Shown piece after piece: positions 1 through 64,000 of a stretch of DNA of 64,000 bases; position 1 is the stretch's first letter; every line of letters begins with the position of its first letter. Location: IMG/VR virus record IMGVR_UViG_3300027839_000007, positions 21,546 through 85,545 of that record; one strand, 5' to 3'. The position numbers were made by a program, and so were the translations under genes. This DNA comes from a virus. The notes under the pieces were generated by a model. It saw nothing but the letters and a program-made list of their open reading frames with translations. It made no database searches and was not told the origin of the DNA.

Positions 1-7
1 GCCGATG

Positions 8-161
8 GCGTGCAACCATCCAACGCGCGAGTACCACGAGTATCGTGTGTAACCAGAGTCACGGAGAGTATCATGTCATTGGCGTGCAACCAGCGTCTGA
101 GCGAGTTCCACTTGTTGAGCGTGCAACCATATTAATCGCTAGTAACAAACCTACGGCGTGC
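8..161. repeat. 37-bp-period direct repeat array
   Basis: The 11-mer GCGTGCAACCA occurs exactly at 8-18, 82-92 and 119-129, and with two C-to-T changes at 45-55. A truncated copy (GCGTGC) starts at 156. The starts are exactly 37 bp apart. A second block, AGT then A/T, any base, CA, sits at unit positions 23-29 in all four full units, while the rest of each unit is variable. As 37 is not a multiple of three, this is not a coding repeat. It may continue to the left of the window. A protein-binding or origin-like array is an inference. Confidence 0.75.
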
Positions 162-181
162 GGTATTTTTTTGGAGACGTC

Positions 182-865
182 ATGGACGATGACAAACCCC
201 GTGTTCCCTACAGGGAAGGTCGGCAGGACGCCGACTCCGTTGATGGAGATAGTAGGCCGTTCAAGGCACTGTCGCTGCCCGCCACAGCTACCTTGAATGA
301 TCTGGCCAACGAATACGTTTTCTTCAATCACGGGGCGCTTTTCACCTACGGAGAAATGCGGGTTGATCCGGCCCAGGAGTACTGTGTTGAGAACAAGTGC
401 GAGGTGCAGTTACTCGTGACGCCCAAGCCCGTGTTCAGGGGCGTATCCAACGGTAAGAAGGATTCCCAGCACTGGGATCATTCGTTACTGGCGGTGCCAA
501 CTGATCATTGGCTGGGTATTTCGCGCATGCTCATCGAGTCCGGCATCCTGGACCTGGCCAACCAGAAGTTCCACAAGGCGTACTACAAGCCGGTAAAAAT
601 TGTTGACTGGATTTCAGTTGAGCAGCACACGGCCATGGATGCATGGCCCACGTTGCGCGTGGCCCTGTTCGGCCTCGACGGAAACAAGCAGTTCATCAAG
701 GTCACGGATTCAGATATAGGTGGTGCTGATAAGAAGCCGTCAGCGCCCAGGCTTGTCATACGCCCCCCTAACCCCGAGGCGGTATCGTTTGCAGACGCCA
801 TCTTCGGTGATCACCCACGTCCATATGACGTGATCGACCCCAAGCGAAACGGGAGACACTCGTGA
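182..865 (+). CDS. Hypothetical protein, 227 aa
   Basis: Unknown function. The start at 182 is chosen because GGAG lies 5 bases upstream (173-176); an in-frame ATG at 158 has no such site. The protein opens with a charged, probably disordered stretch of about 30 residues, then a mixed alpha/beta body rich in aromatic residues, and ends in a basic tail. No signal peptide or membrane segment is visible. The stop overlaps the next start (GTGA), so it is probably translationally coupled to the following two genes. Confidence 0.8.
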   Translation: MDDDKPRVPYREGRQDADSVDGDSRPFKALSLPATATLNDLANEYVFFNHGALFTYGEMRVDPAQEYCVENKCEVQLLVTPKPVFRGVSNGKKDSQHWDHSLLAVPTDHWLGISRMLIESGILDLANQKFHKAYYKPVKIVDWISVEQHTAMDAWPTLRVALFGLDGNKQFIKVTDSDIGGADKKPSAPRLVIRPPNPEAVSFADAIFGDHPRPYDVIDPKRNGRHS

Positions 866-1122
866 AAATCAAGCTACAGCTACCAGCAGACGCGAAGATC
901 ACCTACGACGCAGCCACACGTGAGTTGTTAGTCATCCCCTTTTTCACGAAGATAGCGGGCAACCAGCCATTCGGGTATGTGCAGGTACTCGGTGATGGTG
1001 GAGCTGAGCAGCGCGCCGTCTTGCAGGTGAGCGGGAAGACCGGCAAGCCGAGCTGCTGGGCAACCAAGGAGCGGCGGGTGCAGACGAAGTTCGACTCGAT
1101 CAGAAAGAGTGAAGTCACATGA
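862..1122 (+). CDS. Hypothetical protein, 86 aa
   Basis: Unknown function. It starts with GTG overlapping the upstream stop by 4 bases and itself overlaps the next gene by 4 bases, so the three genes form a tight unit. The N-terminal half is alternating hydrophobic and looks like a small beta domain; the C-terminus is basic. No recognisable catalytic motif. Confidence 0.75.
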   Translation: MKIKLQLPADAKITYDAATRELLVIPFFTKIAGNQPFGYVQVLGDGGAEQRAVLQVSGKTGKPSCWATKERRVQTKFDSIRKSEVT

Positions 1123-1379
1123 TTGCCACGGTCCACACCAAAACGTTCCAAGAGATTCGCTACATGAAACGGGCGCCGGGGGCGGAGCCTGATTCGTGGG
1201 AGCACATGAGTAGTACTGACTCTGTCGATGACCAGGTTAATCGCTGGATCGCCGATACGGGAGCAGTGATTGATAACATCTCTGCGCCTGGTATCAGTCA
1301 ACTTTGGTGTGATGAGGGGATGACGGTGAAGTGTATCGTTATCGCTTTCGTGATTATGTATTACAACTCCGGGAGATAG
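1119..1379 (+). CDS. Conserved-type phage hypothetical protein, 86 aa
   Basis: Unknown function. The layout (polar N-terminal half, a segment DDQVNRWIADTG near residues 37-48, then a hydrophobic C-terminal strand with MTVKCIVIAFVIMYY) resembles small uncharacterised proteins I know from tailed phages, probably an alpha/beta fold. The ATG overlaps the previous stop (ATGA). The family resemblance is from memory and unproven. Confidence 0.75.
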   Translation: MIATVHTKTFQEIRYMKRAPGAEPDSWEHMSSTDSVDDQVNRWIADTGAVIDNISAPGISQLWCDEGMTVKCIVIAFVIMYYNSGR

Positions 1380-1381
1380 TC

Positions 1382-1765
1382 ATGTCGGAGCAGGACACAC
1401 AACAGCAAGATCAGTACCATCTCACCGTGGTTCCCGACACCGGGGAGGTCGTGGTCGAGACTTACGACGACGTGGCAGAGCTGGTGTCACGACTCGTTGC
1501 ACTTAGCCACCAATCTGTCACCGTCAGCATTTTTCAGGGTCGGCGTCTCTTCACCACGAAGGGCAGCCCGCGTTACCTCAAGATTGATGAGGAGTATCAC
1601 CCACTGTTCGAGGAAGTAGTTCCGGAGGCACTGGAGCTGGACAGCGGGGGATACCTGGGCGACGCGCGGCTTCCGATGATTGGTGTTGGCTACGACTCGA
1701 CAGAGAAAGCTGCTGAGGAAGAGGACGCACCGGCCGAAGAAGATGAGTACCCAGCGGAAGCCTAA
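1382..1765 (+). CDS. Hypothetical protein with acidic tail, 127 aa
   Basis: Unknown function. ATG at 1382 follows the previous stop by two bases and has GGGAG at 1371-1375. An in-frame ATG at 1331 would overlap the preceding gene by nearly 50 bases and is not preferred. The N-terminal 10 residues are Gln-rich, the middle is a compact mixed domain, and the last 25 residues are very acidic (Glu/Asp/Ala). Last gene before a long gene-free stretch. Confidence 0.75.
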   Translation: MSEQDTQQQDQYHLTVVPDTGEVVVETYDDVAELVSRLVALSHQSVTVSIFQGRRLFTTKGSPRYLKIDEEYHPLFEEVVPEALELDSGGYLGDARLPMIGVGYDSTEKAAEEEDAPAEEDEYPAEA

Positions 1766-2030
1766 ATAGCGGCCGAAAACCGGTCATAATTCCTTGAGGC
1801 TCCCTAGCTTGCGTATGCGTTTACGCGAGCGTCTTCGCGCCGATGATCCTGCGAGCCCGCGCGGAAACCGTTCCGTGTGGGCTCTTATGCAAACTACCCC
1901 GCTCGCTGGCGGGTTGATGGTCTCAGAACATGCCCTAGTTCTGATGACTAATACAGCTGCTGAGGGCATAGATGGATGGCCGTATGGTGCGGCCACGAGA
2001 AGTCTTTTACGAAGAAGAGAGGTACGAGAG
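1766..2030 (+). ncRNA. Gene-free stretch with RNA-like hairpins
   Basis: About 265 bases with no convincing gene. A 14-bp stem at 1853-1884 (arms GAGCCCGCGCGGAA and TTCCGTGTGGGCTC) includes two G-U pairs, which favours RNA over DNA pairing. Other stems are CCCGC/GCGGG near 1900, TCAGAAC/GTTCTGA around 1922-1943, competing GCCCT/AGGGC around 1933-1967, and GGCCG/CGGCC at 1978-1994. It lies directly upstream of the ribosome-binding site of the 2031 gene, so it may be a structured 5' leader or a small RNA. No T-tract follows the main stem, so it does not look like a simple terminator. It fits no RNA family I can name. Confidence 0.35.
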
Positions 2031-3530
2031 ATGAAGCTCCAACAGCAGCACAAGAACATGATGACACGGGACCGCGCTCCGGGGGAATTTCTCCTAGCGG
2101 CGGTGGTCCCAGTGCGGCCCAACGCGTCGCACGTCACAAACACTCCGTGGCCGTGCCCGCGGACCACCGACTATTCGTGGATGTCCCTCTTCCACGATCT
2201 CTTCCCTAAGGACGGCGCGGCGTCTGGGAAGGCTGAAGGGTCACGACTGGGGATGGCTTTCAACATCCACAAGGGTGGGTTGAGCCGCCAGGGCCGTTTC
2301 ACCTGGGGAGGTCCTAACTCGTTGACTCCGGTCAACAAGGACGCTTCACTCATCGCGACGGCGAAGGGTGAGCACTTTCACATGGCGCTTGGCAACACCA
2401 GCGCCATGGTGACCGCGATCGCGATGGACAAGGAGATCGGGGACGCTGTTCGCAAGAAGCGCGTCCTCGATGCTGCGCCCAAGCTCCCTGTCGTCCTGCT
2501 CGGGTTCGAGCGGGCGGACGGGGAGAAGAAGGCCGGGCTCTCCGAGATCGGTGGTCCAACCCTGTTACCGGACCTCCCGGTGACCGACTTGGCGGACTTC
2601 AAGCAACTGGGTAATTACGCAACCCAGCTGCTGAACCGACACAGCCTGTACGACGTGGGCTGGTCGGATGAGGTCGAGGGCGGCATCCGCGTCCGGCTTG
2701 CAGGCAAAACCTGCGATCACGACGTGCCGCAGGCCTTGGTTAACATGGCTCCCGGCTTCTCGGTCGTCGAGGAGGAGTTCGTACTTCCGCCCGGGTTCGA
2801 ACTTTTGAAGCGGCACGCGGAGGACATCCCCTTCGATGTCGGCACCGTCCTTGAGGCGGGGCAGCTCATCGGTTATGCCAGCTCCTTCCCGGGTGCTGCT
2901 GAAGTCAGGGCACCTGCCTCGGGCACGATTGACTACATTGATGCTTCTAACGAAGCAAATGTGGTCGTCCCCCAAGGCCAGTACGCGACCTGGAAACAGA
3001 TCGCGGATGAGCTGACGGCGGAGGAGGTAGATTTCGTTCTTGACGCTGCCTGGGCACGGGCCTGGCAGGGCGGCAAGGAGTTCGGCATCAAGAAGGGCTC
3101 GGAGTACTGGCCGGAGACGATCAGGTGGATTGACGTCCGGCTGGTGAACTCCGAGTTGCTGAAGCCGACTACCTGGTCGATCGACTCCGACCTAATGGCC
3201 GCAATGTCCATTGAGAAGGACCGGAAGGAACTCCGTCTTCTCACGGACTTCAGCGAGCTGCTGCTCCCCGGAGGCAGGATGCCGATCCAGGCCTTCGCGA
3301 TGATGGAGGCCAACCCGACGTCTTTGCTCTTCACGGACCCGTCGGGGAAGACCAGTCTCGACCTCCACTCGGTTCCTCCGAGTCGCTTGCCGTTCCGCAA
3401 CGTCTCGGTCGCGAGGGTGCGGGGTGAGCAGGCTAATCGGACCGTGTCCGAGAACCTGCAGGACGCGGCCAAGAAGAATCCCGCAGGGCTCTTCGGGGGA
3501 CTGACATCGACACCGACCGCGTCGAGCTGA
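2031..3530 (+). CDS. Large hypothetical protein with lipoyl-like segment, 499 aa
   Basis: Unknown function. The start at 2031 is preferred because GAGAGG lies about 10 bases upstream; the frame is open further left, but only through the hairpin-rich stretch. Around residues 276-305 there is a V-x-A-G-x-x-I-G ... V-R-A-P-A-S-G-T-I pattern typical of barrel-sandwich (biotinyl/lipoyl-like) folds, which also occur inside RNA polymerase large subunits. No signal peptide, no membrane helix. A virion or transcription-related role cannot be told apart from sequence alone. Confidence 0.75.
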   Translation: MKLQQQHKNMMTRDRAPGEFLLAAVVPVRPNASHVTNTPWPCPRTTDYSWMSLFHDLFPKDGAASGKAEGSRLGMAFNIHKGGLSRQGRFTWGGPNSLTPVNKDASLIATAKGEHFHMALGNTSAMVTAIAMDKEIGDAVRKKRVLDAAPKLPVVLLGFERADGEKKAGLSEIGGPTLLPDLPVTDLADFKQLGNYATQLLNRHSLYDVGWSDEVEGGIRVRLAGKTCDHDVPQALVNMAPGFSVVEEEFVLPPGFELLKRHAEDIPFDVGTVLEAGQLIGYASSFPGAAEVRAPASGTIDYIDASNEANVVVPQGQYATWKQIADELTAEEVDFVLDAAWARAWQGGKEFGIKKGSEYWPETIRWIDVRLVNSELLKPTTWSIDSDLMAAMSIEKDRKELRLLTDFSELLLPGGRMPIQAFAMMEANPTSLLFTDPSGKTSLDLHSVPPSRLPFRNVSVARVRGEQANRTVSENLQDAAKKNPAGLFGGLTSTPTASS

Positions 3531-3553
3531 CTCTGGACCAACCACTCGGGTGG

Positions 3554-3805
3554 TTGTTCAATTACGACACCGCCCCCGCACTCATTCCTGAGTGGCCAAC
3601 GGGGTCGGTGATGTGCCTTGTGCTTGTCGCCGCAGCTGGTGATGCTCTCAAGGTCATTGTCCCCCTCACCCAGGCCGCCATGCGTGATATGGCGGCAATC
3701 GGTGACAAGGAGGACAGCAAACTGTGGTTCCGAATTCCGCGGAAAACCCTGGCCCGCGTGGACCAGGGTATATCCGTGGAGGATTTTGAGAGGGATGCGA
3801 AATGA
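3554..3805 (+). CDS. Hypothetical protein with doubtful start, 83+ aa
   Basis: Unknown function. The only ordinary start in frame is TTG at 3554, but it has no well-placed ribosome-binding site. The frame is open upstream to 3437 and encodes a natural-looking DIDTDRVELTLDQPLGWL just before it. A run of Gs (3495-3499) sits 6 bases before an ATC at 3506. The true N-terminus could therefore be a rare ATC start or come from frameshifting out of the 2031 gene, which ends at 3530 in the 0 frame. The product is a compact mixed domain with no catalytic motif. Confidence 0.6.
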   Translation: MFNYDTAPALIPEWPTGSVMCLVLVAAAGDALKVIVPLTQAAMRDMAAIGDKEDSKLWFRIPRKTLARVDQGISVEDFERDAK

Positions 3806-4158
3806 AGTTTGGGATCTTTGCAGCGATGGTGATCTCGGTGATGTGCGCACAGGCGGATGCCTGTGACAAGTGCATTATCAAGGTCAAGAAGAATAAGCGG
3901 ACCTGCATCACGACCATCAAAGCTGGTCGTCTGCGGATCCCCGTTCTTGACCTGAGATGCGTCAGTCACAAGGCGGTTGACTTGACCGCTGATGTGGCCG
4001 AGGGCGCTGTTGGTGTGGTTGGCGGAGTCGTGCACGGCACGCACTCGCTGCTGCACCGCGTTCTCTTTCCCTGTTGCCGGTCGCACACCTATCGGCCTAG
4101 GTCGGAGGTGCACACACTGGTTCATTGGGAACCGTGCGATCTGCGCGGACTCAGGTAG
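3802..4158 (+). CDS. Exported Cys-containing protein, 118 aa
   Basis: Begins with a clear signal peptide (residues 1-20, hydrophobic core then ADA/C), so it is expected to leave the cytoplasm. The mature part has CDKC soon after the cleavage site, a strongly basic strand, a Gly/Val-rich hydrophobic stretch near residues 66-82, and a later CC pair, suggesting disulfides or metal binding. ATGA overlap with the previous gene. It is the last gene before a strong terminator. Function unknown. Confidence 0.75.
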   Translation: MKFGIFAAMVISVMCAQADACDKCIIKVKKNKRTCITTIKAGRLRIPVLDLRCVSHKAVDLTADVAEGAVGVVGGVVHGTHSLLHRVLFPCCRSHTYRPRSEVHTLVHWEPCDLRGLR

Positions 4159-4192
4159 CCTGCCGGGTAATTAGTAGGCGGACGAACCTACA

Positions 4193-4235
4193 CCAGCTCT
4201 CGGCCCTTCGGGGCCGGGGCTGGTTCTTTTTTTTT
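4193..4235 (+). terminator. Strong rho-independent terminator
   Basis: Stem with CCAGC outside and CGGCCC inside, tetraloop TTCG at 4207-4210, returning arm GGGCCG then GCTGG, followed by nine T at 4227-4235. This is the only textbook terminator I see in the window and it separates the left group of small genes from the portal region. Confidence 0.92.
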
Positions 4236-4306
4236 AGCTATCAGCGGAACTAGGAACTGCAAACTTCCTGGTGTACACTAGACTGTGCCAAACCGGAGGG
4301 AGTTAA

Positions 4307-4849
4307 ATGGAAGAAGCGACGACGGGTTTTCATCCGGAAAACACCAAGTTGGTGCTAGATCCGGATATGGACGGTAACAGTGCTGTTACACTGGAGGGCG
4401 GAGACCTGAGTGTTAAGACAGAATTGAGCGAGACACGTGAAACGCATGCGTTTGCTGTGTATGACGCAGTTACTGCAGGTCACACACCGGAGGAAGTGAG
4501 TACCGCAGTAGCCGAACCTGTTACGTCGGAGCCGCGGCCGTCACCGGCTAAAACTGAGCCAGTGCCTGATCCCGTGTGGGTTATTTTTGAAATTGAGGGC
4601 TTTGGGGAGCACCGTGCGCCTTACCATGCTGTGATTCGGAATGGCAGCAATCTTATACTCGTGTATGATATGGCTATTCCCGGAGGCCAGCGTTTCTTTC
4701 CCAGAGCTACGGAACACCCTGTCGGAATCCGTGTTGGTAACAGCAATACAGCGCTGATGGGGCACACGACGGGCATAGAGTTCATGGATGGTTCCCGTGA
4801 ATACTGCGTTATGCTAGTTGAGCAGGAAATCGAAATCGAAGACGAGTAA
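4307..4849 (+). CDS. Hypothetical protein with disordered N-terminus, 180 aa
   Basis: Unknown function. GGAGGG lies 7 bases upstream of the ATG. Residues 1-85 are polar, Thr/Glu/Pro-rich and probably disordered; residues 86-175 form a predicted beta-rich domain (many alternating hydrophobics, Gly turns), ending in an acidic tail. It is the first gene after the terminator; a weak -10-like TACACT is at 4274-4279 without a good -35. Confidence 0.75.
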   Translation: MEEATTGFHPENTKLVLDPDMDGNSAVTLEGGDLSVKTELSETRETHAFAVYDAVTAGHTPEEVSTAVAEPVTSEPRPSPAKTEPVPDPVWVIFEIEGFGEHRAPYHAVIRNGSNLILVYDMAIPGGQRFFPRATEHPVGIRVGNSNTALMGHTTGIEFMDGSREYCVMLVEQEIEIEDE

Positions 4850-4861
4850 GGAGTACTTGTG

Positions 4862-5098
4862 ATGATGGAGAAGCAAGGAGAAATTCGCCCGGAGCTTACG
4901 CCGCAAGAGGAATACGACGATGAAGGAGAAAAAATCGTTTATCCTCATGAGGTCACTGGAAATCTCGCGAACGACATGATGTATCCATGCGTCGCTTCGA
5001 AGACCGCTGCCGCGGATACTACCGAAGAGGGCATTGTCGAGCTTGAAGACCACGTGACAAAACGCGCCTCCGATGCGGTCAAGTCCGGATTGCAATAG
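4862..5098 (+). CDS. Hypothetical acidic small protein, 78 aa
   Basis: Unknown function. AAGGAG at 4848-4853 favours the ATG at 4862; a GTG at 4859 is also in frame. Very polar and acidic with no hydrophobic core, so probably disordered or a binding partner. It sits immediately before the portal-like gene and could be a small head-assembly factor, but that is position-based guesswork. Confidence 0.65.
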   Translation: MMEKQGEIRPELTPQEEYDDEGEKIVYPHEVTGNLANDMMYPCVASKTAAADTTEEGIVELEDHVTKRASDAVKSGLQ

Positions 5099-5128
5099 CG
5101 CCACTCTTAATCAAGGGATTGTAAAGCA

Positions 5129-7021
5129 ATGGCGGACGGCCTCTCATCCTTTTCTAACATGTCCAGTCCGAACGGACGCGGATCGGAGGGGTTTCCCGAC
5201 CCCTTCTGTGACGTTTCTTCGCTCTACATGCCGGATAGCATGGGTGATGCTCTCCGTTGGTGTGAATATATCTTCATGGCCAACGGTATGTATCGCCAGG
5301 CTTGCGACAGGATCGTTTCGTATTTCATCACGGAGATAGAGATACGCGGGGACGATAAGGATGAGAAGGACAAGTTCAAGTCATTTTTGGATGACACGCT
5401 GGGAGTTAAGAACTTGTTGCACACGGTAGGCATGGACTACCTGTGCTACGGTAACTCGTTCACCAGTATGCTTGTGCCCATCCGGCGCTACCTGTTTTGC
5501 CCCAAGTGCAAGATTGAGTTCCCGCTGCGCAAGATATTCAACGAGCCTGCATTCCAATTCAAGTGGTCGGGTTTCGCTTTTAATGCGCATTGTCCCAAGT
5601 GCAAGTACACCGGTGAGTGGAGGCACAATGATCGACGGTCCACCGAGGAGGAAGATCTCCGTGTACGGCGGTGGAGTGCGCATGATATGGAAATCCTTTG
5701 GGATCCACTCACTGATGATGCGAGCTATATCTGGAAGATCCCGGCTGAATACCGTCGGTTGATTACTGATGGCAACCTGTATCACCTTGAACGAGCAAAC
5801 TGGGAAATCATTGAGGCTGTCAAGAACCAGCAGGACCTCCGCTTCGACAACGACATTGTCTACCACATGAAGGAGAACGCACTCTCCGGTGTGCGTAATC
5901 GCGGATGGGGTATCAGCCGGGTGCTGTCCAACTTCCGCCAGGCGTGGTATGTCCAGGTATTACACAGGTACAACGAAGCCATTGCACTGGATTACGTGAT
6001 CCCGTTTCGGTTGATCACTCCCGCCGCGCGACCTGGTGCCGCGGGTGAGTTTAGTGATCCTGCGCTCAACGTGGATATGGGTGGTTTCGGCGCGCGTGTG
6101 CGTTCGATGCTCAAGCAGCGCAGGAAAGATCCCGCGGGGTGGCACACGCTGCCGTTCCCGGTGGAGTACCAGGCGCTGGGTGGCGATGCTACACAACTCG
6201 CACCGCAGGCGTTGATGGAGCAGGGTATGGATACCCTGCTGACATCAGTAGGTATTCCCGTTGAGTTGTATAAAGGATCACTGTCAGTCCAGGCAGCTCC
6301 CGCGGCGCTGCGCCTGTTTGAGTCCAGCTGGACCCACCTGGTGCATAACTTGAACAGGTTCCTACAGGACATCGTGGACAAGGTTGCTGAACTGATGTCA
6401 TGGGAGCCGGTCAAAGTGAACCTGGCCCGCGTGACTCACGCTGATGATCTTAACCGCCAGATGGCCAAGCTGCAGTTGATGATGGGTCAACAGGTCAGCC
6501 AGACCACCGGCCTCAAATCTGTTGGGCTCGATTTCGAGGAAGAGCAGAGGCGGAAGCTCGAAGAGGAGATGTTCATCGCCGAGGAAACTGCCACCATGCA
6601 GGAGCAGATGCAGCAGGCTGCGGCGATGGACGAGATAGCAGGTGGAGTGCCTCCTGCTGGCGGCATGATGGGCGGCGCTCCGGGTATGATGCCTCCTGGC
6701 GCACCTCCAGCTGCTGGCGGAGCCCCTCCGGGCGCGCCTCCTGCTGGTCCCGAGGGCGCGGCAGCGCAGCAGTTTGCGACCGCGCAGCCTACCCAGATGA
6801 ACAAGCCGACTACTCCGGAGGAAATGGTGGGACAGGCGCAGACCCTCGCGCAACAGATGATGTCACTACCATCATCGCAGCGGCGGTCTGAGCTTATCAC
6901 TCTCAAGAGAGTTGATCCCACCATGCATAGCCTTGTGACCAGTGCTATGGATGAGATTCGTCAACAAGCGCGCAGTATGGGGCAGCAGCAGATGCTTTCG
7001 CAGCAATATGGCCAGATGTAG
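5129..7021 (+). CDS. Portal-like protein with zinc-ribbon insertion, 630 aa
   Basis: Probable phage portal (dodecameric DNA-entry ring of the capsid). Evidence: length typical of portals, the early segment M-Y-R-Q-A-C-D-R-I-V (residues 54-63) like the opening helix of portals, a body of mixed helices ending with the conserved-style G-I-P-V-E-L near residue 376, and a long C-terminal helical region. Two CPKC pairs (C124, C127, C155, C158) form a treble-clef/zinc-ribbon-like insertion that ordinary portals lack. The C-terminal 150 residues are Met/Gly/Pro/Gln-rich, similar in flavour to other proteins in this window. The family call is by pattern, not alignment. Confidence 0.65.
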   Translation: MADGLSSFSNMSSPNGRGSEGFPDPFCDVSSLYMPDSMGDALRWCEYIFMANGMYRQACDRIVSYFITEIEIRGDDKDEKDKFKSFLDDTLGVKNLLHTVGMDYLCYGNSFTSMLVPIRRYLFCPKCKIEFPLRKIFNEPAFQFKWSGFAFNAHCPKCKYTGEWRHNDRRSTEEEDLRVRRWSAHDMEILWDPLTDDASYIWKIPAEYRRLITDGNLYHLERANWEIIEAVKNQQDLRFDNDIVYHMKENALSGVRNRGWGISRVLSNFRQAWYVQVLHRYNEAIALDYVIPFRLITPAARPGAAGEFSDPALNVDMGGFGARVRSMLKQRRKDPAGWHTLPFPVEYQALGGDATQLAPQALMEQGMDTLLTSVGIPVELYKGSLSVQAAPAALRLFESSWTHLVHNLNRFLQDIVDKVAELMSWEPVKVNLARVTHADDLNRQMAKLQLMMGQQVSQTTGLKSVGLDFEEEQRRKLEEEMFIAEETATMQEQMQQAAAMDEIAGGVPPAGGMMGGAPGMMPPGAPPAAGGAPPGAPPAGPEGAAAQQFATAQPTQMNKPTTPEEMVGQAQTLAQQMMSLPSSQRRSELITLKRVDPTMHSLVTSAMDEIRQQARSMGQQQMLSQQYGQM

Positions 7022-7023
7022 TT

Positions 7024-7713
7024 GTGAAAGATACCGGCCGCATGACCGACCTGTGCATGACACACAGCTTTGTGGACGATTTCCTTTTGATCGACCCGTT
7101 CGCGGCTAATTTTGCATTTGCCAGGATAGGTCCTCACGAGCTTGCGGTGTATTTCGGGAGCCGTTCTGCAAAGAACTCGGTGCGAACCCTGCGGCGCGCC
7201 ATAGAAGCGGACGTACCCGGATACCATCTGGGTATTCCGTGCTCATGTTGTAACCGTGAGTTACACGTGAAGCTCAAGTCAGTTTCCAGTACGCCCGAGT
7301 CGAGGATGACTTACAGCAATGTGCTGGCGGACGGAAACTACGAGCGTTTCAAGATAAAGTACTTCCCGGTCATGCACTACTTGACGTTGGTTGCGCCTTC
7401 TGAAAACGCTGACATACAGATACCTAAGGATATTGAGCTTGGCTGGGACTACCGCAATGTACTCAAGAAGATGCGGGAATCGGAAAAACCTATATTCGTG
7501 GCTGCCGGGCCGTTGTCATCAATACTGGTTTACGAGTACTGGACTAAGGCCGACGACCCGCAGACGGTTATTGATGTAGGCGCTGCCATCGATCCGTTCC
7601 TGTTCAACAGGAACACCAAGGAGTATCACGACGATAACTACCCAGCTTCGCAGCGCGTGTGTGAGTGGGAGCCGCCGCCCCTCCAGGACCTAGAGCCATT
7701 AACGTATATTTAG
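7024..7713 (+). CDS. GT-D-type glycosyltransferase-like protein, 229 aa
   Basis: Resembles the GT-D fold family (DUF1792). An N-terminal R-I-G-P-H-E (residues 34-39) corresponds to the R-x-G-x-x-E/DxE sugar-nucleotide motif, and near the end A-G-P-L-S-S-I-L-V-Y-E-Y (160-172) followed by V-I-D-V-G-A-A-I-D (182-190) matches the family's closing motif. CSCC at 73-76 is unusual. GTG start two bases after the portal stop. Probably glycosylates a phage or host surface component; the substrate is unknown. Confidence 0.55.
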   Translation: MKDTGRMTDLCMTHSFVDDFLLIDPFAANFAFARIGPHELAVYFGSRSAKNSVRTLRRAIEADVPGYHLGIPCSCCNRELHVKLKSVSSTPESRMTYSNVLADGNYERFKIKYFPVMHYLTLVAPSENADIQIPKDIELGWDYRNVLKKMRESEKPIFVAAGPLSSILVYEYWTKADDPQTVIDVGAAIDPFLFNRNTKEYHDDNYPASQRVCEWEPPPLQDLEPLTYI

Positions 7714-7719
7714 TTCGAT

Positions 7720-8760
7720 ATGCACGTAGGTATCATTACGCGGTATAAGCAGCACGAAGCCACTCTTGCCGCCATCCGCATTGCTGAGTGGGTACTGGCG
7801 CACGGCGGCACGGTGTCCATGTTTACCTACGAGCAACCTAGCAACAGTCCCATCAACGCATACTGGGATACGCGGGTTCAGCATGTCCGTCGTGGCGCGT
7901 TCCCCCAGTGGTCGTTGCCGTTGACCTCCGTGGTGTGGACTCACGAACCTTCTATGGATGAAATAACATGGGCGCATTACAAGCAGGTACCAGCAGTTGT
8001 TGTTGCCTCCTGGGATGAGCTGTCAGACGCGTTCTCCGAGGTGTTTTACCTGTGTACCGCTATCGTTGCGCCATCCATGCTGGCTGGTGAGTACTTTTTT
8101 GCCGCGGGATTCATACAGTCACTCGCTGTACCCTGGGATGTCGGGCTACCTCAAACACAAAAACCTAGTGATTATCAGCCGCAGGAACGTATAAAGGCCC
8201 TGTTACCATTACATGATTCGCAGCCGTCACGTATCCGTCCTGAGACTATTCAGGTCTTAACCAAGGTATTGCGTACCTGTAAGTGGGTTGATCTGACGTT
8301 ACTGGTATCCCCTTCCAAGCTGCGTGGTAAGGTAAGCAAGCAGATACGGAAGATGGTGCGCGCGTTGCCGGGACGTGTTACACGGATCACCGACCCCGGA
8401 GAGGAGAAGCGTTGGCTCATATACGGTCAACATGATTTGACCATATGGCTATCCACGATTGAGTCGTACGGACTGCCAGGCTTGATCTCCCTGGCAATGG
8501 GTACGCCGGTCATAGGGTACGGCGCTCCAATTATCAGCGAAATACTGGCGCCTGCTCGTTGCCGCCGTATTCCTGGTCGCATAATATTGAACGCCAAGGC
8601 CATCCCCAGCTTCATTCCCGACCTGGTACGCACCGAGGAGAGCCTGCTGGCACTCCTGTCAGACCGGGAAGAGATTCATGAAATGGCAAACAACACTGCT
8701 GCAGGTACTAAACGTCGCTCAGAAAGCTTTGAACACATATGGCCTTTTGTTCTAGACTGA
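7720..8760 (+). CDS. GT-B (GT4-like) glycosyltransferase, 346 aa
   Basis: Two-domain GT-B layout: an N-terminal half beginning M-H-V-G-I-I-T-R and a C-terminal nucleotide-sugar domain with E-S-Y-G-L-P-G-L-I-S-L-A-M-G-T-P-V-I near residues 247-264, the signature helix of GT4-type retaining enzymes. It starts six bases after the GT-D-like gene, so the two are probably co-expressed. Cytoplasmic; no membrane helix. Acceptor unknown; a virion glycan or host polysaccharide is possible. Confidence 0.75.
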   Translation: MHVGIITRYKQHEATLAAIRIAEWVLAHGGTVSMFTYEQPSNSPINAYWDTRVQHVRRGAFPQWSLPLTSVVWTHEPSMDEITWAHYKQVPAVVVASWDELSDAFSEVFYLCTAIVAPSMLAGEYFFAAGFIQSLAVPWDVGLPQTQKPSDYQPQERIKALLPLHDSQPSRIRPETIQVLTKVLRTCKWVDLTLLVSPSKLRGKVSKQIRKMVRALPGRVTRITDPGEEKRWLIYGQHDLTIWLSTIESYGLPGLISLAMGTPVIGYGAPIISEILAPARCRRIPGRIILNAKAIPSFIPDLVRTEESLLALLSDREEIHEMANNTAAGTKRRSESFEHIWPFVLD

Positions 8761-8833
8761 TCTTTCGGGGTGCCGCCACCCATGAAAATTGATAAGCTAC
8801 GTATTGTTCCACATACACGAAAGGATTCGACTG

Positions 8834-9163
8834 ATGGCACATAACGACAGTAACCTGAGCGCGTCTCAAAATGCTCACGCTGAAGAACGTGAGCGGCAGG
8901 CAGCGGCGGCGGTGGAAGAGGCCAAAAAGCCTCGCCGTATTCTTCAACCTGGCTGTGGCTGGGAATGGACCAATGGCGGGATCGTTGACGAACCCGTTGA
9001 CGAACCCGTTGACGAACCCGTTGACGAACCCGTTGATGAGCCCGTTGACGAACCCGTTGATGAGCCCGTTGACGAACCCGTTGACGAACCCGTTGACGAA
9101 CCCGTTGATGAGCCTATCACCATGGATAAGACGAAGAGCCGTCGCAAGAAGTCTGACAAGTAG
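8834..9163 (+). CDS. VDEP-repeat protein, 109 aa
   Basis: Start at 8834 (preceded by GAAAGGA). A basic/Ala-rich coiled N-terminal part (about 40 residues) leads into eleven perfect VDEP tetrapeptides and a lysine/arginine-rich C-terminus. VDEP repeats form a stiff, highly negative, extended rod, so the protein is an acidic linker flanked by positively charged ends. It lies 18 bases upstream of the tubulin homologue, whose N-terminus is itself acidic. A filament-associated role is an inference. Confidence 0.7.
   Translation: MAHNDSNLSASQNAHAEERERQAAAAVEEAKKPRRILQPGCGWEWTNGGIVDEPVDEPVDEPVDEPVDEPVDEPVDEPVDEPVDEPVDEPVDEPITMDKTKSRRKKSDK
8984..9115 (+). repeat. 12-bp tandem repeat, 11 copies
   Basis: Eleven head-to-tail 12-bp units encoding VDEP. 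Two versions alternate irregularly: GTTGACGAACCC (8 copies) and GTTGATGAGCCC/T (3 copies). The unit length keeps the frame, and the near-identity points to recent expansion and contraction by slippage or recombination. It produces false long reading frames on the opposite strand. Confidence 0.95.
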
Positions 9164-9181
9164 TAGCACCAGGAGTGCGAT

Positions 9182-10366
9182 ATGAGCGACGACCTCAATG
9201 CTCAGGAACCTGAGCAAGATGAGTTTTCTGAGCCTGAGGCTATTGTAGACGACCTGGGACTGGACCTGGATATTCCTATCCCTCCGGAACCAGTGTCGTC
9301 TGGTGAGCCGAAGGACTCGTTCGAGTACGACGTTGCATTCAACCTCGCTTTTGTGGGTGTTGGCCAAGGCGGCTCTCGCCTGGCTGAATCCTTCTACAAG
9401 CTGGGTTATAAGCGCGTCGCTGCAGTCAATACGGCACTGCAGGATTTGAACTCGATCTCGATTCCCGAGCGTAACAAGCTCGATATCGGTGGCGGCGGGG
9501 CTGGTAAAGATCCGGCTGTCGCTGCTGCTGCTATCGCCGACAAGGATGAGGACGTTTACGACGTGCTCAAGCGCTCCTGGGGTCGTGACGTTGACTATGC
9601 AATTGTCTGTCTTGGCGCAGGTGGTGGTACCGGTGCTGGTGCAACTCCCAAGATCATCGAAGTAGCTCGTCGATTGATGGCGGAAAATGGTCGCCCGGTG
9701 CGTGTCGGTGTCATCGTTGCCCTGCCCAAGAACAGCGAGGGTCAGAAGCCAGCCAAGAATGCGCTCCACACGGTGCGCCAGCTGATCAAGCTTCGGCCCT
9801 CCCCGGCCATCGTTCTGGATAACGAGAGAATCAGGGAACTCTATGATCCCTCGCCAAGCAAAGAATACCCCCTGGCTAATAGCAGCATTGCGAAATATGT
9901 TCATCTCTTTAACAGGTTGGCCGCGCAAGACAGTGACCACACGTCGTTTGATCAGGCTGATCTGGGCCGGTTACTCGACTCCGGTGTCGTTGCATTCGGT
10001 GCCCAGCGCATCACGGCCTGGCAAGATGCAGCGGACATCTCACACGCTATTCGCCAGCAACTCAGGAAAAATATCCTGGCGTCTATCGACCTTACAAAGG
10101 GACAACAGGCGGGATTGATCTTTGTGCTGGGTAATGACGTGTACGACGACATCAGGTCATCCACCCTGGATCACGGCTTCGAGATGATGAACCGGATCCT
10201 TGCCGACGGGTCTACCGTGTACCGCGGTGTCTATAAAGGCAGCAGTGATGGCCTGACCGCGCTCAGTCTCGTGGCCGAGCTGCCCTGGCCCGCCGAGAGA
10301 TTGCACGAGCTTGCGCGACTCGGCGGAGTTGACAAGAAGACCTTGAAGGACTGGTTAGGTGTCTAG
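9182..10366 (+). CDS. Tubulin/FtsZ-superfamily GTPase, 394 aa
   Basis: Polymerising GTPase homologue. Visible motifs: phosphate loop T1 G-V-G-Q-G-G-S-R (59-66), A-A-V-N-T-A at 80-85, glycine loop at 103-108, tubulin signature G-A-G-G-G-T-G-A-G (145-153), and a T7-like F-D-Q-A-D-L in the second domain that keeps the Asp needed for GTP hydrolysis. The first 50 residues are an acidic extension absent from FtsZ. It lacks an evident FtsZ C-terminal tail peptide. Jumbo phages of the phiKZ group use PhuZ, a tubulin-like filament, to centre and move phage DNA and capsids; a similar role is plausible. Overlaps the next small gene by 8 bases. Confidence 0.9.
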   Translation: MSDDLNAQEPEQDEFSEPEAIVDDLGLDLDIPIPPEPVSSGEPKDSFEYDVAFNLAFVGVGQGGSRLAESFYKLGYKRVAAVNTALQDLNSISIPERNKLDIGGGGAGKDPAVAAAAIADKDEDVYDVLKRSWGRDVDYAIVCLGAGGGTGAGATPKIIEVARRLMAENGRPVRVGVIVALPKNSEGQKPAKNALHTVRQLIKLRPSPAIVLDNERIRELYDPSPSKEYPLANSSIAKYVHLFNRLAAQDSDHTSFDQADLGRLLDSGVVAFGAQRITAWQDAADISHAIRQQLRKNILASIDLTKGQQAGLIFVLGNDVYDDIRSSTLDHGFEMMNRILADGSTVYRGVYKGSSDGLTALSLVAELPWPAERLHELARLGGVDKKTLKDWLGV

Positions 10367-10481
10367 CAAGTTGCTGTGCCTCTTGCTTGGTATACTTTTC
10401 GGCATAGCGATTATGTTTGCCTACTTCGCGTACCGGGCCATGTTCATCGACGTGTATCATCCGAAGCCCGTGTGGTTCTAG
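10359..10481 (+). CDS. Small single-span membrane protein, 40 aa
   Basis: GTG start overlapping the end of the tubulin homologue by 8 bases, with TTAGG just upstream. A Lys near the N-terminus is followed by a hydrophobic helix (about residues 5-24, L-L-C-L-L-L-G-I-L-F-G-I) and a short polar tail ending in P-V-W-F. It may be a small membrane anchor or regulator linked to the tubulin gene by coupling. Function unknown. Confidence 0.6.
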   Translation: MSSKLLCLLLGILFGIAIMFAYFAYRAMFIDVYHPKPVWF

Positions 10482-10490
10482 TGGTCCAAT

Positions 10491-11294
10491 ATGCGCATCC
10501 TCGTGCAGACAATATGCTGGAATGAAGAACACATGCTGCCGTACTTCCTGCGGCATTATGACTACATAGCCGAGAAGATCATTGTCTATGACAACTACTC
10601 GACTGACTTCTCCCCGGTCATAGCGGACGCTCATCCCAAGACCGAGTTGCGCTTCTTTGACACCGACAACACTGCGCATGAAGCCAGGGAAGTGGCTGTC
10701 AAGGAGCAGGCAATTGAGAACGGACGTGATTACGACTGGGTGATCACGTGCGACATGGACGAGTTCATCTGGCATCCCCGCCTGTTCTCGACGTTGCACA
10801 AGTACAAGGCCGCGGGGATCACGGTACCCACGTCCAGCTACTATCACATGGTGGCGGATGAGTTCCCCCGCACCCCGTTACAGATTTACAACGAGGTGGG
10901 GCAAGGTTTCAGGGGAATTAACAAGCACGTGATGTTCGACCCGGCTGGTGTGGATAAAATCAATTACAGCCCTGGTTGTCATTACTGTGAGCCAACAGGG
11001 CCCAACGTCACGTTCGGTCCCACAGCTGGTGCCTGGGTTGATGACAAGTATTTCGGGGGCAGTCGTGACGGGCTCAAGGTATTTCACATGAGACTGCTTG
11101 GCTTGCAGTGGATGACAGAGCGTTTCCAGCAGCTTGCTGACAGGAAAAGCGAATACGATAAGGAGCGTGATTTCGGCAAGCAGTATTTTCTAACTGAGAA
11201 GAAGCTGGGTAAGATATTCGGTGAGTGCCGTGCGGCATCTCGTAGTGTCTTTGGTCGAGTGGACGGATTCTATCCCAACGAGTATTTTGTGTAG
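10491..11294 (+). CDS. GT-A glycosyltransferase (GT2/GT92-like), 267 aa
   Basis: Inverting GT-A-type enzyme. W-N-E-E at 10-13, D-N-Y-S-T-D at 34-39 and the metal-binding D-M-D-E-F at 88-92 are the expected motifs; a late H (V-F-H-M-R) may complete the active site. No membrane segment. This is the third glycosyltransferase-like gene flanking the tubulin homologue. Substrate not predictable. Confidence 0.8.
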   Translation: MRILVQTICWNEEHMLPYFLRHYDYIAEKIIVYDNYSTDFSPVIADAHPKTELRFFDTDNTAHEAREVAVKEQAIENGRDYDWVITCDMDEFIWHPRLFSTLHKYKAAGITVPTSSYYHMVADEFPRTPLQIYNEVGQGFRGINKHVMFDPAGVDKINYSPGCHYCEPTGPNVTFGPTAGAWVDDKYFGGSRDGLKVFHMRLLGLQWMTERFQQLADRKSEYDKERDFGKQYFLTEKKLGKIFGECRAASRSVFGRVDGFYPNEYFV

Positions 11295-11304
11295 GGAGCC
11301 AGTA

Positions 11305-11664
11305 ATGCCAGAAACAAACGAACAACCCCGTGACTTGTTCACGTTCCTTCGCAGGGAGTATGAGCGGCAGGCAGAAAATAAGCCGACCTCTGCTTATACC
11401 GCGCTGCTGAGGTTCACCGAGTTCTCGTCTGCATACCTGTCTAAGAACCAGCCTATTGCCACCTACTACGATGAGGGCGGCCTGGGACTGCAGCTGCAGG
11501 AGGGGCAACGTTTTGCCTTGTCATCGTCTATAAAGACAAGCATGCCTGATTCCACCTCGATTCCAATTACCACGCCAGGACGCACGTGGATGCCGCAGGC
11601 TGATGAAATGCCTGTCGCGGAAGACACTTCCGTACCCATCACCGGTACGCCAGCTGACGAGTAG
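11305..11664 (+). CDS. Hypothetical protein, 119 aa
   Basis: Unknown function. Start at 11305 is chosen because GGGAG lies 9 bases upstream; the frame extends left inside the glycosyltransferase gene but without support. The N-terminal 70 residues are helical and charged; the C-terminal 45 are Pro/Thr/Ser-rich and probably disordered. No membrane segment. Confidence 0.7.
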   Translation: MPETNEQPRDLFTFLRREYERQAENKPTSAYTALLRFTEFSSAYLSKNQPIATYYDEGGLGLQLQEGQRFALSSSIKTSMPDSTSIPITTPGRTWMPQADEMPVAEDTSVPITGTPADE

Positions 11665-11671
11665 TCCGATT

Positions 11672-11689
11672 TCTATTGGCGCCAATAGA
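11672..11689. promoter_or_regulatory. Palindrome copy 1 (18 bp)
   Basis: A perfect 18-bp inverted repeat with core TATTGGCGCCAATA, ending just before the GTG of the 11701 gene; its last bases run into the gene's ribosome-binding region (AGAGGAAC). The same core recurs at 24618-24641, 32654-32667 and 61372-61393. No loop, so a dimeric DNA-binding-protein site is more likely than an RNA hairpin. Confidence 0.7.
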
Positions 11690-11700
11690 GGAACGTAGTC

Positions 11701-12087
11701 GTGGACGAAGCCAAGGAACGTGAGAAGTTGTCCAAGCGTTTTGCAGATGTCCTTGAACAGGTCCATAACCAGACATCGTTCAATTTCTACACAGCGCTGA
11801 TGGAGATTGCTGAGTTACATGCAAGGAAGCAGAAGGACTACGGGACGGAGCATGATCCTTTTGCCAACGTACGTGCGAGCGAAGATTTCAGTATTCCTGC
11901 GTGGGTAGGCGCAATGCTGCGCGGGAATGACAAGGTGTCACGAATCAAGACGTACATTAGTAAAGGAACGCTGGCCAACGAGGGTGTTGAAGACGCTTTT
12001 CAGGACCTGGCCACGTACTCGTTGATTGCCCTCGTCCTGTTTAGGGAGGCCATGGATGGCAAAGATCAACCTGAGGAACAGCAATAA
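11701..12087 (+). CDS. DUF1599/MazG-like protein, 128 aa
   Basis: The arrangement H-A-R-K-Q-K-D-Y-G then D-P-F-A-N-V, W-V-G-A-M-L-R, D-K-V-S-R-I and E-D-A-F-Q-D-L-A-T-Y-S-L-I-A-L matches the all-helical DUF1599 family associated with phage nucleotide modification and metabolism, related to MazG-like pyrophosphatases. The acidic residues of the last helices would bind metal. GTG start with GAGGAAC upstream, immediately after the palindrome. Expected to be cytoplasmic. Confidence 0.7.
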   Translation: MDEAKEREKLSKRFADVLEQVHNQTSFNFYTALMEIAELHARKQKDYGTEHDPFANVRASEDFSIPAWVGAMLRGNDKVSRIKTYISKGTLANEGVEDAFQDLATYSLIALVLFREAMDGKDQPEEQQ

Positions 12088-12325
12088 ACCCGTTCACGTG
12101 GACGCACAGGATACGCACCTCGTTGAGAAGCGTTGGGAGCTTCACAGCAACGGGTACGTTATCTGTCGTGAAACGGTGAAGGTGGGTACCACGTCCTGCA
12201 GGCGTTGCTTGTATCTCCACCGGGCTATCATGTCGCCTGGCCGTAGTCAGCGGATACGTTTCCGTGATGGCGATCCATTGAACTGTCGTCGGAAGAACCT
12301 GCGCGTGGTGGGACCTGTTGGTTAA
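12056..12325 (+). CDS. Degenerate HNH-type protein, 89 aa
   Basis: The segment L-H-R-A-I-M ... D-G-D-P-L-N-C-R-R-K-N-L-R-V-V is the C-terminal half of an HNH_3/AP2-type homing-nuclease module (usual form L-H-R-x-I-x ... D-H-x-D-G-N-x-L-N-N-R-x-x-N-L-R). The central DH histidine is replaced (I-R-F-R-D-G-D), so catalysis is doubtful. The start at 12056 overlaps the preceding gene by 32 bases, preceded by GGGAGG. Possibly a DNA-binding remnant. Confidence 0.65.
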   Translation: MAKINLRNSNKPVHVDAQDTHLVEKRWELHSNGYVICRETVKVGTTSCRRCLYLHRAIMSPGRSQRIRFRDGDPLNCRRKNLRVVGPVG

Positions 12326-12390
12326 CTCTTCTAGTGCTGTATCTCGACCTCTAGTAAGATGGGTTTTGTCGTGCTTCTGGTGCCCTAGCT

Positions 12391-14241
12391 ATGCCATTCA
12401 AATCCAAAGCTCAGCGTAGGTACATGTACGCTAAACATCCGCGTATAGCTGAGCTTTGGTCCAAGAAGGACAAGACGTTGAAGAACCTGCCTGAGAAGAA
12501 GAAAAAGAGTAAGAAAAAGGCCAGCGGGCCATTCAAGAAGAAGGACACGTTGCACCGGCAGGCGGTAATCGTGGACAAAGGTGTGGCAGCAGGTAAACCG
12601 GTAACACGTGTAGATGAAGACGACGAGACACCGGCTTACTACAGCGACGAGCGCGGCACGTCCGAAGACGCGCAGATCTGGAGCCGTGAAGAGGCAGAGG
12701 CAGCGCGAAAAGAACGTAAGAAAAAGAGTAAGAAAGAAGCTGTCTGGACGGTCAAGAACTCTCAACTTCATGGGCTTGGTTTGTTCAGTAACCAGGCTGT
12801 TGCGCCGGGACAAACAATCGTCAAGGCTGCCAAGCGCATGGGTGGCCAGGACGGGCTGGATCGCTACGAGATCACGTTTGCGACGCGCTACGCCAACCAT
12901 TCCGGTACTCCTAACGCACGCCTCAAGAAGGTAGCGAGCGGTAGGGTGGAGATCATTGCAGAACAACCTATCAAGGCAGGAGCTGAAGTACTGGTTGATT
13001 ATCACCGTACACAGTCAGCGCTTGGTCCAGGGTCGTATATGACGTATCGAGGTAAGGTGCGCGCCACCAGGGATCAGCTGGAGAAGCAGGCCGCAGGGTA
13101 TTTGAAGTTTGCTCAACCAGCTCCGCAGCCACAACCGCAACAACCGCAACAACCGCAACAGCCGGGACAGGAGCAGCAACAGCCGGGACAGGAGCAGCCG
13201 CAGCCAGGTTTCGTGCCAGGCTCTATTGCAGCGCAGGCAGCTGTGACGCCCGAGCAGCAGGCACACGTATCACCGGAAGCCGTGACTGCCGCACAACAGC
13301 AGGGTCAGCAGCCAGCTCAGCCAGAACAACCGGGGGCACCTGTTCAGCCACAACAGCCTCCCCAGGCTATTCAGCAGGCTAAGCAGGGCGCATCGCTCTT
13401 CCTCGCCAGGATTAAACGCGCTACCGGCCCTGAATTAGCCCCCTCTCCGCCCATAAATGAAGCGAAGAATCAGATGAACGTGGTTGCTCCGCAGCCAGAT
13501 CCCATCATGGCTCAGAAGAGTATGAAGCCACCCGTGCCGCAGCTCGGCGGACAGATGCCTATTGCCACTCCGTCCAGCACATCACTCGGGGTTAATTCCA
13601 TGTCGGGTGGCGCGCCGCCCATGCCCAAGCTGGCAGCTGAGCACAACCAATGGCTGGCTAAGAATGCAGTGAATACAAGCACTGCGTTACTTGCTGGCGG
13701 CGCATTGCTGGGTACAGCTGCGGGTATCCCCTACGGCATCGCCAAGTGGAAAGAGTCACGCAAGGAGGACGCCAAGATGGAAAAAGCTGTTGAGCGAAAC
13801 CTGCGTGAGCGCCGTGCCCGTCGTGTTGCCGGGGAGCGTTGGGAAGACGAGAAGAAGAAGGAAGAAGAGGAAGAGAAAGAGAAACAGGCTAGCACCCTGG
13901 AGTTTGCGGACGAGGAGGAACTGGCAGCATCGTGGGTGCGACTGCACCTGGCCAAGGCCGCACACGGTCCGACCGATAGCCACTCCACCACTTACGACCG
14001 GGTGAAAACTTCGTGGGATGACCACGAGAAGACTGCAGCACGCAAGACTCCTGCTCCCTGGTGGGTGCCAGCCCCGGGTAAGAAAAAGAAGAAGAAGAAG
14101 GATCCCACCACCAAGCAGCGTCGTAAGGGTGCACCGCGCACGACAACACGCACGAAGATCAAGCGTGACGGCAAGAAGGGCGAGTCAACGATCACAACTC
14201 GCTCGCGTCCTGGTAAAAAGGTTGAGAAGTCATACAAATAG
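12391..14241 (+). CDS. SET-domain protein with virion-like tail, 616 aa
   Basis: Residues 1-23 carry the phage motif P-F-K-S-K-A-Q-R-R-Y-M-Y-A. Residues 120-205 form a minimal SET (protein lysine methyltransferase) domain: H-G-L-G-L-F-S-N (127-134), the SAM-site R-Y-A-N-H-S-G-T-P-N-A (166-176) and G-A-E-V-L-V-D-Y (197-204). It is shorter than usual SET domains (110-130 residues). Then follow a Gln/Pro-rich region, a glycine-rich hydrophobic segment near 428-452, a charged coiled region, and a very basic C-terminus with a run of seven lysines. The Lys-rich tails could be substrates. A virion location is inferred from neighbours. Confidence 0.75.
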   Translation: MPFKSKAQRRYMYAKHPRIAELWSKKDKTLKNLPEKKKKSKKKASGPFKKKDTLHRQAVIVDKGVAAGKPVTRVDEDDETPAYYSDERGTSEDAQIWSREEAEAARKERKKKSKKEAVWTVKNSQLHGLGLFSNQAVAPGQTIVKAAKRMGGQDGLDRYEITFATRYANHSGTPNARLKKVASGRVEIIAEQPIKAGAEVLVDYHRTQSALGPGSYMTYRGKVRATRDQLEKQAAGYLKFAQPAPQPQPQQPQQPQQPGQEQQQPGQEQPQPGFVPGSIAAQAAVTPEQQAHVSPEAVTAAQQQGQQPAQPEQPGAPVQPQQPPQAIQQAKQGASLFLARIKRATGPELAPSPPINEAKNQMNVVAPQPDPIMAQKSMKPPVPQLGGQMPIATPSSTSLGVNSMSGGAPPMPKLAAEHNQWLAKNAVNTSTALLAGGALLGTAAGIPYGIAKWKESRKEDAKMEKAVERNLRERRARRVAGERWEDEKKKEEEEEKEKQASTLEFADEEELAASWVRLHLAKAAHGPTDSHSTTYDRVKTSWDDHEKTAARKTPAPWWVPAPGKKKKKKKDPTTKQRRKGAPRTTTRTKIKRDGKKGESTITTRSRPGKKVEKSYK

Positions 14242-14253
14242 TGAGTTATCGAC

Positions 14254-15525
14254 ATGAAGTGGGATAGAACCAAGCGCGGTAATGCGAATCTCGTGCAGCA
14301 ACACACGGCTGCCGGGCTAGCTCCTGATGCAGCTGTAGCGAAAGCCTATCCTGGCTGGCCAGATGCCAAGAAGCAGCAATTGGTTGCACAGATGGGTGGT
14401 GATGCTAAGGAGCGTGAGGAACTGGAGCAGTGGCAGATGACTGTCGAGGAAGATGATCCTGGCATTAATGAGAAGGGACGTCGATTGAAGGTGCTGCAAG
14501 ATGCTGACTTGAAGAGAAAAGATCATGTGAAACTGGCGATGCGGACAACTGATCGAGATAAGAATGCAGCACGTCGTGTTATAGAAAAAGCCGCGGACAT
14601 AGAGGGGAATCTTTCTTCGTACCTCGATGATGTCGGTGGTGACTTCATCCCTGATGAATATGTAGCCAGTAGTATGCTCAGGCCGCCAACAGCAACGAAT
14701 ACGGCCATCGGTGCCGGTGTCGGCGGCGTCATTGGCGCGCTTATCAACTACCTGCGTAAGAAAAGCCCCGTTCGTGGTGCCTTCACCGGTGGGCTAACTG
14801 GTGCGGGCCTTGCTGCGGGTTCTGATATGGCTGGAAATGTGGGAGGGGGTCTTGGGTATTTGGCATCCGGCAACCTCGGCCTCCGGCAGGGGCCTTCCTC
14901 CACTATCGGTCGTCAGCTCTCGTCACCGGTGGGTGCGGGACTCGGTGGCCTGGGCGGGTACAGTCTTGCGCAGTATCTTCTGGACAGGGATGAAAAAGAC
15001 GAGGAAAAGGAAGCGGCCTGCCGAGTCATCTCGAAGGTCACCAGCCTGGTCAAGGACCCGAAGAAGCACAAGTGGCTGGGCGACAGCAGGGAAGGGTTCG
15101 GTCACTGGGCTGGTCCTCCCAGTGTTGCCAAGGGTGACATCGAGCCCAAGAACGTGAAGGCGGCGCATAAGCCATGCTCGGCCAAGCATGACTGTGATAA
15201 GGCGCATCCCGGAATGACACACAAAGAGTGGAAGGCATTGAAGGGACAGCGACACGAGATCCAGAAGAACGCAGGTGTTTCTCGTGAGGCACTTGGAGCT
15301 ATTCTGGGAGCTTTGCTTGGTGGTGCTGGTGGTTATCACTTGGCTAACCAGATGGCTGAGCCAGGTTCTGCCATTGGTGGCGAGGTACACCCGTGGCGTC
15401 CGGGTTATCCCAGCAACTGGAAAGAGGGACTGATAGGCGCTGCAATTACCGGCATTCCTTCCGCTGCGCTGGGAGGATACATTGGAAGCGCACTCACCCC
15501 CAAGGATGAGGATGAGGAAGAATAA
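14254..15525 (+). CDS. Glycine-zipper membrane-interacting protein, 423 aa
   Basis: Unknown family. The N-terminus (residues 1-60) is a polar helical domain. Glycine-zipper hydrophobic stretches lie near 149-167, 176-205, 345-370 and 393-415, separated by a basic Lys/His-rich region with C-S-A-K-H-D-C, and the C-terminus is acidic. Such repeated GxxxG segments suit membrane insertion, as in phage DNA-ejection proteins. Stop and next start overlap (TAATG), so it is coupled to the 1478-aa protein downstream. Confidence 0.75.
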   Translation: MKWDRTKRGNANLVQQHTAAGLAPDAAVAKAYPGWPDAKKQQLVAQMGGDAKEREELEQWQMTVEEDDPGINEKGRRLKVLQDADLKRKDHVKLAMRTTDRDKNAARRVIEKAADIEGNLSSYLDDVGGDFIPDEYVASSMLRPPTATNTAIGAGVGGVIGALINYLRKKSPVRGAFTGGLTGAGLAAGSDMAGNVGGGLGYLASGNLGLRQGPSSTIGRQLSSPVGAGLGGLGGYSLAQYLLDRDEKDEEKEAACRVISKVTSLVKDPKKHKWLGDSREGFGHWAGPPSVAKGDIEPKNVKAAHKPCSAKHDCDKAHPGMTHKEWKALKGQRHEIQKNAGVSREALGAILGALLGGAGGYHLANQMAEPGSAIGGEVHPWRPGYPSNWKEGLIGAAITGIPSAALGGYIGSALTPKDEDEEE

Positions 15526-18500
15526 TGGCTGACAAACCGGTATTTCCTTCTCTCCTTAACATTGGGGAAGAGAAGAAGAAGAAAGAGGAGCGCGAGCGTC
15601 GTAAAGACCCCAATTTTCCCTGGATGCCGCTCGGGGTTGCTGGTGGCCTAGGGCTGGGCGGACTCGGCGCATATCAGGCTGGGCGCGGCATGGGTGCTGT
15701 CGGAGAGGCTACGTTCGCAGACTTTTATGATTTTATGCACAAGGCACGCGGAGGGGCTCCGTCATTTAAGCCCTGGGACTGGGTAAAAGGTAAGCCCTGG
15801 GAAGCCAACCCAGACGCCGTCGCCAGTTTCGAGGCCGACGAGGCTAAGGGCCGGTACTTTGATGCCATACAGCCCAGCGAAGCTCTTCTCAAAGCTCGCG
15901 TGTCCAGCCTTGACACGAGTGTTTTGCAGCAAGGGAACGATGTTATCTCGTTCACCTTAAACGCCGAGGATATGCTTGGCTCCCAGATGGGATATTTCGG
16001 ACTGGGTGCCACCCTGATGGGTGAGCCTCTCTACGAAGGAGGGGCTACCGGCCTTGACGCTATGATGGGGGCGCGTAGTCCCAGGCAGAACTGGTGGTTT
16101 AAGAAGCTTTTTCCTATTGATGATATTTATGCTGGGCATGGCACCACCAAGTCGCAGTTCGGAGTTGATCCCACGCGGGGCTGGCCAGGTAAACGAGAAG
16201 AGACGACAACCAAGCACAAGCTTCCCGGCCTCGCCAGAGGTGAGAAGATTGAATCATCCCCAGGCCACAAGAGTGATAGTCAGACTGACAAAAGCCGACT
16301 TAGTGGGTATGTGCTGCCAGAGGCGTTGTACAGGGGTACCCCTGAGACAAATCCCAGGCACTGGAAACATCATGCGCGTAAGCTTCGTGGATTAGATTTC
16401 CCCAATACGGGGGGTGCTTGGTTACAACAACCCCGTCAGCAGGATCTGGCTGAGAAACACCAGCACCGCGAGGTTGCGCGTTGGCCACACACCGACCCGA
16501 ATACTGGACAAGATGTAGGCGGGTACTGGGGTGGTGTCGAGGGGCATTACGGAGGGTTTTCTAGAAGCCCTGCGCATGCAATGGAGCAGCTCTATCTCGA
16601 AACGTATAGCGCCGTAGACGGAAGCATTAATAAGCTTGGCCAGGCTAGGCAATACGCACTCCAGCAAGTTGCCCAAGGACTTAATCCGGCTAGTTTTAAA
16701 GAGGCCTACATAGATAAGTTTGTAGAGCTGTGGAGCCCGGTTGATACAGAGGGGCAGCACCCGTGGTCACAGGACTTCATGCCACAGCAAGGTGAAACTT
16801 CACTGGCCGCCCGAGCTAAGGCCCAGGCTGCGCTGGCCGCGGCACAAGCCAACCAGAAAAAGTACCTGGAGCTTCATCCGGGCCTGCAGCCTGGCGACGC
16901 GGGGCCGGTCGATGTTACGCAGACGCAGGCGCAGACGCAGGCGCTGGCTAAGGCGGTAACTGAGGCCGAGACCGCGTCGACGGCCGCCGCTCGTCCGTGG
17001 ACAACGTCAACCGGTTTGCTCGGAGCGGCTACGGCTACTGCAACAAAGCAGCCATTTGTACGCAGAAAGATACGTAATACTGCGTCAAAGATCATTGATG
17101 TCGTAGAGAGAAGGCTTGCGGAGCGTGGGGGACAGCCCGAGCGCGGCCTTGATCCTACCTGGGAGGCCAAGTACCCCGTTAACTTAGCTGCGCTACAAAA
17201 GCAGCGTGCCGCTGATCCGCTGTCTGCCACGTACAACAAGAAATTTGTTGATCAGACGCCCGCTATCAGGCATGTACTTGGCCTCAAAGATCATAAAGCC
17301 ACTGCCGAGGCCATGCATGACGTACAGCGACATGCTATGAAGATTCAAGAAGAGCTGGCCGAGCAGGGACTGAATCCGCTGGAAGTCACCAAGAAGATTT
17401 ATGAGTCTTTGCAGGATCCGCAAAACGAACAACTGGGGACGATTGCTCAGCTGGCTTCTACTGGTGGCGGTCCTCTTGTTTTTCCATTATCTGCAGTCGC
17501 TTACAGGGCGATTGGAGAAGCCATGGCTGTGCCCGGGCACGTTGCGCGGGGAGCTAAAGCATTGTCACCGTATTTCAAGTATATTGGTGCAGGGATGCTT
17601 GGACTGGGATCCATCTACGGGATTCATGCGATACATAAGTACTTCAAAGAAAAGCGGCGGTTCGAAGAACAAGAAGAAGAATTAGAAAAGGAGAGCGCTG
17701 TGAGTGCCTTTCTAAAGTTTGCGAGTGATCTCATTACCAAGAGTGCGGCTGTTGGTGATGATGATGATAAGGATGACTCCAAGTCTGATAAGAAGTCAGA
17801 CAAGCCTAAGGCTAAGCCCAAGGCCAAAGCCAAGGCTAAGCCCAAGGTATCCAATGAACCGGGATCCGCTAGCGCTGAGGGTAAGTCTGACGAACCCAGC
17901 TATGCGAAGGAGCCACGACCCAATCTGACATGGGGCGAGGAGTGGGACGAGAGCAAGATTGATCCAGACTACCGTCCGTACTTGGATGAAAGACAGGACG
18001 CTAGTACCAGAAGCTCTGCACGTATTTCCAATGAACGACGAAAACGTTTCAACAATCCCAGCAGCGGTGGGTTCACGTATAATGCCCAAGGTAGCCGACG
18101 TAAGATGCGACCGGGCGAGAGTTACCCGAATGAAGATCAGTTTCTCTTCCAGGCTCTTGCTAAAAACCCTAATTATTTGACGAACCCAGAGGCGATCAAA
18201 CACTACAAACAGAAGTATCCTGGTTTGATTAGGAACGCTGCACAGGCTCGTCGGGAGAACCGTCGAGGCGGCGGCCAAAGCATTGCCCAGAGTTGGCGCG
18301 CATACAGTCAAAAACGGAGTCGCGTTCCGCAGAAGGAGGTTGATCCACAAGCTAAGGGGCCTAGGGCAGGTGGGGCGAAGTCTAAAGCCCAGGGGCAGCA
18401 GCCGTCAGCACCTGCTCAACCATCGACTGGCGATGCAGCCATTGAAGAACTCAAGAGGATTCGCGGGGTATCCCCGAGCGATAGTGGTGCTGCGAGCAGG

Positions 18501-19961
18501 GCAATGGCTAGTGGTCGCGATGGTGCTGAGAGTTACAAAGTGCGGGATATCCCCGGGTACAGTGATGATACAGTCCCGGCGCCCTACCAGAATCGAACTA
18601 AGTCGAAAAGCTGGCTTGAGCCCAGTCACGGGGATGACACCTACGGTGGTCAGTCCGCCTTTGATCCCGCGTACCGGGCTCACGTGAAGAACCGTACGGA
18701 CCTAGCCAATCGGAATATTGATACGTATAACTCGATGGGACGTAGGGGTGGATCGCTCGAAAGCCGAGATGCCTCACTGGAGGCGATGGGCCTGCCCAGT
18801 CGTGAAGAGATGGCCAGGCGCCACGGGTCATACGGAAAGTTCACCAAGCAGCGCGGCGGCAAGGGCGGGCATATTGACACTACGGGCCTAGGCGGTCGTA
18901 TGGCCAACCTCGCCCACATGCGCGCTAATCAAGGGCCAGCGCTGCAGCAACGTGCTGCACGCAAGCAACAGGAGCGTGAACAGCTTGATGCAGATGTCCA
19001 GGCTGGTAGAGACAGGGGACATATGACCCGGGTTAACGCCTTAAGTCGTATGACCGGTCTACCTCTCGACGCGCAGTCTACGCCGCAAGAGCTGCGGGAC
19101 GCCCAGACATCCTGGCGTCTGCAGAATGCGGGACGGAAGCAGCGTAGACGGACTCATGGCGCTATCAGCAATAGGGCGGTGCAGTTGGTAAACGAGGAGG
19201 GCTACAGCTCGGGCGATGCCATGCGTATGGCGCAAGAAGAATATGCCAACAAGAGCGCCCCGCCGAAGCCACGTATGTCCGACAGTAGAGCGCGCAGTAA
19301 TACGCAACGGACGGTCACCGATCTCGACCGGCAAATCCGGCAAGCCAGGAGTCCCAGGCATAAGGCGACCCTACGTGGTCGTCGCCGGATCGCCCAGCGG
19401 AGACTCGATCAACTGAACGATCAAGCCCAGGCGCCAGCAGCACGGGCAATGGCACAAGGACGGCAGCCGCAGCCAAGTGCTGACAGACCGGGTGGTCGGC
19501 CCGAGACAGCCCAGCCTGTGTCGGGTCAGCCAGGTGCTATGGGATGGCCGGGTGGGCCAACAGCATTACCTGGTGATCCGAAGCAGACTCCACCTGCGCA
19601 GGCCCCTACATCTCCGCCGCCGTCTCCCACGCCCAAAGATCTTCCTAAGGACCTTCCCCCCGGCAAGCAGCATCGTAGTGGGATGATGGAGCGAGTCCCG
19701 CAACCGCCTGTCCGTCCGCCTGCCAGGCCGTCGACTGGTGGGGATCATCTTCCCCCGCCAGTACCGGCAGCACCGCCTACTGGGGCCGGGTCGTCGCCGA
19801 AGCTGCCGCCAAGGAAACAGCCGGGTCCGCAGGGCGGCGCAACCTCTGGTAGGGGTGGTATTTTCAGTAGGCCTCCAACCACCGGCGAGCCTTTCGAGGG
19901 ACCGAAGCCGACGCCAATTAAGCCCAGACCGCAGGGCGTGGTGGGGCCAAAAACGAAGTAG
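15525..19961 (+). CDS. Giant low-complexity virion protein candidate, 1478 aa
   Basis: No recognised enzyme domain. A charged N-terminus is followed by a glycine-rich hydrophobic stretch (34-62), a long folded-looking region to about 680 with many aromatic residues, a second hydrophobic segment near 684-706, then a Lys/Asp and K-A-K-P-K-rich linker and about 700 residues of Arg/Gln/Ser/Pro-rich disordered sequence. Contains the recurrent T-K-S-A motif near 742. Size and composition suggest an internal virion or ejection protein. The closest neighbour in character is the next gene. Confidence 0.75.
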   Translation: MADKPVFPSLLNIGEEKKKKEERERRKDPNFPWMPLGVAGGLGLGGLGAYQAGRGMGAVGEATFADFYDFMHKARGGAPSFKPWDWVKGKPWEANPDAVASFEADEAKGRYFDAIQPSEALLKARVSSLDTSVLQQGNDVISFTLNAEDMLGSQMGYFGLGATLMGEPLYEGGATGLDAMMGARSPRQNWWFKKLFPIDDIYAGHGTTKSQFGVDPTRGWPGKREETTTKHKLPGLARGEKIESSPGHKSDSQTDKSRLSGYVLPEALYRGTPETNPRHWKHHARKLRGLDFPNTGGAWLQQPRQQDLAEKHQHREVARWPHTDPNTGQDVGGYWGGVEGHYGGFSRSPAHAMEQLYLETYSAVDGSINKLGQARQYALQQVAQGLNPASFKEAYIDKFVELWSPVDTEGQHPWSQDFMPQQGETSLAARAKAQAALAAAQANQKKYLELHPGLQPGDAGPVDVTQTQAQTQALAKAVTEAETASTAAARPWTTSTGLLGAATATATKQPFVRRKIRNTASKIIDVVERRLAERGGQPERGLDPTWEAKYPVNLAALQKQRAADPLSATYNKKFVDQTPAIRHVLGLKDHKATAEAMHDVQRHAMKIQEELAEQGLNPLEVTKKIYESLQDPQNEQLGTIAQLASTGGGPLVFPLSAVAYRAIGEAMAVPGHVARGAKALSPYFKYIGAGMLGLGSIYGIHAIHKYFKEKRRFEEQEEELEKESAVSAFLKFASDLITKSAAVGDDDDKDDSKSDKKSDKPKAKPKAKAKAKPKVSNEPGSASAEGKSDEPSYAKEPRPNLTWGEEWDESKIDPDYRPYLDERQDASTRSSARISNERRKRFNNPSSGGFTYNAQGSRRKMRPGESYPNEDQFLFQALAKNPNYLTNPEAIKHYKQKYPGLIRNAAQARRENRRGGGQSIAQSWRAYSQKRSRVPQKEVDPQAKGPRAGGAKSKAQGQQPSAPAQPSTGDAAIEELKRIRGVSPSDSGAASRAMASGRDGAESYKVRDIPGYSDDTVPAPYQNRTKSKSWLEPSHGDDTYGGQSAFDPAYRAHVKNRTDLANRNIDTYNSMGRRGGSLESRDASLEAMGLPSREEMARRHGSYGKFTKQRGGKGGHIDTTGLGGRMANLAHMRANQGPALQQRAARKQQEREQLDADVQAGRDRGHMTRVNALSRMTGLPLDAQSTPQELRDAQTSWRLQNAGRKQRRRTHGAISNRAVQLVNEEGYSSGDAMRMAQEEYANKSAPPKPRMSDSRARSNTQRTVTDLDRQIRQARSPRHKATLRGRRRIAQRRLDQLNDQAQAPAARAMAQGRQPQPSADRPGGRPETAQPVSGQPGAMGWPGGPTALPGDPKQTPPAQAPTSPPPSPTPKDLPKDLPPGKQHRSGMMERVPQPPVRPPARPSTGGDHLPPPVPAAPPTGAGSSPKLPPRKQPGPQGGATSGRGGIFSRPPTTGEPFEGPKPTPIKPRPQGVVGPKTK

Positions 19962-19974
19962 GAATACGCTCACG

Positions 19975-22900
19975 ATGAGCAATGTAACTAAGACAGACGC
20001 CGAAGCTTTCTGTAGTGGCGTCATGGATTACTGCAGCCAGCACGGTTACGGTCCGGAGACCGTTGAACTGATGCTGAAGCGTGCAGCGGAAATGGTTCCG
20101 GATCTCGCTGAAGAGCTGGAGAAGACGGGGCAGCCGTTCCCATTCTCGTCCCCGAGGCTCCTCACTGGCAGTGCCCCGCCACCAGCAGAGGATACTAGGG
20201 AGGATATAGTCCGCCGAAATAGCGAGGCTGCCGCGCTCCGCGAGCGGAATCGTGGCGGGCTATGGGATTCCAAGACCGGTGAGCCGTACTGGTTCCCGTC
20301 GGAAATGGCTGCGGAAGAGCAGCGGCAGCACCAAGCGCGTACTAGTTTCAAGCGCCTTTATCCGTATTACGACGAAAAGGGGAAGGCTATTCCCGGGCAG
20401 CAGCCCTGGAAACAACGTGGTAATCCTGGCGCGTACGATCTCGGGAGGAAAGCCCACGCCAAACGACTCGAAACGCCCCATCAAGCGGCAAATCGATCCA
20501 CTCCGTACCAGCCGCCGACCCGGGCACACTTGCGCAAGATGACGGGCATGCAACGCCTGGCGCACCGGCGACTTGCCCAGATGCACGATGAGGTTGGCGG
20601 TGGTAAGCAGTTCATTGCTAATCGCGGCAGGCTTGAGCCCACTCCCTCGCCTGAAGTCACCAATCTGCTCAACAGGCGTGGCGACTCCTATCCTTTCTTG
20701 AAAAGCGTACAACGGGCAGGTTCTGAAGACTTCCAGAAAATTCCCCCGGAGGAATGGAATACAGCACAGGGTGTAAAGTTCCGTGACTGGCAGTGGGATC
20801 CCGAGGAGACTAAATGGAATAGAGTGGACCCGGGTTCATGGACCGATTTGGGGCAGCGGATCTCGTCTGCGCCTGCCTGGGAATCCACTGGAGGCGAAGC
20901 CATATCGGGAGCGTTTCTGACTGCCGGGGACGTCATTGGCAATACCTACTCTGGACTCACGGGCGCGCTAGCCGCGCCTATTGCTGCGACGCTGGGTGTT
21001 GGTGCCTCGGCGGCCTACCAAGGCGGCCGCGCTACTGATTATCTTAGAGGATTGCCAGAGCCATCCTCGTGGACCAATAGTGCAAGAGCAGGCGCGGATT
21101 CTCTTTGGGGCGGTGCATTAGCTGCCCGAGAGGACGTAGCTCGCGCGGTTCCGTTCTTTGGGAAGCATTACACCGGTAAGGACTACTTCCAGTGGTCACC
21201 ATACTTCTCCAAGCGTGATCCTAATACCAGCGAATGGAAAGGTACCCCGGGCTCGAACGCTCCTAATCCGTCTTTGGTGGCGTATCTAAATGAACAGAGG
21301 CGGAAGTTCCCTGCCGGGTCGTGGATAGACCGTGATTGGCTTCACAAGCCGCGGAACTTCTTTCCCGGCATGGGCCTGACGCCTCCTGAGCATACGGCTG
21401 CTGGTGTTGCTGAAGTCTTATCACCGTTCGCCGGAGCGTCAGCGGCACGTCTGGTCAAAACTGTAGCCAGGCGGACGGGCCGCGGTCTACGCATGTCGCG
21501 GTGGGCGCGAAAACCAGCTCACCTCGTGATGGGTTTCAAGAACAGTGACCAGGTGAGAAGGGCGTTGAGGCAGGGCGGATACGGGCTTGGCCTCCGCCGC
21601 GCTAATCCGTTGTATCGGATGGGCAAAGCGGTGGAACACTGGGGCAATAAAGCGCCTCCGCGTGTTGGAATGGTTACGTCGATACAAAACGGACTCAGAA
21701 GCGCAACATCACCGAAAGTATGGGCCCAGCGTGCAGGCAATGCGTTCCGCGACCCAATGATGGCCGCGCGCAGTGCGGGCAGGGTCGCGGGCAGGGTCGC
21801 GGGCAAAGTTCCAACAACGGCCGTAGTGCTCCAATCGGGTGCGGTGACGGCAATGGGCGGTTTCGGTAGCGATGAAGGTATGCAGCGACAAGGTGACATG
21901 TGGGATCGGATATGGGATTCAGCGTTTGGTGACCGTCAGGACAACGTCGGTGGAGTCGAGGGATTACTTGACATAGGTTGGCCAGCTAGAGGCTCCATCC
22001 CAACACGGGCGATGACAGTGGGGTCAACGCACTTCACAGATACGGTGCCATACCCACTCTCCGCCGACAAGAAAACTCCCGACGGCCAACGCGTGCTTGG
22101 TATGGATTGGCGAAGCGCGGCACTTGATTCGGCGGCACGTGCGCATCCGTTGCTCAATTCCTTCTACCGCATCGAAATCGAGCCGGGCGGGGAAAAGAAG
22201 GCGCAGGCAGAAGCGCAGCGGTTGATAACAGATGGGAAGTACGGACGTGAATTCGGGCAACTTCCTCCCGAGTTCCTGCCAAATGAAATGATACGGGACA
22301 TGCATGGCATAGATGTCCCGGTATCTCGTTTCCAGTGGTACGTGGAACGACAAGAAGGCATGTCCGACGCGCAGTTTCGTGCGGCGCAGGACGCGCAGCT
22401 GGCTAACCTCAAGGTGATTGAAGTTCCGGACCCGGCTCAACCAGGTGGCAGCCGGGTGAAGCGTTACTTGACGTTCAAGTCTGCTTGGGAGCAGGTTGAT
22501 CAGCTTGACGAGAAGAACAGGCACGCGGAGGGGGTGGACCGTCACTCGATTAGTCTTCCTGGAACATCGACTTTCTCTCGCAGGATTGCACCCAGGCTTA
22601 ATCCACAGGATATTGAGTACCAGGAAAAGGTGTATAAGCGACATGCGCTCCGCAAGGCGGCGTTCATGGCTGATCCAGATGTGGAGGCTGCAACTCGTGG
22701 TTGGGCTGAGTATGTTGGTGAGCTCTATTCTAGAAAGATCAAGCCGCAGTATTACATGGAGCAGCAGTATCCGGGCGTGCGGGAGCGCAGGCAGAAACAG
22801 GAGCAACAGGAGCAACAGGAGCAACAGGAGCAGCTGCAGCGGCGGCGGAATCCTGTTGGTCCTGTGCAGGAGCCGCCACCCTACCTGCAGCGGCCATCCG

Positions 22901-24549
22901 CTGGTACTCCCAGTAGATCAAGTCTCTTGTTACGCGGCACGGATGATAGCAACGCAATCTCATCGCAGTTGGATGATCCAATGAAAAAAAGCAATTGGCG
23001 CCCACGTATCACTGTTGACTCCCAGTCCGTTGATGCGCTCTTCGGATCGTTTAATCGTCCGTCCTGCATGACGAAGAAGTCGCAGCAGCCATCCACGCCG
23101 CTCGATGCGGGGCCGCCGCTGAGCGAAGACCCGCCAGGGCCCGAGCTGCTCTCAGAAGGCGACATCCCGCCAGAGTGGCTCTCAGAAGAAAGTGCTTCAC
23201 CAGTCGTTGACTTGCCGGAAAGCGGAACTCCGGTGCTACCTACTACAGATGTTATCGCACCCGAGACCTATCTCCCGCCGCCTCGGAATGACGGTCCCAG
23301 CCCCCCACCGCTCAGTGCGGGGCCGCTTCCGCCATTGCGGGCGAAGCCTTATGATCCTCGCGTACCCTGGACCCAACCCCCTGAGGGAACACTGGAACGC
23401 CCCATGGCGCCGACTGGTATTCCTGACTCGTTCTTGTACGGAGATATGGACAACAACGTGTTTGATGAGATGGTGACTGCTGATGATCAGAAGCCATGGG
23501 CTGCACTTGAAACTTACAAGCAAGAGTTGACGGAGTATCTCACGAGTTCTGAGAGCACTGGTGTACATGCAACTCCCGAGAGTCCTGCTGCTGGCGTTGG
23601 GCATACTACGGATGCAGTTCGGCAGGATGCTACCAAGGAATTGCTGCGCATCCATATGATTCAGCAGGCTCGTGACCTGAGAACGAAGCTTGGCAATGAT
23701 ACGCCCGTGTATCCGCAGCAGATCGCTGCCACGGCTGATAAGTTTATGAAGAAGTTTAAAGTTGACGGGGTGATCGACAACGAAGATGTGGGGACTATAG
23801 CCGATCATAATAGTGAGATAGCTGCCATGCTTGCGCAGGCACCGGACGCGAGTGGGTTCGGTAAGGTCAAGGATTTCCTGCAGGATCGTAGTCCATTGGA
23901 ACTTGGACTGTTGATGGTGGGCATACCCCTGGCACTCATAGGTCTGTTTGGTGCGATCAGTGGAGAAGGCGGCTTCGGTAGCTTCATGGCACTGTTACTT
24001 GGTGGTGCTGCCACCGCTGCTGGCTTAGGTGCTTTCGGGCGTTTCAAGAAGACGAAGCCCAGTATTCCCAGCGCCACGGCCGCGGGCCCTGCAGGTTTAC
24101 ACAAGGGCAGGGGTGTTGACGCTATGGTGGCGTTATATGATTCTCCACCGACGGAAGCCGTACCAGAGCCCAAAAGTACGGCTATGAACGCCCTTGATGC
24201 TCACCTGTGGCGTGATGCGCAGCGCCCGGGGAAAGGTGGTCCATTGGAGCCGCAATTGCAGAAGCTGTTGAAAGCTTTGCACGGCGACTGGGCGGAGAAG
24301 AAGCTGGCGAGGAACTGGCCGCTGTCCCCGGTATTCGGTATGGATGATGCAGGTATTTTGGCACATGGCGCAGCGGAGATGGGAGTTACTCCCGCTATGG
24401 CTGGAAAACTTATCAAGATCTACCAACAGCTTCTGACGCGGCGGAAGAGCCACCCACGTTATCAGCCAGCCCAGAAGCCGGAAGTTCCCGGAGCATCCGA
24501 TGATGGCACCCCGACCCGGGAAGGTGCTCCGGTCAAACCGGATTTCTAG
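19975..24549 (+). CDS. Giant virion protein candidate with membrane segments, 1524 aa
   Basis: The start at 19975 is preferred over upstream codons because the sequence turns natural there (M-S-N-V-T-K-T-D) and the gene follows the previous stop by 13 bases. An N-terminal helical domain (1-60) is followed by an Arg/Pro-rich linker, a glycine/alanine-rich hydrophobic stretch near 307-350, a long mixed region, EQQ repeats near 942-953, a Pro/Ser-rich disordered part, then a strong two-pass hydrophobic region (about 1308-1358) and a compact C-terminal domain. Probably an ejection or internal virion protein; no enzyme motif seen. Confidence 0.75.
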   Translation: MSNVTKTDAEAFCSGVMDYCSQHGYGPETVELMLKRAAEMVPDLAEELEKTGQPFPFSSPRLLTGSAPPPAEDTREDIVRRNSEAAALRERNRGGLWDSKTGEPYWFPSEMAAEEQRQHQARTSFKRLYPYYDEKGKAIPGQQPWKQRGNPGAYDLGRKAHAKRLETPHQAANRSTPYQPPTRAHLRKMTGMQRLAHRRLAQMHDEVGGGKQFIANRGRLEPTPSPEVTNLLNRRGDSYPFLKSVQRAGSEDFQKIPPEEWNTAQGVKFRDWQWDPEETKWNRVDPGSWTDLGQRISSAPAWESTGGEAISGAFLTAGDVIGNTYSGLTGALAAPIAATLGVGASAAYQGGRATDYLRGLPEPSSWTNSARAGADSLWGGALAAREDVARAVPFFGKHYTGKDYFQWSPYFSKRDPNTSEWKGTPGSNAPNPSLVAYLNEQRRKFPAGSWIDRDWLHKPRNFFPGMGLTPPEHTAAGVAEVLSPFAGASAARLVKTVARRTGRGLRMSRWARKPAHLVMGFKNSDQVRRALRQGGYGLGLRRANPLYRMGKAVEHWGNKAPPRVGMVTSIQNGLRSATSPKVWAQRAGNAFRDPMMAARSAGRVAGRVAGKVPTTAVVLQSGAVTAMGGFGSDEGMQRQGDMWDRIWDSAFGDRQDNVGGVEGLLDIGWPARGSIPTRAMTVGSTHFTDTVPYPLSADKKTPDGQRVLGMDWRSAALDSAARAHPLLNSFYRIEIEPGGEKKAQAEAQRLITDGKYGREFGQLPPEFLPNEMIRDMHGIDVPVSRFQWYVERQEGMSDAQFRAAQDAQLANLKVIEVPDPAQPGGSRVKRYLTFKSAWEQVDQLDEKNRHAEGVDRHSISLPGTSTFSRRIAPRLNPQDIEYQEKVYKRHALRKAAFMADPDVEAATRGWAEYVGELYSRKIKPQYYMEQQYPGVRERRQKQEQQEQQEQQEQLQRRRNPVGPVQEPPPYLQRPSAGTPSRSSLLLRGTDDSNAISSQLDDPMKKSNWRPRITVDSQSVDALFGSFNRPSCMTKKSQQPSTPLDAGPPLSEDPPGPELLSEGDIPPEWLSEESASPVVDLPESGTPVLPTTDVIAPETYLPPPRNDGPSPPPLSAGPLPPLRAKPYDPRVPWTQPPEGTLERPMAPTGIPDSFLYGDMDNNVFDEMVTADDQKPWAALETYKQELTEYLTSSESTGVHATPESPAAGVGHTTDAVRQDATKELLRIHMIQQARDLRTKLGNDTPVYPQQIAATADKFMKKFKVDGVIDNEDVGTIADHNSEIAAMLAQAPDASGFGKVKDFLQDRSPLELGLLMVGIPLALIGLFGAISGEGGFGSFMALLLGGAATAAGLGAFGRFKKTKPSIPSATAAGPAGLHKGRGVDAMVALYDSPPTEAVPEPKSTAMNALDAHLWRDAQRPGKGGPLEPQLQKLLKALHGDWAEKKLARNWPLSPVFGMDDAGILAHGAAEMGVTPAMAGKLIKIYQQLLTRRKSHPRYQPAQKPEVPGASDDGTPTREGAPVKPDF

Positions 24550-24617
24550 CAGCCGAGCTACGCACTCGAAGTCGCAGGGACTGGCGCTCCACCCGCCCTC
24601 GGCGGGCAGCCGTAGCA

Positions 24618-24641
24618 CTCTCTATTGGCGCCAATAGAGAG
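24618..24641. promoter_or_regulatory. Palindrome copy 2 (24 bp, longest)
   Basis: The longest of the four copies: a perfect 24-bp inverted repeat around TATTGGCGCCAATA. It sits in the 189-base gap before the 24739 gene. The gap also holds a GC hairpin at about 24590-24605 (CCCGCC/GGCGGG) without a T-run, and a hairpin that covers the ribosome-binding site. Confidence 0.75.
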
Positions 24642-24708
24642 ATCGTTTCCGCGGCACAAGGCTTCACAAGGTAGCCTAGTCTGGGTTATCACAAAAGCAT
24701 CGTACTCA

Positions 24709-24732
24709 TCCTCCTTCCATACTTTCGGAGGA
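24709..24732 (+). promoter_or_regulatory. Hairpin covering the Shine-Dalgarno
   Basis: TCCTCC at 24709-24714 can pair perfectly with GGAGGA at 24727-24732, leaving a 12-base loop. GGAGGA is the ribosome-binding site of the GTG at 24739, so the hairpin could lower translation of that gene unless opened. It lies downstream of palindrome copy 2. The pairing is seen; regulation is inferred. Confidence 0.4.
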
Positions 24733-24738
24733 AGTGCT

Positions 24739-25320
24739 GTGCATCCACCAATTGAAGACGCATCACCCAGGCCGCCTGTCCCGTTCATAGATCAGATCAA
24801 TGAGCTCCGCCAGATATGCGTAAAGAGTAATGCTAAGAAGGTGCATAAGGCGGTATTGGCGCTCACGTCAGCTGAGCGACAACGTCGTATGGATCACGGG
24901 CCAAATTCCTACGCAGCGCTGCCCGTGTGCTTCCTAGGCACGGAAATACCTGACGACTTCGAAATCTTCTGGGCAGTGCACGGCCCAGGCCCGTTTTTTG
25001 GAATTGATGGGCATACGACCAGGCGGTCTGTTGACCTTGGCATGGTTTTCCATACCATGTCTCATGATGAAGACAAAGACAAAGACAACCGGCAGGTAGT
25101 CGAGGTCCTGCCACACGGGCTTTGTTTTGTGGAGCAGGAAGACGCCGAGTCCATGGCGTACCTGCTGTCTAGCGCCAGGAAGGCTATCAAGCGCAAGGAG
25201 GCGGAGCACACTCGTTCAGTACTAGGAAAAAAGGAACGAAAACATGTCCGCCGAAAAACACCAAGAAGACCCCCTGACGCTGACGATCCAGGAACAGAAC
25301 CCGGAAGCGCTGACAGCTGA
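24739..25320 (+). CDS. Hypothetical protein, 193 aa
   Basis: Unknown function. GTG at 24739 with GGAGGA upstream is chosen over an ATG at 24625 that lies inside the palindrome. A Pro-rich N-terminus, a helical stretch with many Lys/Arg, a central mixed domain (C-F-L-G-T-E-I-P-D-D-F-E-I-F-W) and a strongly basic, then acidic, disordered C-terminus. It overlaps the next gene by 77 bases, which is unusually long here. Confidence 0.7.
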   Translation: MHPPIEDASPRPPVPFIDQINELRQICVKSNAKKVHKAVLALTSAERQRRMDHGPNSYAALPVCFLGTEIPDDFEIFWAVHGPGPFFGIDGHTTRRSVDLGMVFHTMSHDEDKDKDNRQVVEVLPHGLCFVEQEDAESMAYLLSSARKAIKRKEAEHTRSVLGKKERKHVRRKTPRRPPDADDPGTEPGSADS

Positions 25321-25537
25321 CGGGTTTGATGACGCGATTATTGGTCTCGCGTACCGGGCTGGATCAGAGCCCCTCGTAGCGTACTCGACCAGCCAGTGCA
25401 TCCAGGTGCTGATGGATCGGGACGGGATGACCTACGACGAAGCTGTTGAGTACTTTAATTTCAACGTCGTCGACGCCTACATGGGCGAAGGGACGCCTAT
25501 ATTTATCAGGCAAAAAGACGAGTTTCTGGCATTCTAA
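25244..25537 (+). CDS. Conserved small phage protein, 97 aa
   Basis: The pattern F-D-D-A-I-I-G-L-A-Y-R ... V-A-Y-S-T-S-Q-C-I-Q-V-L-M-D-R-D-G-M then Y-D-E-A-V-E-Y-F-N-F-N-V and G-E-G-T-P-I-F matches a small family very common in tailed phages and prophages but without a known function. Compact alpha/beta fold. The ATG follows GGAACGAAAAC and lies inside the end of the preceding gene. Confidence 0.85.
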   Translation: MSAEKHQEDPLTLTIQEQNPEALTADGFDDAIIGLAYRAGSEPLVAYSTSQCIQVLMDRDGMTYDEAVEYFNFNVVDAYMGEGTPIFIRQKDEFLAF

Positions 25538-25829
25538 TTCCACGAGGCGCCGCGCTGTTATAGAATTCATGTATTACAACTTTCACTCGGATTTGTCGAA
25601 GGTACCGACAGGTTAGGGGATCATGGTTTGTTCACAGGAGGTGGAAAATCGATCCGGGTAACTGGCTCTAGCATAGGCTGCGGGCTGGGAGGCGTGTGGC
25701 GGATGTACCTGCATTTGCCGCCACAAGTTGTCGCCGGTTATTCGGCGGCATAGGACTTTGGGTTGGGGTGTCCAAGGGGTCTTGGTGAAAGTTTTTACTT
25801 ACGTATGTGGCACCACGCGAGGGAACGCA
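25538..25829. other. Gene-poor gap, 292 bases
   Basis: No convincing gene. Contains two very short open frames (12 and 19 codons, at about 25623 and 25694, the second preceded by GGGAGG) and a TATAGAAT-like stretch at about 25560 without a matching -35. No terminator. I see nothing here I can assign. Confidence 0.5.
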
Positions 25830-26060
25830 ATGGAGCTGGCACCACTTCTGCAAGAATACGGAATCATGGTAACCCTGGTTCTGTTTTTTGTTTGGCAAAG
25901 CTGGAAACGTGAGCAACGACTGGCTGGCCGTATCGACACGATCGAGGGAGAGTATACGGCCACTCTTAAGGAGCTGGTGCGCAGGTCCAACGATGTGATT
26001 GCGGCGAACACCGAAATCATGGAGCAGCTGAAGAAGCACTTGGCGCGGATCGAGAATTAG
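25830..26060 (+). CDS. Holin-like small membrane protein, 76 aa
   Basis: Start at 25830 after GAGGGAACGCA. One N-terminal transmembrane helix (about residues 9-22, Y-G-I-M-V-T-L-V-L-F-F-V-W) followed by a charged helical/coiled-coil tail to the end. This layout matches the BhlA/UviB-type and XhlA-like small holin-associated proteins of phages and bacteriocin clusters. A role in lysis is possible but no lysin gene is adjacent. Confidence 0.6.
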   Translation: MELAPLLQEYGIMVTLVLFFVWQSWKREQRLAGRIDTIEGEYTATLKELVRRSNDVIAANTEIMEQLKKHLARIEN

Positions 26061-26107
26061 TAAACCAAGTTTCGACGTGAAGCTATTCCCAGGGAAGCGG
26101 AATAATC

Positions 26108-26428
26108 ATGTCACGTGATCAAGAATATAAGTTCTTCTATAAGATCTCTCGCAAGATCCGAAACGAACTCCCATGCGGCAACAAGTTGCGCGTGGTGCTG
26201 AAAGCTGATCTCGTTGAGCACGGGATGTGCGAGTTCGATACCAAGCGCCCTGAGCGCGGTTTCATGATCACGATATACAAGAGTGGTAGTGAAGAGCATG
26301 ATATTCACATCCTCTTGCATGAGTACGCCCATGTACTCTCATGGTTCTGCGACGAAGAAGATCATGGTGTTGCATGGCAGTCCGCATATGGGCGAATATA
26401 CCGTTGGTATGAGAAGATAGCGGAGTAG
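26108..26428 (+). CDS. HExxH zinc metalloprotease-like protein, 106 aa
   Basis: A small zincin: H71-E-Y-A-H75 with a third ligand candidate H86 in E-D-H-G-V-A-W, the spacing and DHG-x-x-W ending of SprT/WLM-like minimal proteases. The N-terminal half gives a predicted beta sheet. No signal peptide, so it acts in the cytoplasm or is packaged. The substrate is unknown; some phages use such enzymes on protein-DNA crosslinks or host proteins. Confidence 0.75.
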   Translation: MSRDQEYKFFYKISRKIRNELPCGNKLRVVLKADLVEHGMCEFDTKRPERGFMITIYKSGSEEHDIHILLHEYAHVLSWFCDEEDHGVAWQSAYGRIYRWYEKIAE

Positions 26429-26463
26429 AGGGTATATACAACAAAATGAAATAAGGTGTTGCG

Positions 26464-26790
26464 ATGGCAAGGAAGCCATTCAGTGTCGGATGCTTTGCTT
26501 TACTGTGGCTCTTCATAGCAGCAGTATCAGCATATGACACATTCAGATGTGTGCAGGATGCCAACTTTCTTATCGATGTCGAGTTGAATCCCGTCGCGAG
26601 ATGGATACTGCGGCGAGGCGGCGTATCGCTTCTCGTGGGGTGTAAGTTCCTCGGCAATTCCCTGGTGCTCGGCGCGCTCTGTTGGATATGGGCATGTAAG
26701 CACCGTTTTTCTATTCCCATTATTTGTGTGGTAGCCCTGGTGCAGTTATTTGTGTTATTTACGTATTGTCCTAACGTTCCCTGGGGATAG
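26464..26790 (+). CDS. Three-span membrane protein, 108 aa
   Basis: Hydrophobic segments near residues 6-24, 53-73 and 82-101, with the polar loop F-L-I-D-V-E-L-N-P-V-A-R-W between the first two. The layout resembles DUF5658-type small membrane proteins. GGTGTTGCG lies before the ATG. Function unknown; a role in the host inner membrane is likely. Confidence 0.7.
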   Translation: MARKPFSVGCFALLWLFIAAVSAYDTFRCVQDANFLIDVELNPVARWILRRGGVSLLVGCKFLGNSLVLGALCWIWACKHRFSIPIICVVALVQLFVLFTYCPNVPWG

Positions 26791-26795
26791 GGATC

Positions 26796-26921
26796 ATGTC
26801 CAAAGATTTGCAGAAATTGAAAGAGGAGCTGGCGCAGGCTGAGAGGGCCAAACTGGAAGAGCGCAGAGCTCAATTTCCATCGACATGCACTGAGAAGATG
26901 TTACGATTGCTAGCACCATGA
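26796..26921 (+). CDS. Small coiled-coil protein, 41 aa
   Basis: ATG at 26796 with GGGGATAGGGATC upstream, stop overlapping the next gene (ATGA at 26918). The product is a single charged amphipathic helix (K-E-E-L-A-Q-A-E-R-A-K-L-E-E-R-R) with one Cys. Position and overlaps support it as a real coupled gene. Function unknown. Confidence 0.6.
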   Translation: MSKDLQKLKEELAQAERAKLEERRAQFPSTCTEKMLRLLAP

Positions 26922-27661
26922 AAACAACGCTAGCCCTGGGCATGACCACCTGCCCGCGCGGTGACGAGTGTTATCTACATGCTGCTATATTGAGCCTGGT
27001 TAACGCTGGTTTCTGCCAGGACCTCCATCTCTTCTGCGAACCCGGCGCTGAGGAAACTCCCGGGTGGCCGCAGGTTATTCGTCATGAGCACGAAGAGACT
27101 CTCGGCGCCTTTCGTAATTGGCGTTTTGCTCTACGGTACCTGCTGGATAACACGGATGCAGACTGGATCATGATTGTGCAGGACGACACGATCTGGACTG
27201 ATGACGCTGCAGACATATTACAGGAAGCCATGGATACCGTTGAGTCGCACACGGTGGGCTTCCTATCGCCGTATGCCAGCCCAGCCATGGTTGCCAAGCG
27301 GTACAAGACTTCAGGTGGCGATGCGCCGTTGCGGGAGAGCATAACTCCCCAGTGGATAGACGCATGGCATGGTAATCGTACATCGGCGATGTACACGCAG
27401 ACTTTCTGGGGCGCACTTGCGCTGTGCATCCCCAGGCGATCTGCCAGCAGGTTGTTGCGTGCGCCTCGTTTTGTAAATCACGTGCACCATCGTCAAATAG
27501 ACGTTGTGGTTGGCGAGTCTTTCCGTGACGCCAATTTGTCTCGCAAGCTGTATATCCCCAGTTTATGCGATCATATCGGCGCTATTAGTTCCCTGGGTCG
27601 GCACAAGATTCCTAGTATTGCCTGGGGGCGCAAGGGAGTGGGATTCAAAGGTAAGGCGTAG
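26918..27661 (+). CDS. GT-A-like glycosyltransferase, 247 aa
   Basis: The opening (T-L-A-L-G-M-T-T-C-P-R) and the conserved V-Q-D-D-T-I-W near residues 87-93, where a DxD-like pair would bind the metal and sugar nucleotide, indicate a GT-A glycosyltransferase. F-W-G-A-L-A-L-C-I-P and a late acidic/His region follow, as in LPS-type and procollagen-type families. No membrane helix. Fourth glycosyltransferase-like gene in the window, 15 kb from the others. Confidence 0.6.
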   Translation: MKTTLALGMTTCPRGDECYLHAAILSLVNAGFCQDLHLFCEPGAEETPGWPQVIRHEHEETLGAFRNWRFALRYLLDNTDADWIMIVQDDTIWTDDAADILQEAMDTVESHTVGFLSPYASPAMVAKRYKTSGGDAPLRESITPQWIDAWHGNRTSAMYTQTFWGALALCIPRRSASRLLRAPRFVNHVHHRQIDVVVGESFRDANLSRKLYIPSLCDHIGAISSLGRHKIPSIAWGRKGVGFKGKA

Positions 27662-27666
27662 CGACA

Positions 27667-27900
27667 TTGGCTGATGACCACACTTCGGGTAAACTCGACA
27701 ACAGCGCGACGAACCCCATCCCGATGGCAGGTTCTGGTCGTCAGAAACTGGCCCATGAATGCAGGGAAGCGGCAAGGAACTCGCGGGGTTCGTCGTGCTC
27801 TTCTAAATCGGATAGCCCAAGGACGGCGCTATGGCGGAAACGGGGAAAAAGCCAGGTGATCTTCAACGGCCCGCCGCCGGGATACTCGCACAGCTCCTGA
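27667..27900 (+). CDS. Possible small protein, TTG start, 77 aa
   Basis: TTG start six bases after the preceding stop, with AAGG nearby. The first 25 residues look like a natural protein (A-D-D-H-T-S-G-K-L), then the frame becomes Ser/Arg/Pro-rich and overlaps the next, much longer gene by 70 bases. It fills an otherwise empty 170-base gap, but composition argues against the C-terminal part. Doubtful. Confidence 0.3.
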   Translation: MADDHTSGKLDNSATNPIPMAGSGRQKLAHECREAARNSRGSSCSSKSDSPRTALWRKRGKSQVIFNGPPPGYSHSS

Positions 27901-29741
27901 AAGCCAAGGGCGAGTCAGACCGGAAGAACTACCCGGCCAAGCATGACCTCCTGCGCAGGCTGATCAAGGAGAGCCCCGAGGAGTTCCGTATTGATTCCGA
28001 AGAGGGTGGAATCTACGGACTCACACACGCGCCGACGGGTTTCAGGATCCATATGCCCAGGGCTGCTGCGCCCTCCCCGGCAGACCTGGAAAAGGAAGGC
28101 GCTGGCGACAAGTACCTTGGACCAGATATGAAAAATTGGAAAAAGACGCGAGATAAGAAAGCGGGCACTGCCGATATCGTAAAGCAGGCGCTTGCCCGGC
28201 TCACCGAGAAGCAGGCCGGTAAGCCGCCGGTTCGACGAGCCCCGTTTTGGTCAAAAGAGAACTTCCTTAACATGTTTGGTGACGATAGCCGTGACCCGAT
28301 GGGCCCGGGCCTGGGAACGCAGGCACTGACCAACACTGTTATGGACCGGTTTCCTGGGACCTATAAGAATTCCCCTCGGTCGGGAGTAGCGCCCCAGCAA
28401 TTCGGCATCGGGGCGAGCGGAAAGACTGCCCTTATTCCCCAACCTCCACGTCGCACATCCAACTTGCAACAGCGGCAATCGGGCTTGCAAGCCCTGGGAG
28501 CTCGCCGAGTTAAGTCGCACTCATTGCCGCATAACCAGCCCACCACTACACCTTCTTCTACGATAGCTGCCACGGTTCCACAGCACCGTCAGGGTTATGG
28601 GGCAGGGTCAGCTATGAGTGCCGGACATCGGCCACAATTTCCTGTTACGCCAGTGCCCCAGCAGATTCGCCCGGCTGCATCGCAGCAGCAGATAGCTCAG
28701 AACAAACCACCGGCTACCTCAGGATGGCGTCCAACAGCGAATACAGTTAGTACTGCAGCACCGACTGCCCCACATCGCACACCACCCCCATCTCCTTTTA
28801 AAGCACCTCGGATCGCGTCCCAACCACGCTTTATGGCACCGCAGCTCGCTTCTTCAGGATCTCCCAAGCATTTTTCCGCAACGCCAGGTCGCCCATACAA
28901 CCTGATTGATAGGGCAACACAGCTGCTGGAGAAGGCAGCGCAGGATCCGCGTGGTGTGCGCGACGAGTTTGCGTCTGATGTGAAGAACGTTCTCGATTCA
29001 ATTATTGAGAAGCAGGCGCAGCCCACCTTCTCCCGATTGCAGATGCCGGGCGGTAACCAGACCATGCGGAATCTTTTCCAGGGTGTTGGCGGGCCGATCG
29101 AGCAGGGGGTCGACCTGTTCAACTCACCTTCCGACTATCTCGACGAGATGATGACCGTCCCTTATGTGGGCGAGACGCCGCTTTACAGTGATAAGAAATC
29201 CCTGTGGGATAACATCAAGAATCTCCTCATGCGCCCGATCAACCGGCGCGAACGGCTGCGTAACGAGCGTGAGCACCTAGTGCGTACACAGTGGGCTGTT
29301 CAGTCATTAGGGGGCCACCAGGCTGGCGCACCCAGTCGCGGCTTCCCCGGACTGCCGGGACGGGGGACGTTGAACTACGGACAACAGTCATTCCAGCAGG
29401 CCCAGTCGCGCAACCTGCCATTCATTGCCCAGTTGATCCTCAACGAGCCGGGCGGATATCGCATGGTTCGTGATACTGGAAAAGCATCCACGTGGTTGCA
29501 CATGGGTTCCGGGTACCAGTTCACCGTGCCCAACAAGCCGGATCCGAAGGACTTGCTGAACATTCACGTGGAGCCGCCAAAGCAGGATATGTGGGCATCT
29601 GCACTGCGTTGGCGCCAGGGCCGCGCGACAAGTGATGACATGAAGAAGTTTAAACTGGATAAAGCCTCACGCCAGGCTGCTGCGCAGAAGCTGCTGGAGC
29701 GGCAGAAGGCTACCCCGCCGATACTTAATGAAGGCATATAG
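27831..29741 (+). CDS. Large disordered virion protein candidate, 636 aa
   Basis: No known domain. Residues 1-80 look folded (R-L-I-K-E-S-P-E-E-F-R-I-D-S-E-E-G-G-I-Y-G-L-T-H-A-P-T-G-F), followed by a Pro/Gln/Ala/Ser-rich disordered region to about 340 and a more ordered C-terminal 290 residues ending in basic helices. E-K-Q-A occurs near 127 and 386, the motif shared with other probable virion proteins. Overlaps the next gene by 14 bases. Confidence 0.7.
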   Translation: MAETGKKPGDLQRPAAGILAQLLKAKGESDRKNYPAKHDLLRRLIKESPEEFRIDSEEGGIYGLTHAPTGFRIHMPRAAAPSPADLEKEGAGDKYLGPDMKNWKKTRDKKAGTADIVKQALARLTEKQAGKPPVRRAPFWSKENFLNMFGDDSRDPMGPGLGTQALTNTVMDRFPGTYKNSPRSGVAPQQFGIGASGKTALIPQPPRRTSNLQQRQSGLQALGARRVKSHSLPHNQPTTTPSSTIAATVPQHRQGYGAGSAMSAGHRPQFPVTPVPQQIRPAASQQQIAQNKPPATSGWRPTANTVSTAAPTAPHRTPPPSPFKAPRIASQPRFMAPQLASSGSPKHFSATPGRPYNLIDRATQLLEKAAQDPRGVRDEFASDVKNVLDSIIEKQAQPTFSRLQMPGGNQTMRNLFQGVGGPIEQGVDLFNSPSDYLDEMMTVPYVGETPLYSDKKSLWDNIKNLLMRPINRRERLRNEREHLVRTQWAVQSLGGHQAGAPSRGFPGLPGRGTLNYGQQSFQQAQSRNLPFIAQLILNEPGGYRMVRDTGKASTWLHMGSGYQFTVPNKPDPKDLLNIHVEPPKQDMWASALRWRQGRATSDDMKKFKLDKASRQAAAQKLLERQKATPPILNEGI

Positions 29742-31566
29742 TCGCATGGTATATGACATTCGCAGGGTATTTCAGAAGATGGCGCAGGGTGCCAGGACCA
29801 GGCGTACAACGAAGGCGCTGACCGCGAATATCCCTGACTTTCCGAAAACGGAAGTTGATAATATCGCCAAGATGATCTCGGTAAGAGGTAAGAATCGCAG
29901 GAAAATGCCGTCGTTTGAAGCTACGCAAAGGTATGCTCGATCAAAAGGCTATAAGCCGCGTCGGTCTAACTTCGTCCCGGACATACAAAAAATCAGGAAC
30001 CCGGATGTGTTGAACTGGAATGATCAGTTCATGCTGCAGCCCGACCTGGCCGCGGGGCGGGCGGAGATGTTTGCAGACGACAAACTCTGGGGACTGTCAG
30101 AGACTTCCCGCCCGGCCCTGCTAGAGATGATCAGGCGAAGGCAACTGCCTGCCCGGAATGCTTGGAACCGCCTGATGACGTCAGGCCGACATGGCACGCC
30201 TAATCTTCTTGAGGTACCGTCCGTTGGAGGGCGTGACACGGGCAGCCTAGGCTATAGAACAAGCCACTTCGGTCTCGGGGATAGCATAGGCCTGTCAGGT
30301 TTTGGCGGGCCGTCCCGCCGTGATTCAGAGTTTAATTGGTTTGGCGGACACGGAACTCCCGGGTTCCCTGAACAACCCGCCGACACTCCGTTGCAAGCTA
30401 CTAAACGTCCGTCGGTAGCTATGACACAAGCAGCGGACCTTGCTGCCGATCGCATCGGACGGCGCAATCCGCAATGGGTTGCTAGTGTGCCGAACCAGGG
30501 TCTCAGAGCTGGTGCGGCAAGTCCGCAGTTGCCGTCGGCTGTGATCGAGGGGTGGAAAGAGGCTTTGATGGGAAGCGATCCCGCTGCAAAACTTAAAGAG
30601 AACGTAGCGCTGATCGATCAGTTCGGCGGGAAACTGAGCAGTGATGGTAGTAGTATTAAGTGGGCGGATCCGCCTTCGGCTTATGGCTCCAAGCCGACGC
30701 AGCATCAGGCACTTGATGAGTGGCTCGCTGGATTTAAATCTGGCCAACAGTATCGTCATCAGTTTGACCCCGTTGGGGCGGGTCTTCACGCAGGCGCCAC
30801 GCCACCTTCTTCGGATGTTCCCGGCTTCCCGGAAAAGCTTTTAAAGGGGTTACCTCCTGAGATGGCGGCTGCGTTAAGAGCACAAAGCGGTGATATTGGC
30901 GGCCACGGCCCTCGTCGTGAGTATGTCATGGCTAAAAAGAGGATCTCGTATATAAATCAGCTGCTTACCGCCGGGTGGGATCAACCCCTCGTCGCGGGGC
31001 AGGCTCGGCCCGGGCAGGCGCAACGCGACTTCTTTTTTGAGCAACAGCCTGCTGATACGCGGGGTATACCGAAAAGCCAATTGGATGTCCTGGCTGACCT
31101 TCCCGTGGTGACCCGTGAGTGGCCACAAGTGGGACTGGGCCCAACTCACGGGTCACCGCGAGGGGACGCGATGCGGTTACCAGATGCCACGGTGACGCTC
31201 ACGCATCCGGGCACCGGGGACAAACTGTGGAAGACCCCCGATGCCAAGATATACAAGCTGTTGCCGGACGGGACGGGGTTTCAACAGGTATTTGGCAAAC
31301 AGGTAGCCGATGCCACGACTGGTGTGGGTTCCATTGAGGAGCACGGTATCCCGGCAGGCGCGGGTGACCCGATTGACACCAGACGCACGTCGTTGCTAGA
31401 GCGGATAATGGCTGGCGGGCGCAGTAAGCCCGGCGCCAGGCCTCCAAGGGGCAAGGGTAAAGGCGGCAAGGGGCGCGGTGCTGGTGCTGGTGCTGGGCTC
31501 TATATGATTTTCAATGCATTAAATCGCGCAAAGGCAAGGGCCGGGGAACGTGCTGATAGACGTTAA
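29728..31566 (+). CDS. Large basic virion protein candidate, 612 aa
   Basis: No known domain. The ATG at 29728 overlaps the preceding stop by 14 bases; a second ATG at 29746 just after that stop is an equally good start. Basic N-terminus, long mixed region with many Gly/Pro/Trp, a C-terminal stretch of Gly/Lys/Arg (R-G-K-G-K-G-G-K-G-R-G-A-G) and a final short hydrophobic helix. Probably a companion of the 27831 product. A nucleic-acid-binding role is suggested by charge only. Confidence 0.7.
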   Translation: MKAYSRMVYDIRRVFQKMAQGARTRRTTKALTANIPDFPKTEVDNIAKMISVRGKNRRKMPSFEATQRYARSKGYKPRRSNFVPDIQKIRNPDVLNWNDQFMLQPDLAAGRAEMFADDKLWGLSETSRPALLEMIRRRQLPARNAWNRLMTSGRHGTPNLLEVPSVGGRDTGSLGYRTSHFGLGDSIGLSGFGGPSRRDSEFNWFGGHGTPGFPEQPADTPLQATKRPSVAMTQAADLAADRIGRRNPQWVASVPNQGLRAGAASPQLPSAVIEGWKEALMGSDPAAKLKENVALIDQFGGKLSSDGSSIKWADPPSAYGSKPTQHQALDEWLAGFKSGQQYRHQFDPVGAGLHAGATPPSSDVPGFPEKLLKGLPPEMAAALRAQSGDIGGHGPRREYVMAKKRISYINQLLTAGWDQPLVAGQARPGQAQRDFFFEQQPADTRGIPKSQLDVLADLPVVTREWPQVGLGPTHGSPRGDAMRLPDATVTLTHPGTGDKLWKTPDAKIYKLLPDGTGFQQVFGKQVADATTGVGSIEEHGIPAGAGDPIDTRRTSLLERIMAGGRSKPGARPPRGKGKGGKGRGAGAGAGLYMIFNALNRAKARAGERADRR

Positions 31567-31669
31567 AGCCGCAATTAACCTTCAGCTCGGTAGCACATAG
31601 CACATACAATCAAGGAACGCATTTAGACGTGATAATCCTCAATAGCATGGAAGCGAAAGGGTATACACG

Positions 31670-32650
31670 ATGAAGAACATGTTCAAGCTACTGCTGGTTG
31701 CAACCTTCCTGAGTGTGGCAAGCATTCCCTCGGTGCGTGACACAGCTGTATATGCCGAGGACAAGAAAGCCGAACAGAGTATTCCGGCATTTCTCCAGGA
31801 CATCTCTGTCACGATTAGTGCAAATCGATCAGAGGGATCGGGCGTCGCATTCACCCGAGATGGTATCACTTTCATCTGGACGGCTGCACACGTGGTGTCT
31901 GGCCTACGTAGCACTCGTGCTGTCGTGGATCCTATGACGGGTGCCAAGCGTACGATCATTGAGTTTGCCGATGCGCAGATCATTAAGACCCTGGTTGAAG
32001 ATGGCCGGACAGTCGGTCGCATCGAAATGGATGCCAAGGTCATTCGTTACAGTGATGCAGATCACGGCCACGATCTGGCGCTTTTGCGAGTCAGGAAGAA
32101 GAACTTCATTGCGACTTCTTCCAGGTTCTACCTGGATGAGAAGATCCCTTCGTTGGGCACGCGCCTCTTTCACGTGGGCTCCCTACTTGGCCAACTAGGC
32201 TCAAATAGCATGACGGCAGGAATCGTGAGTCAGCATGGGAGAGTTTTGAGCGGCCTCAATGGTGTTTTTGACCAGACTACCGTGACGGCATTTCCTGGCT
32301 CGTCGGGTGGTGGTGTTTACCTGGAAGATGGTCGCTACATTGGTATGCTGGTGCGCGGTGCTGGTGAAGGCTTCAACTTGATCGTACCTGTTCGCAGAAT
32401 GCGAACATGGGCCAAGGAAGCCAATGTCGAGTGGGCCATGGATCCCACGGCGAAGATGCCGACCCCGGAAGAACTGAGTAAGCTACCGGTTGAGTTTACC
32501 GGTACCAAGTTTTCCGCTAACGCGGGTACTGACGCGGATAAGAAGAAGGCTAACAAGAGCTTTCCACGTCAGATCAGGACCAGGTCAATTTTTCCGTTCT
32601 CTCCCGAGTCTGCATCCAAGCGAAAGCCTCTTTTGGTTGAACCGCGTTAA
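31670..32650 (+). CDS. Exported trypsin-like serine protease, 326 aa
   Basis: A signal peptide (K-N-M-F-K, hydrophobic core to about residue 20, cleavage near A-V-Y-A-E) is followed by an S1-type chymotrypsin-fold protease with a complete triad: H74 in T-A-A-H-V-V, D135 in H-D-L-A-L-L and S212 in P-G-S-S-G-G-G. The domain lacks a PDZ domain. The Lys/Arg/Pro-rich C-terminus (about 85 residues) looks disordered. GAAAGG upstream. Expected to be active outside the cytoplasm; substrate unknown. Followed by palindrome copy 3. Confidence 0.88.
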   Translation: MKNMFKLLLVATFLSVASIPSVRDTAVYAEDKKAEQSIPAFLQDISVTISANRSEGSGVAFTRDGITFIWTAAHVVSGLRSTRAVVDPMTGAKRTIIEFADAQIIKTLVEDGRTVGRIEMDAKVIRYSDADHGHDLALLRVRKKNFIATSSRFYLDEKIPSLGTRLFHVGSLLGQLGSNSMTAGIVSQHGRVLSGLNGVFDQTTVTAFPGSSGGGVYLEDGRYIGMLVRGAGEGFNLIVPVRRMRTWAKEANVEWAMDPTAKMPTPEELSKLPVEFTGTKFSANAGTDADKKKANKSFPRQIRTRSIFPFSPESASKRKPLLVEPR

Positions 32651-32653
32651 TCC

Positions 32654-32667
32654 TATTGGCGCCAATA
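32654..32667. promoter_or_regulatory. Palindrome copy 3 (14-bp core)
   Basis: The perfect core TATTGGCGCCAATA between the trypsin-like protease and the next gene; outside the core the flanks no longer match. It is followed directly by the ribosome-binding AGGAGAGG of the 32681 gene, like copy 1. Confidence 0.7.
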
Positions 32668-32680
32668 CAGGAGAGGTTTT

Positions 32681-33043
32681 ATGATTCGTTGGTTGATCGT
32701 CGGGTGCGCGCTTGTTTTAGCGTCACCGCAGCCTGCTGCTGAGAAGCCCGAAACCGAATGGATAAAGTTGCTCTCTAAGGAGCTTGGCGGCGAAGCTGAG
32801 CACCGTACACCTGACGGCAGCCGCGTTGATATTTTGACCGATAAAGTAGCCTGGGAAGTTGAGTGGGCTCGAAAGTGGCAGGAAGCTATTGGCCAAGCGC
32901 ATTTCTACGCCCTGGCAACAAACCGTAGACCGGGCATTGTGCTCCTCCTTACAGGCGATAAGTCTGAAAAGGTATACTATCTGCGTTGCCTGGCAGTTTG
33001 CGCTAAGACAGGAATCACGTTGAGAACACACAGGATTAAGTGA
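32681..33043 (+). CDS. Exported PD-(D/E)XK-type nuclease-like protein, 120 aa
   Basis: A short signal peptide (about residues 1-16) precedes a small domain whose core T-P-D-G-S-R-V-D50-I-L then A-W-E59-V-E-W-A-R-K65-W followed by E-A-I-G-Q-A-H-F-Y-A matches a family of compact PD-(D/E)XK nuclease homologues found in bacteria, with Asp, Glu and Lys in the expected order. Preceded by AGGAGAGG. A nuclease outside the cytoplasm could degrade incoming DNA; this is an inference. Overlaps the next gene by one base. Confidence 0.7.
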   Translation: MIRWLIVGCALVLASPQPAAEKPETEWIKLLSKELGGEAEHRTPDGSRVDILTDKVAWEVEWARKWQEAIGQAHFYALATNRRPGIVLLLTGDKSEKVYYLRCLAVCAKTGITLRTHRIK

Positions 33044-33414
33044 TGCCTCGTCCGCGCGTGTACGTTTCTGGGCCAATCAGCAATGGCGGGACACTTAAGT
33101 ACGCGGCCCGTCTCGATAACATGTACGATGCTGTTGACGTGGGAGCTACGTTGATCAAACTCGGTTACGCGCCCCTGATTCCGCATCTCAGTGTTATAAT
33201 TGAACATAAGTACGAGGGGATTGATCAGGATACCTGGCTGGCTATTGACCTACCCTGGGTCGAGGCGGCTGACGCGCTCCTTAGATTGCCGGGAGCATCT
33301 GCTGGTGCTGACAAGGAAGAAGCCGTTGCACTGGCCAGCGGGGTACCTGTTTACCACTCCATTGAAGAGTTGAAAGATGCCATCAATTGCTCAGGTACTC
33401 GACAAAGCTGCTGA
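33043..33414 (+). CDS. DUF4406/nucleoside deoxyribosyltransferase-like protein, 123 aa
   Basis: R-V-Y-V-S-G-P-I-S at the N-terminus, L-G-Y-A-P-L-I-P-H-L in the middle, then D-L-P-W-V-E-A-A-D-A-L-L-R-L-P-G-A-S-A-G-A-D-K-E-E and G-V-P-V-Y-H are the family motifs of DUF4406 and the nucleoside 2-deoxyribosyltransferase fold. Asp and Glu near the loops are candidate catalytic residues. Probably acts on nucleotides or as a nucleotide sensor in the cytoplasm. An upstream GTG (33040) is also possible. Confidence 0.8.
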   Translation: MPRPRVYVSGPISNGGTLKYAARLDNMYDAVDVGATLIKLGYAPLIPHLSVIIEHKYEGIDQDTWLAIDLPWVEAADALLRLPGASAGADKEEAVALASGVPVYHSIEELKDAINCSGTRQSC

Positions 33415-34702
33415 GCTGCAGTCGTGGCGTGATGTTTCGCATGACGTGATGCGCGTGTTCAATGCTGCGCTGCCGACGGCTACGCTTATCAAAAAAGCTT
33501 CTGCGCGCTGGCCTGACGATGCCGCGTTTGTATTCCTGCAGCCGTTTACCGGTCATGTGCACATCATGCCCGTTAACGATGAGTTCAAGAAGACTGCCAG
33601 GTGGGATCGCTTGTCCCGGCTTGACGCTGTATCTGGAGTTGAGGTGAGTCACATGACTCCCGACCCCAGTGAATACGTGATGGTCAAGCGCGCGATCAAG
33701 ATGGGTGACATCAGTCGATTTTTACGGAATATCTACGTCAAGCCGCAGGAGTGGTTGGTTGGAAAAGGCAACGCCAGCCCGCTTTCGATGATGCTTGCCG
33801 GATCTGCGATCACGGGACTTGGCGGGCTTGGACTGGGGACCTTGTGGGACAATACAGTTGGGCCTGTTGGGCATGCCCTGGCACCAGAGTATTTCGATAA
33901 GAAGCCGCGTATGGGCAAGTGGCTGGGTATTCTTGGTGCGCTAACAGGGGCAGTACCCGGACTTGCGGCTGGTTTGCAGCGGTCCAGTATGCACGGACCG
34001 GTATCTGGTTTTGAGCGACCATACAATAGGAGGTACCCTGACATAAATCCCAGGGCCCGCAAGAATATCAACAGGACTTGGCACGAAATTGAGAAGCTTG
34101 ACCCAGGAAGCGCTGCCAAGTCACTGAAGCTGCATAACGAGTGGCGCAAGAAGATTGGGTCTTTTGTTGATCCCAAGATGCAGAAAGCAGCGGCTGACTA
34201 CTACTCCCAGATGTACATACCTTTCATCAACGTGAAAGAGTTTACTGAGCGTGTTTGGGATGGCGTTGAAAAACGTGCTTACAACATCGACCCAGTGATA
34301 CAGTATCGTGCGATCGTAGGTAAACTTGATCCGGCCAACGACCCAAATGCCAACCGTATTGGTCCTGGTGGCATGGCGCTGAACGAACCCGGCATTCACG
34401 TGAATACCTTTGGTACTCCGAAGAATTACACACAAGCTAACCCATACACGTCACCAGCATCGGCCGCCATGGCTGCTGGGTTGGTGCATGGTGCCAGCGC
34501 TTCTCGCGGAGGATCTAACTGGGTGTCGCCCATGGATGTGGGTCGTATTGCAATTGGAGCGGGATCTGGCTTACTGTCTGGAATCGTGGCGGGTAAAATA
34601 CTAGGAGCGCTGGCGGGGCTGTCGCCAGTAGCTGTAAATAATGTGAAGCGCATCGGTATCTGGGCTGGTGGGTTAAACGCAGCTCGTAACGCACTTATGT
34701 AA
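33377..34702 (+). CDS. Glycine-zipper membrane-interacting protein, 441 aa
   Basis: Unknown family. The start lies 38 bases inside the preceding gene, preceded by GAAGAGTTGAAAG. The N-terminal 120 residues look folded with a K-K-T-A motif near 75; glycine-rich hydrophobic stretches are near 137-157, 182-200 and 391-416. The middle is a helical, charged domain with V-E-K-R-A. Similar in design to the 14254, 42003 and 58557 proteins. Confidence 0.7.
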   Translation: MPSIAQVLDKAAELQSWRDVSHDVMRVFNAALPTATLIKKASARWPDDAAFVFLQPFTGHVHIMPVNDEFKKTARWDRLSRLDAVSGVEVSHMTPDPSEYVMVKRAIKMGDISRFLRNIYVKPQEWLVGKGNASPLSMMLAGSAITGLGGLGLGTLWDNTVGPVGHALAPEYFDKKPRMGKWLGILGALTGAVPGLAAGLQRSSMHGPVSGFERPYNRRYPDINPRARKNINRTWHEIEKLDPGSAAKSLKLHNEWRKKIGSFVDPKMQKAAADYYSQMYIPFINVKEFTERVWDGVEKRAYNIDPVIQYRAIVGKLDPANDPNANRIGPGGMALNEPGIHVNTFGTPKNYTQANPYTSPASAAMAAGLVHGASASRGGSNWVSPMDVGRIAIGAGSGLLSGIVAGKILGALAGLSPVAVNNVKRIGIWAGGLNAARNALM

Positions 34703-34715
34703 GAGAGGATGAATC

Positions 34716-34946
34716 ATGGAAAATGGCCGTTTTTCGTTGAATGTGGCTGACTGGTTTAAAATTGGCAAGGGTGCCTTGATTGCCAGTGCTGGCGCTGGAT
34801 TGACCTACCTGTCGGCCAACGTAATGGGTACCGACTTTGGTATGTACACGCCCGTCGTCGTTGCTGGGTGGTCAATCTTTGTGAACCTCGCTAAGAAGTT
34901 TATGGAAGCGAGCATGCAGGAACCTGAAGAAGAGGTCATCGAATAA
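34716..34946 (+). CDS. Small two-span membrane protein, holin-like, 76 aa
   Basis: Two hydrophobic helices (about residues 19-36 and 45-61) joined by a short loop, with a polar N-terminus (N-V-A-D-W-F-K-I-G-K-G-A-L-I-A) and an acidic C-terminus. This layout resembles small phage holin candidates. GAGAGGATG is upstream. No lysin is nearby, so a lysis role is only an inference. Confidence 0.65.
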   Translation: MENGRFSLNVADWFKIGKGALIASAGAGLTYLSANVMGTDFGMYTPVVVAGWSIFVNLAKKFMEASMQEPEEEVIE

Positions 34947-34948
34947 GA

Positions 34949-35470
34949 ATGCAAGCAGTACCACTACCACGACTACGACAGGTCGGCGGAGCTGGCCTGG
35001 TGTTGTACGGTTCGTCGGCTGTTGTCTACAGCCGCTTTGTCGACGTGCATACCGATCTTGGTTGGTGGGGCCAGGCGGCGGGCATCGTTGGCAGCGGCAT
35101 TGTCATGTTGGCATGGCCCTGGCTTCGTCGCATGATATTTGGTCTCGGTAGGCGTGACGACGCTGAGGTAGTATCACAAGCTATCAAGAAAGCGCTCACG
35201 CCTGACCCGGGTAGTACGTGTTGCTGCCCACCTGTGGTGGAGACTGTCGGTTGCAACTGCTCGCACCAGTTAACCTCTAATGCGCTTAGAGATATCGAGG
35301 CGCTGCATCGTCTTGCATCGCGGTTGCGTGATCACAAAGAAGGCGCGGAGCTTTGTCGAGATATTAACGACAGCCTCTTTGATATTCATCACGCGGTTTC
35401 CAGTGATGCGGATGTAGAAGAACGTCCTGCAGAGGAGACCAGTGATGACACGGAAACAAATCAGGCGTAG
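34949..35470 (+). CDS. Membrane protein with cysteine cluster, 173 aa
   Basis: Two hydrophobic stretches near residues 13-27 and 42-58, then a cytosolic or periplasmic part with C-C-C-P and C-N-C-S-H close together (about 90-110), a helical segment and an acidic tail. Could bind metal. It starts two bases after the holin-like gene's stop and overlaps the lipoprotein gene by 29 bases. Unknown function. Confidence 0.65.
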   Translation: MQAVPLPRLRQVGGAGLVLYGSSAVVYSRFVDVHTDLGWWGQAAGIVGSGIVMLAWPWLRRMIFGLGRRDDAEVVSQAIKKALTPDPGSTCCCPPVVETVGCNCSHQLTSNALRDIEALHRLASRLRDHKEGAELCRDINDSLFDIHHAVSSDADVEERPAEETSDDTETNQA

Positions 35471-35927
35471 TACACTAGCTGCGGTTTGCGTTTTGTCTTT
35501 TCTCTCGGGGTGTCTCTTCGCCCCGTCCTCTCAGCCTCCTCCCCCTGGGCCCCCTCCTCCGGATATCAATGCCGAGCTCAGGGGGCGAGTGGTCGAGGCC
35601 GTGCAGGATATCCCGCGTGATGACTGTCTGGCGGCCTACGGTATGTTCACAATCTTTGCTGAGTTTGTGGGCGAGGGCCGGTATGGTGACAAGATCAAGA
35701 CCACGGCGGACCTATTGAATCTGTGGGGGCGTATGGTCAAGGTATCCGGGTGGGAGAAAGAGAAGTACACAAAGCTGACTGATGTGGTGGAAGAAGCGTT
35801 GCGCGACAAGGGACTTGATGTGAACAAGCCTATTGCTGATGTCAAAACTGACATAGCTGATGCGTTCCGCACTATTGGTCTTGGTTGTAAGGAAGCGGCG
35901 CTGGCTAAATCGTCGGAGGGTGCGTAG
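35442..35927 (+). CDS. Lipoprotein, 161 aa
   Basis: The signal peptide ends in a lipobox L-S-G-C (Cys near residue 24), so the mature protein is lipid-anchored in the bacterial envelope. A Pro-rich linker (P-P-P-P-G-P-P-P-P) follows, then a helical domain of about 115 residues. GTG at 35442 and ATG at 35445 are both in frame; AGAGGAGAC lies upstream. A phage lipoprotein may act in superinfection exclusion or spanin-like lysis; not resolved. Confidence 0.75.
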   Translation: MMTRKQIRRSTLAAVCVLSFLSGCLFAPSSQPPPPGPPPPDINAELRGRVVEAVQDIPRDDCLAAYGMFTIFAEFVGEGRYGDKIKTTADLLNLWGRMVKVSGWEKEKYTKLTDVVEEALRDKGLDVNKPIADVKTDIADAFRTIGLGCKEAALAKSSEGA

Positions 35928-36128
35928 GTGCGAGAACCCACACCTCAGGAAGAAGCTGAGAAAGAGAGCAACATAGAAAGATATAGGCAACATTATGCGA
36001 ATGGTCGTAATCTAAAATCTGGAAAAAAACTGCAAGGAAGCGCAAAGAAAGAATGGAAAGCTCTTCAAAAAACAGACGAAGAGGAAGAAAATGCCGACAT
36101 CGAATCAGGAGGCACAGTCGATAGTTGA
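35928..36128 (+). CDS. Hypothetical charged protein, 66 aa
   Basis: GTG start immediately after the lipoprotein stop. Almost entirely charged (Lys, Glu, Asp, Gln), no hydrophobic core, probably helical or disordered. Overlaps the next gene by 38 bases. Function unknown. Confidence 0.55.
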   Translation: MREPTPQEEAEKESNIERYRQHYANGRNLKSGKKLQGSAKKEWKALQKTDEEEENADIESGGTVDS

Positions 36129-36588
36129 GATCGTCGATGAGTACTTGGAGCAAGACAAGGCTCGTGAACTCATGGCGAGGCTTAATGAGAACGTGGGTGC
36201 GACGACGGATAATTCGTCGTTGAAGATTAGTCTGCAGATGCTTGATGCGCTGTACGCGCCTGATCCACCTAAGAGACATACGTTCAAGAAGATAGCAATG
36301 GCGTTGGTGATTCTCTGGCACACGTCCATTGTTATCATCAACGGTGTTGCTTTTTTTGTATTGCCGTTTCTTCTTCCGGTATGGGTGTGGGTGCCAATCG
36401 ATAGCTTTATTCTGACGGTGATGTTCACCAGGGAGATTTGTCCGCTCACCAGGTTGGAGAATTCGATTCGCACATCAATTGGTCTTCCGCGTATTGGTGG
36501 TTTTGTCGGGCATTATTTTGTGCGCCCTGTCCGTCAATTGATTAGGAACAGGCAATCTAGGAAAGTAAAGCAAAGCTCCAATGGCTAA
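36091..36588 (+). CDS. Membrane protein, DUF2784-like C-terminal motif, 165 aa
   Basis: A helical N-terminal domain (about 65 residues) is followed by two transmembrane helices (about 69-90 and 94-110) and the motif F-T-R-E-I-C-P-L-T-R-L-E-N-S-I-R then G-F-V-G-H-Y-F-V, similar to the CPLT-x-LE motif of DUF2784 membrane proteins. The ATG is inside the previous gene with GAGGAAGAAA upstream. Inner-membrane protein of unknown function. Confidence 0.65.
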   Translation: MPTSNQEAQSIVEIVDEYLEQDKARELMARLNENVGATTDNSSLKISLQMLDALYAPDPPKRHTFKKIAMALVILWHTSIVIINGVAFFVLPFLLPVWVWVPIDSFILTVMFTREICPLTRLENSIRTSIGLPRIGGFVGHYFVRPVRQLIRNRQSRKVKQSSNG

Positions 36589-37495
36589 AAAGAAAACCAT
36601 ACCCAGGTTCGGATGGTCTCCTAACCCGCACGCTGTCAATGAAGTGTTGTCGCAGCTTCGCAACCCCGTGTTCGGTCCATGCGCGTACCAGATCAAGGGA
36701 AGTGGAGCAGGGAAAGTTGCATTGCTGTGGAAATACGTCGAAAGGTTCACTGGTAATTACAATGTGCGCACACAAGCAATCGGTGACTGTGTCAGTTTCG
36801 GAGTGGCCGCTGCTGTTGACGCCGTCAAGGCCACGGAAATCTGTGTCAACGGGGATATGGAAGAGTGGGTCGCCGAAACCGCCACTGAGCCAATCTACGC
36901 GGCAAGTCGAGTGGAAATTGGACGAGGAGAGCTAGGTACTAGCGACGGTTCGTATGGTGCGTGGGGAGCGCGCGCAGCCAAGGAGATAGGGACGCTGGTG
37001 CGTATTCAGTATCCCAACTGCGATCTGCGTAGGTATTCCGGGCAACGCGCTAAGCAATGGGGTAATCCGGGAAAAGGTGTGCCGGACGAGCTGGAACTCA
37101 CAATGCGAGAGCATCCTATTCGTACGGTGAGTCTTGTAACAACGTATGAAGAAGCGCGGGATGCTATTTCCAATGGTTATGCGATCACCATCGCAAGCGC
37201 ATGCGGTTTTATGACCACGCGGGATAGTGAGGGCTTTCTCAAGCCGTCTGGTAAGTGGCCGCACCAGATGGCGATCATCGGCGTGGATGATGACTATCGT
37301 AGGCCAGGGGTGCTCGTGGTAAACTCCTGGGGACGTCACTGGGTTGATGGCCCTAAGCGTCATGACCAGCCAGACGGCACATTTTGGTGCGACGCGGATG
37401 TGTTGGAGCAAAAGATTCTTCGTGAACAAGATTCATGGGTTTTCGGGGATTACGAAGGGTTCCCGCCCAAGAAACTAGACCTGCGCATTATTTAG
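36581..37495 (+). CDS. Papain-like cysteine protease, 304 aa
   Basis: Peptidase family C1 motifs in order: nucleophile C70 in A-I-G-D-C-V-S-F-G, H228 in W-P-H-Q-M-A-I-I-G-V-D, N248 in V-V-N-S-W-G. Triad and domain order are as in papain; length fits a protease without a large propeptide, with a basic 60-residue N-terminal part and no signal peptide. Cytoplasmic or packaged in the virion. Substrate unknown. Overlaps the membrane protein gene by 8 bases. Confidence 0.85.
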   Translation: MAKKKTIPRFGWSPNPHAVNEVLSQLRNPVFGPCAYQIKGSGAGKVALLWKYVERFTGNYNVRTQAIGDCVSFGVAAAVDAVKATEICVNGDMEEWVAETATEPIYAASRVEIGRGELGTSDGSYGAWGARAAKEIGTLVRIQYPNCDLRRYSGQRAKQWGNPGKGVPDELELTMREHPIRTVSLVTTYEEARDAISNGYAITIASACGFMTTRDSEGFLKPSGKWPHQMAIIGVDDDYRRPGVLVVNSWGRHWVDGPKRHDQPDGTFWCDADVLEQKILREQDSWVFGDYEGFPPKKLDLRII

Positions 37496-37508
37496 AAAGG
37501 GGAATGCC

Positions 37509-37823
37509 ATGGAGGGCTACCCGTGGGAAGATGGACGACTGTCGGCTGATGAGTTTACCGAGCTGCTGCAAAACGAAGAGCATAAAGCAGTATTTTTCGA
37601 TCTCCCCGACAGGGAACAAGCAGAAATCCTTAAGGAATCGGCTGATTACAACGGCGATGTTGAAGACACGCTGGACAAGTTAGCCAAGTACCTTAAGTCT
37701 TCGTTCTTTCGTAAGATTGCTCTCCGCAAGGCTGCTGGTTACGGCCTGAGCGGTGAAGAAGCCGATGAGCTGGCGCGCGTATGGCGTGAACGCCATGAGC
37801 TGCTTCGTGACGACGATGATTAG
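37509..37823 (+). CDS. Hypothetical acidic helical protein, 104 aa
   Basis: GAAAGGGGAATGCC precedes the ATG. All-helical, highly charged; residues 60-95 contain a basic patch (F-F-R-K-I-A-L-R-K-A-A) before an acidic end. No motif recognised. Its stop overlaps the start of the next gene. Confidence 0.65.
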   Translation: MEGYPWEDGRLSADEFTELLQNEEHKAVFFDLPDREQAEILKESADYNGDVEDTLDKLAKYLKSSFFRKIALRKAAGYGLSGEEADELARVWRERHELLRDDDD

Positions 37824-38022
37824 TCCGTACGTAGAGTTGGCGCTGTGGGTTGTAGGTTTTTTCTACTTCCTGGGCATGATGATCATCACGCATGCCATGG
37901 ACCAGGAGGGACTGGTACGCAACAAGGGGATGTCACCACTCACGGCATATTTTTGGTTGCCAGTGCTTTGGCCGTTAGGGGTAATGCTTACACTCATCAA
38001 TGTATGGAACAACCATGAATGA
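37816..38022 (+). CDS. Small two-span membrane protein, 68 aa
   Basis: The ATG at 37816 overlaps the preceding stop by 8 bases; an upstream ATG (37753) would lie deep in the previous gene. Hydrophobic helices near residues 3-23 and 43-62 with a polar loop containing H-A-M-D-Q-E. Overlaps the next small gene by 8 bases. Confidence 0.6.
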   Translation: MISPYVELALWVVGFFYFLGMMIITHAMDQEGLVRNKGMSPLTAYFWLPVLWPLGVMLTLINVWNNHE

Positions 38023-38173
38023 GTATAAGCACGAGCATGAGTATAAGGATGAATATGAGTTATCGGAGGAGTTGGATACGCGTATTCTCAAACTCATGTC
38101 TGAGAATGAGCAGCTAGAGGCTAAACTAGAGGACAGGAAAAGCCAGCTTCGCGATCTAACCGAGGACACATGA
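38015..38173 (+). CDS. Small coiled-coil protein, 52 aa
   Basis: A charged, Glu/Lys/Tyr-rich sequence with a heptad-like C-terminal half (L-M-S-E-N-E-Q-L-E-A-K-L-E-D-R-K), predicted coiled coil. Start and stop overlap its neighbours, suggesting translational coupling. Function unknown. Confidence 0.6.
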   Translation: MNEYKHEHEYKDEYELSEELDTRILKLMSENEQLEAKLEDRKSQLRDLTEDT

Positions 38174-38196
38174 CTCCGCGTGGCATGGAGGCCACC

Positions 38197-38652
38197 ATGA
38201 AGAAAATCATCTGTAGTGTGTTTGTTACTCTTTTAGCCGTTCCCATTGCCGCTTATTTGATCCCAGGCTTCGATCTCCGCGTTGGCACGTACAGTGTTAG
38301 TGACGGCGGATGGATCGTGGATGAAACAGGCCCGCGCCGACCAATCGCGAAGCCACACATACCATACCCTGATAGGGATGTTGGTCGCTTCCTGCTTGCC
38401 GCGGGTGAGTACGTGATTCTCAGCCACAATAGTGGTAAGTCGCTGCGCCTTCCCGGTGTCTTCCGTATTGACACCAAGACCGGGCAAGTCTTGAAGTACC
38501 ACGTGCTGTTCGGGTCCAAGGGGGAATTTCTGGAAGGCTGGGTACCTACGATTAACTCACGACCAGCGTTGGGTACTCCTAGTCCTCCCGCAAACAACTT
38601 CCTTATCAGGCCAAGACAGGGGGTAGCCCATGCCATTTCCGCAGTGCGGTAG
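38197..38652 (+). CDS. Exported protein, 151 aa
   Basis: Start at 38197 is chosen because GGAGG is 7 bases upstream and the product then begins with a proper signal peptide (M-K-K-I-I-C-S-V-F-V-T-L-L-A-V-P-I-A-A); an overlapping upstream ATG at 38170 is possible. The mature part is beta-rich with Gly/Pro turns. No catalytic motif. Overlaps the next gene by 23 bases. Confidence 0.7.
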   Translation: MKKIICSVFVTLLAVPIAAYLIPGFDLRVGTYSVSDGGWIVDETGPRRPIAKPHIPYPDRDVGRFLLAAGEYVILSHNSGKSLRLPGVFRIDTKTGQVLKYHVLFGSKGEFLEGWVPTINSRPALGTPSPPANNFLIRPRQGVAHAISAVR

Positions 38653-39091
38653 TAGGCGGTGTGTTGTTTGGGGATGCGTGGTTTTTCTCCTGGCGGCGGC
38701 GGTAGCTTATTTTTTCTGCCCCTGGTGTAAGCCTGCCGTTAAACCATGCTGTAAAGAACATGCGGCGGCGCACCAGCTATCCATGGATGCGGAAGCTATG
38801 GCGACGTTGAACTTGTCGGAGCCACCTGCTGATGAAGAGATGTCTGTAGAAGACGAGGTCGAGAACATCTACGTGTTGATCCAGCAAATCAATGCGCGAG
38901 AGTATACGATAATGGACACCATGATTCGTATTTTCCATTACATCAAGCCGCACAAGGGGCCAACACATGGTTGCCCTGAGTGCGCTGAAATTCATGATCG
39001 CACTAAAAATGTTGATACCGTGACGATTTCTCGTGATCAATGGAATAAGTTCAAGAGGTTAGAGGCGCTCGATAAGAAATCGATCAAATGA
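38630..39091 (+). CDS. Membrane-anchored Cys-rich protein, 153 aa
   Basis: An N-terminal transmembrane helix (about residues 11-28) follows C-G-S-R-R-C, then several cysteines (C-P-W-C ... C-C) close to the membrane, a helical stalk, and a distal H-G-C-P-E-C-A-E-I-H that could bind metal. Probably anchored in the inner membrane with its soluble part outside. Function unknown. Confidence 0.65.
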   Translation: MPFPQCGSRRCVVWGCVVFLLAAAVAYFFCPWCKPAVKPCCKEHAAAHQLSMDAEAMATLNLSEPPADEEMSVEDEVENIYVLIQQINAREYTIMDTMIRIFHYIKPHKGPTHGCPECAEIHDRTKNVDTVTISRDQWNKFKRLEALDKKSIK

Positions 39092-39357
39092 ATAAGCTTG
39101 TACCTGCGGCGCATATTTCGTTGGCCGTTCCAATCACGGGGCCGCCAAGCTATTTGGTATCAAGCGGAATCTTCACAGCGCGGGTAGGCGAGGTAACTAA
39201 GATGAGAAAGAAGTCAAAAGTGAGCACCATGACATTGGTGGCGCTCCTGTCGGCGCTCTCACTTATCTGGTGGCTGGGTGGATGGCAGGCTGCACTTTGG
39301 GCGGGTGGCATCGCTTTGTGCTGTATCCTGGCAGATTTTGTGTTGATAAAGGAATGA
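39088..39357 (+). CDS. Membrane protein, 89 aa
   Basis: ATGA overlap with the previous gene. Two hydrophobic segments near residues 48-66 and 67-85 (L-V-A-L-L-S-A-L-S-L-I-W-W-L and A-L-W-A-G-G-I-A-L-C-C-I-L). An internal ATG at 39202 with GAGG upstream gives a 51-aa protein beginning M-R-K-K-S-K that still holds both helices; which start is used is unclear. Confidence 0.6.
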   Translation: MNKLVPAAHISLAVPITGPPSYLVSSGIFTARVGEVTKMRKKSKVSTMTLVALLSALSLIWWLGGWQAALWAGGIALCCILADFVLIKE

Positions 39358-39361
39358 CACG

Positions 39362-39964
39362 GTGTTCAAAGTAGCTCCAATTCTTTTGATGATTATGGCA
39401 AGCGGCTGCGGCATGCTACCGGCAGTCGTTGGCTACAAAACAATGTCACTAGAGGCAGATTTGGTTGTGCGCGCACATGCGCATGCCGTGCTCTGGTTGG
39501 CATTGGCGCAGGAAGTCGATGAACCGACGCCAGATCCCAATGACAACCCAACTCTTTGCGATATATGCAAGGGGACTGGAAAAAGTGGTGACGGTCTTGG
39601 ACCCTGTCCTTGCGGTACCCGGTGCCGCTGCGCGGATGCAGAGTCAAATCTGCCCCCGCGCGAGCGCCGGGTACTTTTTTTCTATCAGGACGATTGCGAA
39701 GCTTGTGATGAAGCCAAGGCAGGTTTACTTCCACTGTTTAAGGGGAAGTCATTGAGCGTAGGGCCCGGATCACACAATCACGTACAAATGCTGCGGTACC
39801 AGGACCACCCTGATATTGTGGCTTCCTACAAAATCAAGCTGCTCCCAACCTTCGTGGTCATCCGAAAAAAGAAGGAGCAGAAACGTTGGTCCGGCACGTG
39901 GGCTGGCGATGAGCTTGACGAACTCATTGAAAGGCTCGATAAGTATCTCAAACATGATGACTAG
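39362..39964 (+). CDS. Thioredoxin-like lipoprotein with zinc-finger segment, 200 aa
   Basis: GTG start. Lipobox A-S-G-C at residues 13-16, so probably a lipoprotein. Residues 66-90 hold a DnaJ-type zinc-binding Cys cluster (C-D-I-C-K-G-T-G-K-S-G, C-P-C-G, C-R-C). Residues 100-200 form a thioredoxin-fold domain with the redox pair C112-E-A-C115 and a cis-Pro-like L-P-T-F (P162). Predicted to handle disulfides outside the cytoplasm. An unusual combination for a phage. Confidence 0.75.
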   Translation: MFKVAPILLMIMASGCGMLPAVVGYKTMSLEADLVVRAHAHAVLWLALAQEVDEPTPDPNDNPTLCDICKGTGKSGDGLGPCPCGTRCRCADAESNLPPRERRVLFFYQDDCEACDEAKAGLLPLFKGKSLSVGPGSHNHVQMLRYQDHPDIVASYKIKLLPTFVVIRKKKEQKRWSGTWAGDELDELIERLDKYLKHDD

Positions 39965-39975
39965 CGAGGGTTACC

Positions 39976-40320
39976 ATGCCAGAACCAATTGAGCAACCGG
40001 CAGAGCTTGGACCAAGTTTTCCACCCCTGGAAGGTGCGCGCGAGACTATTGTTGATATTATTGAAAAGCTCACTGCAATACTCATCGAACCTGATGGGCT
40101 ACAGGTGGGCAGGTTTGTCAAAGTTCAGGGATCGCACGGGTTGGTGCTACGTATTGAGCCATATGGTGATGGGCTGGTCATTGGGATTGAGGAACCGCGA
40201 CCGCGCGTTAACGTAGCAGGGTGGTTGAAGGGGCACCTGTCGCAGGTTAAGCTGACCCCACTCGAAATCATTGTCGTGTTGGATGGCCTCCCTGATTTGA
40301 AAATTGAAGTCATTTCTTGA
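39976..40320 (+). CDS. Hypothetical protein, 114 aa
   Basis: Pro/Glu-rich first 20 residues then a compact beta-rich domain (V-G-R-F-V-K-V-Q-G-S-H-G-L-V-L-R-I). Preceded by CGAGGGTTACC. No motif recognised; cytoplasmic. Confidence 0.65.
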   Translation: MPEPIEQPAELGPSFPPLEGARETIVDIIEKLTAILIEPDGLQVGRFVKVQGSHGLVLRIEPYGDGLVIGIEEPRPRVNVAGWLKGHLSQVKLTPLEIIVVLDGLPDLKIEVIS

Positions 40321-40330
40321 GGAGAAGATC

Positions 40331-40765
40331 ATGCGTAGGGCACCGCACGGGACAGCGTTGGGTTCCATCCAGTTTTGGGTGTGCCGTGAACTGAAGTACA
40401 CCGGAAAAAAAGCTGAGCGCGCCAAGTCAGCTACGCATTACGCCATGTCCTGGTGGCATACTCGCAGTGACACGTACCTGGATACCGTCGATACCGACGT
40501 GGCAAAGCGAGCGTGCAAGAGATATGTCAAGAAGCAGATGATTGCACCCGTTGGTTTTTTTGTTGGCATTTTTCTGGCTATCTTCGTGCAGGTTATTGTA
40601 AGTGCTGTGGTACGTATTATCCTGGAGTGGGTTTTCAACGATCGAACAGCACGTGAGATGTTGAAAGAAAAAGAACAGTACAAGTACATTCGCAGCCTGG
40701 CGCGCCAGTTACATGATGATGAGTCTTTGGCTGTGCATGCTTTGGACCTGCCTGAGGGTAGTTAG
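40331..40765 (+). CDS. Membrane protein, 144 aa
   Basis: GAGGAGAAG lies upstream of the ATG at 40331. A basic N-terminal domain (about 70 residues), one long hydrophobic segment near 74-104, and a charged helical C-terminus. Ends the run of envelope-associated genes. The stop codon lies inside a perfect 7-bp hairpin. Confidence 0.65.
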   Translation: MRRAPHGTALGSIQFWVCRELKYTGKKAERAKSATHYAMSWWHTRSDTYLDTVDTDVAKRACKRYVKKQMIAPVGFFVGIFLAIFVQVIVSAVVRIILEWVFNDRTAREMLKEKEQYKYIRSLARQLHDDESLAVHALDLPEGS

Positions 40766-40776
40766 ACGGCTACCCT
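40755..40776 (+). other. Hairpin across stop codon
   Basis: AGGGTAG at 40755-40761 pairs perfectly with CTACCCT at 40770-40776, enclosing the TAG stop (40763-40765). No T-tract follows, so it is not a classical terminator; it could slow decay or ribosomes. It marks the boundary between the envelope-protein cluster and the RNA polymerase region. Confidence 0.4.
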
Positions 40777-40791
40777 GTCCTGGTGCTGTTG

Positions 40792-40800
40792 TGCTAAACT
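40792..40800 (+). promoter_or_regulatory. Extended -10 candidate
   Basis: TGCTAAACT fits an extended -10 element (TGn then TAAACT) 30 bases before the 40831 gene. No clear -35 hexamer. It is one of very few such matches in a gene gap and lies at a functional boundary, but a chance match is possible. Confidence 0.25.
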
Positions 40801-40830
40801 TGGGCAATCCTGGTTACGGAGCGTGTGTAG

Positions 40831-41262
40831 ATGCCTGACAAGACTTTTCGCTTCAAACGTCCCCGTAAGATTGGTAAGCGCTATCAGTACCAGGACCTCA
40901 CGTTCTGGGCAAAAAACGGGTTTATCTACGTCGAGGACAGGGCCGACAACAGTTTCCACACGATTTCTCGTCGTGACTGGTTGGTGAGAGCTAACGCATT
41001 TGTGAAAGAGATCAGCAAGATCGGGGGCATCACGAGTAACGCGGACAACGTTTTTCAGAAGCAAACGTTTCTCGCAGAGCGGGAAGCGTTGCAGGGACTC
41101 GTTGATGCTATGATCGACGTGGCGCGACGCGCTAAGCGCCAAGGTGATCCGACCAACCCCAAGGTGTTGAGCGAAGTTTTACGGCACACTAGTAAGCACG
41201 CTCATGTTTTCATGGGTGGCCATGGTATCAGCAGTGGAATAGGAGTCGCAAATGGCGCTTAA
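40831..41262 (+). CDS. Hypothetical protein, 143 aa
   Basis: Basic N-terminus (F-K-R-P-R-K-I-G-K-R-Y-Q-Y) then a compact domain and a helical C-terminal half. First gene after the hairpin and possible promoter; overlaps the next gene by 11 bases. No motif recognised. Confidence 0.65.
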   Translation: MPDKTFRFKRPRKIGKRYQYQDLTFWAKNGFIYVEDRADNSFHTISRRDWLVRANAFVKEISKIGGITSNADNVFQKQTFLAEREALQGLVDAMIDVARRAKRQGDPTNPKVLSEVLRHTSKHAHVFMGGHGISSGIGVANGA

Positions 41263-41656
41263 CCCACGACAGGCGTTTAAGGCTGGCTTCTTGTTGCGTT
41301 GTGCCGAGGAAGGCGTTGCCGACACGGAAATGCAGGACCGTTTACAGTTGGCTGAGAAGCGGGCGGAGGGCGGCGTGCTGTCTACCCTTACGAACTGGGC
41401 TATGCTGCTTCCGCTTTTGGCAACAGGGGCGGGCGCGACGGGCGGTTACTACATGGGTAAAGCATTGGCTGACGCGCGTAATGAGACAATTCCTGCCAAG
41501 CTGCCCGGAGAAAACGTGCCGGAGAATATCAAGCGGCGGCAGCATGCAGAGCTACTGGCTGCGTACAAAGACTACACTGAGCTGGTTAATCGCAGAGCTA
41601 AGGATATTCGTCGTCGACAAGATGATGAAAAAGGGCGTAAACCGGCTTACTTCTAG
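41252..41656 (+). CDS. Single-span membrane protein, 134 aa
   Basis: A helical N-terminal region with A-E-K-R-A near 34, one glycine-rich hydrophobic segment near 48-70 (M-L-L-P-L-L-A-T-G-A-G-A-T-G-G-Y), and a charged C-terminal helix. Same general design as other E/T-K-x-A proteins here. Unknown function. Confidence 0.65.
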   Translation: MALNPRQAFKAGFLLRCAEEGVADTEMQDRLQLAEKRAEGGVLSTLTNWAMLLPLLATGAGATGGYYMGKALADARNETIPAKLPGENVPENIKRRQHAELLAAYKDYTELVNRRAKDIRRRQDDEKGRKPAYF

Positions 41657-41665
41657 GAGTGACTT

Positions 41666-42031
41666 TTGAGTATTTTGAAGTATTTCGAGGAGCGCGGCGG
41701 AGAGTCTACTGAACATGGAGGTCCGCTGCACTGGCCCGGGACAATTGAAGGTTTTCCGTTTCGCGGGGGCGCTGTACCGGATTTCAAGGAAGACGAAATC
41801 GACAACGTTCCGTTGATGGTCGATTTTCATGTGAAGATTTTTGAGTTGTGGAAAGACGAGGATCGCGAAGCTTACGTGCAGATTCGTGACCGCGTGGCAA
41901 ATCAGTGGTACCAGGTAGTGCACATCGATCGCAAATACGACGACGAGCACAAAAACTGGCGCGTGTACATGGAGTGGCATCAGATCTATGGAGAGATTAC
42001 CGATGGCAAGGCCCCTGGTGTCCCTAAGTGA
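41666..42031 (+). CDS. Hypothetical protein, TTG start, 121 aa
   Basis: A TTG start is well supported: AGGAG at 41655-41659 is 6 bases upstream and no ATG or GTG is in frame near. A compact domain with a W-P-G-T-I-E-G-F-P-F-R-G-G-A motif near residues 23-36, D-E-I-D-N-V-P-L-M-V-D-F and W-R-V-Y-M-E-W-H-Q-I. The fold looks alpha/beta. No known family. Overlaps the next gene by 29 bases. Confidence 0.65.
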   Translation: MSILKYFEERGGESTEHGGPLHWPGTIEGFPFRGGAVPDFKEDEIDNVPLMVDFHVKIFELWKDEDREAYVQIRDRVANQWYQVVHIDRKYDDEHKNWRVYMEWHQIYGEITDGKAPGVPK

Positions 42032-42896
42032 GAAGCGCGCGGATACGCCGGAAGAAGTGCGCGCACAGACTATGCGCAGCCTGCTTGGTGCCAGTCTTGG
42101 TGGACTTGGAGCGGGCGTATTAGGTGGCGGGCTTTGGCATCTTATCCGTGACTACTTGCGGGGAGAGTCTCCAGAGAGACGTGCGCCTACTCTACAGTTA
42201 TCTTCACTACGTAGTGTTGCTCCTGATGCAGAAGAAGAAGACGAAGAAGAGCTGAGTGAAGAGCTGAGTGAAGCGCTGGGTCAAGAGCGTCCCGTAGAAT
42301 ATGCTAAGGCTGCTGGCTTTTTGCAGCCATACACCCCAACGTCAATGGATGATGTGACTTGGGAACCTGCAGCATACATTGCGGCAGCGGGGTTGAGCGC
42401 TGGTGCTGGGTGGGAACTTATTAGCTGGTTGCGTAAGCGTGCATTGAAAGTCAAACGTGAGCAAGAGTTGACTGCTGCACGTGAAGAATATGAGGCGGCA
42501 CTTCGTGATCAATTTGGTACGAAGGAAGGCGCGGCTACGAAATATGCGTCGCTTGATAATCTGTACGACGCGGTTAGCGTGCATCTCACGGAGAAGTCAG
42601 CTAGGGGTCGATTAACGGGGTACACTGCAACCCCTGGATCAGGCATTGCGAAGGACGTGTTGACATCAATAAAGGACGTGATCTTTAGTCCGGCAGTCTC
42701 GCGTGATTACTGGAAATATGCCGTCGTCACACCCGCGCTGCTGGCAGCGCTAGGATTTGGATATTCTGGATATGCATCACAACGTGATCGCAGTAAGGAG
42801 AAGGCGTTAACCGAAGCATTGCGTCGCCGCGAGATTGAGTTGCGTGCACGTAAGCCTGTGCCGCTTCGTGCTGTCGACGCCGCTGAGGAAGAGTAG
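42003..42896 (+). CDS. Glycine-zipper membrane-interacting protein, 297 aa
   Basis: ATG at 42003 after GAGAG. Hydrophobic Gly-rich stretches near residues 26-48, 120-141 and 235-255, an acidic EEDEEELSEELSE stretch near 74-86, and charged helices. Carries E-K-R-A near 11. It ends one base before the RNA polymerase gene, so the two are probably translated together. Membrane association likely. Confidence 0.65.
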   Translation: MARPLVSLSEKRADTPEEVRAQTMRSLLGASLGGLGAGVLGGGLWHLIRDYLRGESPERRAPTLQLSSLRSVAPDAEEEDEEELSEELSEALGQERPVEYAKAAGFLQPYTPTSMDDVTWEPAAYIAAAGLSAGAGWELISWLRKRALKVKREQELTAAREEYEAALRDQFGTKEGAATKYASLDNLYDAVSVHLTEKSARGRLTGYTATPGSGIAKDVLTSIKDVIFSPAVSRDYWKYAVVTPALLAALGFGYSGYASQRDRSKEKALTEALRRREIELRARKPVPLRAVDAAEEE

Positions 42897-42897
42897 C

Positions 42898-45800
42898 ATG
42901 CCAAGCGTTTCCCGTGCGCCGTCTGTATTAGCTGATTTGCCTTTGATCAAATCAACGGCACTGACGCCACCTAGCGATAGGCGGAATTTTGGCGATGCAG
43001 TGGCTACGCGAAACAACATTTTTCGCAACGCGCTCGATGCCGCGCAACTGCTGGAGCCGGTAACAAACGACAAGTACACGCTGAACTTGTCCGATGTCCG
43101 TTATGAGGATCCTGACAAGCACCCACTCTCGGCGCAGAAACAGGCCGTGCTTGAGGGTAGATCCATCGGACGCCGCCTTCGCGGTACGTGGAATTTGATC
43201 GATAATCTGACCAAGAAGCCCGTGAGTACTAGCCGTACCACGCTGGCAACGATTCCGTACATGACATCACGCGGTACATTCATTAACAAGGGAAACGAGT
43301 ACACCGTTTCACACCAGATGCGCCTCAAGTCAGGTGTGTACACCAGGGAAAAGGAAAACGGCGAACTGGAAGCGCACGTTAACGTGATGCCTGGGAAAGG
43401 TGTATCTCATCGTCTCTACCTGGATCCGAAGACGGGTGTATTTCGTTTTCAGGTTGGCCAGGCACGTATCCCGTTGATCTCTGTTATGCGCGCCATGGGG
43501 GCGAAGGATAAGCAGATTCGAGATGCGTGGGGAAATGATCTGACTGCGGCGAACATGCAGAAGGCTAACCCATCAGATTTGGCCAAGCTCTACCAGCGCT
43601 TGGTGCGCGGAGGGGTTGAAGAGGGCGCATCCGCACGATCGCAGGCAGTCGCTCAAGCCATGGCACGCATGGAGCTCGACCCCAAGGTAACCAAACGTAC
43701 GCTGGGCAAAGAATTCAAGAACGTGTCATTGGATAGTATTCTGGCGACCACTCGTAAGTTGTTATCTGTGCGACATCGTAATGATGCCAAGCAGTTGGCC
43801 ACGCTGGGCCTGGAGTCGCAGGATCCCGACGATCGTGACTCTTTGGCGTATATGCGTTTGCTTGGTCCCGAGGATATTATCTCGGAGCGGATAGGCAGGT
43901 CGGCGGGACTGCTGCGGCAGCTTTTGTGGAAAGCTACTCCGCGCGGTAATGTGGACAATATTTATCCCGGTGTGTTTGACAAGGCTGTGCAGGCTGCTTT
44001 GTTGAGTAGCGGTCTCGGTAATCTCTCCGAGTCCATTAATCCGATTCAGCTGTACGAACAACAGATCCGTGTCACCAGGATGGGCGAAGGCGGTATCCCC
44101 GGAATTGATTCCATTCCGGAGACTTCCCGGAACGTGCAGTCGTCTCATTTTGGGTTCATCGACCCACTGCTTACGCCAGAGTCTGGTCGCGCAGGTGTCG
44201 ACCTCAGGCTAGCGCGTAAGACCATGAAGGGTGCTAACGGTAATATTTACACCCAGGTGCGTGCACGTACGGGCAAGCTTGTCTGGAAATCTCCCGAAGA
44301 GCTGGCGGATGCCGTGGTTGCATTCCCCGGCGAGCTACGGCGCGGCGGGCGGAATGTTGCAGCCATGACTGACGGACGAACCAGGTTTGTTCCGCGGAAG
44401 TCAGTGGAGTATGAATTACCCCACTTCGAAAATGCGATGTCAGTTCTTGCGAACATGGTCCCGATGAAATCTGCCATGAAGGGGCAGCGGGTAGCTATGG
44501 CTGCGCGAATGCTGACGCAGGCACTTCCCTTGGACAATCGTGAAGCACCCCTGGTGCAATCAGGATCTCCGGATGAAGGTGGCTCATTCGAGAACCTGTA
44601 TGGCACCAAGCTTGGCGCGCTGCGTGCACATAACTCCGGGCGCGTGACACGGGTCACCAAGGATGCATTACACGTACAGTATGCTGATGGGGAAAAAGAT
44701 CGGATCGAGTTGTACAACAACTTCCCATTCAATCGTAAGACCTATTACCACCAGACTCCGGTGGTACGGGCTGGCGACGTGTTCAAGCAGGGCGAGCTGC
44801 TGGCCCGCTCAAATTACACCAATGACCAGGGTGATGCGGCACTCGGATTGAACACCCGCGTGATGTACATCCCGTTCCGTGGTTTGAACTTTGAAGACGC
44901 CGTGGTGGTCAGTGACTCTTACGCAAAACGGTTGTCTTCCCAGCACATGTACCAGCACAAAGTAGATCTAGACAAGGACAAGGATAGGCTGGGCAAGCAG
45001 ACGTTTATCAGCTTATTCCCCAACGAGTATAAGCGAGAACGCTTGGAAGGCATTGATAAAGATGGCGTCGCAACAATCGGAAGCACAGTCGAATACGGTG
45101 ATCCCCTGGTACTTGTTACGCGAAGACAAGAGCGGACATCCAATCAGGTCCATCGTGGTCGAAGACCGACGTATAACAACGCCGCAGTCGTTTGGAAACA
45201 CCACTCACAAGGAGTCGTTACTGACATTGGACGGGCTGACGGGCGAGTAGTGGTGTCAGTCAAGACGGCAGTGCCTGCCAAGCTGGGTGATAAGTTGAGC
45301 GGGCGGTACGGTGACAAGGGTGTCATTTCAGAAGTCATTCCCGACGATGAGATGCCTCGTGATGAAGAGGGACGTCCCGCGGAGTTGCTCTTGAATCCAC
45401 TTGGAATCATCTCTCGCGGTAACCCGGCGCAGGTTATTGAAGCCGCGCTGGGTAAGATTGCCAGCAAAACCGGGAAGCCTTATAAGATCGTTGACTTCGA
45501 AGAGATCAAGGATCTCACCGAGTTCGCAATTAAAGAACTGGATCGGCATGGCATCAGCGACCTGGAGACCGTGGTCGATCCAACGAATGAGCGCCGTATT
45601 CCTGGAGTATTGTCTGGTAATCGTTTCATCATGAAACTGCACCACACAGCTGAGTCCAAGGGCCAAGGCCGGAGTATTGGCAGTTACACGATGGAAGGTA
45701 TGCCCGCGAAAGGTGGCGAAGAAGGCTCGAAGCGAATCGGAATGCTTGATCTTAACGCGTTGCTTTCTCACGGGGCTACTGAGGTCATTCGTGATGCGCA

Positions 45801-47340
45801 TATGATTCGTGGGCAACGTAACCCGCAATTCTGGTCGGCCTACATGTCCGGGTACAAGCCAGCTGCCCCGAAGGTTCCGTTTGTCTACGAGAAATTTGTT
45901 CAACAGCTTCGCGCATCTGGTGTCAATCCGGTTCGTACTGGTCATCGTGTAAACGTCATGGCTTTGACGGACAAGGACATTGACAAGTTAGCCGGTAATC
46001 GTGAGTTGGAGAATCGTGACACCGTTGATTGGAAGGAAGGGCTGAAACCGCGCAAGGGAGGCCTCTTCGATGAACGCTTGACCGGTGGGCACAGCGGATC
46101 ACGCTGGAGCTATATCAGGTTGGCAGAGCCGATGCCTAACCCTGTCATGGAAGAGCCTGCTCGCGTGGTGCTCGGATTGACCAAGCCAGCTTTCATGAAA
46201 GTCTTGCGCGGAGAGGAAGAAATCAATGGAGTCACGGGACCGCAAGCGATCGGCCGCGCGCTGGATTCGATCAACATTAAACGAGAGATTGACCGCGCGC
46301 GGGCTGACATCAAGTCAGGCCGAAAAGCAGCGCGCAACAATGCTGTTAAGAAGCTGAGTTATCTGCGTGCAGCTGAGCGCATGAAGTTGCATCCGCGTGA
46401 CTGGATGCTGACCAAGGTTCCCGTGCTTCCTCCCGCGTTTCGGCCCGTGTCACTTATGAAGGGGTCAGGTACTCCGCTGGTAGCTGATCCCAACTACCTT
46501 TATAGGGAGTTGTTTGACGCCAATGTCAACTTACAGAAGATGCAGCAGCGGGTGTCAGATGTTGGGCATGAGCGAGAATCACTGTACACCGCATTCAAGG
46601 CTGTTACTGGCCTGGGCGATCCACTGAGCGCTGAGTTACAGGACAAGAAGGTACGAGGTATACTGTCACACGTGTTTGGAAAATCTCCCAAGTACGGTGT
46701 TGTGCAAAGACGTTTGCTGGGCGCGACCACGGATATTGTCGGCAGGGCTGCCATCACACCAAACCCGAACCTGAACATGGATGAGGTGGGTTTGCCAGAA
46801 GATAAAGCGTGGGAGGTTTACCGTCCCTTTACCGTACGATATATGGTTAGACGCGGTATGCCGCGGTTGCTTGCCGCGCGTGCTGTGCAAGAAAGATCTG
46901 AGAAGGCACGGGATGCGTTGCTGGCTGTCATGAAGGATAGGCCGGTTGTGATTAATCGTGCGCCAGTTTTGCATAGGTATGGGATGATGGCCGCCTTTCC
47001 GCGTATTGTGAAAGGTGATACCATGCAAATTAGTCCCCTGGTAGTCGGCGGATTTGGCGCTGACTTCGACGGGGACACAATGCAGTACCATGTACCCGTT
47101 TCTGATGAGGCGCGCGAGGAGGCAGTGGACAAAATGCTGCCTTCGCGTAACCTTCTATCAGCGGCTGATTTCAATGTTCACTATAAGCCTTCCCAAGAGT
47201 ATGTCGGGGGGCTTCATTCTGCATCAACACGTGTTGACGACAAAACTCCATCACGTACGTTCGCAACCAAGGAAGATGCCATCCGGGCGTACCGACGTGG
47301 CGAAATCGGTGTTGGCCAGCGTGTCATGGTCCTTGAATAA
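42898..47340 (+). CDS. RNA polymerase beta fused to N-terminal half of beta', 1480 aa
   Basis: Multisubunit-type RNA polymerase. Beta landmarks: protrusion motif R-G-T-F-I-N-K-G-N-E-Y near residues 125-135; N-F-E-D-A near 664; the active-site block K-L-G-D-K-L-S-G-R-Y-G-D-K-G-V-I-S near 795-811 with both conserved lysines; the beta C-terminal clamp-like D-L-N-A-L-L-S-H-G-A-T near 950. Without a stop the chain continues into beta': W-K-E-G-L-K-P-R-K-G-G-L-F-D-E-R (about 1044-1059), V-P-V-L-P-P-A-F-R-P, then R-P-V-V-I-N-R-A-P-V-L-H-R and the catalytic Mg-binding D-F-D-G-D at 1389-1393. It ends soon after S-Q-E-Y-V-G-G-L, before the bridge helix. It probably assembles with the 50980 product. Start at 42898 follows the previous stop by one base. 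Confidence 0.93.
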   Translation: MPSVSRAPSVLADLPLIKSTALTPPSDRRNFGDAVATRNNIFRNALDAAQLLEPVTNDKYTLNLSDVRYEDPDKHPLSAQKQAVLEGRSIGRRLRGTWNLIDNLTKKPVSTSRTTLATIPYMTSRGTFINKGNEYTVSHQMRLKSGVYTREKENGELEAHVNVMPGKGVSHRLYLDPKTGVFRFQVGQARIPLISVMRAMGAKDKQIRDAWGNDLTAANMQKANPSDLAKLYQRLVRGGVEEGASARSQAVAQAMARMELDPKVTKRTLGKEFKNVSLDSILATTRKLLSVRHRNDAKQLATLGLESQDPDDRDSLAYMRLLGPEDIISERIGRSAGLLRQLLWKATPRGNVDNIYPGVFDKAVQAALLSSGLGNLSESINPIQLYEQQIRVTRMGEGGIPGIDSIPETSRNVQSSHFGFIDPLLTPESGRAGVDLRLARKTMKGANGNIYTQVRARTGKLVWKSPEELADAVVAFPGELRRGGRNVAAMTDGRTRFVPRKSVEYELPHFENAMSVLANMVPMKSAMKGQRVAMAARMLTQALPLDNREAPLVQSGSPDEGGSFENLYGTKLGALRAHNSGRVTRVTKDALHVQYADGEKDRIELYNNFPFNRKTYYHQTPVVRAGDVFKQGELLARSNYTNDQGDAALGLNTRVMYIPFRGLNFEDAVVVSDSYAKRLSSQHMYQHKVDLDKDKDRLGKQTFISLFPNEYKRERLEGIDKDGVATIGSTVEYGDPLVLVTRRQERTSNQVHRGRRPTYNNAAVVWKHHSQGVVTDIGRADGRVVVSVKTAVPAKLGDKLSGRYGDKGVISEVIPDDEMPRDEEGRPAELLLNPLGIISRGNPAQVIEAALGKIASKTGKPYKIVDFEEIKDLTEFAIKELDRHGISDLETVVDPTNERRIPGVLSGNRFIMKLHHTAESKGQGRSIGSYTMEGMPAKGGEEGSKRIGMLDLNALLSHGATEVIRDAHMIRGQRNPQFWSAYMSGYKPAAPKVPFVYEKFVQQLRASGVNPVRTGHRVNVMALTDKDIDKLAGNRELENRDTVDWKEGLKPRKGGLFDERLTGGHSGSRWSYIRLAEPMPNPVMEEPARVVLGLTKPAFMKVLRGEEEINGVTGPQAIGRALDSINIKREIDRARADIKSGRKAARNNAVKKLSYLRAAERMKLHPRDWMLTKVPVLPPAFRPVSLMKGSGTPLVADPNYLYRELFDANVNLQKMQQRVSDVGHERESLYTAFKAVTGLGDPLSAELQDKKVRGILSHVFGKSPKYGVVQRRLLGATTDIVGRAAITPNPNLNMDEVGLPEDKAWEVYRPFTVRYMVRRGMPRLLAARAVQERSEKARDALLAVMKDRPVVINRAPVLHRYGMMAAFPRIVKGDTMQISPLVVGGFGADFDGDTMQYHVPVSDEAREEAVDKMLPSRNLLSAADFNVHYKPSQEYVGGLHSASTRVDDKTPSRTFATKEDAIRAYRRGEIGVGQRVMVLE

Positions 47341-47354
47341 CCTGGAGTAGACAA

Positions 47355-48125
47355 ATGGGCATCAATCCCGAATTGCTTAAGCTTGCTGCGTGGCGCTTGG
47401 ACCAGGACATGGAAAAGGATGCCGTGGTTCCGGCCCCGCCCGCAGGAGGTGCTCCTCCAATGGACCCGATGGCGGCTGGCGGCGCCCCTCCTCCCATGGA
47501 TCCGGCAATGATGGGCGGCGGCGGCATGCCTCCCATGGATCCGGCAATGATGGGCGGCGGCATGCCTCCTATGGATCCGTCAATGATGGGCGGCATGCCT
47601 CCCATGGATCCGGCAATGATGGGCGGCGCTGCGCCAATTGATGCGGACCAGATTCGTTCCATTATTCAAGAAGAACTGGCAGTATCTGGCGGCAAAGGTG
47701 GTTCCGGTAGTGGCGGCGGTACCAAAAAGTTTGATCCGGAACAATTGAACCGACAACTGCACACGATGAACAAGTTTCTCTCGTCTATCGCTAATGCGCT
47801 TGGCGTAGAGCTACCGCCTGAAGCGTTGCTTGAGCCACCGCCGGGAGAAGAGCAGGACCAAGCGGCCGCGCCGGAAGCGGCTGCGCCTCCTGCTGGTGGT
47901 GGAATGCCCGGCTTGTCAGGTGATGTGTACGCCGGAGCAGTTGATCCATCAGGTGGATCAGCCATCGACCCTATTCAGCCGGTTGACCCCGCTATGCCGA
48001 AAACTGCTGGGAGCATTGTTCCTAACAACTCGGTTGGACGCCCGGTGCGTAAGATTACCCCGGAGACGCTTCTGCAAAAGACCGCAGCGATTGCTGCGAT
48101 GGCACGACAACTGAACGCACGCTAA
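47355..48125 (+). CDS. Met/Pro/Gly repeat protein, 256 aa
   Basis: A short ordered N-terminus (about 25 residues) leads into repeats of P-M-D-P-A-M-M-G-G-G (residues 35-95), a helical domain (D-A-D-Q-I-R-S-I-I-Q-E-E-L), a Gly/Ser linker and an amphipathic C-terminal helix with L-Q-K-T-A. The Met/Pro/Gly motif also appears in the portal C-terminus and the scaffold-like protein. It lies between the two RNA polymerase genes; a partner or virion role is possible. Stop overlaps the next start by one base. Confidence 0.75.
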   Translation: MGINPELLKLAAWRLDQDMEKDAVVPAPPAGGAPPMDPMAAGGAPPPMDPAMMGGGGMPPMDPAMMGGGMPPMDPSMMGGMPPMDPAMMGGAAPIDADQIRSIIQEELAVSGGKGGSGSGGGTKKFDPEQLNRQLHTMNKFLSSIANALGVELPPEALLEPPPGEEQDQAAAPEAAAPPAGGGMPGLSGDVYAGAVDPSGGSAIDPIQPVDPAMPKTAGSIVPNNSVGRPVRKITPETLLQKTAAIAAMARQLNAR

Positions 48126-48367
48126 TGCCATTACGACTGGAAATACTGGATGACAAAGGAAAGCCCCATCATATTCATGCGGGGCGTGTTGTAATATACG
48201 ATGGTATCACTGACACACCCATTTCCATTGCACACGAGTTTTCGCCAGGCATCTGTTTTGCGACATGCGCTGGTAACGAAGATTTTGAAATAACACTCAA
48301 AGCTCTTGGTGTTGATCGTACTGTGATCGTCGAGAAGATTGACCCAGATAACCTACCGAGGATTTAG
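48125..48367 (+). CDS. Hypothetical protein, 80 aa
   Basis: A compact, beta-rich small protein with a His-rich loop (K-P-H-H-I-H) and Cys near residues 44 and 48. Starts on the last base of the preceding stop (TAATG). Unknown function. Confidence 0.65.
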   Translation: MPLRLEILDDKGKPHHIHAGRVVIYDGITDTPISIAHEFSPGICFATCAGNEDFEITLKALGVDRTVIVEKIDPDNLPRI

Positions 48368-48446
48368 CTAGCACAGATTGACTTGGTGCGGGGCAGGGAT
48401 AGCTCAGCCGAGGAATTTCATTCCTGGTACTTACATGGAGAGTTGT

Positions 48447-49019
48447 ATGCCAAGCCGGAACGAGCCCGCGATTAGTTCGTGTTGTTTTGACCTGGAATGC
48501 AGTGCATTAACAGCCGATTTTGGGATTATCCTGGTGGCGGTCATAAAGGGACCAAATGAAGATCCAGTTGTGTTTCGTCTGGATGAGATGAACAAGGACT
48601 GGAAGACGAAGCGATCAGATGATTCCACCGTGGTACGGGCAGTTGCAGACGAGCTTTCCAAGTACGACATCTTGATTGCACATAACGGAATTAATTTTGA
48701 TTTGCCATTTTTGCGTACTCGGATGCTCCATCACGGCATGAAGTCGTTCCCTGAGAAGAAGGTGATTGATCCGGTACAGATCGCGCGTAAGCGCCTTCGA
48801 TTGTCACGTAACACTCTTGCCAAGGTGGCTGGCATTTCAAAAGCAGGAAAAAAGTACTACACCGACGCTGAAGTGTGGATCAAAGCCACGCTCGACGGTG
48901 ACAGGAAATCAATGGACGAAATCGTAGAACATTGCAAGCAGGACGTGATTTTGCTTGAGCGTATTGTGCATCACATAAAGGACTACAGTCCTACCTTTAA
49001 TGCGTGGGGATCAGCCTGA
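48447..49019 (+). CDS. DnaQ-fold 3'-5' exonuclease, 190 aa
   Basis: RNase H-like exonuclease with the DEDD motifs: D15 and E17 (C-F-D-L-E-C), D85 in A-H-N-G-I-N-F-D, and D166 in E-H-C-K-Q-D-V. Resembles the stand-alone YprB/DNA polymerase B-type exonuclease subfamily. Start at 48447 with GGAGAG close upstream; ATGs at 48435 and further left are in frame but less favoured. Could act in proofreading or in DNA or RNA processing. Sits between the two polymerase genes. Confidence 0.85.
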   Translation: MPSRNEPAISSCCFDLECSALTADFGIILVAVIKGPNEDPVVFRLDEMNKDWKTKRSDDSTVVRAVADELSKYDILIAHNGINFDLPFLRTRMLHHGMKSFPEKKVIDPVQIARKRLRLSRNTLAKVAGISKAGKKYYTDAEVWIKATLDGDRKSMDEIVEHCKQDVILLERIVHHIKDYSPTFNAWGSA

Positions 49020-50968
49020 TGGCGCCACATATCAATTGGAAGTTGTTCGGCACCGCAGCCGAAAATGTTGAGAAGCAGGCTGCTGGTATGGCTGACATGT
49101 TTTCCAGTGCAATTAAGGGTACGGGTGCGGCGATGGGGGCGCCTGCCAGGCCCAGCGTGCAATCAAAGCTGGGTGTTCCAAGAGTTGCCGCACTTGATAT
49201 TGATAACACCCCTCCCCCACCTTCAGTCAAACCGATTGTTGTACCGCCTTCGACCGCACGCGTATCTGACCCCGTAGACCCCACCAGTCAACAGGGCCGT
49301 GTTTTAAGTTCACCTAGCCCTACATCCCCTGCAGCTCCTGCAGCTCAACCAGCACCTGGTGGTGGGCAGTTTCCGCCCGGCGGCGGGATTACAGGGCCTA
49401 CTTCGCAAAGCTTCATTGAGACCCTCAACCGGCCTCTGACACATAGCGAAGCTGACGGGCCAAACGCGTACGATGGGAGCCCTGAAGGAAATTCTATGGC
49501 CGCTGCCCAGGGCCTTGATCCCAGCAAACCGCCGATGGTCGGCCCGCAGGGCCTTCCGGGGCCAGTTCCTGGTGGCCCTGGCACCACTCCGGTTAATCCT
49601 GGTGTCCCCGCGCCAGCAGCACCTGGTGGCGGTGCAGCGCCCGCGGCTCCTGGTGGTGGCTATATCCCTGGCGACAACCCCCTCCCGAACAAGACTCCCG
49701 CACCACCTCCGGCTCCTGCTGAACCTCCTCCGGGCGTATCTCCTGAACAGGCCAAAACTGGCCCGGACGGGGTGGAGGGTACGTCCGACGATGACTTCTG
49801 GAAGAAGCAAAAATCGTGGTGGTCCGAGAGACCGCAGAGACCAAAAGCACCACAATCGCAGCAAGGCGGCGGATTCGGCCCCCAGATTATGCAGTACATT
49901 CGGAGTATGTTCGGCCCCGGCGGTGGCGGTGGCGGTGGTGGCGGTAGACTGCCGCAGTATCCGGGCGCATGGCCTGGCATGACGATGCCGCAGTGGCCAG
50001 GTGGCGGCGGTGGTGGTTGGCCAGGTGGCGGCGGTGGTGGTTGGCCGCAACAGCAACAGCAACAGCAACAGCCGTGGAACGCCAGCCGTGAAGATATTGA
50101 AGCGTGGATGAAGAATATGCCAACGCGCGGAGGCGGCGCTCCAGCTGCTCCAGCTGCGCAAGCTGCTCCGTCTAATGCACCGGGTGCTACTGCACCAGCT
50201 CCTCCAACACCCCCGGCGGCATCTCTGGCACCTGCTGCGACCACGTCGATGGCTGAGACGATGGGCGTGCAGCAGCCACCTAGTGGACGACAACCGTCAG
50301 GAACTCGGGTTCCAGGCGCCCCGGAAGGTCCGGAAGGTGGACGGATGGAAGATATGCCGAAACCCGTTGAGCCGGAAGGTTTTGGATTCCGGAGTGAAGG
50401 ACAGCCGCCTCCGGAAGCTCCGGGTCCTCTTGATCCAGGTGGCGAGCAGCAGCCACCGTTACAACCAGCCGCTGGCGGTGAGATGTTCGATGAAGGGTCC
50501 GAGGAGCTAGCACAAAATCCTCCGGGTTCCGCGGGCCCCGAGCAGATGCCAGCCAAACCAAAGCAATCTCCTTACTTCTATCAGAACCCACCTCGGACGA
50601 GCGGCATGGACCGTTTCTCCGAGGATACGGAAAGAGAAGAAGAGTACGGGCCGGGTTTCCCACGAGAAGTCTCAGACTCTTACAAGGACCAGGAGACTCC
50701 GGCATCTCCGCCAGCACCTCCCAAGCCCCGAGATCTTCCTAGGGATCAAGCGCAGTCTGGCGACCTAGGCGCAGCGATGAGGGAAATGGGTGAATCGCCG
50801 GACTCTCGTGAAAAACCACAAGGTGGTAGGGGTGGTCGCACGACCATGGACTACCGGCCCGATGAAGACGCGGGTGGTCGCCAAGAGCTCGGCGCTGATC
50901 CGAATCAGTGGAACGAGCAGCAATGGATGGATGATCTTCGAAAGGATCAGAAACGGAATCCTCTATAG
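49019..50968 (+). CDS. Gly/Pro/Gln-rich low-complexity protein, 649 aa
   Basis: Start at 49019 overlaps the preceding stop (TGATG), with GGGGA 8 bases upstream; a GTG at 49004 is in frame. A helical N-terminus with V-E-K-Q-A (residues 18-22) is followed by 600 residues of Pro/Gly/Ala/Gln-rich sequence, including two W-P-G-G-G-G-G-G blocks and a run of eight Gln. Likely disordered. Opposite-strand frames here are artefacts of the composition. Function unknown; possibly a virion component. Confidence 0.7.
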   Translation: MAPHINWKLFGTAAENVEKQAAGMADMFSSAIKGTGAAMGAPARPSVQSKLGVPRVAALDIDNTPPPPSVKPIVVPPSTARVSDPVDPTSQQGRVLSSPSPTSPAAPAAQPAPGGGQFPPGGGITGPTSQSFIETLNRPLTHSEADGPNAYDGSPEGNSMAAAQGLDPSKPPMVGPQGLPGPVPGGPGTTPVNPGVPAPAAPGGGAAPAAPGGGYIPGDNPLPNKTPAPPPAPAEPPPGVSPEQAKTGPDGVEGTSDDDFWKKQKSWWSERPQRPKAPQSQQGGGFGPQIMQYIRSMFGPGGGGGGGGGRLPQYPGAWPGMTMPQWPGGGGGGWPGGGGGGWPQQQQQQQQPWNASREDIEAWMKNMPTRGGGAPAAPAAQAAPSNAPGATAPAPPTPPAASLAPAATTSMAETMGVQQPPSGRQPSGTRVPGAPEGPEGGRMEDMPKPVEPEGFGFRSEGQPPPEAPGPLDPGGEQQPPLQPAAGGEMFDEGSEELAQNPPGSAGPEQMPAKPKQSPYFYQNPPRTSGMDRFSEDTEREEEYGPGFPREVSDSYKDQETPASPPAPPKPRDLPRDQAQSGDLGAAMREMGESPDSREKPQGGRGGRTTMDYRPDEDAGGRQELGADPNQWNEQQWMDDLRKDQKRNPL

Positions 50969-50979
50969 GTTAAGCACGG

Positions 50980-52833
50980 ATGCTTCAAACTACAGCCGGA
51001 CAACTTCTGGTAAACGAATTACTGCCTGAGGATCTCCGTGATTACAACCGGACCTTGGACAAGAAGGGTATCTCCGTACTTCTGCGCGGGATGGCTGACG
51101 GGTACCCGCAGCGTTATCGGGAACTTGTGAAAGAGCTGTCTGACGTTGGACGCGACGTGGCTTACTCAACTGGTGGCTTTTCATTTGGGTTGAAGCACCT
51201 GCGAAAGTCGCGCGCGGCTATCAACGCTTACGGTAAGTTATCGCTCAAGTTGTCGCAGATAGTTGATGATCCGCGACTGGACGATAAGCGCAAGGAAGAG
51301 GAAATTATTAAGGCAACTGCGAAGGCTGCGGAAAAGTTACCCGATGAGATTTACAACGAGGGTGTTGCAGCAGGTAATCCCTTGGCAGACCAGGTCCGGT
51401 CCGGTTCACGCGGTAACAAGAGTAACCTGCGCACACTGCTCGGCAGCGACGCGCTTTATGTGGACAACGAAGATAACGTCATCCCTGTACCTGTCCTCCG
51501 TAGTTATTCAGAAGGTTTGACTCCTGTAGAGTATTGGGCCGGTACGTTTGGCGCGCGTAAAGGAGTCATTGACGTTAAAACAGCAACCGGCGAAGCCGGT
51601 TACCTGGCGAAACAGCTTAACCAGATGACACACCGGCTCATCGTTACTGGATTGGATGGCAAAGGGAATCCAAACATCGGACTCCCAGTGGACGTTGACG
51701 ATAATGACAACGAGGGCGCGCTACTGGCCGCCAGCGCGGGTAGGTACAAACGTAACACCATCCTGACCCCCAAGATTCTTGCAGACATCAAGAGCCAGGG
51801 TCACGATCGCATCCTGGTTAGGAGTCCGCTGGTTGGCGGCCCCCTGGACGGCGGAGTATATGCTCGTGATGTCGGTGTTAGGGAAAGAGGTGGACTTGCC
51901 CCTGTTGGTGATTATGTCGGTATGGCTGCTGCACAGGCACTTTCCGAAAACCTTACGCAGGGGCAGCTCAGCTCTAAACATACAGGCGGGGTATCCGGCG
52001 CAGCGCAGGCAGTCAGCGGGTTCAAATACATCAATCAACTCGTGCAGGTTCCCAAGCATTTCCGCGCAGGAGCTACGCACGCCCAGTTAGATGGAAGAGT
52101 ACGGAAGATAGAAAAAGCGCCGCAGGGAGGGAATTACGTTTGGGTTAATGATGAGCAGCATTACGTGGATACTGGATTCGACGTTACGGTTAAAGTTGGG
52201 GACAACGTGGAAGCGGGCGACGTAGTGTCGAGTGGCATTCCCAACCCAGCGGAAATTGTGCGACATAAGGGCGTGGGAGAGGGCAGACAGTATTTCGTTA
52301 AGTCATTCGGCGACGCATATTCGGCGTCGGGGCTGGGGGCACACCGACGCAATATTGAGTTACTTGCACGAGGGCTGATTAATCACGTGCGCTTGTCAGA
52401 TGAAGTGGGGGATTACGTCCCTGACGATGTTGTGCCTTACAGTTCCTTGGAGCACATCTACAAGCCGCGTGTTGGGTCAAAGATCAGCAATCCAAGTTCA
52501 GCCAAGGGGCGCTATCTTGAGCGGCCCGTACTGCATTACTCAATTGGTACCAAGATGCGTCCGAGTGTATTGAAGGAGCTAAAGCAATTTGGGATAAAGC
52601 AGGTCGAGACGCATCACGCACCAGCCCCATTCCAGCCTGAGATGGTTAGAGCAGCTGCGAGCATTTCCTACGATCCTGACTGGATGACACGGATGCTGGG
52701 CTCAGGTCAGAAGAAAAGTTTGCTGACAGCGGTGCATCGTGGTGGGACTAGCACTACCGAGGGCACCAGTTTTGTTCCGGCGCTGGCTGCCGGGGATACT
52801 TTTGGACGTAGTGGTTTAAGTAAGGGTATGTAA
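50980..52833 (+). CDS. RNA polymerase beta' C-terminal half, 617 aa
   Basis: Continues the beta' subunit where the 42898 product stops. It opens T-A-G-Q-L-L-V-N-E-L-L-P-E ... L-D-K-K-G-I-S-V-L-L, matching the beta' region after the catalytic loop. Then F-loop-like G-S-R-G-N-K-S-N-L-R-T-L-L-G (near 137-150), bridge helix T-F-G-A-R-K-G and G-Y-L-A-K-Q-L (near 188-215), trigger loop V-G-M-A-A-A-Q-A-L-S ... K-H-T-G-G (313-337), a barrel-sandwich segment and a C-terminal tail like that of beta'. The trigger-loop His is kept (about 334), while Met932, Arg933 and Phe935 of E. coli numbering are Leu, Ser and Lys here. Confidence 0.93.
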   Translation: MLQTTAGQLLVNELLPEDLRDYNRTLDKKGISVLLRGMADGYPQRYRELVKELSDVGRDVAYSTGGFSFGLKHLRKSRAAINAYGKLSLKLSQIVDDPRLDDKRKEEEIIKATAKAAEKLPDEIYNEGVAAGNPLADQVRSGSRGNKSNLRTLLGSDALYVDNEDNVIPVPVLRSYSEGLTPVEYWAGTFGARKGVIDVKTATGEAGYLAKQLNQMTHRLIVTGLDGKGNPNIGLPVDVDDNDNEGALLAASAGRYKRNTILTPKILADIKSQGHDRILVRSPLVGGPLDGGVYARDVGVRERGGLAPVGDYVGMAAAQALSENLTQGQLSSKHTGGVSGAAQAVSGFKYINQLVQVPKHFRAGATHAQLDGRVRKIEKAPQGGNYVWVNDEQHYVDTGFDVTVKVGDNVEAGDVVSSGIPNPAEIVRHKGVGEGRQYFVKSFGDAYSASGLGAHRRNIELLARGLINHVRLSDEVGDYVPDDVVPYSSLEHIYKPRVGSKISNPSSAKGRYLERPVLHYSIGTKMRPSVLKELKQFGIKQVETHHAPAPFQPEMVRAAASISYDPDWMTRMLGSGQKKSLLTAVHRGGTSTTEGTSFVPALAAGDTFGRSGLSKGM

Positions 52834-52835
52834 GT

Positions 52836-53294
52836 ATGTCACCCGCATCTTCACCTCCGGCTGTGCAACCGCCTGGGGCAACCGTTGCAGAAAACGCTCG
52901 TCCTAGCCAAGCTGTGCTGTCTACCGCTCCTTCTTCTTCATACAACGAACCAGGCTCACCGTCATCGATTTACAAGAATATTAACCCTCAACTGCTTCAG
53001 CAGCTTTACTCAACTTGGCAGCGCAGCCAGGGTAGTAATGCGCTACCGCGTGCCGATTCTGGTGTGCGGCCTGGCGGAGCTCCCGGCGCACCCCCCACGT
53101 TCAACCGGCTGGTCCCACGCAACAGCAATAACTTCTTCAAGCGGATACTTCCAATGCTTCCGCAGCTGATTCCGAAAGTTATGAACATGTACAAAGCAAT
53201 ACGTACGGACCCTGGAATGTTGAAGAAGTACCCCCAACTTGCTAACGCACCGAGCGCAAACTTGGCTAATCCCCCCGCTCCGAGCACACCGTAG
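52836..53294 (+). CDS. Pro/Ser-rich hypothetical protein, 152 aa
   Basis: Starts two bases after the beta' stop. Pro/Ser/Ala-rich, probably disordered, with one helical segment near residues 97-125 (N-F-F-K-R-I-L-P-M-L-P-Q-L-I-P-K). Unknown function; position suggests co-expression with the polymerase. Confidence 0.65.
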   Translation: MSPASSPPAVQPPGATVAENARPSQAVLSTAPSSSYNEPGSPSSIYKNINPQLLQQLYSTWQRSQGSNALPRADSGVRPGGAPGAPPTFNRLVPRNSNNFFKRILPMLPQLIPKVMNMYKAIRTDPGMLKKYPQLANAPSANLANPPAPSTP

Positions 53295-53351
53295 GCTGCT
53301 TTCCAGGTGTAGACATTTTTCGTAAACGGTAAAGTTGTTACCATGGACAAC

Positions 53352-53368
53352 AGTCCCCGAACGGGACT
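53352..53368 (+). other. Short hairpin before 53401 gene
   Basis: AGTCCC/GGGACT, six perfect pairs with a five-base loop CGAAC, in the 106-base gap between two genes. No T-tract. Weak terminator or leader element; nothing else visible in this gap apart from a GGATGGAG before the next start. Confidence 0.35.
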
Positions 53369-53400
53369 ACGTGTAATTCCAAGGATGGAGCGACGGTTAT

Positions 53401-55776
53401 ATGGCCAGGTCAGACGAAGGATCGATCGCCCACTGGCTGAATATTCTGCGTAGCAAGCAACTCGGTTTGGCTAAGACCGCCGAACTCGGTGGTGAAGGTA
53501 ACGACATACCCTTCGAGCAGGCTTTCTCTAACCTCGCGCATGCTTACCTGCGGGATAAGGCACCCAGCTTGCTGGACTACGAAGTTGGTTTTCAGCTGCT
53601 GGAGCGTAACCAGGACAACACCAAGGCCATTGGTGTGATGGCCTTCAAAGTCGGTCCCCAGTGGATTTATTCTCCAGTGTTCTTCCTGCGCGGGGAACTC
53701 AAGGGACACGAACTCCTGTACATGAAAGACAGGGATATGTTCGTGCCTCTGAAAGAGAACTGGTTGAATTACATCCTCAACAAGAAACCGAACGTGCTTG
53801 GTGACGGAGTTGATCGCAACTTGTCGCAGCTGGGTGTTACGTCGCCTGACCTGAGCCAGCTCGCATCCTCTCCGTACAAGCGCGCTGCTGCTTATCCAGA
53901 CTGGGTTGAGCAGGTGCTTCCTGTGTTTGCGTACATTGCGACGACGCCGCACAATCATCAGAGCAAGTTCAAAAATCTTCCTACGCTGCCTGACATGATC
54001 AAGGCGGCTGGCTTGCCTGGTGTGCAGTTCATGTGGAGTGTCGCCAAATCCTACCCCTCGGTGTTTAAGGCCGCGATTGATCTGCACGGCAATGCATTAC
54101 AAGAAGCCGTTGCACACGTACGGCGTGACGATGCAAGTGTTTTGCGCGGATCCGTAAAGACAGCCAGTTCCAAGCAGACTAGCGGCTCAGTGTTGCCCAG
54201 CCCGGTCACGCATCCAATTAAAACCGGCGCCTTGCGAATCATCACGTTTGATTACACTATCCAGAATGATTTACCCGCCGTCGATGACGATGACGATAAG
54301 CAGGACCTGCTCCGTGATGGCGTACTAATTAAAGACCAGCGGGAAGATGATGAAGTCTCTGTTGCTTATGCCACGAATGTAGAGAAGAAGCTGAGTAACC
54401 CATCTGAGAGCGGTCTTCACGACATGCTTTCCAAGACCGGCGACATTGAACGTTGCCTGGTTGTGCTTGGCCCCCGCGGCCCTAATGGTCGTGAGAACTT
54501 CAGTACCGTTGTACGCGTTGGCGAGGGTAAGAGCTGGTTGAACATTCATCCATCACATGTCTGGTCATTACACCAGGCTGACTGGGACGAGTATCGTAAA
54601 TGGTTTGAAGGTTTGTCTGGTTCTGACAGCTTGTCAAATGGTGCGACATACATTATTGTCGGCCCAAATGCTGCAGCCACGCTTCCGTTTGAAGTTAAGA
54701 AGTCCCTCGGCGACAGTAATTACGAGGTCAGGTTCGAGCGACATGCTAACAAGCATGAACCAGCACATAACACGGGCGCGCGACCGGACTCCAGTTATCA
54801 AAGTGACCGCGCGCATGGATATGATTCCTGGCGCGACGGGCAGCGTGTGCATCTGAATGCGAAGGATGGTAGCAAGCTGCGTTCATCTGGCGGTGATGTC
54901 TGGATCCCCGAGGGATTCAAGGTTATCAAGCTGAAGGATCCCCCGAAGTGGAAGCAGGATTTGCCCGACCACGAACACGACGGGCAGACTGATCCCGCGC
55001 CCATCCAACCCGGTAACTTGCTTGATGCCGAGCTGGCTATCATGGGTAAGACTGCTGAACTCAGCATCTATACTGATGGACTGGAAGTAGAGATCAACGG
55101 CAGGCGCATGCAGCCCACGCAGGCGCTCATTTCACTGGTGCGTGATCACGGTTTTCGTGAGCAGCAGTCACGTGAGTTGCTCAAGCGCGCGGAACGGCAG
55201 ACCAAGATCCGGTGCCGGGTGAACTATGCTGATTACGTGAAAAAGGCACAGGATCCTATGCTGGGCTTTGGTCCCGGCGCGCCTACCATCCCGGAACCGC
55301 CGCGAGGTTCCAACGATATCATGGGCGGAACTGTTCCGGCTATCTATCCACAAGAAACAGAAACGCCGGTTACCGGGATGACGATGGGGTCACCTACTGA
55401 TTATGACCTCACGGCTACCCCTGATCCGATGGCTATGCAGGCTGCTCAACAGGCTGCGCAGACTGGTCAGAAGGAAGTCTTTGATACTGCCATCATTGGC
55501 GGCATGCTCAAGGCAGTTCGACAGGATACGATGGTTGATCGTTATCTGTCTGACCTGATGAAGGGCATGGACCGTGTTGGTCGTATCTTGTTTATGTTCT
55601 ACTGGCACCAGGATGATTTTTCTGACCGTTACGGCAAGTCTGACCTACCTGAACTGGAAGACAGTTTGCGTAATTCGTTTGAAGCTCTGGGAGACCTTGT
55701 GCTATTCCTGAAGCAGAAGAGTATTGAAGCACCGGAAGATACTGGTGTGGATCTTTCAGAGGTAGCAGATAGCTAA
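53401..55776 (+). CDS. Large virion protein candidate, 791 aa
   Basis: No named family. An ordered N-terminal part of about 220 residues, then a mixed central region with a DDDDDK stretch (about 297-302) and a C-terminal helical domain (F-D-T-A-I-I-G-G-M-L-K ... R-V-G-R-I-L-F-M-F-Y-W-H) of a type I associate with structural proteins of large phages. It carries L-A-K-T-A, V-K-T-A and G-K-T-A, the recurring motif. A GGATGGAG site precedes the ATG. Possible head or tail component. Confidence 0.65.
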   Translation: MARSDEGSIAHWLNILRSKQLGLAKTAELGGEGNDIPFEQAFSNLAHAYLRDKAPSLLDYEVGFQLLERNQDNTKAIGVMAFKVGPQWIYSPVFFLRGELKGHELLYMKDRDMFVPLKENWLNYILNKKPNVLGDGVDRNLSQLGVTSPDLSQLASSPYKRAAAYPDWVEQVLPVFAYIATTPHNHQSKFKNLPTLPDMIKAAGLPGVQFMWSVAKSYPSVFKAAIDLHGNALQEAVAHVRRDDASVLRGSVKTASSKQTSGSVLPSPVTHPIKTGALRIITFDYTIQNDLPAVDDDDDKQDLLRDGVLIKDQREDDEVSVAYATNVEKKLSNPSESGLHDMLSKTGDIERCLVVLGPRGPNGRENFSTVVRVGEGKSWLNIHPSHVWSLHQADWDEYRKWFEGLSGSDSLSNGATYIIVGPNAAATLPFEVKKSLGDSNYEVRFERHANKHEPAHNTGARPDSSYQSDRAHGYDSWRDGQRVHLNAKDGSKLRSSGGDVWIPEGFKVIKLKDPPKWKQDLPDHEHDGQTDPAPIQPGNLLDAELAIMGKTAELSIYTDGLEVEINGRRMQPTQALISLVRDHGFREQQSRELLKRAERQTKIRCRVNYADYVKKAQDPMLGFGPGAPTIPEPPRGSNDIMGGTVPAIYPQETETPVTGMTMGSPTDYDLTATPDPMAMQAAQQAAQTGQKEVFDTAIIGGMLKAVRQDTMVDRYLSDLMKGMDRVGRILFMFYWHQDDFSDRYGKSDLPELEDSLRNSFEALGDLVLFLKQKSIEAPEDTGVDLSEVADS

Positions 55777-55806
55777 TCGGTCACTAGGCGTCTCGGGAGA
55801 GAATTC

Positions 55807-56247
55807 GTGGACAAACTCATTGAAGCGCGGTACACATTCAGTAACATTGCAACGTTGATCGTCCCGAGCACCATCGTTTCCCCTTTTTCGACTTTCTCGG
55901 CATTGAGTTTTCCGCCAGAGGCGCAGATTGAAAAAATCGTTGTGACCGAGACTACCGCGAACACGGCCACTGGTGATGGTAGGCCCACGTTCACTGTTGA
56001 TGTATTTAATTCCGCAGCTGCTGAGGGTAAGGTCGCGAAAGTTAAGTCTCTCTACAAGGTCGTACCAAGCCAGGCGGGTAACAGTGAAGTGATGGAGTTG
56101 TTCATCCAAAATGGCGGGGCGTACCGTAACATCGAGGGCGGTGACTCTGCGCCGGTTAGCAAAATCTATGTTGAGCTGACTTTAACTGCTGCACCTGCCG
56201 CGGATGCTCTCTTTGATGTGGCTATTGGAGCAGTCATACCTAACTAA
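55807..56247 (+). CDS. Hypothetical beta-rich protein, 146 aa
   Basis: GTG start after GGGAGAG. Composition and alternating hydrophobics with small residues suggest an all-beta sandwich, as in capsid decoration proteins, but no motif proves it. Stop overlaps the next start by one base. Confidence 0.65.
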   Translation: MDKLIEARYTFSNIATLIVPSTIVSPFSTFSALSFPPEAQIEKIVVTETTANTATGDGRPTFTVDVFNSAAAEGKVAKVKSLYKVVPSQAGNSEVMELFIQNGGAYRNIEGGDSAPVSKIYVELTLTAAPAADALFDVAIGAVIPN

Positions 56248-57179
56248 TGACAACGTTCCTTAAAGACAATCCTCGACGACCGGCCGATTGGAGATGGCAG
56301 CGCGCCTCATCCATGGTGGAGGACGGGGAACGTCTGAGCCGTAAACGTGACGACGAGTGGACACGTAAGTCTGTGCATTTCCTGCGCGCGTTTGATAACT
56401 GTGAAACAGATACACACCGTAGAGCACTAGCTGAATCAGATTCGGACATGTACTGGGCTTACGACATCTACCAGGCTGAGGGTGACCCGACTCGCATAGA
56501 GCTGGAAGCCAGGTTGTTGGCCCATGATGATTATGAGAACATTTCGAAAAGTCTGTGTCTTTCTGTCAAAGCTGTCGATGCTTATGAACAGGTGTTTTTC
56601 AACATTGCCGACAGGTACGAAAACAGCGGCTACATTTTCCACCAGATCATTGGCCGCGCCATGCATCGCGGCCTGTCTGAGCGAGAGTTTGAGGCGCTTT
56701 GGAAACTGTATGGCTACTTGTACGGTCCGCGCATGCTAGAATCCCTGATCTCACAATCGATCAACGTGACGAAGCCGCAGGATGCCAAATCAGTGGAAGC
56801 GGCATGGCGTGATGATGGCAAGCATTCCTTGTTGCGTAAGCAGGCAATTGCTGCCAGAACTATTCCGGTTAACAACTTCACCCAGACTGAGATTCTTAGC
56901 TTGTACGCCAAGTTCGTAGAAGTTGAGAAGGGAATGAATATCTCTCAGACAGACAGTACGATTGCCGCGAATATTGAGGCGATGGTAGCCTCTCTTCCGT
57001 GGGGGGTGGGGCGAAGAGTGATCGGAGTAGACACACCTGCTGTTGCAGCGCACGACACTAACGCGGCTGAACTACGAGACGAGGAAATGCTCCAGTTAGC
57101 TGTTGGAGAGGTTCCAGCTGACATGGACAATATCGCGAACCTATCTTTTCCGGAAGTGAAATCCGATGAAAAGAATTAG
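56247..57179 (+). CDS. Helical protein with HTH-like segment, 310 aa
   Basis: All-helical. Residues 90-115 (D-D-Y-E-N-I-S-K-S-L-C-L-S-V-K-A-V-D-A-Y-E) read like a helix-turn-helix, the only sigma- or terminase-small-subunit-like element I see. The rest is helical and charged. It could be a DNA-binding partner of head assembly or transcription. Overlaps the next gene by 14 bases. Confidence 0.6.
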   Translation: MTTFLKDNPRRPADWRWQRASSMVEDGERLSRKRDDEWTRKSVHFLRAFDNCETDTHRRALAESDSDMYWAYDIYQAEGDPTRIELEARLLAHDDYENISKSLCLSVKAVDAYEQVFFNIADRYENSGYIFHQIIGRAMHRGLSEREFEALWKLYGYLYGPRMLESLISQSINVTKPQDAKSVEAAWRDDGKHSLLRKQAIAARTIPVNNFTQTEILSLYAKFVEVEKGMNISQTDSTIAANIEAMVASLPWGVGRRVIGVDTPAVAAHDTNAAELRDEEMLQLAVGEVPADMDNIANLSFPEVKSDEKN

Positions 57180-58542
57180 TAAGGAAGCGGAAGCCCAAGT
57201 ACTGGATGCGCTTGGCACGGTTGCCAACCTCGTGAATGAGGTAGACGACCCAAACAAGGCCATCATCAAGGCAGCTACGGAATACAACATTCCTGCTGGC
57301 CACATCAACCTGATGGTATTGGCGTACAACACGGGCCGAACGAATAAACAGCGTTTGGCTGCGGATGACCCCGCGGAGAAATCAGCATCATTCGTGCTGG
57401 CTGATCCAAAGGTCATCATGGAGGCGCTATACCCGTCAGAGGTGAAAACCAAGGCAGAGGAGAAGCGGTCATCTGTTGTGTCCGCAGATTACTCTCGGCC
57501 TCCGGTATTTGCCCAGCGCAAGTCTTCAGCGATGAAGGCGGCACGCTATGTTGATTGGAAACTGTCGGACAAGCCCGAACAGTATGCCAACGACCCGAAG
57601 GAAGCGTCGGCTCGTGCATACAATTCGTCATTGTTCAACAAGCAGCGGGTGCAGTCATGCCGTCGCGAGTTATCGCACGCGCGCGATACCCTGGCACGCT
57701 ACTTTGAGAAACTGGGCGCATACTTCCGCACGCCGGGTAGCTTTTCCTTTGCGGACCTGTCACCGGTGGTGGCTATTCAGCATGGTGGCGTAGGTAAAGC
57801 TGTCATGAAGCAGGTTGCCAGGGCAGCTCCGCTTATAGAAAAACAAGGTGCCAGTGGTAGACTTATCAATGTCTCTGCGGATGTTGAGCCGTTTACCACG
57901 ATTACTGCTTGCGTGAAGCTGGCCAAGGAGCTGGCTACCCGTGAGAAAGACTACAGCCACCTGGTTGAAATTGTCGAGAAGCGCGCCAAGGAGAAACTCT
58001 CCCCTTTTGTGCACGCCCCGGGTTCGCAGTCGGTTTTGGGAACTCCGTCCTCGGGGAACGTTATCACGGAAAAAGCAGCAGCGGCCACAGGGATGCGTAA
58101 CGTGATTGGTCTTGCGGCCATCTCTAACTTGGCCGGTGGAATTGCAGAGGGACAGCGGTCAGGCGAGGAGTCTGCCCGTAAAAAATTTGAATCGCAGGTC
58201 AATACGTTCACCGACCAGCTGGCCGATCCATCGCATGAATTGGATCTGAAACGAATTCGGTCACGTGCGATGTTAGAGGACTTACTGTCTAACGATCCTG
58301 TTATTAGTGGCTACGGGTCGGAGGATGTGCTTCAAGCTTATAACGATATCGTAGAAATGGCGCCGCGTGCCGCGGACCAGCGTATGCTGCTACAGGGACT
58401 GTTGCGTCGTCACTTGGCTGGAGAGATGTCGACCGACCCATTTGATGTGCAGCAAAATATCCTCGGGTCGGAGAAGTTGTTGGCGGAGCGGGATGTTGAT
58501 CCAAAAGCTTTTGGCATCGTTCCCGGTCAAGTACAGATTTAG
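57166..58542 (+). CDS. Helical virion protein candidate, 458 aa
   Basis: No known family. A helical N-terminal region with A-E-K-S-A near 70, a central mixed domain, and a long helical C-terminus. A glycine-rich stretch near residues 310-328 may touch a membrane. Flanked by structural-type genes. Start inside the previous gene. Confidence 0.65.
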   Translation: MKRISKEAEAQVLDALGTVANLVNEVDDPNKAIIKAATEYNIPAGHINLMVLAYNTGRTNKQRLAADDPAEKSASFVLADPKVIMEALYPSEVKTKAEEKRSSVVSADYSRPPVFAQRKSSAMKAARYVDWKLSDKPEQYANDPKEASARAYNSSLFNKQRVQSCRRELSHARDTLARYFEKLGAYFRTPGSFSFADLSPVVAIQHGGVGKAVMKQVARAAPLIEKQGASGRLINVSADVEPFTTITACVKLAKELATREKDYSHLVEIVEKRAKEKLSPFVHAPGSQSVLGTPSSGNVITEKAAAATGMRNVIGLAAISNLAGGIAEGQRSGEESARKKFESQVNTFTDQLADPSHELDLKRIRSRAMLEDLLSNDPVISGYGSEDVLQAYNDIVEMAPRAADQRMLLQGLLRRHLAGEMSTDPFDVQQNILGSEKLLAERDVDPKAFGIVPGQVQI

Positions 58543-58556
58543 TTGGAACGCAATTC

Positions 58557-60575
58557 ATGTCATCGCGCATTCCTAGCGACCTATTGTTGGCTTCGCCTGA
58601 AGAGGCTGCGGACAAGCTGGCCACGTACATGGTGCTGAGTCGCCAGGCTGGCGGGTTCACGAAGTCGGCTGCCCCGTGGTATGAGGATGTAGGAAACTCG
58701 GTCTCTGATTTTTGGGCTAAGAACGTTGCCGGTCCTGCACAAAGCTTCGGAGAAACTGCAGGTGGCACTTTTTCAGAGTATTGGGACAAGTACGTTGACA
58801 GTATTACCGGTGGAGGCGGACCTGCTGCACAGACACTGGCATTGGCGGGAACCGGTGCTGGTATAGGCGGCATCTATGGGTTGGTTAGTGAGCTAGCCCG
58901 TAATAAAAAAGAACGCCGGTGGGAAAACCCGTTGCTGTATGCTGGTTTGGGTGGCGCTATCGGCGGCGGAGCTGGCCTGGCATACCACAATATTCCTGGT
59001 TTGAGGGATACTGTCGATGAAACTGTTAATTCCTTACGAGGGGAGAAGCGGCCGCCACCTTCTGAGGTAGACGTAGCAACTGCGGTAAGCACACCAGAGG
59101 CGCACCGGACCCCGGAACAGCAACGCATCGTGAATGATGTTGACGAAGCGAAGACGACGGCTAACCAGGAGCTCGCTCGTGGAGTAGCGACTCTTGGAAC
59201 TGATCCTAACGCGAGTGTTGCTGTACTAGTGGCGGCGCTGACGGGGGAGCCGTCGCCAGAGGCCCTCCAAAACTCCCCGTACCTCAGCGCGATCGCAGGC
59301 ACCGGGGCCGGTATCGCCGTCTCCAAGGCTGTAACCAGTGCGCGAGGACTACGTCAACTCACCGGCGAGCCTGGCAAACCGAGCATGGCGGATAGAGCAT
59401 TTGGCGGTGTACCTTCTGTCGAGATTCTGCAAAGGTACCTGGGTAGCTCGGGCGGGATTAATCTAGATGACGCTACGGTCATTAAAATTCAGAATGAGTT
59501 GCGTGACTACGCCAACTCGTGGGCTGGTAGAACTAGGGGACGGCTGCCGCGGCCAGCTGGGGGCATGCCGACGGTGTGGCATCATCCAGAGTCGGGGAAT
59601 GTGACGTTGGATAAACCCAGCAGAGCCGACCGCGCCGCGCGTGATGTGAAGCCGTGGCGGCTGGAGTCTGGTGGCTTTGTTCCCGGGCAACAAAAGATAC
59701 ATGACCCGGGTAGTATCGCCCCGCAGCTCGTCGAAGCTTATAAATTGGAGAAGAAAGTCGCCGAAGAATTGGCGGCAGCCATTAAAGCGACCGGAGCGGA
59801 GAGAAAAGACGCACTAGAACTGTTATTGAAAAGTCCTAAGTTACAAAATAGCGGTACCCGTATTCAGCTTAGTCTTGAGATGCATCCTGATACCGGTAAC
59901 TGGACTATTGCTGCCCCCGGGCATGAAGCCGTAGCGCGCCTGGCTGGCGAGGACGCGCCGCCGCGCGTGCCAATTAGTGCGCCTGCGGCTGGTGTTTTAG
60001 AGGAAGCGGCTAGCCCTGAATCTATTATGCGTGCGTTTGGTATTAACGCTGATCCAGCTGGCAAAATTCACACAGCGTTGACGTTCGCAAACAGCCAAAT
60101 GGCAAAACCCGGCGTTGCGACGAGCCCAGCTGAAGTAGCTCAAGTCCGCGCTGACCTCAACAAGAGCCTTGCCGGAAGTCAAAGTAGTCGACGTTTCCCC
60201 TTGGAGGCGCAGCTTAGTGATGGCCGGTGGACAATCGTTGAGACCATAAAGCCAGTTTTGAAACTGCGCAATCCGTTCGGCGGCCGGTTTGGTGTGCAAT
60301 TGCCATTCCACCTCGGTGCGCCAAGCTCGCGCCCATACCATACAATACGCGGGTCGCGCTTGCAGCGGGCTCCCGGGGCGCGGGTGATGCCGCACGTACT
60401 GCCAGCTGTAGGCGGCATTTGGGGAGGTTATCACGCAGCCGATCGAGCACGCCACCGAGCCGCCGAGCGTGCGGCGATACGAGCAGTCGGCGGCGGGGGT
60501 GGAGGTAACGACATCTGGGATAAGATCATCGAGCTTGGCCGCGAGGCTGACAAACCGAGGCAGAGGGGGCAATAA
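58557..60575 (+). CDS. Glycine-zipper membrane-interacting protein, 672 aa
   Basis: T-K-S-A near residue 36, hydrophobic Gly-rich stretches near 94-114 and 125-145, and others further on, within a Pro/Arg/Gly-rich, partly disordered protein. Same design as the 14254, 33377 and 42003 proteins, so all could be ejection or internal virion proteins. It ends one base before the protease-like gene. Confidence 0.65.
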   Translation: MSSRIPSDLLLASPEEAADKLATYMVLSRQAGGFTKSAAPWYEDVGNSVSDFWAKNVAGPAQSFGETAGGTFSEYWDKYVDSITGGGGPAAQTLALAGTGAGIGGIYGLVSELARNKKERRWENPLLYAGLGGAIGGGAGLAYHNIPGLRDTVDETVNSLRGEKRPPPSEVDVATAVSTPEAHRTPEQQRIVNDVDEAKTTANQELARGVATLGTDPNASVAVLVAALTGEPSPEALQNSPYLSAIAGTGAGIAVSKAVTSARGLRQLTGEPGKPSMADRAFGGVPSVEILQRYLGSSGGINLDDATVIKIQNELRDYANSWAGRTRGRLPRPAGGMPTVWHHPESGNVTLDKPSRADRAARDVKPWRLESGGFVPGQQKIHDPGSIAPQLVEAYKLEKKVAEELAAAIKATGAERKDALELLLKSPKLQNSGTRIQLSLEMHPDTGNWTIAAPGHEAVARLAGEDAPPRVPISAPAAGVLEEAASPESIMRAFGINADPAGKIHTALTFANSQMAKPGVATSPAEVAQVRADLNKSLAGSQSSRRFPLEAQLSDGRWTIVETIKPVLKLRNPFGGRFGVQLPFHLGAPSSRPYHTIRGSRLQRAPGARVMPHVLPAVGGIWGGYHAADRARHRAAERAAIRAVGGGGGGNDIWDKIIELGREADKPRQRGQ

Positions 60576-62024
60576 ATGATTAAAGTCATCACACCCAGTG
60601 CCTGGAACTTTGATGAGCCGATTGTGCAGATTGTGAAAGTGGCGAAGAGTGGCCTGCAGGGTGACGATCTTCGTTCTTTCATCAAGAGAGCTGGTCACAA
60701 GTTTGCCGACAAAGTCCAGAGCATTGACCTGTCTCCCGGCGAGGTTCCGGTGCACCTGATCGCACTCGGCGCTACCGAGTACTATGGCCCTAATCGTAAT
60801 GGCGATGGTTTCACCGAGGATACCTGCCGTAAGCACCACTCCTCTTTCCAGAAGAATGCGCACTGGTATCGGAATCACAAGAACAAGGATTCGAAGAAGA
60901 GCTACGGCATCGTTAAGTTGTCGCACTACAACGATGACATGAAGCGCGTTGAGCTCATCATTGCATTGAACTCAACCAAGGAAGCGGCCAAACGCAACGG
61001 CGGCCTGGTCGCTAGTGACGAGATGGAGAAGCTGGCGAAAGGTGATGACATCGCCGTGTCCATGGCTTGTCGTGTGCCTTTCGATGTTTGCAGTGGATGC
61101 GGTAACCGTGCCCGTAGTCGTAATGATTACTGCAATGGCGCACTATGTAAGCACGGTGGACTGAAATCAAACATTGGTACGGTACTGGAAGATGGACATA
61201 TTCTTCATGCCGACAACCCTGATCCTGATTTTTTCGATATCAGCCGGGTGTTTCGTCCTGCTGACAGGATTGCGTATACACTGGGGCGTATCGAGAAGGC
61301 AGCGGCCTCCGGACAAGTGATTTCCGGAGCCGAGTTGGCTGAAGAATTTGGATTGAATGCTCCTGCCGTACTTTCTATTGGCGCCAATAGAAATACCAAA
61401 ACAGCACAGCAGATACTCTGCGCGCACGAGCTGGCTGCGCTGGAGCAGGAGCTTCCTAGTGATGGTTACCTGTATAAGGAGGGGCGTTTGGCACGTATGC
61501 CCGCGCCTCCAGTCGTTCAGTTTGTAACTACTACGAAGCTAGCGCACCTGGTGCGTGCGCTAGCGCAGGAGGAGATTATACTCCCTGTCGAAGAATTTCT
61601 AACGATCGTGCACGGAGACACTGAGAAGTCGGCTTCGGTAGCGCCGGAAGTGGCAAATCAACTTCCCAGCATCTACACTCGCCTTACTAGCGATCGTCAA
61701 CAGCTGGAATCAGATGCAGCTAACAACCCCTATTTCACTGATTCGCTGGATACTCCCAGCGAATACCGTAAGTGGGCGGCGGCTATTGCTCCTGACTATT
61801 CGTACAGTCAAGAGCACGTGACCGTACGTTCACAGAGATCTGCATTGCGTGGTTTGACTAAGACTGCCAGTATTAGGCAGATCCCGGTTTCCACCAACAA
61901 CTCCGCAGAACAACTCGCACGGCAATATGCCTTGTATAAAATCGCCTCTCTGTTACAGTTTCCGGCACAGAAGGGCAGATCTGAGTTGACACTGTCTGCA
62001 TGTATAATGCAAAATTACATCTGA
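60576..62024 (+). CDS. Prohead-protease-like protein with Cys/His insertion, 482 aa
   Basis: The N-terminal half matches the serine prohead-protease pattern: G-P-N-R-N-G-D-G-F (71-79), then N-H-K-N with candidate catalytic H101 followed by G-I-V (111-113), then candidate Ser162 in D-D-I-A-V-S-M-A-C. Inserted after the Ser is a probable zinc knuckle C172-x2-C175-x10-C186-x4-C191-x-H193. The C-terminal half is helical, with T-E-K-S-A and L-T-K-T-A. Expected to mature the capsid before DNA packaging. Position directly before a scaffold-like gene and the capsid start supports the call. Contains palindrome copy 4. Confidence 0.7.
   Translation: MIKVITPSAWNFDEPIVQIVKVAKSGLQGDDLRSFIKRAGHKFADKVQSIDLSPGEVPVHLIALGATEYYGPNRNGDGFTEDTCRKHHSSFQKNAHWYRNHKNKDSKKSYGIVKLSHYNDDMKRVELIIALNSTKEAAKRNGGLVASDEMEKLAKGDDIAVSMACRVPFDVCSGCGNRARSRNDYCNGALCKHGGLKSNIGTVLEDGHILHADNPDPDFFDISRVFRPADRIAYTLGRIEKAAASGQVISGAELAEEFGLNAPAVLSIGANRNTKTAQQILCAHELAALEQELPSDGYLYKEGRLARMPAPPVVQFVTTTKLAHLVRALAQEEIILPVEEFLTIVHGDTEKSASVAPEVANQLPSIYTRLTSDRQQLESDAANNPYFTDSLDTPSEYRKWAAAIAPDYSYSQEHVTVRSQRSALRGLTKTASIRQIPVSTNNSAEQLARQYALYKIASLLQFPAQKGRSELTLSACIMQNYI
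61372..61393. promoter_or_regulatory. Palindrome copy 4 inside the protease gene (22 bp)
   Basis: A perfect 22-bp inverted repeat around TATTGGCGCCAATA within the coding sequence of the protease-like gene, where it encodes S-I-G-A-N-R. It is the only copy not in a gene gap. A binding site kept here would constrain the protein sequence. Confidence 0.65.
61987..62009 (+). promoter_or_regulatory. Possible promoter before scaffold/capsid genes
   Basis: TTGACA at 61987-61992 and TATAAT at 62004-62009 are both perfect consensus hexamers, but only 11 bases apart instead of about 17. The site is in the last codons of the protease-like gene and would lead into the scaffold and capsid genes. Function is uncertain because of the short spacing. 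Confidence 0.3.
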
Positions 62025-62099
62025 TGCCGGAGTGAATCTATTGAAACAGCTTCGGTGCTTTTGCCCGGGGCGCACACGTCGTCAAAGGAGTGACAAATA

Positions 62100-63434
62100 A
62101 TGTCCCAAACGTCAACCACTTCGCAGCTGTTCGGACAGCTCAGTGAGTTTATGGAAGAGATTCAGTCTGAGAAGTCCGCGGCGCATGAAAAAGACCCCGG
62201 CGGCCACGATGGCCCGTCAAGTCATCCTTCTGCTGATGTGGATGATTCGCTTAATGACGCTTCCGAAGGAGCGCGTAGCGCCGAGAACTCATCTGATATC
62301 AAAGCTGACGTAGGCGGCAAGGATATCGACTCGACATCCGAAGCCTCCCCCGGTGATGGTGATGATAACCAGCTAAACATGGGGCTGAATCAAAGTTCCA
62401 CTGGCGAAGATCCCGCCGTCGAAGATGATTTCAAGGGTGATAAAGAGGATCCTGGTACAGCGGCAGTTGCCGACGTCAAAGACGGCGAAAAGTACGGGGA
62501 GCTCGCAGAGAAATACGCTTCGGTTTCATTCGCAGAAGCCAGTGATCGCGCCCTGACGCTGGGCAACGAGATCCTGGCCAGTTTTGCCACCGGTGCTACG
62601 GCTACCAAGCAGGCTGGTGTGCAGGCGGCCACGCAGGAAAACCCTACCCAGGTCCAGCCTGAGGCAGAAAAGTCTGCCGAAGCTGGCTACGCGCTGGCGG
62701 CTGCGCTCGGTATGGAGAAGATGTCTTCTGACGAACGCGTTTCCGCGAGTATTGAGCAGACTATCAAGGATGCTCAATTGGACGCTGATCTGGTTGGTGG
62801 CTACCTGAGCGACCTGGCGCAGAACGTCGAAAAGGGAGCGGAAGGCGAACTTCCTCCTGAACTGCTCGACCCCACCAGCGGAGCCGCTGAGGGTGACATC
62901 GAAGGCGCACCTTCCGGGATGGAGGAAGGTGGAGACGGAGGCATTGAAGAGCTCCTCGGCGGCGGAGAAGAGCCAATGATGGGCGGCGAAGAAGATCCCA
63001 TGATGGGTGGCGGCGAAGAAGATCCCATGATGGGTGGCGGCGATGTCGGCGCCGAGGACGTTGAGGGTATTTTGGGCGGGCTCGAAGGTCCTCCGGATGA
63101 GGGTCTTGGAGAAGAAGAGGCGCTGCAGGAATTGGCTATGGCGCTGGATGAACTCGGTATTGCGCCGGAAGATTTGGTTGCCGCGGCCGAGGGTGCCGGA
63201 GGAGGCGGACTCGGAGGAGAAGGACTCGGAGGAGAAGGACTCGGAGGAGAAGGACTCGTAGAAGGCGGCGGACAAGAACTTCCCATGGAAGTTGCGGCTG
63301 AGTGCAAAAAGCTGGCGTCTGCTGTTCAAGGTTTTAAGCGAGCTGGAAAATTCCGCCTCAAATCGGCCACGAATGACCGTGAGCGGAAGATTCGGGATCT
63401 TATGAAAGCTCATGTCATGGAACTCGTCGGTTAA
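62100..63434 (+). CDS. Acidic scaffold-like protein, 444 aa
   Basis: Very acidic, Glu/Asp/Gly/Ala-rich; E-K-S-A occurs twice (about 24 and 199), with M-M-G-G repeats (E-E-D-P-M-M-G-G-G, about 296-318) and G-L-G-G-E repeats (about 369-383). The C-terminus is basic and helical, as capsid-binding ends of scaffolds are. Located between the protease-like gene and the probable capsid gene, so an internal scaffold is the natural reading. AAAGGAG lies upstream of the ATG. Confidence 0.65.
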   Translation: MSQTSTTSQLFGQLSEFMEEIQSEKSAAHEKDPGGHDGPSSHPSADVDDSLNDASEGARSAENSSDIKADVGGKDIDSTSEASPGDGDDNQLNMGLNQSSTGEDPAVEDDFKGDKEDPGTAAVADVKDGEKYGELAEKYASVSFAEASDRALTLGNEILASFATGATATKQAGVQAATQENPTQVQPEAEKSAEAGYALAAALGMEKMSSDERVSASIEQTIKDAQLDADLVGGYLSDLAQNVEKGAEGELPPELLDPTSGAAEGDIEGAPSGMEEGGDGGIEELLGGGEEPMMGGEEDPMMGGGEEDPMMGGGDVGAEDVEGILGGLEGPPDEGLGEEEALQELAMALDELGIAPEDLVAAAEGAGGGGLGGEGLGGEGLGGEGLVEGGGQELPMEVAAECKKLASAVQGFKRAGKFRLKSATNDRERKIRDLMKAHVMELVG

Positions 63435-63448
63435 GGCAGTTCCAGGTT

Positions 63449-63457
63449 TGATAAAAT
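63449..63457 (+). promoter_or_regulatory. Extended -10 candidate
   Basis: TGATAAAAT, an extended -10 element, 19 bases before the 63476 gene; no clear -35. It may drive the gene group that includes the probable capsid gene. Confidence 0.3.
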
Positions 63458-63475
63458 ATCACGGAGGATTACCAA

Positions 63476-63883
63476 ATGTCGCAATCAACAATTGCGCAGA
63501 AGGTTATCGATCACATCGGATTTTCTTCTGCCGCTATCGATAAAGCCGGTCAGGCAATTGAAGCGCAGAAAGCAATCACTGAGAAGTGCGCGCAGCTCAT
63601 TCCAGCTGCCGTGGACGCGATGATTGCTAAGGGTTTGATCGAGCCCGATGAGAAGGAAGCTGCTGCGACAGCTTTGACGGATCCTGCCCAGGTCATCGAG
63701 ATCTTAACGAAGACGGCAGAACGTCACGACGAATCTGTTCCGGGTACGCTCGGCCAGCCGACTCAGAAATCTGCCGCGGTATATAACAGTCTGGAAAGTC
63801 CGTATGTGGGTTCACGTACTCCGGGTCCCACAGAATCTGATCGACGATTGTTTGAAGGTCTCGGTCTGAGCTATACGGGTTGA
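63476..63883 (+). CDS. Helical head-region protein, 135 aa
   Basis: ACGGAGG precedes the ATG. Helical, Ala-rich N-terminal 80 residues with L-T-K-T-A, then T-Q-K-S-A-A-V-Y-N-S-L-E-S-P-Y-V-G and a Gly/Pro-rich end. Possibly a capsid cofactor; position is the only support for that. Confidence 0.7.
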   Translation: MSQSTIAQKVIDHIGFSSAAIDKAGQAIEAQKAITEKCAQLIPAAVDAMIAKGLIEPDEKEAAATALTDPAQVIEILTKTAERHDESVPGTLGQPTQKSAAVYNSLESPYVGSRTPGPTESDRRLFEGLGLSYTG

Positions 63884-63932
63884 CCAGCTTGTTTCAAGGG
63901 ACTGTTAAATCCAACACGGAGGTTGAATAATC

Positions 63933-64000
63933 ATGGCTGCTCCTACTCAAATGTTTACGAACACTCTTGACGCGGTCAAGGGATGGTTTCACGAAGCTGC
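63933..64000 (+). CDS. Start of probable major capsid gene (cut by window end)
   Basis: ATG after CGGAGG; 22 residues are visible, M-A-A-P-T-Q-M-F-T-N-T-L-D-A-V-K-G-W. Nothing in so short a stretch proves the identity; the order protease, scaffold, small protein, next gene is the usual order for a major capsid protein. Confidence 0.4.
   Translation, partial: MAAPTQMFTNTLDAVKGWFHEA

What the first reader, a model, noticed from the sequence alone, without database searches (positions are those of the whole stretch)
42898..52833. Phage RNA polymerase with whole beta fused to half of beta', the other half encoded four genes away
Seen: one 1480-aa protein runs from the beta protrusion motif through the beta active-site lysines into beta' up to DFDGD, with no stop between. 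The bridge helix and trigger loop are in a 617-aa protein at 50980. Known: phiKZ- and AR9-type jumbo phages encode split beta and beta' pieces, and some bacteria (for example Helicobacter) fuse complete rpoB and rpoC. Inference: this pattern, a fusion across beta/beta' with the split inside beta', looks different from those I know and may define an unusual lineage.
Basis: partly seen in the sequence, partly recalled or inferred. Interest (0 to 1): 0.92.

Follow-up and report, generated by a model that had tools for sequence, protein, structure and literature searches.

The report
Phage RNA polymerase with fused subunits
This virus of bacteria carries its own RNA-copying enzyme in which two normally separate large subunits are welded into one protein while the tail of the second comes from another gene, an arrangement conserved in a large group of phages, one of which is known to carry the enzyme inside its particles.

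Summary
ORF 42898-47340 (1480 aa) is a complete beta subunit (E. coli beta 112-1338, lineage inserts missing) joined by about 12-25 residues to the N-half of beta' (E. coli 36-61 and 174-550, ending after DFDGD). ORF 50980-52833 (617 aa) is the rest of beta'. It is not an artefact: the beta/beta' junction lies inside one ORF in all 134 loci that cover it, including cultured Salmonella phage Arash and Vibrio phages, and beta'C was a separate ORF in all 112 loci holding both pieces. In L053 and L054 the gene is broken just upstream of the junction, and split-intein halves placed to restore the exact sequence sit at the break. In Arash the fusion homologue has the most spectra in the virion and beta'C is abundant; a sigma factor is also packaged. 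A homologue of that sigma is in 18 of 19 phage records; no alpha was found. Trees put the fused enzymes in one clan apart from bacterial and separate-subunit phage RNAPs. The split inside beta' is in the known cyanobacterial/phiKZ region; the fusion of whole beta to beta'N is the new part. Most likely: a virion-carried, zinc-free, alpha-less, sigma-dependent RNAP. New variant of a known kind.

The parts
42898..47340 (+). beta::beta'N fusion protein, 1480 aa
42898..45927 (+). beta part (aa 1-1010), equivalent to E. coli beta 112-1338 without the lineage-specific inserts
45292..45318 (+). beta catalytic lysines K799 and K807 in GDKLSGRYGDKG (E. coli K1065, K1073)
45928..46002 (+). beta/beta' junction (aa 1011-1035); nearly free of indels in 20 relatives (one residue missing in Arash and D69)
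46003..47337 (+). beta' N part (aa 1036-1480), equivalent to E. coli beta' 36-61 and 174-550; zinc-binding domain missing
47062..47076 (+). DFDGD metal-binding motif (aa 1389-1393), preceded by G where cells have N458
50980..52833 (+). beta' C part, 617 aa, equivalent to E. coli beta' 565-953 and 1190-1286
51523..51630 (+). bridge-helix region of beta'C (about aa 182-217)
51916..52047 (+). trigger-loop region of beta'C (about aa 313-356; H334 = E. coli H936)
5129..7021 (+). homologue of the Arash portal protein gp204
   Evidence: 4e-64
53401..55776 (+). homologue of Arash virion protein gp218, downstream of beta'C in both phages
60576..62024 (+). homologue of Arash virion protein gp222
   Evidence: 8e-36

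Best explanation
The two genes encode the catalytic core of a phage multisubunit RNA polymerase made of two chains: beta covalently joined to beta'N (both double-psi barrels and the whole metal site in one chain) plus beta'C (bridge helix, trigger loop, part of the clamp). SHOWN here: sequence, homology, conservation of the fusion, loss of all cysteines, absence of a detectable alpha gene, presence of a sigma-70-family gene in nearly all relatives. SHOWN by others for the homologue in phage Arash: the fusion protein, beta'C and a sigma factor are detected in virions. INFERRED: in this phage too the enzyme is packaged late, injected with the DNA and, with its own sigma, transcribes the first phage genes; the covalent beta-beta' link replaces the assembly role of alpha and omega; losing zinc sites and rifampicin contacts makes it independent of zinc and of rifampicin.
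For: Single ORF across the junction in 134 of 134 loci that cover it; beta'C a separate ORF in 112 of 112. Catalytic residues intact. Arash homologues gp206/gp216 have 3516 and 1210 spectra in purified virions, gp206 with 100% coverage; sigma gp10 has 467 (PMC10585845). Neighbouring virion-protein genes shared with Arash. Sigma homologue in 18 of 19 records, one read here with regions 2-3-4. No RpoA domain in any phage record, while controls ring. No Cys in 2097 residues and all four Zn2 cysteines replaced. L053/L054: N-intein at the end of one ORF and C-intein at the start of the next, placed so that splicing would restore GG..G|SKR..MLD. Both trees give the fused enzymes one clan, support 100.
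Against: No biochemistry or co-fold. The AlphaFold models are moderate (pLDDT 73.5 and 66.5; pTM 0.60 and 0.41), so the assembled cleft was not shown. No sigma gene was found in this 85.5-kb record, which is a fragment. The Arash authors note that abundant intracellular enzymes could be carried over into purified particles. N458 is G and trigger-loop R933 is S, so activity could be altered. Omega was not searched.
Confidence: 0.75

Rival explanations
1. A non-virion RNAP made during infection for middle/late transcription, only carried over into particles.
For: The Arash authors raise carry-over themselves; phiKZ-type phages have both a virion and a non-virion enzyme.
Against: In Arash the fusion has more spectra than the capsid protein; the genes sit beside portal- and virion-protein genes; no second RNAP set was seen in the window or its record (one match).
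Confidence: 0.2
2. A frameshift or assembly error joins two neighbouring genes.
For: None found.
Against: The same junction, nearly free of indels, is in 134 loci from many samples and in cultured phages at about 31% identity.
Confidence: 0.01
3. A chain cut by a protease or internal start into ordinary beta and beta', so the fusion is only genetic.
For: Spectrum counts do not prove that the chain is covalent.
Against: Junction length is nearly fixed; in two relatives split-intein halves are placed to rejoin a broken gene.
Confidence: 0.06
4. An inactive relic or a transcription inhibitor that mimics RNAP.
For: G in place of N458, S in place of R933.
Against: Metal-binding aspartates, lysines and H936 are kept; strong conservation; recurrent intein invasion at conserved sites is typical of essential active enzymes.
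Confidence: 0.04

Closest known systems
Salmonella phage Arash (OQ632216) gp206/gp216 and Vibrio phages D69, D148, D181
   Same: Same beta::beta'N fusion (96% coverage, about 31% identity) with beta'C in a separate gene; shared neighbouring virion genes; sigma genes.
   Different: The fusion and split were not described; D181 (and, by its match, D148) has a homing endonuclease gene inside the fusion gene; only about 31% identity to the window.
phiKZ / AR9 jumbo-phage vRNAP and nvRNAP
   Same: No alpha; beta' split after the double-psi barrel; virion-carried set (PMC7598289).
   Different: There beta is itself split and not fused to beta', and no sigma recognisable by sequence is encoded; here beta is whole and fused, and a sigma-70 relative is encoded.
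mReC, multi-subunit RNAP-encoding Caudovirales (PMC7481178)
   Same: Phage RNAPs close enough to bacterial ones for alignment, in a clade of their own; two of three named examples come from a metagenome (3300017989) with numbering close to sources of our fused hits.
   Different: The paper's main text reports beta and beta' subunits and no fusion or split; its required NADxDGD motif is GADFDGD here; its capsid marker PF07068 was not found in 20 records.
Cobetia phage Carin-5, Yersinia YerA41, Rhizobium RHph_Y65, Vibrio Va2
   Same: Phage multisubunit RNAP; Carin-5 and YerA41 with recognisable beta and beta'.
   Different: beta and beta' are not fused (YerA41 beta' also cut in two); they fall outside the fused clan.
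Helicobacter/Wolbachia rpoBC fusions; cyanobacterial rpoC1/rpoC2
   Same: Fusion beta to beta' in the first; beta' split in nearly the same region in the second.
   Different: The first keep all of beta' in the chain; the second keep beta separate, and gamma runs about 67 residues further.

Membership tests
Cellular-type multisubunit RNAP core (beta/beta') | Two double-psi barrels with DxDGD in beta' and two lysines in beta | tested here: met
Cellular-type multisubunit RNAP core (beta/beta') | alpha subunit encoded with it | tested here: not met
   PF01000 absent from 19 phage records, positive in controls and in the two bacterial MAGs
phiKZ/AR9-type phage RNAP | beta' split after the DPBB | tested here: met
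phiKZ/AR9-type phage RNAP | beta encoded as two or three pieces | tested here: not met
   whole beta in one ORF
phiKZ/AR9-type phage RNAP | no recognisable sigma encoded | tested here: not met
   sigma homologue in 18 of 19 records; own fragment negative
Virion RNAP | enzyme present in the particle | not testable with these tools
   met for the Arash homologue by published mass spectrometry; not for this phage
mReC | NADxDGD motif in a protein of at least 800 aa | tested here: not met
   window has GADFDGD; L006, L038 and L047 have NADFDGD
mReC | major capsid protein PF07068 | tested here: inconclusive
   0 of 20 records, but nothing rang in the controls either
mReC | TerL PF03237 | tested here: inconclusive
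   only Arash over the cut-off; two others weak
mReC | RNAP clade distinct from cellular RNAPs | tested here: met
   bacteria only; mReC sequences themselves were not available
Natural rpoBC fusion (NF007172, NF011417) | complete beta and beta' in one chain | tested here: not met
   beta'C on another ORF; 308 and 269 bits against cut-offs of 5372 and 4632
Cyanobacterial gamma (rpoC1) | separate gamma ending about position 619 of TIGR02387 | tested here: not met
   fused to beta; match ends at position 552
crAss-like phage RNAP | single chain with no detectable sequence similarity to cellular beta/beta' profiles | tested here: not met
   strong similarity to cellular profiles

The most novel reading that the evidence does not exclude
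A large, so far unnamed clade of tailed phages packages a complete sigma-dependent RNA polymerase that needs neither alpha, omega nor zinc, because beta and beta'N are one chain; the link is under such selection that where the gene broke, a split intein splices the protein back together.
Probability: 0.5. Interest if true: 0.75.

Novelty: new variant of a known kind. Interest (0 to 1): 0.62.

Why it matters
It would be a minimal, naturally tethered version of the cellular transcription machine: two chains plus sigma, without the alpha scaffold that cellular enzymes need. That makes the open question of how multisubunit RNAPs assemble without alpha directly testable in a cultured phage (Arash), and adds a subunit arrangement to the debate on whether phage RNAPs descend from cellular ones. 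It also suggests a class of phages that may start transcription without host RNAP yet use a sigma-70-like factor.

Tried and rejected
Assembly error: rejected by 134 of 134 loci and cultured phages. Membership of phiKZ/AR9 type: rejected on whole beta and on sigma. Sigma in this record: none found, but it is a fragment. Structure: two folds gave moderate models; Foldseek hits to bacterial beta' (E 4e-25) and beta (E 7e-41) had low TM-scores (0.3-0.45), so they add little to sequence evidence. No co-fold was possible. Literature searches for a described fused beta/beta' phage RNAP of this form found none in the open-access library. The moraphage lineage (PMC12619734) was checked and lacks RNAP.

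Full report
OBSERVATION. The window is bases 21546-85545 of an 85.5-kb virus record. ORF 42898-47340 (1480 aa) and ORF 50980-52833 (617 aa) are open and read as described. A profile of 20 relatives aligned to E. coli subunits puts the first protein on beta 112-225, 420-933 and 1049-1338, then on beta' 36-61 and 174-550, and the second on beta' 565-953 and 1190-1286. The unaligned stretches of E. coli beta correspond to its lineage-specific inserts (own knowledge). beta is complete to within a few residues of its end, and beta' begins some 12-25 residues later; the beta' zinc-binding domain is not there. NCBIfam rpoC is covered to position 533 by one protein and from 548 by the other, so together they give one full beta'.

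RESIDUES. All main catalytic positions are kept: beta R678, D814, K1065, K1073, R1106, K1242; beta' R352, R425, D460, D462, D464, Q504, R731, Q929, H936. Departures: N458 to G (some relatives N), M932 to L, R933 to S. The four Zn2 cysteines are G, G, Y and D, and neither protein has a single cysteine. Rifampicin contacts differ (Q513N, D516E, H526Q, S531T, L533M, I572D). N458 contacts the incoming ribose in cellular enzymes (own knowledge), so its loss is worth a test.

REALITY AND SPREAD. tblastn of cultured phages finds the fusion in Salmonella phage Arash and Vibrio phages D69, D148 and D181; beta'C is about 4.7 kb away in Arash and 0.6 kb in D69. IMG/VR gave 59 loci, then 478 candidate relatives of which 80 were kept, and further sets. 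Of 138 loci examined, 134 have the junction inside one ORF; three others are cut by the contig end and one (L071) is a different protein. beta'C was a separate ORF in all 112 loci where both were seen, median 1.07 kb downstream, upstream in L153. Two relatives were found on long contigs (183 and 199 kb) in MAGs assigned to Thermoguttaceae and Alphaproteobacteria, a weak hint at hosts.

BREAKS THAT SPARE THE FUSION. L053 and L054 have beta and beta' on two ORFs broken within the end of beta, upstream of the junction; the first ends in an N-intein (CF..., TRNHE motif) and the second starts with a C-intein ending VSN|S, so that splicing would restore ...G|SKR..MLD, the sequence found uncut elsewhere (Pfam gives only a weak intein hit). 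In a sub-clade near Arash (L130, L132, L135-137, L141, L142, L146) beta' is broken a second time at about E. coli beta' 180, leaving its start on beta; the second ORF has its own Met in most cases, so beta' there is in three parts. Many relatives carry full inteins at conserved sites. That the junction is never broken suggests that the tether matters; this is inference.

CONTEXT AND MECHANISM. Arash virion mass spectrometry (PMC10585845): gp206 3516 spectra and 100% coverage, more than any other protein; gp216 1210; sigma gp10 467; capsid protein 1333. The window shares with Arash the portal and two virion proteins, gp218 and gp222, lying downstream of beta'C. A homologue of gp10 is in 18 of 19 phage records, all but this fragment; the copy in G001 reads as a sigma-70 protein with regions 2 to 4. 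No alpha gene was found in any phage record while controls ring. I therefore propose a packaged two-chain core plus sigma that starts phage transcription. Packaging in this phage, the role of the tether, and zinc and rifampicin independence are inferences.

TREES. beta'N+beta'C (837 columns) and beta (944 columns), LG+F+R4, unrooted, without archaea: all fused enzymes on one side, bacteria and the separate-subunit phages (Carin-5, YerA41; for beta' also RHph_Y65, Va2, NVP1031O) on the other, ultrafast bootstrap 100 in both. This fits a single origin of the fusion. Long branches call for caution.

STRUCTURE. AlphaFold2: beta'C mean pLDDT 73.5; fusion residues 331-1480 66.5. Foldseek matches bacterial beta' and beta respectively but with low global TM-scores.

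COMPARISON. The beta' cut is in the region used by cyanobacteria and by phiKZ/AR9 enzymes, though the cyanobacterial gamma runs about 67 residues further. What differs from phiKZ/AR9 is an unsplit beta fused to beta'N, and an encoded sigma. The mReC paper (PMC7481178) describes a phage RNAP clade that may overlap this one; its text mentions no fusion of its own enzymes and membership could not be settled.

Noticed in passing
L033-L036, L042, L051, L055, L062, L105, L111, L117, L152, L153; beta'C in L060, L062, L070, L083, L116, L118: Many inteins (about 300-490 aa, one or more per protein) inserted at conserved sites of the phage RNAP, some with LAGLIDADG domains; L062 carries several in each subunit.
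   Followed up: partly
L053:9959-15239, L054:9980-16824: Split-intein halves bridge a break in the fusion gene: a possible natural trans-spliced RNAP.
   Followed up: partly
L130, L132, L135-L137, L141, L142, L146: Sub-clade near Arash with beta' in three parts: a second break at about E. coli beta' residue 180.
   Followed up: partly
L004:6467-7417 (Vibrio phage D181): Homing endonuclease gene interrupts the fusion gene at query residues 523/531; the near relative D69 is uninterrupted.
   Followed up: no
window 9182-10366: Tubulin/FtsZ-family protein (Pfam 2.5e-16), weak match to phage PhuZ; found in only one relative locus (L102).
   Followed up: no
window 12391-14241: Protein with a SET-domain match (2.5e-07) in its N-terminal third.
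   Followed up: no
window 48378-49019: RNase H-like / PolB-type exonuclease gene between the two RNAP genes, shared only with L080.
   Followed up: no
L071:5840-9937: In a proteobacterial MAG, one ORF of 1366 aa or more carries an InPase domain and beta' N motifs: an RNAP part inside what looks like a polyvalent protein.
   Followed up: partly
window 47062-47076 and relatives: Universal NADFDGD is GADFDGD in the window and most relatives (also GM-, TM-, AA-), at a residue that contacts the NTP ribose in cells.
   Followed up: partly
phage records OR844998, OR846602: Records filed as phages appear to hold bacterial chromosome pieces with ordinary rpoB/rpoC: contamination in the phage collection.
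   Followed up: no
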